From a virus, in IMG/VR virus record IMGVR_UViG_3300037189_005924, positions 1 through 21,932 of that record: a DNA stretch of 21,932 bases; one strand, written 5' to 3'. Below, in pieces: positions 1 through 21,932 of this stretch (its first letter is position 1; each line of letters begins with the position of its first letter). A program made the position numbers and the translations under genes. The notes beneath the pieces were generated by a model. The model worked only from the letters and a program-made list of their open reading frames with translations. It did not search any database and was not told the DNA's origin.

Positions 1-477
1 CCACCAACTGCCAACATTTAATTTTTTTCTTGAAATTGTATCGCTGTGTTTAGTATATTCCGGTATTCTGTTGTAAGATAACCATTTTTGCATACGAAGT
101 CCAAAAACTTCTTGTTTGCTTCTTTGCTGAACCATTAAATAATCAACCTCTGATTTGCTTACACTTTCAGCATTTTCAGCAGTATGCTTATAAACACCAC
201 CATTTGATATTTGATAAGCTAAAACCAAAAGAACATTTTTAGCAGTTGCACGAATTAAAAAGTCAACTATAAAATCATTGTATAAAGTTAAATAATTATC
301 AGCTAAATTGTCATTCTCAAAATCGGTGCAAATCTTATCGTATAAAACTTGACCTATTAAAGGCTCTAAATCTGTTATTTGCGCATCCTCAATGCAAGGC
401 ACTATTTTATCAAAGTCAATGTTGCCATTTAAAGGCGTTTTTGCGACTACTTGCTGCGGTGTTATTAATAGTATCAT
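1..477 (-). CDS. Probable head-tail connector protein (partial, 3' end outside window)
   Basis: This minus-strand reading frame starts at ATG 477-475 (MILLITPQQVV...) and stays open for all 159 codons to the window edge, so its C-terminus is missing. It begins 8 bases after the portal stop, which puts it in the same operon directly behind the portal, the usual place of a head-tail connector. The protein is mostly helical: an acidic N-terminal stretch with DFDKIVPCIEDAQ near residues 22-34, then a central helix VDFLIRATAKNVLLVLAY near residues 71-88. This resembles the small connector-type proteins (DUF6712-like) that follow portals in Bacteroidota phages. The gene is certain. The function is inferred from position and general resemblance. 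Confidence 0.62.
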   Translation of the reverse strand, partial: MILLITPQQVVAKTPLNGNIDFDKIVPCIEDAQITDLEPLIGQVLYDKICTDFENDNLADNYLTLYNDFIVDFLIRATAKNVLLVLAYQISNGGVYKHTAENAESVSKSEVDYLMVQQRSKQEVFGLRMQKWLSYNRIPEYTKHSDTISRKKLNVGSWW

Positions 478-485
478 AATTTATT

Positions 486-2138
486 TTATATGTCGTGAGG
501 TGCTATTCCTGCAATTCCACTTGCTCTATCTTTTTTCGCATCGTCAATAGCAATTGGTGATTTAACATCAGGCACTACATCTTTAATTTTATAAGTTAAT
601 TTTTCCCAATAATGTTTACAAGTTCCCCCTGTAAATGTGGCACTTAACAAGCCACCGCCCTTATATTTCCAAATAGAATAAGGATTATTTGGGTTAGGAT
701 GTTTACCGAAACCGGGGTTAACTGTGATATCACCCATGGCCTCAATATCCTCTCTTCTGTAAATCTTATTTGCTCTCATCATATTTTTACAAAATTCTCT
801 TTCAGGTGATGAATTACCTGCGTATCTATAACGAAAAAGATAAAAATCAGTATCATAAATACTTCTTCGATTTGAGTTTGCAGTTCCTGTGCTTGTGGCA
901 AATTTATAAGATAACTTTTCTTCTTCTTCATAGTCAACAGGTTTGCACTCTATTAACTCATAATTCTCTAAATCTTCATCCTCGCCTAATTCAATAAGTT
1001 CAATACCTATTTTTTTTTTTTCTTCTGATAGTTTTACTTCCGTTTCAACTTCAACTTTTTTAGGTCGTAAATTCATAAAATACAACTCCAAAGTAATTTT
1101 ATTTTGACCTAATACGTATTCAAATCCATCGGTTAAAGCGTTTTGCATTGGCGTAATTACATTCAACATTGTTTCGTTAAATGCAGTTTCAATTTCATCC
1201 GCATTACTGCTAAATCCTGTTCCTGATTGTATTCCTAAAATTGCACCGCTTACAACTTTGTGAGCTGTCAATAATTGCTTTCTCGCTTCCTCTGTTAAAA
1301 ATTGATATTGTTGATGCGCATCTGCAATAGCTATCGTTTCAATCGTAGTGGCATTGTCTTTATTTGAGTTAAAGGATAAGATAAACTTATTAGCGTTATT
1401 TGCGCCTGTCCATTTTTTAATAATGTTACGTTCAAATTGCGTTTTAACCTCATCATCAGTAACACCTTCATTTACATTTATTATATGCCCTGCGCTCAAT
1501 CCGTTTTTAATATGGTTCACAGAATAAACAGAAATTTGCTCTTCTAATTCAGCATAATTTAATCCTGAATAATACGATGGCCTTGCAAAATAGAAATCGT
1601 TAATAGAATATTCTTTAATTACAAAGACTGTCTTTTTTTCAGTTGTTCCTTGAACAAATACCGGTATTTGAGTTGGCGGATATTTTCTTGTATCACTCCA
1701 ATCGTAAGAATACCAATAAGAATTTATAACTCCATTTTCGTCAACTTCATTTGGAACTACTTTATTTTTTGGCAAGTGATTTATTTGTGCAATTTCATTT
1801 CCTGTTTTACCTAAAATTATCTCAAAACTACATTCGTGAAATAAGGTATAATCTTTTACTAATTTACGAACTACATCTTTTGTAAATAGTTTGTTAACTT
1901 TAGCCATTTGAATAGCTTGATTAGCCATATAATTTGCAGTTAATCCTTGGCCATAAGTATAAGAATAGTAACTGTCTAAAATTGCGGCATTTGTTGGAGA
2001 ATATTTATAGCGATTAATTACATAATCATAACCCTCATTATTTTTTCCGTTTAATACATAAGTTTTACCGCTTGGCTTGACCTCGTCAAAAATCTGCGTA
2101 TCAAATGCGCTTAAACTTATTGTTCTTAAATCTCCCAT
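486..2138 (-). CDS. Phage portal protein with C-terminal minor-head-like extension
   Basis: A 550-residue protein. Residues 1 to about 360 look like a Bacteroidota phage portal: the dodecameric ring at the capsid vertex through which DNA passes, which also docks terminase and connector. The stretch LTEEARKQLLTAHKVVSGAILG (281-302) followed by SSNADEIETAFNETMLNVITP (310-330) is typical of the clip/stem part of PBSX-type portals. After a charged linker (about 362-410, including three lysines encoded in a 12-A run), residues 428-515 form another unit. It has EREFCKNMM (447-454), an NPGFGKHP segment and GGTCKHYW (504-511), like the Cys/His-containing ends of Mu F/SPP1 gp7-type minor head proteins. 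No separate minor head gene is present in the window, so a fusion is plausible. The ATG overlaps the stop of the 96-residue gene. Confidence 0.82.
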   Translation of the reverse strand: MGDLRTISLSAFDTQIFDEVKPSGKTYVLNGKNNEGYDYVINRYKYSPTNAAILDSYYSYTYGQGLTANYMANQAIQMAKVNKLFTKDVVRKLVKDYTLFHECSFEIILGKTGNEIAQINHLPKNKVVPNEVDENGVINSYWYSYDWSDTRKYPPTQIPVFVQGTTEKKTVFVIKEYSINDFYFARPSYYSGLNYAELEEQISVYSVNHIKNGLSAGHIINVNEGVTDDEVKTQFERNIIKKWTGANNANKFILSFNSNKDNATTIETIAIADAHQQYQFLTEEARKQLLTAHKVVSGAILGIQSGTGFSSNADEIETAFNETMLNVITPMQNALTDGFEYVLGQNKITLELYFMNLRPKKVEVETEVKLSEEKKKIGIELIELGEDEDLENYELIECKPVDYEEEEKLSYKFATSTGTANSNRRSIYDTDFYLFRYRYAGNSSPEREFCKNMMRANKIYRREDIEAMGDITVNPGFGKHPNPNNPYSIWKYKGGGLLSATFTGGTCKHYWEKLTYKIKDVVPDVKSPIAIDDAKKDRASGIAGIAPHDI

Positions 2139-2428
2139 TATTGATTGATTTTATAATTTTGTAAATCTGTTTGATCCGTTGCAAATGCTTTGCCTCGAAA
2201 TAGTGTATTTTCATTATCGTAAACTTCAAATTCAAAAGTGCTTCCTTCGCTTACTGTTTTGTCAAATTCAAAAGTCAAATAACCATAACTATAAACAGCC
2301 GACAAATCCTCAAAAGTTTCTTCTGTGGCTTTGCTTTCATCACGTATTTTTAAAGTAACTAAATTCGCTTCATAACGAGGTATAATAGTTACAGTTTGAG
2401 TTTCTTCTGATGGTCTAAATATTATCAT
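2138..2428 (-). CDS. Hypothetical structural-region protein, 96 aa
   Basis: A small protein rich in predicted beta strands (VTIIPRY, LVTLKIRDES, GYLTFEFD, STFEFEVYDNE), acidic, without membrane segment or signal peptide. I do not recognise the family. It is the first gene after the terminator at 2461-2497, and its stop overlaps the portal ATG, so the two should be translationally coupled. Its start is fixed by the element TCGTTATA ending 5 bases before the ATG, shared with two other late genes. A capsid decoration, spike or head-completion role would fit its place between tube and portal genes, but nothing in the sequence shows this. Confidence 0.75.
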   Translation of the reverse strand: MIIFRPSEETQTVTIIPRYEANLVTLKIRDESKATEETFEDLSAVYSYGYLTFEFDKTVSEGSTFEFEVYDNENTLFRGKAFATDQTDLQNYKINQ

Positions 2429-2441
2429 ACTAATATAACGA
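2429..2441 (-). promoter_or_regulatory. Conserved start-proximal element TCGTTATA, copy 1
   Basis: On the minus strand the bases before the ATG at 2428 read TCGTTATATTAGT. The 8-mer TCGTTATA occupies -13 to -6 and is preceded by a T-run. The same 8-mer at the same distance precedes the genes starting at 5133 and 12960. It may be a late promoter element read by the phage sigma factor, an operator or a translation signal. The sequence does not decide between these. Confidence 0.5.
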
Positions 2442-2460
2442 AAAAAAAATATTTTGATAC

Positions 2461-2497
2461 AAAAAAAAAGTCAGCATAACTTAATACGCTGACTTTT
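2461..2497 (-). terminator. Intrinsic terminator after the tube-type gene
   Basis: Read on the minus strand: a 10-bp perfect stem (AAAAGTCAGC at 2466-2475 pairing with GCTGACTTTT at 2488-2497), a 12-base loop, and an uninterrupted run of T from 2469 to 2461. This is a textbook rho-independent terminator about 20 bases past the stop of the 178-residue gene. It separates the capsid/tube block from the portal block, so the portal genes need read-through or their own promoter. Confidence 0.85.
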
Positions 2498-2516
2498 ACA
2501 TTTATTTTAAAAAAAC

Positions 2517-3053
2517 TTAATCGTTTACATATTGGTCAGAAACCAAAGCAAGTAAAGAAGTTACTGCTGAACTTGATAAAATTGGAGCAGTTTCAGGCTC
2601 TAACGCTTGTAACGTCATTTTCAATCCGTAGAAATCACCTAAAGCACCACCTAATTCTCTTGTTCCTGTTGTTTTATCAGCACCATTTTTCAATCCAATA
2701 GCGTGATAAGTTCCGTTGTTATCTTCCAAAAATATCAACATTCTATCTCTTGAAAGCAATTTAGCTTGATTAACTAAAGCAGCAGTTAAGCCGGTTAACA
2801 TCAAATTTAATTGACTATCATAAAAAATAGTTCCGTTATCTCTTGAAGCTGTTTCAGTTTCAACATAAGTGTTACCTGTATTTTTCAATTCAAATTTAAA
2901 AACTTCATCTAAAGTTCCCAAACCTGTAAGTTCTGAATTAACTACCGTTGCACCAATATCTGAAAATGGAGCAAAAAAGGCATTAACTAAACCACCTGTA
3001 AAATTTTTGCATTCTAAAAGTCTGCCGTTTGTTATAAATTCACACGCTGCCAT
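2517..3053 (-). CDS. Probable tail tube or other abundant structural protein
   Basis: A 178-residue protein with the layout I associate with a common Bacteroidota phage structural family: a short Cys-containing N-terminus (MAACEFITNGRLLECKNF), a GGLVNAFFAPF motif near 20-30, beta-rich middle segments (VFKFELKNTGNTYVE), and ending in SSAVTSLLALVS. The segment MLIFLEDNNGTYHAIGLKNG (104-123) is also characteristic. Such proteins are usually proposed to be the major tail (tube) protein. It follows the capsid gene and is bounded by two hairpins (3072-3094 and 2461-2497), as expected for a highly expressed structural gene. The family recognition is from memory and the tube role is inferred. A head decoration protein is the main alternative. 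Confidence 0.55.
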   Translation of the reverse strand: MAACEFITNGRLLECKNFTGGLVNAFFAPFSDIGATVVNSELTGLGTLDEVFKFELKNTGNTYVETETASRDNGTIFYDSQLNLMLTGLTAALVNQAKLLSRDRMLIFLEDNNGTYHAIGLKNGADKTTGTRELGGALGDFYGLKMTLQALEPETAPILSSSAVTSLLALVSDQYVND

Positions 3054-3071
3054 TATTATAATGTTTTAAAT

Positions 3072-3094
3072 AAGGCGGTATTTTCAACCGCCTT
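3072..3094 (-). terminator. GC-rich hairpin after the major capsid gene (partial terminator)
   Basis: A perfect 8-bp stem, AAGGCGGT (3072-3079) with ACCGCCTT (3087-3094), and a 7-base loop lie in the 49-base gap between the capsid and tube genes. On the minus strand it is followed by TTATTT only, so termination would be leaky. It could lower downstream transcription or protect the 3' end of a capsid mRNA. Confidence 0.6.
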
Positions 3095-3102
3095 GTTATT
3101 TA

Positions 3103-4017
3103 TTAAACTGTGTAAGTTGTGTATAAAACAACTTCTGCACCTCTTACATATTGTACTCCTGCTGTGTAAACCATTTTGTAACGAACTGTTCCGCTCAAAT
3201 CAGTATCATCCATGTCTTTAACACGCACTTCATTATGATCAGAAAGCAAACCTGTTCCAAAATATAAGTTTTTCTTTTGGTAAACTACCATAGTACTTGC
3301 AGGTAAACCATTGATAACTTCTAAAACGTAAGTTCCATAACGTAATTGAAAATCTTCACCACCAAAACCTGCGTTGATACCTGCTCCGATTAATGCTTGT
3401 TGGTAAAACAAAGCCACATCAGCAGAAACTGCAAATACTAAATCTGATTTTCTTCTCAAAGCAACAGGCACAGCAGCCATAGTAGCCTCGATTTTAGAAA
3501 TTACATTTGCTTTTGTAATAGCAACAGGAGATGCTACATCAATTACAGTTGCATCACCTAAAAATGCAGGAATGAATCCATCAAAGTGACCATCGTCAGT
3601 AGCCTCACCAATCCAAATATCTGAATCAGTAGCTTGTGCTGTATCAGCTAAAATTTCAACTAATAATGCAGCTTCCTCATCAACCGGCATATTGTCGTTG
3701 TGAGCAGAGAAACCCATTGAAGCAGTATCCCATACATTTCTGAAATCTTCTTTACAAAGTTCAGCTTCGTTTTTGATTTTCTTTGGCTCTAAAATTACCT
3801 CGTCAAGTGTTACACTTCCCGCAGGAGTGAAACCACAAGAATAATCTGTTCTACCATTACCGTAATCAATTTTACGGATTACTTGTTTTACAGGAATATT
3901 TGGTAAAATTGTTACCAAACCTCTCTGAATAGTGTCTGCTTCTTTAAAAGCTTTCCCTATAATTTCACCTGCCACCGTTCCTGCATAGGAACTGTTTACT
4001 GTTGTTGTTGTTGCCAT
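3103..4017 (-). CDS. Major capsid protein (HK97-fold type)
   Basis: A 304-residue protein of the Bacteroidota phage major capsid type, the subunit of the icosahedral shell. It lies directly downstream of a fused protease/scaffold gene, the standard context for HK97-fold capsid proteins. Visible features are a polar N-terminus (MATTTTVNSSYAG), an E-loop-like segment rich in charged residues around 65-95 (TLDEVILEPKKIKNEAELCKE), a middle region with KANVISKIEATMAAVPVALR (about 168-187), and a beta-rich C-terminal half ending VRGAEVVLYTTYTV. It lacks the long N-terminal delta domain, in keeping with scaffold function being carried by the preceding gene. The start is preceded by a 10-A run, a usual A-rich initiation context for this phylum, 6 bases after the previous stop. 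Confidence 0.85.
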   Translation of the reverse strand: MATTTTVNSSYAGTVAGEIIGKAFKEADTIQRGLVTILPNIPVKQVIRKIDYGNGRTDYSCGFTPAGSVTLDEVILEPKKIKNEAELCKEDFRNVWDTASMGFSAHNDNMPVDEEAALLVEILADTAQATDSDIWIGEATDDGHFDGFIPAFLGDATVIDVASPVAITKANVISKIEATMAAVPVALRRKSDLVFAVSADVALFYQQALIGAGINAGFGGEDFQLRYGTYVLEVINGLPASTMVVYQKKNLYFGTGLLSDHNEVRVKDMDDTDLSGTVRYKMVYTAGVQYVRGAEVVLYTTYTV

Positions 4018-4023
4018 TTTTTT

Positions 4024-5133
4024 TTAGTTTTTATTTTTTAATTCTGTTAATGATAATGCTAAACGCCCTTTTAATGTTTTTGGTTTTTCTGTTGTAACTT
4101 GTAATGGTGCTACTTTTGTTTTTGTTACCGCAGGAGTTTCAGAAAGTTCAACTTTTAAAGTTTCGTTTTCTTTAATTTGCTCCGATAATTTAGTTTCGAT
4201 TGCTGAAAATCTTTGCTCTAAATTCTCATTAAATTTAATAAGCATTGAACTAATAGCATTTTTTAAATCTGAAACCTCATTTGTGTTTACTGATGCAGGA
4301 GCAGCCATTTCTTCAACAGGTGCTTCAACTACTTCTTCTTCTTCTTTTGCTGAAATCTCTGCAATTATGCCAACTTCTGCAACTGAAATTTTAGTTCCAT
4401 CGTTAAGGATGTACTCTCCAATCGGAGCAGGAACATTTCCATCAGGAGTTGCAACTGAAATAGTGCCTCCAATCTCCGGCATTTCAGTTTCTGTTACCAA
4501 TGTTAAACTGCCATCTTCTGTCTTCCATTCGGCCAATTTAACTTGTTTGCATAAAAGAGTCTTAAACTCATTTAGCAAATCATCTTTCATTTGTTTAAAA
4601 TCCATATTTACTTTTGTTAATGTTACTTTTTCGTCAAACATACCTTCTATTGAAAATCCGCTTCCGTTATCTTTACACAATTGCCATTGCTCTTCATCTT
4701 CTATTTTCATAGCCACAACCCAACTGCCAACAGGCGCATCAATTCCGTATAATGCTGTCTTATCTTTTTCTAAATCTTCAACAATCCAACTCTCTACTAT
4801 TGTGCCATTCAAAGTATATTTAGAATGTTCCAAATTTGCATTACTTTGATTGCCTTTTTTAAGATACAATTCCGAGGCACGTTTTATTGTTTCTTTAGAA
4901 AAATAAACATAGTACTCTTCCTTTGTTTTTTCGTCAAATCGATAAATCTTTTTTTCGGGAATCAATGCAACCCCTAATAAAATTTTCTTTTCATTATCGA
5001 TTTTTGCAAATTGTACTTTTTTTTCATCTGCCAAAGCAATAAACTTGCTCTCCATGGCCGGAGATCCAACTACCGAAATGCAGTCAATCCCTTGTATTTC
5101 TTCATCCGATAAAAATAACTCGTATGTTTTCAT
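4024..5133 (-). CDS. XkdF-like capsid maturation protease fused to scaffold domain
   Basis: A 369-residue protein in two parts. Residues 1 to about 170 match the XkdF/Peptidase_S78-like serine protease of phage heads: NANLEHSKY with candidate catalytic His103, VESWIVEDLEKDKT (113-126), GSWVVAMKI, and GFSIEG with candidate nucleophile Ser161. Residues about 175-285 are acidic and low in complexity. Residues about 285-335 form a coiled coil (AISSMLIKFNENLEQRF...), as expected of an internal scaffold that guides capsid assembly and is then cut out. The tail is basic (LKGRLALSLTELKNKN). It lies immediately before the major capsid gene. The start is supported by the TCGTTATA element at the same spacing as in two other late genes. 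Confidence 0.83.
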   Translation of the reverse strand: MKTYELFLSDEEIQGIDCISVVGSPAMESKFIALADEKKVQFAKIDNEKKILLGVALIPEKKIYRFDEKTKEEYYVYFSKETIKRASELYLKKGNQSNANLEHSKYTLNGTIVESWIVEDLEKDKTALYGIDAPVGSWVVAMKIEDEEQWQLCKDNGSGFSIEGMFDEKVTLTKVNMDFKQMKDDLLNEFKTLLCKQVKLAEWKTEDGSLTLVTETEMPEIGGTISVATPDGNVPAPIGEYILNDGTKISVAEVGIIAEISAKEEEEVVEAPVEEMAAPASVNTNEVSDLKNAISSMLIKFNENLEQRFSAIETKLSEQIKENETLKVELSETPAVTKTKVAPLQVTTEKPKTLKGRLALSLTELKNKN

Positions 5134-5146
5134 AACTATATAACGA
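5134..5146 (-). promoter_or_regulatory. Conserved start-proximal element TCGTTATA, copy 2
   Basis: On the minus strand TCGTTATATAGTT directly precedes the protease/scaffold ATG at 5133. The 8-mer is at -13 to -6, as in copies 1 and 3. It is preceded by a long A-run in the 39-base gap after the tape-measure gene. This position could mark the start of a separate head-gene transcript. Confidence 0.5.
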
Positions 5147-5172
5147 TTTTTTTTTTTAGTGATATATTTTTT

Positions 5173-7275
5173 TTATCCAAAAGTTGATGTAGCCACCGCA
5201 TTACGGTCAAGAGATTGCTGTGTGCTTACTTGATTACCCACGACATAAGTTTGTATAGGTCTATTTTGTTGCCCTGCAATTGTTTGACTTAATTGATTGG
5301 TTGAACTTTGACCTACGATATTAAATTGTGGCGGAGCAGGTGAGCTTCCACCACCGCCACCTGAAACAGAAGAACCACTTGAAGCACTACCCACATTTGT
5401 AGACAATATTTTTCGAAGTTGTAAAGCTGCAAACACTCCCGCTAAAGATGCTTGTACAACAGGATATGCAGGGAATCCTACTGTTATTGGTGATTTTTGA
5501 GCAGTTGAGTAAGCATTTTGAACACCCTCGATTCCACTAATTGTAGCCTGTGCAACCGCAACCGCTTTTCCTATTTTAGAACCCTTCCCTGCTATTTCAG
5601 CAACTAAAGACAATCCTTGTTGAGCGAAAGCTAATTTAGCACTTAATAAGGCTTGTTCTTTTTGTTTAGCATCTTCTTTAGCTTTATCGTCAATATCACC
5701 TAAATCCTTTTCAAGTTTCTTTTTTAATTCTGTTTGTAATGCTGCATTTCCTTCTGCCGCTAAATACTCTGCCTCATATTTTTGGGTTAAAACAAGTTTT
5801 TCATACTCGCTTTTTTCCATTGACAATTCTTGTAATCTCAACCACTCAGCATCTTCTTTAGCTATTTTTTGTTGTGCTAATTTTTTGTCTAATTCTAATT
5901 GAAGATTAAAATATTTTTCGTCTAATAATGCTTTTAAATTTGCTTTCTCATTTTTTGTTTTTGCTAATTGATTTATTTCTTCTAAATCACGTTGTTTTTG
6001 TAAGTCAAGTTTTTCTTGTTCTGTAACTGCCGATGCATCTTGATTTGCTTTTAAATAATTAGCATATAAATCATTAAGTTTTTGTAACCTTTCTTCTTCT
6101 ATTTTAGCATTTTCTTCTGCTATTTTAGCAGCATCTTCACCTGCTTTTTTATCAATAGCTTTTTTACTTAATTGATAACCAGCTCTATCATTTAAAAGTT
6201 TATTTATTGTTTCTTGTGATGCTTTTACTGCTGCATCTCCATCTTTTTGTACTTTATCTGGGTCAAATGCTAATTTAGCTATATAGTCTACTGCTTTATC
6301 TCCAAGTTTTTCATCAATATTATATTTAATATCAATGCCCGGAATTTTATTCATTAAATTAATAACTTTATTAATTACAGTTGCATAAGTTTCATAAACA
6401 GTTCTTATTGGTGTAGATATAAATTCAATATAAGATTTTAATAAATCAAAATTTCTTTTAGCACCTTCAACTGCTAATTTTGTATTTAATTTTTGATTTT
6501 CTTGGTTTATTTGATTTGCAGATATTGCTTCGTCAGTTTGTTTAATTTTAATATCTAAAATTTCTTTTTCTGATTTACCTTGAAGTTTTAAAATATTATC
6601 TTGACTATCTATTGCTTTTAACTTTTCATTTTCTTGGTCTACATTTTTTTGAGATAATGCATTTAATTTTTTTTGTTCTACACTTACACCACTAACTGCT
6701 TCTTTTATATCATCCCAATATGCATAAATAGTACCAGCAGCAACAACAAATGCCCCAATACCAGTAGCTATAATTTCAGTTTTAATTCCTTTCAAAGCAT
6801 CTACTGCTACCGCTTTTAATTGCTTAAAGCTATCTCTCGCCTCTCCTAAAGTTTGTAAACCTTGAGCAATAGCCATAGCAGACTGAACTTTTAAAAGTTG
6901 TTTTTCTAAGTCTTTAGATTCAACTCCTACCAAACCCATAGCACCTTGATAAGCTGCAAATCCTCCAGCTACTCCAGATAATGACGCACTTAATGCCTTG
7001 AATTTTGCATCTGGATTAAATGCCTCTGTAAGACTTTTAGCGTCTCCGATTCTGTCTTTTAAATCTGCTGCTCTTTTTGATGCCTCTACTGCCTCTTTTG
7101 AAGTTGCTCCGAACTTATCAGATAAGGCCGCTACTTCAGCTTGTGCCTCACGTAGTTGAGTTTTTAAAGACTTGGCTGCCTCCTCGGTTTTTTTAAAATT
7201 TTGAGTAAAGTTATCTAACCCGCCATTGGCACGTACAACATCAACATCTATTTCAATCGTTTTCTTAATCGCCAT
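5173..7275 (-). CDS. Tape-measure protein
   Basis: A 700-residue protein with the character of a siphovirus tape-measure protein, the rod inside the tail that sets tail length and is ejected with the DNA. The N-terminal region (about 20-85) is helical with heptads (KTEEAAKSLKTQLREAQAE). Residues about 165-190 are hydrophobic (GIGAFVVAAGTIYAYWDDI). A long charged coiled coil covers about 375-555. A hydrophobic segment follows at about 565-630 (GKAVAVAQATISGIEG), then a Gly/Ser-rich linker near 640 and a Gln/Asn-rich end. It is on the small side for this class. It overlaps the start of the upstream 51-residue gene by 28 bases. Confidence 0.8.
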   Translation of the reverse strand: MAIKKTIEIDVDVVRANGGLDNFTQNFKKTEEAAKSLKTQLREAQAEVAALSDKFGATSKEAVEASKRAADLKDRIGDAKSLTEAFNPDAKFKALSASLSGVAGGFAAYQGAMGLVGVESKDLEKQLLKVQSAMAIAQGLQTLGEARDSFKQLKAVAVDALKGIKTEIIATGIGAFVVAAGTIYAYWDDIKEAVSGVSVEQKKLNALSQKNVDQENEKLKAIDSQDNILKLQGKSEKEILDIKIKQTDEAISANQINQENQKLNTKLAVEGAKRNFDLLKSYIEFISTPIRTVYETYATVINKVINLMNKIPGIDIKYNIDEKLGDKAVDYIAKLAFDPDKVQKDGDAAVKASQETINKLLNDRAGYQLSKKAIDKKAGEDAAKIAEENAKIEEERLQKLNDLYANYLKANQDASAVTEQEKLDLQKQRDLEEINQLAKTKNEKANLKALLDEKYFNLQLELDKKLAQQKIAKEDAEWLRLQELSMEKSEYEKLVLTQKYEAEYLAAEGNAALQTELKKKLEKDLGDIDDKAKEDAKQKEQALLSAKLAFAQQGLSLVAEIAGKGSKIGKAVAVAQATISGIEGVQNAYSTAQKSPITVGFPAYPVVQASLAGVFAALQLRKILSTNVGSASSGSSVSGGGGGSSPAPPQFNIVGQSSTNQLSQTIAGQQNRPIQTYVVGNQVSTQQSLDRNAVATSTFG

Positions 7276-7403
7276 CTTTTTACTGTTTTAAATAATTCTT
7301 TATAAGTTCTTGGGTAACGATAAGCACCTTTTGCAAATTCTATATTTTCGCTTCCGTTATAAAAATCCATTGTGTTTAATAATTCTACTAACTTCCCTAT
7401 CAT
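7248..7403 (-). CDS. Small tail-region protein, 51 aa
   Basis: A reading frame starting at ATG 7403-7401, whose first bases form an ATGA overlap with the stop of the 822-residue gene, a classical coupling arrangement. It codes for 51 residues (MIGKLVELLNTMDFYNG... ending WRLRKRLK) and ends with TAG at 7250-7248, inside the start of the tape-measure gene. It fills what would otherwise be the only sizeable gap (124 bases) in the tail gene block. The product is basic at the C-terminus with aromatic residues in the middle (GAYRYPRTYKELF). I do not recognise it. Its place just before the tape-measure gene invites a tail-assembly role, but that is only positional. Confidence 0.6.
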   Translation of the reverse strand: MIGKLVELLNTMDFYNGSENIEFAKGAYRYPRTYKELFKTVKRWRLRKRLK

Positions 7404-9868
7404 TGTGTTTGTGTTATTGTTAATGTAAAAGTGTCAAGTCCGATAACAACATCTAATTCCATGCTTCTTTCTAAAAGCGGATTTGTTATTGCAGCTGTAT
7501 ACTCTGAAACTTTAATTAAAAGGTAAGCACTTGTATTTCCGAAAGTATTTTCTAAATCAACCCATCCAACACCATCACCTGTATCAACTTTTGTAACTAC
7601 ATAAGGACTATTCGCAAGTATTTTCAAATCATAATCTTGCGCTCCACTTGTAGCAAATAATTCTGTGTATTGAATGCCATTATCAAATGGTGAATATTGT
7701 GGCAAATAGTAATAGGTAGCATCCGCACTTATTTCAGTTGTATCAACCGAATATTCAATAGTATCAACTGTAATCGGTATGATTGAATTTATACTTTTAT
7801 AAGGCGCACCGATATAATTCAATAATTCATAATTTACCTCGCCTGTGGTAAGATTAGAACGCATTGAATTAATTATATATGCCCTATCGCTTATTTGTAT
7901 CCTATCATTTAGATTAATATCTATAATTTTGCCTATTGGCAATTGCGCTCTGTAATTACCTAATCGTCTTTTTGTTGAATATAAATCAGAAATATAATCC
8001 TCCCAATAGTTGCTGAATAAATTGTTTGTTATTTCAGAATATAAAAAAGTGGATATATCCGCAGAAAAGTTTACCGATTGTGTAACTTGGTCAAAATTAC
8101 TATCATTTTCAGTTGATGTAAACCAAGTATAATCTAAATCAGAATGGCCATCTGCCTTAATTGGTAAATCATAAAATTGATAACCTGCACGATAAAACAA
8201 ATAAGGCTTTCCGATATAAGGCTGTAAAGTTTTGTCAATAGATTTTCCAACTTGCACGTTTGTGATATCGTCTGTTGATCTATCAGTTAAACGCTCAAAC
8301 ATTAAGTTATCAAACTGCGTTTCAACTTTCAATTCACCGCCATCAATATCGTATGTCGTAGCCAAATCTCCATAACCTAAATCAAGACCATTGTTTTCTC
8401 TAAATTGTTCGTTGAGTATTTGCCCCGATTTTTGATGTTTAAAGTCTATTCTTTTAAATAGCTTTGGTTTTTTAATTGTAATATCTTTAGTATCTATGTA
8501 TTTGGTAATATCAACTAATTTACCCTTACTATACCAATCATCCAAAGGAATAAAAGAAAAGGTATTATTCGAAATTGGTGTTAAAACCAAATTGAACATT
8601 TTTATAATTGAAGTAATAAAATCTCTAACTTTTAATTTTGGTATTTGTTCAGATATTTTAAAAATCGAATTAGCTGTTGTTTGACTTGCTGAAATTGCAG
8701 TTAAAACTCTTAATGAAATTAAATCAGGCGGATAATCAGGCGGATAAAAACTTATTAGACCGGTATAAACTAATTGAGATGTAAAAGTTAAATTACCGCC
8801 TATACTTGAAACTTTAAAAGTAAATAAATGATTTGATGAATCTTTATTTTCTGTGTTTTCGAATATTGTAGTATTTGTAGTTTGAAATAAGTTATTATAA
8901 GTATTATATAAAACACCATTATCAAAAACTTCTAAAATGTAAGGATAAGGAGATGTTGTAATTATTTTTATTTTAATCCTTGCAAATTTATTGTATTTTC
9001 TTATATTTAAATCACTAAAATTATTTTCCCAATCTACAGCAACAGAATTAGTAGTAATATTAATTTCCGGACTTGGAACACTCCAAGCTTCAGTATTTAT
9101 TGTTAAACTTGTATAATCTATACTTAATGGTGTTGAAAAAACTTTTATTTCGCCTGAATAAGAATGCAACCACATAAACAAATTGCCAAAAGCAGCACGA
9201 TTTAAAAACTCCCTATCAAATAAAATATTATATTTATTTTCTATTGCTTCTAATATTCTAATGATTCTTAAAGCAGGTTTTAAATCGGTGTATTTTATCT
9301 CACCTAAAACATTTGTAATATCATCCGTATTTCCTGTTCCAATTTGAAAGTTTCTAATGCTTGAAATCAACGGATAATAAACATCCCCATTATTTATACT
9401 TTCATTTTGAGTTGCATTGAAAACAATGCTTCTTGTAAAATCATGGTCAAACTCTGACAAGTCTAAAACAGTCAAGTCATCATCTCCAAAACTATCAGAT
9501 AGGTTTACTACTTTAGAAAAGAAACGAATTGTGTAACTTGTAGGTTGAGCATTTTTTAATTTAACATCTTCCAATTGAATAAGACCAAATCTAAATGGCA
9601 AACTACCAATTTCAATTAACGAGCTTACACGAATGTTAGGGTTAAAACTTCCATCGACATCAGAATTATAATAGTGCTGAAATATTCTATTATTTGTATC
9701 ACTTGCCGGAACTGTAAAACTTTGACTAAAATCGCTGAACGTTTTTGAAATATCATTTATATTTTGAACGCTTGAATTTAACTCAAAGTTTTCATCCTTG
9801 AATAAATCAACCTTTATAAAATTATCGGGGTTATTTATATCTTGTATGTATAGGTTAGTTCCTATCAT
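7400..9868 (-). CDS. Large tail structural protein (probable distal tail/baseplate)
   Basis: An 822-residue protein, the largest in the window. Its N-terminus (VDLFKDENFELNSSVQ near 20-35, then FSDFSQSFTVPASDTNN near 43-59) is a signature I associate with large tail proteins of Flavobacteriia siphoviruses. The segment GSLPFRFGLIQLEDVKLKN (about 88-106) fits the same family. The rest is beta-rich with a mix of Ser/Thr/Asn and ends in VIGLDTFTLTITQTQ, suggesting a C-terminal beta domain that could be surface exposed. It sits among tail genes upstream of the tape-measure gene in transcription order. A distal tail, hub or receptor-contacting role is likely but not specific. No catalytic motif is visible. 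Confidence 0.65.
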   Translation of the reverse strand: MIGTNLYIQDINNPDNFIKVDLFKDENFELNSSVQNINDISKTFSDFSQSFTVPASDTNNRIFQHYYNSDVDGSFNPNIRVSSLIEIGSLPFRFGLIQLEDVKLKNAQPTSYTIRFFSKVVNLSDSFGDDDLTVLDLSEFDHDFTRSIVFNATQNESINNGDVYYPLISSIRNFQIGTGNTDDITNVLGEIKYTDLKPALRIIRILEAIENKYNILFDREFLNRAAFGNLFMWLHSYSGEIKVFSTPLSIDYTSLTINTEAWSVPSPEINITTNSVAVDWENNFSDLNIRKYNKFARIKIKIITTSPYPYILEVFDNGVLYNTYNNLFQTTNTTIFENTENKDSSNHLFTFKVSSIGGNLTFTSQLVYTGLISFYPPDYPPDLISLRVLTAISASQTTANSIFKISEQIPKLKVRDFITSIIKMFNLVLTPISNNTFSFIPLDDWYSKGKLVDITKYIDTKDITIKKPKLFKRIDFKHQKSGQILNEQFRENNGLDLGYGDLATTYDIDGGELKVETQFDNLMFERLTDRSTDDITNVQVGKSIDKTLQPYIGKPYLFYRAGYQFYDLPIKADGHSDLDYTWFTSTENDSNFDQVTQSVNFSADISTFLYSEITNNLFSNYWEDYISDLYSTKRRLGNYRAQLPIGKIIDINLNDRIQISDRAYIINSMRSNLTTGEVNYELLNYIGAPYKSINSIIPITVDTIEYSVDTTEISADATYYYLPQYSPFDNGIQYTELFATSGAQDYDLKILANSPYVVTKVDTGDGVGWVDLENTFGNTSAYLLIKVSEYTAAITNPLLERSMELDVVIGLDTFTLTITQTQ

Positions 9869-11274
9869 TATTGTACGTTATTTATAATGTCAAATGAATA
9901 TTTAAAGTTAAACGAATATTGTATTAACTTGTCATTTAATTGCGTTTTATATGCTACTGATTTACTCTCTAAATTAACCGGAAGTATCTCGCCATCTTCA
10001 ATAAACCATTTCTTCTCTGACAATAGCATTTGTTTTACGTTCTCATTTTCTTCTTCATTCAAATAATCAGTATTGCAAATGATTGCGCTTCTTCCGTTTA
10101 AATTAAAAGTGCTGTATTGGTGATCCGTTGTATTATAAATTCCGAAATTAGAAGTTAATCCTCTGTAATCTTCGCCATCAACATCGTCTGTTATTTTATT
10201 TACTAACGTAAGAAAAAACGATTGTGGAAATCCGAACTTATTTATAAATACACAATTGATAACCGGATAAATACAGCCATCTAAAACATCGTAAGTAATT
10301 GTTCGAGTTTCATCCTCATAAACAAACTCACAAACTATAACATCATCAGTATCGTAGTCTTTTAAATTTATGCTTTGAATGTACTCTGTATTCAAATCCA
10401 AATTGGCAGTAATAGTAATTGCATCACCATTAACTTCCAAAGAAGTCAATCCATCAGTTATAAAATAAAGCCTATTATCATTATCTCTGAAATGTCTTTG
10501 ATTGTTGTTAGAAATTAAAACTTTGCTTGTTAATTGTGGATTGAAACCCTCGTTAAAATAGCCATAACCATACATCGCTAAAAGTGTTCCATCAACTTCA
10601 AAAACTTGGTCGTTATAATCAAAGCACAAAGCGTTATATTTTACCCAACAAGTAGCATCGGGTTGAGTTGGCTGAACTCCTGCCAAAAGATAATTATCAA
10701 TGCTTGGATTTGTATTTTCTTTTATTAAGTGATTAATGTCAAAAGATATTGTGCTTTGCCCTAACTGAACAACTTGCTTTGATAGTTGATAGTTTGGTAA
10801 TGTTGGTAATGTATTTACATCAGGACTATACGCAAAGAACTCCATTGTTACAGTATCAAATAAAACGTTTGGAGTTATGCGAAAAGAATAAGTGCTTCTT
10901 ACTAAAGCATAAGTCAATGGCAGCTCAACATTGGTGTTAATTATTTCATAAGTAATTCCGGCAGTTCCGCTGTAACTTATATTGATATTTCCTTCGCTTG
11001 AATTGTCAGGATCAACATCACAACTAACTATATTATCTTCTTTACTAAAACTAATGTAATCGGGAACTGTAAACGCTTGTAAATAGGTAAGTAAATTTGT
11101 TGCTGAAGCGTTAGCATCAACACCAATTAATATATCATCTGAATTTACAGGAGTGGTTTTAAAAACCCCACTAAAATAATTGGTTTGATATTCGCTAACC
11201 ACATTAACGGAAAACAAAAAACTCGTTCCATTTGTAGGGTTGCTATCTAAAATTATATTAAGCCTTTTGCCCAT
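9868..11274 (-). CDS. Tail structural protein, 468 aa, function unknown
   Basis: A 468-residue beta-rich protein without signal peptide or membrane segment. Short Ig-like or fibronectin-like stretches are suggested by strand/turn alternation (NISYSGTAGITYEII, TVTMEFFAYSPDVN), and many Asn/Asp/Tyr residues are present, as in phage tail surface proteins. Its stop and the next ATG share position 9868, and its own ATG lies inside the end of the gp10-like gene (17-base overlap), so it is tightly embedded in the tail operon. Its size and place next to the 822-residue tail protein suggest baseplate or tail-tip function. The exact family is not recognised. Confidence 0.6.
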   Translation of the reverse strand: MGKRLNIILDSNPTNGTSFLFSVNVVSEYQTNYFSGVFKTTPVNSDDILIGVDANASATNLLTYLQAFTVPDYISFSKEDNIVSCDVDPDNSSEGNINISYSGTAGITYEIINTNVELPLTYALVRSTYSFRITPNVLFDTVTMEFFAYSPDVNTLPTLPNYQLSKQVVQLGQSTISFDINHLIKENTNPSIDNYLLAGVQPTQPDATCWVKYNALCFDYNDQVFEVDGTLLAMYGYGYFNEGFNPQLTSKVLISNNNQRHFRDNDNRLYFITDGLTSLEVNGDAITITANLDLNTEYIQSINLKDYDTDDVIVCEFVYEDETRTITYDVLDGCIYPVINCVFINKFGFPQSFFLTLVNKITDDVDGEDYRGLTSNFGIYNTTDHQYSTFNLNGRSAIICNTDYLNEEENENVKQMLLSEKKWFIEDGEILPVNLESKSVAYKTQLNDKLIQYSFNFKYSFDIINNVQ

Positions 11275-11797
11275 CTTCTAAACTATATTTTAAAAACGAT
11301 TCAACATCTAATCCGTATGCTTCTAATATTGTGTCATCTAATCCTTTAAATCCAACTGCAAAGGCATCAGTAAAAAACAAACTTGGCCTTAATCCTGTAT
11401 TGAATATCGACCTTCTAATATTAAAAAGCATTTGTGATCTACTTGCAAACTTGCCATTTGCTCTCGGTGCTATTCCTTTTCTAATTACCCAAGCATTAAT
11501 AGCAGTTTTAAACATTCCTTTCGGTGCTGTTCCTGTTCCAAATTTATAGGGGCTGTTTGGTGCTTTACTACTTGACCTTGCGCCCTTAACTCCCAAGTCT
11601 TGAAACGTTCCATAATCTTCCATTGAAAATGATAATTGAAAGCTATTAGGACTTACTTTGTAATCACCACTAATTGACTTCGATAAATTGCCTGTTGCGT
11701 TTTTGCCTTTACGTGCTAAATTTGTACGTGCATTTGAAACAACCTCGTTTATAAATTGCTTCAATGCTATCTCCGTATTTTTTTGACTAACAGACAT
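11258..11797 (-). CDS. HK97 gp10-like neck/tail-completion protein
   Basis: A 179-residue basic protein. The motif SFSMEDYGTFQDLGVKG (about 56-72) matches the core of the HK97 gp10 (minor tail/neck) family, in which a strand with Y..F...G..G follows an N-terminal helix. The N-terminal helix (TEIALKQFINEVVSNARTNL, 8-27) and a basic central region (KGIAPRANGKFASR) fit a ring-forming neck or tail-completion protein. The neighbours fit too: a terminator-like 151-residue protein upstream (11-base overlap) and tail proteins downstream. I would rank this as a good family call, with the precise role (head-tail joining or tail completion) inferred. Confidence 0.68.
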   Translation of the reverse strand: MSVSQKNTEIALKQFINEVVSNARTNLARKGKNATGNLSKSISGDYKVSPNSFQLSFSMEDYGTFQDLGVKGARSSSKAPNSPYKFGTGTAPKGMFKTAINAWVIRKGIAPRANGKFASRSQMLFNIRRSIFNTGLRPSLFFTDAFAVGFKGLDDTILEAYGLDVESFLKYSLEDGQKA

Positions 11798-12242
11798 TGA
11801 TTTCGTTGTTAGGGATTATCAACTCTAATTCAGTTCGCCACCCATCCAACAAGTTCATATCTTCAAAAATAATAGGAGTTAAAATAGGAATATTATTTAG
11901 TTCAATCTTATCAGCATTATTTTGTAATCTTAATTTTGTAACCAATCTATTTAGAACAGCGTGGCAGGTGTTAAGATTATCCAACTCGTTATCGTTTTGC
12001 AACCATTTATCAGTCACTATCTTTTTACTTATATTTCTCAAATCAACCACAGCAACCTCAAACGTAAAAGATATAAATTGATTGTCAGCAGTTGAAGATG
12101 TAACTTGCAAATGCGCCAAAGGGAATACATTTTTTTTATTTATATCCATCCCCGACTTTAATCCATGTACAATAGTATGAACATTGACATCCTCTTGGAG
12201 CAACTCTTTTAGTAATTCAATCGTTAAATAAAATCCTCTCAT
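11787..12242 (-). CDS. Probable tail-terminator/neck protein
   Basis: A 151-residue protein that begins with an N-terminal helix (FYLTIELLKELLQED) and has an HTIVHGLKSGMDINK stretch followed by FPLAHLQVTSS (41-51) and alternating strands (FISFTFEVAVVDL). The ending (WRTELELIIPNN) is typical of small alpha/beta proteins such as tail terminators of the lambda gpU / HK97 gp11 type. This place beside a gp10-like gene is where such proteins usually occur. Its ATG overlaps the TGA of the preceding -1 reading frame (ATGA), evidence that the -1 frame is really translated. No sequence motif proves the role. Confidence 0.58.
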   Translation of the reverse strand: MRGFYLTIELLKELLQEDVNVHTIVHGLKSGMDINKKNVFPLAHLQVTSSTADNQFISFTFEVAVVDLRNISKKIVTDKWLQNDNELDNLNTCHAVLNRLVTKLRLQNNADKIELNNIPILTPIIFEDMNLLDGWRTELELIIPNNEINVC

Positions 12243-12505
12243 TTGTTATGCTTTTTAATCATTTCAGTTGCGCACTCTGCCTTTTCTTTTTCAAACTCCA
12301 ATATCCTTAACGTTTTTGTAATTGAATATTCCAATATTTCTTCTTCTTCTTTATGGTTCAATTCTGCTAAAGCTCTGATGCTAACATACCATCCCCATTT
12401 TGCGTTAAATAGGCTCTCCCTTGTTTGCTCTTTTTCAAAATAGACATCGAATAGTCCACTGTGTAACTTCCTAAGTCGTTCAGTAAAGCGAAAAAAAAAG
12501 CACAC
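12239..12505 (-). CDS. -1-frame extension of the upstream gene (probable frameshift product)
   Basis: An open frame of 88 codons in the -1 frame relative to the 197-residue gene; the frame is open from about 12520. It has no ATG except very near its end, only a GTG at 12505 inside the upstream gene, so independent initiation is unlikely. The part after about 12430 looks strongly protein-coding (SLFNAKWGWYVSIRALAEL, then ILEFEKEKAECATEMIKKH). The corresponding tail of the frame-0 protein looks random. Its TGA couples to the next gene by an ATGA overlap. I read it as the C-terminal part of a longer protein made by ribosomal -1 frameshifting, or as a gene split by a recent indel. Confidence 0.65.
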   Translation of the reverse strand: MCFFFRFTERLRKLHSGLFDVYFEKEQTRESLFNAKWGWYVSIRALAELNHKEEEEILEYSITKTLRILEFEKEKAECATEMIKKHNK

Positions 12506-12960
12506 GCCCCCAAATAATATTCACTTGGAGCATCTTTAAATATTTCATGCGTTCCTGTATAAGGAGCAATATCATAAAAAGGCTCTGTCTTTTTAAACCA
12601 ATTGCGCTTAAACTTTACAACAGGTCGATATAATATTGACATCGCTTTGTAAAACGTTTCCGGCTTTGACATATACATTTCCAAATCGATATATTCAGCA
12701 GTCGAAAGATTATCCAACTTTGGAATGAATCCATAATGAACGCCTTTGTAAATAAATCTGCGATAAAAATTAGGATTGCTATTTAAAGCATTTGTAACTA
12801 TTTCACTTATCTCTTGAAAGTCTTTTAACTGTAATAGATTTGTGTTTTCAATTTCACAAAAGATTGATACTAAATCATGATTAGATTGCTCCGAGTTTTG
12901 AAACTCTACAAATTGATTTAGTGTAATATCCTGTAATGTTGTTGGTATGTTTATCTTCAT
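12367..12960 (-). CDS. Tail-region protein, 197 aa; frame-0 product of a two-frame gene
   Basis: A 197-residue protein starting with the beta-like MKINIPTTLQDITLNQFVEF and followed by mixed alpha/beta sequence. A hydrophobic run (YYLGACAFFFALLNDLG, about 148-164) sits near the point where the -1 frame opens. Its start is set by TCGTTATA 5 bases upstream. After residue 177 (SMSILKK) the frame-0 sequence becomes unlike a protein, while the -1 frame continues with well-formed sequence. Two-frame expression is the hallmark of tail-assembly chaperones, though these normally lie next to the tape-measure gene, and here the gene directly follows large terminase. I regard chaperone as a hypothesis and two-frame coding as well supported. 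Confidence 0.65.
   Translation of the reverse strand: MKINIPTTLQDITLNQFVEFQNSEQSNHDLVSIFCEIENTNLLQLKDFQEISEIVTNALNSNPNFYRRFIYKGVHYGFIPKLDNLSTAEYIDLEMYMSKPETFYKAMSILYRPVVKFKRNWFKKTEPFYDIAPYTGTHEIFKDAPSEYYLGACAFFFALLNDLGSYTVDYSMSILKKSKQGRAYLTQNGDGMLASEL
12430..12499 (-). other. Candidate -1 frameshift region (T9 run and GAAAAAG)
   Basis: Two candidate slip sites occur in the overlap of the two frames. A run of nine T (12499-12491 on the minus strand) contains the in-frame heptamer T TTT TTT at codons 154-156. Further on, TTG AAA AAG at codons 175-177 (heptamer G AAA AAG, 12436-12430) lies exactly where protein-like sequence changes frame. The T9 site is better by pairing rules and the second is better by protein content. 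The fused product would be about 240 residues from the T9 site and about 240 from the second, since both join the same frames. Confidence 0.5.
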
Positions 12961-12973
12961 ACCATTATAACGA
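12961..12973 (-). promoter_or_regulatory. Conserved start-proximal element TCGTTATA, copy 3
   Basis: On the minus strand TCGTTATAATGGT directly precedes the ATG at 12960, again with the 8-mer at -13 to -6. It lies in the 31-base gap after large terminase and is preceded by a T-run. The spacing to the ATG is identical in all three copies, which is hard to explain by chance. Confidence 0.5.
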
Positions 12974-12991
12974 CAAAAAAGCGTTTTGATT

Positions 12992-14188
12992 TTATCTAAA
13001 ATCAGATATTGATTTGCCTAATGATAAATGCTTTCTTGATTGAATAGCTAAAGCCAAACTAATAACACTATCATCATGTACTCCTTGAGGTGCAGAATAT
13101 TGAACATTTCTTGTTACTTGATTGTAGATATAAGTAAACGCTTCGAGTTCGTCTATAAGCCAATTAATATCTAAAATTGATATATCTTTTTGCTGAAACA
13201 AAACCGCTAAATCTTCAATCATTATAGGTTTTGTTTTTGTAGTTGTAACATAAGGCTCAACTAATCGTTTGCATTTCTTTTGAAGCATCTCAAAAAAAAC
13301 ATCACCTTGATTGTTTACCTCGACATAACTCTTTGCTTGATATTGATTTATAATATTAGCAACCTTATCAATTATCTTTGTCCATTCGTCTTGCCTCCAA
13401 CGCTCACAGAAAATAGTTTGATTGTTTTCGTTAACAATAGTTAAAACGGTATAATCGTCTGCTCTACCAATATCCACTCCCCCATAATATTTTTTAGATT
13501 GGTTTGGAACTGAAATACATTCTCTAACATTTGCAAATAATCCACTTGCATTATCTATAAATTGCGCTAAATATTCTTGTTTAAAAACATGATCCGGTAA
13601 AGACCTTTTCCTCTCTTCTAAATCTAAAACATTTATAAATGGAGTGTCGTAACTTGTAAAGTGAAAGTACTTATATCGATTGTCGTAGTTGGGTTGTAAT
13701 GATAATTTGTAAAAATGATTCTTACCTTTTGGAGTTGATATAAACAAAACCTTTTTACCTTTGACTAATACGGTTGCAGAAAGTACCTCGCTCCATAGTT
13801 CCTCTCTTGTAAATGCATACTCATCAATTATAAGATAGTCAAAAGTATTACCCCTAATATTATCAGGCCTCTCTCCTGAAAAAAAAGAAATAGTACTTCC
13901 AAATCCTTTGACTGTTAATTCACTTTGGTTAAACTCAAATAATCCACTATTGATTGTGGCTTTTTCAAGTTCAGAAAATACTTTTTTTCCTTGTTTATAA
14001 ATTGGAGTTACCCAAGCAATATTGCAACCACTATCATTAATACACCAATCTAACATTTGATTAATGCCTAACATTGTTTTACCAAATTGCCTACCTATAT
14101 TTAAAATATAGTATTTATACGGTTCATTCCTAATAGAATGATGTATTGATTTTTGATTCTCGTGTGGTTTATATCCTTTTATTGTCAT
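12992..14188 (-). CDS. terL: Terminase large subunit
   Basis: A 398-residue packaging motor with both domains visible. ATPase: Walker A-like GRQFGKT (32-38), Walker B LIIDE (119-123, catalytic Glu123), coupling motif FISTPKG (149-155). Nuclease: VDIGRADD with Asp239, VEVNNQG with Glu290, and HDDSVISLAL with Asp372/Asp373, giving the three acidic positions of the RNase H-like fold that cuts concatemeric DNA. It is shorter than many large terminases (often 420-550), but nothing essential appears to be missing. It overlaps the small terminase gene by 4 bases (ATGA). The protein acts at the portal in the host cytoplasm. Confidence 0.95.
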   Translation of the reverse strand: MTIKGYKPHENQKSIHHSIRNEPYKYYILNIGRQFGKTMLGINQMLDWCINDSGCNIAWVTPIYKQGKKVFSELEKATINSGLFEFNQSELTVKGFGSTISFFSGERPDNIRGNTFDYLIIDEYAFTREELWSEVLSATVLVKGKKVLFISTPKGKNHFYKLSLQPNYDNRYKYFHFTSYDTPFINVLDLEERKRSLPDHVFKQEYLAQFIDNASGLFANVRECISVPNQSKKYYGGVDIGRADDYTVLTIVNENNQTIFCERWRQDEWTKIIDKVANIINQYQAKSYVEVNNQGDVFFEMLQKKCKRLVEPYVTTTKTKPIMIEDLAVLFQQKDISILDINWLIDELEAFTYIYNQVTRNVQYSAPQGVHDDSVISLALAIQSRKHLSLGKSISDFR

Positions 14189-14589
14189 TCATCAAATTCA
14201 AACCTTGTAACTTTTACATCGTTTTGAGTTTTCTCAACGAGGTTATTTAATCGCTGTGTAATACTTGGATTATATATTCCTGCCATACCTCCTTCGATTT
14301 GGTCTTTTCTCGTGTGCTTTTTTATATATGAACAGATAGGTGCATATTCTTCATATCTATTATCTTTATTCTTTAAATAATCTCCTAAATCTTCTATAAT
14401 ATCATTGTCAGCTAACCAACATTCAAAACCTTCTATTGTAAAAGGTCTTTCTTTTTCTCTAAAAACATCAATAGCATCTTTACCAACCCAATCTTTTACA
14501 ATAAATGGATTGCTTTTGGTTTCTTTTTGATAAGCCAAAAAGTACTCTTTTAATTTTTGAGGACTTTCTATGTATTTATTTTTGCCCAT
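14185..14589 (-). CDS. terS: Terminase small subunit
   Basis: A 134-residue protein directly upstream of large terminase with a 4-base overlap. It has the pattern of the gp3-type DNA-packaging family: PQKLKEYFLAYQKE (10-23), ERPFTIEGFECWL (47-59), then a Cys-containing helix and RKDQIEGGMAGIYNPSI (93-109), which ends in QRLNNLVEKTQ. The family binds phage DNA as an oligomeric ring and hands it to TerL. The GGMAGIYN motif and the position make this a secure call. Start at ATG 14589; upstream is a 25-base AT-rich gap. Confidence 0.85.
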   Translation of the reverse strand: MGKNKYIESPQKLKEYFLAYQKETKSNPFIVKDWVGKDAIDVFREKERPFTIEGFECWLADNDIIEDLGDYLKNKDNRYEEYAPICSYIKKHTRKDQIEGGMAGIYNPSITQRLNNLVEKTQNDVKVTRFEFDE

Positions 14590-14614
14590 TTATTAGAATA
14601 TCTTTTTTAGTTTT

Positions 14615-15031
14615 TTAAATCAATTCTCCTATGCTCCCCAACTCTTTAATAACATCGGGATTATTATCATAATGTTTTGAAATTCCCAATTCTTTAATCT
14701 TTTCAATCTTTGCTTTATTGCTTCCGGTTGCAAAGACTTTTGAATAAGGAATGTTTAATTTGTCTGCAATATCTTTTAATGTTACTTTAATGGAACGTGC
14801 TGAAATAATATATAAGTCAGAGATGGCCATTAATGCTTTTGCTTTTTCTAATCCTTTAGAATTTGTAAGAGTGCCATCATAATCAAAACTTATTTTTGGC
14901 TTTGCCAATTGAGTATAACAAACCGCCAATCTTTGCTCCTCGTTATATTCCGATTTCATTTTTTCATCAGACATACATCGAGAAATAAAATCAGTTTCAT
15001 TTTCGCCTGTGTTTGGTTTAGGAATTGGCAT
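14615..15031 (-). CDS. HAD-superfamily phosphatase with phage N-terminal module
   Basis: A 138-residue protein in two parts. Residues 1-42 (PIPKPNTGENETDFISRCM, then EEQRLAVCYTQ) form a short module that I know as a separate N-terminal tag on various phage head or packaging proteins in Bacteroidota. Residues 45-138 are a minimal HAD phosphatase: motif I FDYDGTLT (Asp50 nucleophile, Asp52), motif II Ser77 in IISAR, Lys106/Lys108 in GSNKAKIE, and an Asp in HYDNN (Asp122). All key residues are present, so it is probably active, with no cap domain, like small T4 PseT- or polynucleotide phosphatase-like enzymes. The substrate is not predictable. It lies between a Cys-rich protein and small terminase. 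Confidence 0.8.
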   Translation of the reverse strand: MPIPKPNTGENETDFISRCMSDEKMKSEYNEEQRLAVCYTQLAKPKISFDYDGTLTNSKGLEKAKALMAISDLYIISARSIKVTLKDIADKLNIPYSKVFATGSNKAKIEKIKELGISKHYDNNPDVIKELGSIGELI

Positions 15032-15357
15032 TATAAAAGCTTCTTTAGTTTATTAATAAATGACTTCCAAACTCCCGAGCAATTAGTGCAAGGATCAAAA
15101 GGCTTTACTCGGTAGCATCTAAAATAAATGCTTGAGATTTTATGTTGCATTTCTTTGTTTAGTTCCGTTGGATTTGATGCAAATAATGTAGTTAAATATT
15201 CTCTTTCATCATCTTCTAATTCCAATGCGCCAATTGGGAAAAGATTGTTAAGCTTTTCTTTTCTTTTATTGCAGCCATCACATGGCTCAATTCCTACTGC
15301 TTCGGTTATGGATGCAATTATATCTCCCGCTCCTGTAATTTTTTTACGTCTTCCCAT
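15031..15357 (-). CDS. Hypothetical Cys-rich (probable zinc-binding) protein, 108 aa
   Basis: A 108-residue basic protein with two CxxC pairs, EPCDGCNKRKEKLN (24-37) and FDPCTNCSG, that could bind one zinc ion. An IIASITEAVGI helix lies near the N-terminus. The CDGCNKRKEKLN style motif occurs in small unassigned proteins near terminase genes in Bacteroidota phages, in my recollection. Its ATG lies inside the end of the sigma factor gene (40-base overlap), and its stop touches the HAD gene start. It might be a nucleic-acid-binding accessory of packaging, which is inferred only from motif and position. Confidence 0.7.
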   Translation of the reverse strand: MGRRKKITGAGDIIASITEAVGIEPCDGCNKRKEKLNNLFPIGALELEDDEREYLTTLFASNPTELNKEMQHKISSIYFRCYRVKPFDPCTNCSGVWKSFINKLKKLL

Positions 15358-15782
15358 AGTTGTTGTTTTGTTTTTTTAACCGTTTTCTGAATCACTAAAA
15401 GATTTATACCTGTTTGTCGAGATAGTTCTCGTTGGCTCATCTCTTGGGTTGTTACTTTTAAAAGTTCACGTTCAAAAAAAGGTAATTGTTTGACTTTTTT
15501 TAATGTTATTTCTTTTATTTCGTCTAATTCAAAATCATAAGTATCAGCAAAGGTATTACAATTATCAATCAGTTCAACTGTTTTTGTTTTTTTGTCCTTT
15601 AATTTGTCGAGCCAAATGGACTTGATTGCAAAGTAAATATAAAAATCATTGACCTTTTTATCGTAGTTAGCAAATTTGAGATACATATCCTGAACAATAT
15701 CGTCAGCGGTATCGTGGCTTTTACAAATATGGAATGCCATTTTGCGCCAATCTTTATCCCGCTTTGCTAATTCTTCAAGCAT
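15318..15782 (-). CDS. Phage RNA polymerase sigma-70 family factor
   Basis: A 154-residue protein with the two sigma domains of an ECF-size factor. Region 2 covers about 10-62: WRKMAFHICKSHDTADDIVQ (core binding), MYLKFANYDKKVN and IYFAIKSIWLDKLKDKK (-10 recognition). Region 4 covers about 95-147: LPFFERELLKV, MSQRELSRQTGINLLVIQKT (helix-turn-helix) and a basic KKTKQQLW. It is the second gene of the leftward operon, abutting the gene upstream. It would direct host RNA polymerase to phage late promoters. The TCGTTATA elements before three late genes are candidate targets. No anti-sigma gene is seen. Confidence 0.8.
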   Translation of the reverse strand: MLEELAKRDKDWRKMAFHICKSHDTADDIVQDMYLKFANYDKKVNDFYIYFAIKSIWLDKLKDKKTKTVELIDNCNTFADTYDFELDEIKEITLKKVKQLPFFERELLKVTTQEMSQRELSRQTGINLLVIQKTVKKTKQQLWEDVKKLQEREI

Positions 15783-15998
15783 TTAATTTTTATTCATTAG
15801 ATTTCTAATTGCAATATTTTTTTTAACTTCATCGTATAGTTCACCATTGAACTCCAATATAAAATCAGTTCCATTTAAAACTAAACACATTGTTTCGCTG
15901 TCAATTACATAACAACCATTCACATCAGAGATAACAAAATCAAAGTTTCGGTATTCCTGATCTTCTTCCGTTTGAATTAAAACTCTTGGCTGCTTCAT
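15783..15998 (-). CDS. Hypothetical protein, 71 aa, first gene of leftward operon
   Basis: A small acidic protein of alternating beta strands (RVLIQTEEDQEY, NFDFVISDVNGCYVID, CLVLNGTDFILEF), with no membrane segment and one short helix at the end. I do not recognise it. It starts at ATG 15998, only five bases after a TATCTTTG box, which would leave a very short or no leader. It stops directly against the sigma factor ATG. As first gene next to the divergent control region it could be a regulator of the sigma factor, but no DNA-binding motif is visible. Confidence 0.72.
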   Translation of the reverse strand: MKQPRVLIQTEEDQEYRNFDFVISDVNGCYVIDSETMCLVLNGTDFILEFNGELYDEVKKNIAIRNLMNKN

Positions 15999-16003
15999 AA
16001 AAA

Positions 16004-16011
16004 CAAAGATA
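16004..16011 (-). promoter_or_regulatory. Leftward -7 box TATCTTTG
   Basis: TATCTTTG on the minus strand fits the Bacteroidota -7 consensus TAnnTTTG. It lies 5 bases before the ATG at 15998. No TTG occurs at the expected -33 distance, so the promoter would be weak, helped by an activator, or used with a very short leader. Confidence 0.45.
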
Positions 16012-16035
16012 ATTAAAAAATAATTACTAAAATGT

Positions 16036-16065
16036 TTGGTAGTTTATTATAAATAACTATATTTG
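16036..16065 (+). promoter_or_regulatory. Rightward promoter TTG-19 bp-TATATTTG
   Basis: TTG at 16036-16038 and TATATTTG at 16058-16065 are separated by 19 bases, a full match to the Bacteroidota housekeeping promoter (TTG, 17-23 bp, TAnnTTTG). The first plus-strand gene starts 32 bases later. This is the best promoter in the window and probably drives the early operon with host RNA polymerase. Confidence 0.75.
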
Positions 16066-16097
16066 TCCCATCAAACAATAACAAAAACCAAAATATT

Positions 16098-16259
16098 ATG
16101 ATAACTTTAAAAGTAACAAGACACAAAGGAACACAAGTTGAAGAAATTATGTTTGAATTTACTGCTAAAACTAAAAAAGAAGTTAACGCAGAATTTGTAA
16201 GAACACAAGGTTGGATGTATAAAGACAAAAACAGAACTTACGAATATATTAAAAACTAA
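16098..16259 (+). CDS. Hypothetical protein, 53 aa, first early gene
   Basis: A 53-residue reading frame that starts at ATG 16098 within an AATATTATG context and ends at TAA 16257-16259. It begins as a strand-rich basic protein (MITLKVTRHKGTQVEEI) and ends with an AEFVRTQGWMYKDKNRTY helix-like part. It is the first gene after the rightward promoter, so it should be expressed at once after infection. The family is not recognised. The reading frame on the opposite strand here has no start context and is rejected. A small host-takeover protein is one possibility. Confidence 0.7.
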   Translation: MITLKVTRHKGTQVEEIMFEFTAKTKKEVNAEFVRTQGWMYKDKNRTYEYIKN

Positions 16260-16271
16260 AAAAAAAACATT

Positions 16272-16358
16272 ATGAAAACATTTTTATCAAAACAGAAGTA
16301 CCAAGTTTATGCAATTGGATTGATTGCAGTATATTTTTTAACCCGATTTTTATATTAA
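16272..16358 (+). CDS. Micro-protein with one membrane segment, 28 aa
   Basis: MKTFLSKQKYQVYAIGLIAV followed by YFLTRFLY, then TAA. One hydrophobic helix of about 18 residues follows a basic N-terminus, so the N-terminus should stay inside. It starts 12 bases after the previous stop with an ATTATG context like its neighbours. It is too short to assign. It is one of four very small membrane proteins in this operon. Confidence 0.55.
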   Translation: MKTFLSKQKYQVYAIGLIAVYFLTRFLY

Positions 16359-16361
16359 ATT

Positions 16362-16592
16362 ATGAGTATTAGAGCAAAACAAAAGTTCTATAATCAAGCT
16401 GTCACGCTTGGAATAGATTTAAAGGATTTGGATGTTGAGAAATTAGATTTTTCTAATCCAATAAAACACAAAAGCAGTTTTAAGAAACGTGCTGCTGAAA
16501 TAAAGGAAATGTATAACTATAAGTTTCCCGCTTATGTAGAGCCTCGCAGTTTTGATTTTGGATTGTTTAATCTTGAATTTAAAAGAAAATGA
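16362..16592 (+). CDS. Hypothetical protein, 76 aa
   Basis: A 76-residue basic protein (MSIRAKQKFYNQAVTLGIDL...) with a Leu/Asp-rich stretch LKDLDVEKLDF (20-30) and a KKRAAEIKEMYNYKF helix (41-55). There is no membrane segment or Cys motif. It starts three bases after the previous stop and overlaps the next ATG (stop TGA inside ATGA), so it is clearly part of a packed operon. I do not recognise it. Confidence 0.7.
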   Translation: MSIRAKQKFYNQAVTLGIDLKDLDVEKLDFSNPIKHKSSFKKRAAEIKEMYNYKFPAYVEPRSFDFGLFNLEFKRK

Positions 16593-16690
16593 CAAAAAAG
16601 GAATTAAAATTTTTACTTAAAACAGCATTTAAAGGATTTCTATTTATTACTTTATTTACTATTTTATTAATATTAATTTTAGAAAAATGA
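16589..16690 (+). CDS. Small membrane protein, 33 aa
   Basis: MTKKELKFLLKTAFKGFLFI followed by TLFTILLILILEK. A basic amphipathic start leads into a membrane helix of about 18 residues. Start and stop both overlap neighbours (ATGA at the upstream stop and at the downstream ATG), which supports real translation. Holin-like function is conceivable but unsupported, as holins are normally longer with two or more helices. Confidence 0.6.
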   Translation: MTKKELKFLLKTAFKGFLFITLFTILLILILEK

Positions 16691-17010
16691 AAAGTTTAAT
16701 AATTGATTCAATAAAGGATTTTTGTAACGAGAACTATAATTGGTTTGATTACTATATTAACTCCAAAGGCTTTGAAATTTACGATGATGATTATAATTGC
16801 ATTGCAATAGTTGATTTCGAGGTTGAGGTTGAAGTTTATCGTAAACCATGCACTGGTAATTATTTCAATCCACCTGAAACAGGAGAATGTGATTTTATAC
16901 TTTTTGAAATAAGTGTGTTGGAAGTGTATAACTCAAAAGGCAAATTACTGCCAAACTATAAATTAAAACTACAAAACGAATTGGATAACGTAAAAGGAAA
17001 AATAATATGA
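16687..17010 (+). CDS. Hypothetical acidic protein, 107 aa
   Basis: A 107-residue acidic protein with strand-rich sequence (DDDYNCIAIVDFEVEVEVY, 33-51), a CTGNYFNPPETGECDFILFE segment with two Cys (55-74), and a basic C-terminal helix (NYKLKLQNELDNVKGKII). It overlaps both neighbours by four bases, one of them the TAVEW gene at 17007. I do not recognise the family. DNA-mimic-like acidity in the first half could be noted, but I would not assign function. Confidence 0.7.
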   Translation: MKSLIIDSIKDFCNENYNWFDYYINSKGFEIYDDDYNCIAIVDFEVEVEVYRKPCTGNYFNPPETGECDFILFEISVLEVYNSKGKLLPNYKLKLQNELDNVKGKII

Positions 17011-17204
17011 CAGCAGTAGAATGGCTACAAGAAGCATTAAGTTTAACATTTGAACAACAAATGCAATTTGAAGGATTATTCCAACAAGCCAAAGAAATGG
17101 AAAAGCAACAGATTTTTGATGCTTATGAAGATGGTTATTCAGATAGTGATAACACATTTGAATTAAATAAAGATTACTATAACGAACAATTTAAAAACAA
17201 ATAA
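17007..17204 (+). CDS. Small acidic TAVEW-type phage protein, 65 aa (copy 1)
   Basis: A 65-residue helical acidic protein. It begins TAVEWLQEALSL, carries QAKEMEKQQIFDAYEDGY (27-44), and ends KDYYNEQFKNK. This family is widespread in Bacteroidota phages, in my recollection, and its function is unknown. A second copy lies at 18513-18749; the two share 43 identical bases around KEMEKQQIFDAYE and the YYN-Q-FK ending. The near-identical core inside otherwise different flanks suggests recent duplication or recombination, or strong constraint on that helix. Confidence 0.72.
   Translation: MTAVEWLQEALSLTFEQQMQFEGLFQQAKEMEKQQIFDAYEDGYSDSDNTFELNKDYYNEQFKNK
17087..17129 (+). repeat. 43-bp perfect direct repeat, copy A
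   Basis: Identical to 18632-18674. It codes for the AKEMEKQQIFDAYE core in both TAVEW-type genes. Sequences on both sides differ, so the identity ends sharply at its borders. Confidence 0.9.
17186..17204 (+). repeat. Recurrent gene-end linker, copy 1
   Basis: The 19 bases acaatttaaaaacaaataa end the 65-residue gene and recur exactly at 18395-18413 at the end of an unrelated zinc-finger-like gene. A close variant ends the 280-residue gene (18191-18212). All three proteins therefore end in FKNK or FKNR. Confidence 0.8.
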
Positions 17205-17357
17205 ATGGAATTTAAAGGAACAAAAGGGGAGTGGTCTATTAAAAAAGAAGACTTGAAAACCGTAATGCAACAAGGATTAGCAATAGCATTAATATTATGC
17301 TTTATTATAGTGCCAATATTATCTGAAATATTATCAAATTTAATTAATAACAAATAA
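17205..17357 (+). CDS. Small membrane protein, 50 aa (copy 1)
   Basis: A 50-residue protein with a charged N-terminus (MEFKGTKGEWSIKKEDLKTV), then a hydrophobic helix QGLAIALILCFIIVPILSEI (23-42) and a short polar tail. It starts directly after the stop of the 65-residue gene. Its 3' 72 bases are repeated exactly at 18425-18496, in a second gene with a different N-terminus. Identity over the membrane part at the DNA level suggests recent duplication. The function is unknown. It could be a small inner-membrane effector or part of a lysis or exclusion system. Confidence 0.65.
   Translation: MEFKGTKGEWSIKKEDLKTVMQQGLAIALILCFIIVPILSEILSNLINNK
17269..17340 (+). repeat. 72-bp perfect direct repeat, copy A
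   Basis: Identical to 18425-18496, 1156 bases downstream in the same orientation. It codes for the membrane segment of the 50-residue protein. After it, copy A has an extra T relative to copy B, which changes the frame of the last codons. Confidence 0.92.
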
Positions 17358-17362
17358 ACATT

Positions 17363-18205
17363 ATGAAAAACATACACATATTAAAAACAGACAAACAAAT
17401 AAAAAATGTTGGAGATTTAGTTAAAGACCAATATGGAGATATTCACATTTTTACCAAAAATGATGGTAAAGAATATGGAAAAACTACCACTAAATTAAAC
17501 ATCTACATCACCTCTGATGAAGAAATTAAAGAAGGAGATTGGGTATTAAATATTTCAAATAATAAAATATTTAAACAAGATAATTCTAAATATGATGGTT
17601 ACACTTTAAGTTTTTATAAAAAAATCATCATAACAACAGACCAAGACTTAATCAAAGATGGTGTACAAGCTATTGATATTGAGTTTTTAGAATGGTTTGT
17701 TAAGAATCCAAGTTGTGAGTTTGTAGATGTTTATAATGATAAAAGTGTAGGTTATGAATATGACCACTACTCAATCATCCTTCCAAAAAAGAATTTCTAT
17801 TGCGGAGATAAATTTGATTATGATGAACAATGTTTAGAACAATGTGAGAATTGTGTAGATAAAAAAGGAATTGATTACGGGTATCTTCCAAAAGAAGAGC
17901 CTAAAAACATTTGCATCCAAACAGGATTACCTTGTGGTATGCAATGTTTTAGTGAAGAAGCTTGTAATATGATTATATATGAACAATTAAAAGTTGAAGA
18001 AATAGATTCTAATCAAGAATTATTTAATTATTTGGCTAACCAATTAGATGTGATTGCATTACAAAGTCAGTTGCACGATATTGAAAACATAGTTTTGGCT
18101 AATAAAGAACAACAAATTATTGAAGAAGTATTTGAATGGCTAACAACCAACAATTATTTAACAGATTTAAAAGAAACATTAATAGAAAACTTTAAAAACA
18201 GATAA
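17363..18205 (+). CDS. Cys-cluster phage protein of unknown function, 280 aa
   Basis: A 280-residue protein in three parts. Residues about 46-122 hold two motifs I recall from many Flavobacteriia phage proteins: IYITSDEEIKEGDW (47-60) and TDQDLIKDGVQAID then FLEWFVKNPSCE (92-119). Residues 145-201 carry nine to eight closely spaced Cys, including CLEQCENC (157-164) and CGMQC (191-195), suggesting one or two metal sites. Residues 205-280 are helical (EQQIIEEVFEWLTTNNYL). The function is unknown. The gene ends in the FKNR linker. The combination of a common N-terminal unit with a Cys cluster may be a lineage-specific fusion. Confidence 0.7.
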   Translation: MKNIHILKTDKQIKNVGDLVKDQYGDIHIFTKNDGKEYGKTTTKLNIYITSDEEIKEGDWVLNISNNKIFKQDNSKYDGYTLSFYKKIIITTDQDLIKDGVQAIDIEFLEWFVKNPSCEFVDVYNDKSVGYEYDHYSIILPKKNFYCGDKFDYDEQCLEQCENCVDKKGIDYGYLPKEEPKNICIQTGLPCGMQCFSEEACNMIIYEQLKVEEIDSNQELFNYLANQLDVIALQSQLHDIENIVLANKEQQIIEEVFEWLTTNNYLTDLKETLIENFKNR

Positions 18206-18212
18206 GATTATG
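18191..18212 (+). repeat. Recurrent gene-end linker, variant copy 2
   Basis: tttaaaaacagataagattatg at the end of the 280-residue gene and through the next ATG. It matches the boundary at 18399-18420 except for one substitution (g for a). Confidence 0.75.
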
Positions 18213-18413
18213 GGAATATGTAAATGTTGTAAAAGACAAGAAGAATTGAGATTAGGTTTTTGTTTTGATTGTGCAGATGCAGAATCAATTATAGAAAGTG
18301 GATTTGGTATGTACGATGAAAAAATTCCTAAACAAGAAGGAATGAGTACATCAATGAGTAGACTTCATCACATACTTAAATTATATGGTTTAATACAATT
18401 TAAAAACAAATAA
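18210..18413 (+). CDS. Small zinc-finger-like protein, 67 aa
   Basis: A 67-residue protein with CKCCKRQ at 4-10 and CFDC at 18-21, a four-Cys arrangement that can form a zinc ribbon, then an acidic helix and a basic C-terminal helix (MSRLHHILKLYGLIQFKNK). Four bases separate it from the preceding gene. It is possibly a nucleic-acid or protein adaptor. No family is recognised. The C-terminus comes from the shared linker sequence. Confidence 0.68.
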   Translation: MGICKCCKRQEELRLGFCFDCADAESIIESGFGMYDEKIPKQEGMSTSMSRLHHILKLYGLIQFKNK

Positions 18414-18420
18414 GATTATG
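18395..18420 (+). repeat. Recurrent gene-end linker, copy 3
   Basis: acaatttaaaaacaaataa (18395-18413) is identical to 17186-17204, and the following gattatg (18414-18420) is shared with the boundary at 18206-18212. It thus combines both other boundaries. Confidence 0.8.
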
Positions 18421-18498
18421 GAAGAACAAGGATTAGCAATAGCATTAATATTATGCTTTATTATAGTGCCAATATTATCTGAAATATTATCAAATTAA
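18418..18498 (+). CDS. Membrane micro-protein, 26 aa (copy 2, shortened)
   Basis: MEEQGLAIALILCFIIVPIL then SEILSN. Nearly the whole gene is the 72-bp repeat shared with the 50-residue protein at 17205, with a new three-codon start replacing the 20 charged residues. One missing T after the repeat moves it to an earlier TAA. It has its own A-rich ATG context, so it may be translated. Otherwise it is a duplication remnant. Confidence 0.55.
   Translation: MEEQGLAIALILCFIIVPILSEILSN
18425..18496 (+). repeat. 72-bp perfect direct repeat, copy B
   Basis: Identical to 17269-17340. It begins within the third codon of the 26-residue gene and ends at its stop. Confidence 0.92.
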
Positions 18499-18512
18499 TT
18501 AAAAACAATAAA

Positions 18513-18749
18513 ATGAAACAAACAGCAGTAGAATGGTATGAAAAAGAAATTAATTCTTTACTTGAAAAATATGAATCAAAAGAAATTTCAACATTAGATT
18601 TTATAATAATTAAACATAATCTTTTTGACACAGCCAAAGAAATGGAAAAGCAACAGATTTTTGATGCTTATGAAAAAGGTTTTTTTGATGAAAGAAATGG
18701 TAAAAGTCCAGATGAAGAAAAATATTATAACCAAACTTTTAAAAAATAA
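18513..18749 (+). CDS. Small acidic TAVEW-type phage protein, 78 aa (copy 2)
   Basis: A paralogue of the 65-residue protein at 17007. It begins MKQTAVEWYEKEINSLLEKY, has an insert (ESKEISTLDFIIIKHNLF), then the shared AKEMEKQQIFDAYEKG core and KYYNQTFKK at the end. Longer members like this with a TLDFIIIKHNLF middle segment exist in the family as I recall it. The function is unknown. The 43-bp block in the core is identical in DNA to copy 1. The overlapping frame beginning at 18625 is rejected because this family match uses the other frame. Confidence 0.72.
   Translation: MKQTAVEWYEKEINSLLEKYESKEISTLDFIIIKHNLFDTAKEMEKQQIFDAYEKGFFDERNGKSPDEEKYYNQTFKK
18632..18674 (+). repeat. 43-bp perfect direct repeat, copy B
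   Basis: Identical to 17087-17129, inside the second TAVEW-type gene. Confidence 0.9.
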
Positions 18750-18753
18750 TATT

Positions 18754-18903
18754 ATGAAAAAAGAAAAAAATTTAGGAGGCAGACCTAAAGCATTTATTGA
18801 CGATGTTGCTGTTGTTTTGCCAATATCAGTTCCAAGCAAAGAGCGTGAAAATTTGCGAATAAAATGGAACAAAGATTTAGATAAATTTAGAATTAAAAAA
18901 TAA
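18754..18903 (+). CDS. Small GRPK-motif, possible DNA-binding protein, 49 aa
   Basis: A 49-residue basic protein: MKKEKNLGGRPKAFIDDVAV, then a VLPISVPSKERENLR strand-helix and a basic end. N-terminal GGRPK followed by a short strand and helix resembles small ribbon-helix-helix or AT-hook-type DNA-binding proteins. The start at ATG 18754 is chosen because the in-frame upstream part overlaps the TAVEW-type gene in another frame. A regulator of the early operon is possible but not shown. Confidence 0.6.
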   Translation: MKKEKNLGGRPKAFIDDVAVVLPISVPSKERENLRIKWNKDLDKFRIKK

Positions 18904-18909
18904 ACTATT

Positions 18910-19125
18910 ATGAAAACACTATTTGAAAATTTAAAAGAAGAACACAAAATGCAGTTGGAAGTGATGAAAGAAATTTATCCAAACTCCCACGCAAGATTAG
19001 TCAAAACATTAGAAGATAATTATGTGTGGTCTTTGTTGACAATATCAGACGCATATACATTGATTTCAAACACGACAAACAAAAGCTTTTCAGTAACCAA
19101 TTTATCAGACCTATTTTATGAGTAA
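18910..19125 (+). CDS. Hypothetical protein, 71 aa
   Basis: A 71-residue helical protein with an amphipathic N-terminus (MKTLFENLKEEHKMQLEVMK), a central LVKTLEDNYVWSLLTISDAY, and a FSVTNLSDLFYE end. It overlaps the start of the annealing protein gene by 8 bases, so it is part of the recombination operon. No family is recognised. A small accessory protein of recombination is a positional guess. Confidence 0.68.
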   Translation: MKTLFENLKEEHKMQLEVMKEIYPNSHARLVKTLEDNYVWSLLTISDAYTLISNTTNKSFSVTNLSDLFYE

Positions 19126-19741
19126 TTTACCAAAAATTAATGATATCTACACCGATAAACTTTCTATTCAGAAAGCCGATGTATTTGTAACTTTAATGAA
19201 TCAGCAACCTAAACAAGAATGGATAAAGGATCACCCATTTATAAGAGGTTATAAATACCTGCCTATTGAAAGAATAGAGTATTTATTAAAAACTATATTT
19301 AAGTCTTATAAGATTGAAATTACAGGCCAAGGAACATCATTTAACGGTGTTTGGGTAACTGTTAGAATACATTATTTGCATCCGGTAAGTGGCGAATGGT
19401 TGTTTCATGATGGCATTGGTGCTTCGCAGTTACAAACTGCTAAAGGAACATCCCCTGCGGATTTAAACAATATTAATAATGGTGCTTTATCAATGGCATA
19501 TCCTGTTGCAAAGACAATAGCTATAAAAGATGCTGCGGATCACTTCGGTAAGTTATTTGGATCTGATTTAAACCGTAAGGATTTAATTAACTACGAATTA
19601 GATTTAACATTGATTGAATTAACACCGGATCATCCTAATTGGAATAAGGTAAAAGAAGCTGTAAAAAGCGGTAACTATACGATTGAACAAATACGAACTA
19701 AATACAACCTATCAGATGAAAACGCAAAACAACTTATTTAA
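19118..19741 (+). CDS. Rad52/Sak-like single-strand annealing protein
   Basis: A 207-residue protein. Residues about 20-95 (FVTLMNQQPKQEWIKDHPF and GTSFNGVWVTVRIHYLHP) are the N-terminal strand/helix part. The core GIGASQLQTAKG (99-110) and VAKTIAIKDAADHFGKLFGS (131-150), followed by DLNRKD, fit the DNA-binding helix-strand pattern of the Rad52/Sak group, which anneals complementary single strands during phage recombination. An exonuclease and an SSB follow directly, the standard red-like operon. The end SGNYTIEQIRTKYNLSDENA is a small helical domain. The exonuclease ATG lies inside this gene (26-base overlap). Confidence 0.72.
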   Translation: MSNLPKINDIYTDKLSIQKADVFVTLMNQQPKQEWIKDHPFIRGYKYLPIERIEYLLKTIFKSYKIEITGQGTSFNGVWVTVRIHYLHPVSGEWLFHDGIGASQLQTAKGTSPADLNNINNGALSMAYPVAKTIAIKDAADHFGKLFGSDLNRKDLINYELDLTLIELTPDHPNWNKVKEAVKSGNYTIEQIRTKYNLSDENAKQLI

Positions 19742-20333
19742 GGCACGAGCTTCCGCTTCAGGAAAGCTAATGACTGCTCCAAGAGCAAAGAGTGAAACAT
19801 TATCAGAAACAACAAAAACTTATGTTTACGAATGGTTAAAAGAAAGCATTTACGGTATTCGTAAAAATATCAATAACAAATATTTATCTAAAGGATTATG
19901 GCTTGAAGATGAAGCTATAGATAAAACTATTGAATTATTAGATTTGTCCTTCGCTATTAAGAATGAGAAATTTTTTGAAGATGATTATTTTACAGGCACT
20001 CCGGATTTAATTGTTGATGGTGTTGTTTATGATACGAAATGCAGTTGGGATTGTTTTACTTTTCCATTATTTGATAATGATATACCAACTAAAGATTATT
20101 ACTATCAATTACAGGTTTATATGCACCTTACAGGATGCAAAAAAGCATGTTTAGTTTATGTATTGTTGAACACTCCTGAAGAATTAACTTATGAAGAAAA
20201 ACATAACTACGATGAAATGGATGCGAAGTATAGAATTAAGCATTTTGAGATTGATTATAATTCAGAAGTTATTGATCAATTACAAAATAAAGTTTTAGAA
20301 GTTAGAGAATTTATAAATAACATTAAATATTAG
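19716..20333 (+). CDS. PD-(D/E)XK exonuclease (YqaJ/lambda-exo type)
   Basis: A 205-residue protein starting at ATG 19716 (MKTQNNLFKARASASGKLMT), chosen over an upstream TTG because RASASGKLMT is the expected beginning of the family. Catalytic pieces are KGLWLEDEAID (59-69; Glu64 or Glu66), GTPDLIVDG (94-102, Asp97), DTKCSWD (106-112, Lys108) and the QLQVYMHLTG helix (131-140). It would digest one DNA strand from ends to give 3' tails for the annealing protein. Asp-x-Lys replaces the more usual Glu-x-Lys. The gene ends with TAG, showing that TAG is an ordinary stop here. Confidence 0.78.
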   Translation: MKTQNNLFKARASASGKLMTAPRAKSETLSETTKTYVYEWLKESIYGIRKNINNKYLSKGLWLEDEAIDKTIELLDLSFAIKNEKFFEDDYFTGTPDLIVDGVVYDTKCSWDCFTFPLFDNDIPTKDYYYQLQVYMHLTGCKKACLVYVLLNTPEELTYEEKHNYDEMDAKYRIKHFEIDYNSEVIDQLQNKVLEVREFINNIKY

Positions 20334-20338
20334 AAATT

Positions 20339-20680
20339 ATGGCAGAAATTCAAGTAACGTTAAACGCACAAGCGTTGCATAATTTAGTAACAAAAAGAAG
20401 TTACAAAAACAAAGATGGTCAGGATGTAGAAGTCCAGGAGATTAAATTTAAATTAGTTGAGGTTAAAGAAGCTAAAACTATATTTACTTCTGACAAGTAC
20501 AAGATTAACAAAACGCATTTCGCTTGTGTTATTCAAACAAAAGAGGAACGAGAGGCCAAAGCTGATACTATTTACATTGGCGAAGGATTTACAACCGTTT
20601 GGAACGCTGATAATGTACAAGTTCATCAGGCAGAGGTTATCAGTCCTAAACCTGTTGTTGAGGATGATTTACCATTTTAA
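20339..20680 (+). CDS. Single-stranded DNA-binding protein
   Basis: A 113-residue protein with alternating strands (EIQVTLNAQALHNLV, EIKFKLVEVKEAK, THFACVIQTK) consistent with an OB fold, and an acidic tail ending EDDLPF. The last five residues correspond to the SSB tail (DDIPF/DDLPF) that binds partner proteins. It is short compared with bacterial SSBs (about 150-180). It follows the exonuclease by 5 bases, the usual third gene of a phage recombination operon. Confidence 0.72.
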   Translation: MAEIQVTLNAQALHNLVTKRSYKNKDGQDVEVQEIKFKLVEVKEAKTIFTSDKYKINKTHFACVIQTKEEREAKADTIYIGEGFTTVWNADNVQVHQAEVISPKPVVEDDLPF

Positions 20681-20690
20681 TATTATTAAC

Positions 20691-20733
20691 AACCGCTGCG
20701 GTAGTAGATTAATTTTTGCTACCAAAAGCGGTT
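20691..20733 (+). terminator. Two-part hairpin after the SSB gene (weak terminator or RNA element)
   Basis: Outer stem AACCGCT (20691-20697) with AGCGGTT (20727-20733) and inner stem GGTAG (20700-20704) with CTACC (20719-20723), with a 14-base loop. It is followed by only a few T (TTTAATTT), so termination would be partial. It fills the 73-base gap between SSB and the helicase/methyltransferase gene and contains no gene. Confidence 0.5.
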
Positions 20734-20753
20734 TAATTTAACAAAAATATATT

Positions 20754-21401
20754 ATGAAAAACTATAATGAATTTTTAGAAAGTAAAAGAAAATCATTTAT
20801 TGAAAGTGGATTTGAAATTTCAGAAAACAAATTAAATCCTGCATTAAAAGATTTTCAAAAGTTTGGAATAAAAACTGCTTTATATAAAGGCAAATTTGCA
20901 TTATTTTTTGATTGTGGATTAGGTAAAACATTTTGCCAATTAGAATTGTCAAAACAAGTATCTATTAAGACAAAAAAGAAAGTATTAATATTAGCACCAT
21001 TGGCTATTATTCAACAAACAAAAAATGAGTCAATAAAATTTGGTATTGATTTAGATTTTTTTGATATTGATAATTATGAGCAATTAAAAAATATAGATAC
21101 TTCTATTTATTCCGGAGTTGTTTTAGATGAAAGTTCTATTTTAAAAGGTAGAGATGGTAATGATGAAAAACATATATGTCCATTGCAATTAGATACTATT
21201 GAACGAATATTACATTTATATTCTAATGAAGGCGAAACAGTTTTTAGTCCGTTTGGCGGTATTGGAAGTGAAGGATTTACAGCTATAAAAATGGGCAGAA
21301 AATCAATTAGCATTGAACTAAAAGAAAGTTATTTTAAAATTAATGAGAATAATCATAAATCAATAGTAGAAGAAAAAAGTACAACATTAACTTTATTTTA
21401 A
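20754..21401 (+). CDS. Helicase N-terminal half fused to methyltransferase C-terminal part, 215 aa
   Basis: Residues 30-131 are the start of an SF2/SNF2-type helicase: QKFGIKTALYKGKFALFFD, Walker A DCGLGKT (53-59), motif Ia ILAPLAIIQQ (79-88) and motif II LDESS (124-128). At about residue 131-137 (21144-21164) the sequence switches to the end of a beta-class N4/N6 DNA methyltransferase: HICPLQLDTIERIL (140-153), SAM-binding FSPFGGIGSEG (164-174) and IELKESYF (188-195). Missing are helicase motifs III-VI and the methyltransferase DPPY motif. Known phage proteins with these two halves are far longer, so this looks like an in-frame internal deletion. It probably is not a full helicase or methylase. 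It may be a remnant, or a new ATP/SAM-binding protein. Confidence 0.7.
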   Translation: MKNYNEFLESKRKSFIESGFEISENKLNPALKDFQKFGIKTALYKGKFALFFDCGLGKTFCQLELSKQVSIKTKKKVLILAPLAIIQQTKNESIKFGIDLDFFDIDNYEQLKNIDTSIYSGVVLDESSILKGRDGNDEKHICPLQLDTIERILHLYSNEGETVFSPFGGIGSEGFTAIKMGRKSISIELKESYFKINENNHKSIVEEKSTTLTLF

Positions 21402-21469
21402 TGCAAAAGAAATTAGCAAAGATATTTGTTTTAGTGGATTTACTGGTTTAGGAAATAGATGAGCCAGTA

Positions 21470-21640
21470 ATGACACCAACAAAACAGACAAAAGAAATAC
21501 AAGATAAAGCAAGAGAATTGCAATATCTTTTAGAGCCTGTTTTAGTTAAGTTTTATGATAATAAAGAAGTAATAAAATCAAATTTTTTTCAAATTATGCA
21601 AAATAAGTTTAATTACATTTTTAATAAAGAATATAAATAA
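21470..21640 (+). CDS. Hypothetical protein, 56 aa
   Basis: MTPTKQTKEIQDKARELQYL followed by a helical, basic-rich sequence ending in FNKEYK. In the same frame, 17 codons upstream, an ATG at 21401 overlaps the previous stop, but a TAG (21449-21451) separates the two, so I take 21470 as the start. The next gene begins one base after its stop. Family not recognised. Confidence 0.6.
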   Translation: MTPTKQTKEIQDKARELQYLLEPVLVKFYDNKEVIKSNFFQIMQNKFNYIFNKEYK

Positions 21641-21641
21641 T

Positions 21642-21932
21642 ATGAACAAACAAAATAAAGCACGTTATACCAAACTATTTATTGATGATAAACTTCAACG
21701 TTATCCATCGTTTATAGGTCGTGAAAATGCTATTCCGCCCCCTAATTTAAAAGAAGCCGGAGCTAATGATTTAACAAGATTAGTAATTGACTTTTTAAAC
21801 ATGAGTAATTGCCAAGCGGAGCGTATTAGTTCACAAGGTCAATATAGGGATGGTAAAAAACAAGTTACTGATGTAATAGGTCGAGTTCGTACTATTGGAA
21901 GCGGAGTTTGGACTCCAGGAACAAGCACAAAA
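21642..21932 (+). CDS. Probable VRR-NUC-like nuclease (partial, 3' end outside window)
   Basis: 97 codons are visible, open to the window end. The basic, Tyr/Arg-rich start (MNKQNKARYTKLFIDDKLQR) leads to GANDLTRLVIDFLNMSNCQA (40-59) and then RYRDG/GRVRTIGSG, WTPGTSTK at the edge. In phage VRR-NUC and Holliday-resolvase-like proteins as I recall them, an N-terminal helix ending in a surface-exposed residue precedes GxxDI...E.K, which would lie just beyond the edge. The catalytic Asp and Glu-x-Lys cannot be seen, so the call rests on the N-terminal part and on the recombination/replication context. Confidence 0.55.
   Translation, partial: MNKQNKARYTKLFIDDKLQRYPSFIGRENAIPPPNLKEAGANDLTRLVIDFLNMSNCQAERISSQGQYRDGKKQVTDVIGRVRTIGSGVWTPGTSTK

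Follow-up and report, generated by a model that had tools for sequence, protein, structure and literature searches.

Downstream of the terminase gene of a Bacteroidota phage, two overlapping reading frames on the minus strand both resemble coding sequence, although the second has no ATG. Are they two genes, one gene damaged in the record, or one gene whose product is extended by a programmed change of frame, and if so, where and by what means is the frame changed? We addressed these questions by computational comparison of the 21,932-nt record (hereafter the window, which at this length may be a fragment) with related loci. The gene starts at 12960, and its -1 frame opens shortly before a run of Ts and continues to a TGA at 12241-12239 (Table 1). 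A switch at this run would give a trans-frame product of 240 aa in total, with the junction ...ACAFF|FRFTERL...KWGWY..., and the -1 frame stop overlaps the ATG of the following gene, a coupling that an earlier note on this DNA had already described.

Table 1. Features of the two-frame gene and its surroundings in the window
Feature	Position	Strand	Remarks
Terminase large subunit	12992..14188	-	immediately upstream of the two-frame gene
Frame-0 CDS, 197 aa	12367..12960	-	phrog_32199 family, function unknown
Residues 1-156 of frame 0		-	common to both products
GTG	12503..12505	-	only possible independent -1 frame start here; rejected as general mechanism
Slip site, nine-T run	12491..12499	-	GCT TTT TTT TTC in frame 0
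-1 frame part of trans-frame product	12239..12493	-	84 aa after slip, KWGWY domain, TGA end
Dual-coding overlap	12367..12490	-	frame 0 gives the alternative tail of the unshifted product
G AAA AAG, second candidate slip site	12430..12436	-	rejected
Next gene, 151 aa, phrog_30964	11787..12242	-	ATG overlaps -1 frame stop as ATGA
Tape-measure protein	5173..7275	-	~5 kb downstream of the two-frame gene

The surroundings are themselves unusual. Within 1-14589 (minus strand) the structural module runs from the terminase through the two-frame gene and tail genes to the tape measure, and a protease gene (Peptidase_S78_2) and probable capsid and portal genes come only after it. Inspection by eye revealed a sigma-factor-like ORF upstream of the packaging genes (15318-15782, minus strand), as is orf35 (sigma-70 region 2) in Nonlabens phage P12024L, and an odd combination at 14615-15031 (minus strand) of an N-terminal MPIPKPNTGENETDFISRCM stretch followed by a HAD-phosphatase-like ISFDYDGTLT. 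By the same means, a 215-aa ORF on the plus strand (20754-21401) was seen to begin as the N-terminal portion of a helicase (DCGLGKT...DESS) and to finish as the C-terminus of a DNA methyltransferase (SPFGGIGSEG...), an appearance that suggests a deletion within the sequence or a join made in assembly.

A conserved T run at the junction of two coding frames

The run in the window comprises exactly nine Ts (12499-12491) and holds both a T_TTT_TTT and a T_TTT_TTC heptamer. Nine Ts and both frames are kept in all 17 close relatives (88-97% identical), and none of them has a different T count that would give one continuous frame. Relatives at 31-42% identity were reached with the -1 part as the search query, and a search with the N-terminal part only, blind to the run, returned at least 600 loci, of which 80 were retained. 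All 80 carry the run at the equivalent position, 73 as T9 and seven as T10, and in nearly all of them the -1 frame encodes the KWGWY domain, in some cases in variant form. The combined set comprises 169 related loci, or 78 non-redundant ones (below ~85% identity), and an in-frame, uninterrupted NNT TTT TTT TNN with nine or ten Ts is present in 169/169 and 78/78, respectively, counts in which the relatives are phylogenetically non-independent. The codons at the run always read [GTT/CTT/ATT/GCT/TTT] TTT TTT T.., never with fewer than nine or more than ten Ts across the 169 loci, and all 78 non-redundant relatives carry T_TTT_TTT in the zero frame inside the overlap. Among these are two isolates, the Nonlabens phages P12024L and P12024S, in which the halves are annotated as separate hypothetical proteins (orf41 and orf39). 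A survey for the -1 domain in 395 genomes of the phylum returned only an already known MAG and one short match without a visible core motif.

The variable sites of the window's clade bear out the earlier claim that both frames are protein-coding in succession. Upstream of the run they fall on frame-0 position 3 (79 of 156, versus 21 and 12 at the other positions, the 12 being at position 2). Within the overlap (14/41, 8/41 and 2/41) they lie mostly at -1 frame position 3, i.e. frame-0 position 2, and -1 frame position 2 (frame-0 position 1) is nearly invariant with 2/41. Beyond the frame-0 stop, 17/43 are variable at -1 frame position 3. In other clades both frames are constrained within the overlap. 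Thus, in the window's clade codon periodicity switches frame at the T run and not at 12430, where the -1 frame had previously been thought to become coding; selection on it starts some 60 bases earlier. The proposal that frame 0 is real to about residue 177 needs a similar revision, as homology to other proteins extends only to residue 156 and the rest is the dual-coded tail. One of the two slip sites put forward before, the nine-T run, is upheld by its T9 or T10 in 78/78. The other, G AAA AAG (12430-12436), is conserved among close relatives but missing from L036 and from all of the more distant relatives whose sequence was inspected, and because it is absent outside the close clade it is not the slip site.

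Chance is likewise rejected as an explanation of the run. De-duplicated, the remaining ORFs of these loci amount to 401 kb, in which synonymous shuffling predicts 15.9 T runs of at least nine and we found none; by register, the count is 0 against 8.2, 3.6 and 4.1. The frame-0 tail past the run has a median length of 56 codons versus six expected given the -1 protein, its length in the window alone being non-significant (p 0.14). Runs of at least nine As are also strongly depleted in the coding regions of related loci (L002-L216; 14 versus 49.7 expected).

Could the -1 part instead be an independent gene that initiates by itself, as the annotation of the Nonlabens phages has it? The GTG at 12505 would permit this in the window, but before the core motif the -1 frame lacks ATG in 75/78 members and lacks ATG, GTG and TTG alike in 52/78, which excludes a separate start in those 52; in some relatives an upstream -1 frame stop lies two bases before the run. 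With selection on the -1 frame beginning at the run and with homologues in which the parts are fused (see below), we regard a separate gene as very improbable. An error of sequencing or assembly in the homopolymer, or decay of a pseudogene, is harder still to entertain: T9 runs are error-prone, and a homologous gene in Flavobacterium phage 6H is broken by small indels relative to near-identical relatives, but the same run and the same frames recur across many independent contigs and two isolates, and purifying selection acts in both frames. Comparative evidence shows that the two frames are translated in succession and joined at the T run, and it supports the view of this run as a real, deeply conserved and unannotated recoding site. 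The frameshift proposed earlier is strongly supported by comparison as a -1 switch, a term that covers ribosomal and transcriptional slippage alike, and we put the probability that such a switch at the nine-T run yields both proteins from one gene at about 0.92.

Homologues with one continuous frame

Homologues in which both parts form one continuous protein, which the earlier note had suggested looking for, exist as single-ORF proteins of 270-301 aa in cultivated Flavobacterium, Cellulophaga and Bacteroides phages. The entry point was a weak match to Flavobacterium phage 6H in a structure search with the frame-0 model. Compared with 23T and FPSV-F7, gp10 of 6H (L220, NC_021867, 9990-10927) is broken up by small indels, and as the gene is a single open frame in these near-identical phages (293 aa in the record read), the 6H gene was discarded as another frameshifted case; the indels carried by its record are probably sequencing errors. 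Further homologues occur in laban6-1, Cellulophaga phage Ingeline (three genes before the tape measure), Bacteroides phage BT-TP2, Polaribacter phage Leef and Microcystis phages.

Profile comparison with hhalign aligned the trans-frame product with the single-ORF homologues end to end over 242 columns (E 1.6e-13). By contrast, the alignment of the frame-0 profile ends at the slip site (E 2.6e-9), and the frame-0 tail gave no alignment to them. The -1 domain alone aligned with the C-terminal columns 205-296, at a score of 27.6 versus a maximum of 18.1 in 20 shuffles. Because the trans-frame protein spans the single-ORF family and the frame-0 protein stops at the slip site, it is the trans-frame product that corresponds to the ordinary single-ORF protein. 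What is special to the slippery lineage, on this comparison, is the shorter product, and the lineage may have evolved from a single-ORF ancestor. With the long form as their sole product, the single-ORF homologues show that some phages manage without a second one. This single-ORF family comprises phrog_25418 proteins and relatives in Duneviridae and other Bacteroidota phages (Flavobacterium FPSV-F7, 23T and laban6-1, Cellulophaga Ingeline, Bacteroides BT-TP2), with which the trans-frame product is homologous and collinear over its full length; the difference is that their reading frame is continuous, with a longest T run of 5-6 and no long alternative frame in the single-ORF genes examined. 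Synteny of the following gene with those of the single-ORF relatives was not significant by profile comparison.

Function and known two-frame systems

A structural or tail-chaperone role is suggested by the architecture of the gene: comparative evidence indicates that, as in tail chaperones, a single start serves two products and the frame changes late, towards the 3' end. On the other hand, the gene is not found where such chaperones lie, adjacent to the tape-measure gene with the major tail gene on the other side; it adjoins the terminase, as had been pointed out before, and two small and two large genes separate it from the tape-measure gene. Phage_TAC_7 (Pfam) matched a single member of 78 at a marginal E of 0.022. 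The phrog_166 'tail protein' profile matched 25/78 weakly (best 6.8e-5) and at shifting profile positions, and with such inconsistent alignments we rejected it as proof of tail function. AF2 models (pLDDT 86 and 80) predict an all-helical -1 domain and, for frame 0, helices in the N-terminal region together with a hairpin and a long helix at the C-terminal end. Sequence and fold searches of the PDB returned no match for either part, and the best viral fold match named tail assembly chaperone reached an E of only 0.55.

Like lambda gpG/gpGT and HK97-type chaperones, the gene belongs to the tail module and has one start, a late -1 switch, an extra C-terminal domain on the long product and no obvious need for an RNA stimulator. 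Unlike them, it yielded no sequence or fold match, follows the terminase directly with ~5 kb, four sizeable genes and one 51-codon ORF before the tape measure, has an overlap of ~25-70 codons and possesses single-ORF relatives. With P2 E/E+E' (T_TTT_TTG; PMC3091744) it shares a T-rich heptamer, the -1 direction and the lack of a downstream hairpin, but it has nine or ten Ts where P2 has six, and the Phage_TAC_7 match is marginal. We therefore liken the pair to G/GT without filing it as a member, given the lack of a PDB match, the marginal family matches and the position away from the tape-measure gene. By this analogy, we lean towards a role for the two products resembling that of lambda gpG/gpGT or P2 E/E+E', as tail-assembly factors whose ratio is controlled. 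A different parallel is offered by bacterial slippage genes (Thermus dnaX A9 and Shigella mxiE; PMC1088944), which also have a coding homopolymer of at least nine and two products; here, however, the gene lies in a phage structural module and a perfect ribosomal slip heptamer is also present.

Ribosomal or transcriptional slippage

At a -1 switch in the T run, most transcripts would be read straight through to give the 197-aa protein with its own tail, and a fraction would be read one base back to give the 240-aa protein ending where the next gene starts; the unshifted form would presumably be the more abundant. The step itself may be a -1 slip of the ribosome on U_UUU_UUU with no help from an RNA structure, to which we give slightly better than even odds. 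In its favour, a perfect heptamer stands in phase in every member. No consistent folding signal for a downstream stimulator emerged in 25 members, z scores scattering around zero, and phage P2 slips at T_TTT_TTG without a hairpin (PMC3091744), as tailed-phage frameshifts can do without stimulators (PMC5009743). The rival, which concerns only this sub-step and not the -1 switch, is that the change occurs in the transcript, RNA polymerase adding one U or omitting two at the nine or ten Ts, and that normal translation then gives the long product, a serious contender that falls somewhat short of an even chance. For this rival speaks that the run is never shorter than nine although a ribosomal heptamer needs 6-7 Ts, an unbroken A/T stretch of at least about nine being present in 78/78, and that many bacterial genomes begin to avoid A/T runs once these reach nine (PMC1088944). 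Other ORFs contain no T run of at least nine in any of the three registers, no conserved downstream structure was found, and the sole clade with GCT before the run regains the ninth T on the other side (TTC). Moreover, L040-type and L078-type lineages keep TTC though TTT would be synonymous in both frames, which may cap the run at ten. Against it, the residues required on either side (V/L/I/F before the run, L/F of the -1 frame after it) largely account for the flanking Ts, and the tail-chaperone switches described in the literature consulted are ribosomal. In addition, in-frame T_TTT_TTT heptamers in other ORFs (24 versus 53.6 expected) are somewhat more depleted than the other T7-T8 registers (29 versus 41), a difference that is not significant but hints that ribosomal slipping matters too. 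Amino-acid constraints on both sides can account for much of the run length, so that we rank ribosomal slippage as the more likely of the two by a modest margin.

Frame switching is a known phage trick, here with an unusually long and strictly kept slippery site. Two unlinked families of 'unknown function', phrog_32199 and phrog_38404, thereby become one recoded gene, now linked to a single-ORF family in cultivated phages, and in hundreds of contigs from aquatic phages gene callers probably break it in two or cut it short. The protein exists both with and without the shift, so the way in which a programmed frame switch arises is open to study, and the strict nine-or-ten T rule makes the choice between ribosome and polymerase testable in the isolated phage P12024L. 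It is conceivable, if somewhat less than probable, that this large Bacteroidota phage family, descended from a single-ORF ancestor, uses programmed RNA-polymerase slippage on T9-10, alone or together with ribosomal slippage, to make its second product; if true, polymerase slippage would provide control of a protein ratio in phage tail assembly at the level of the transcript.
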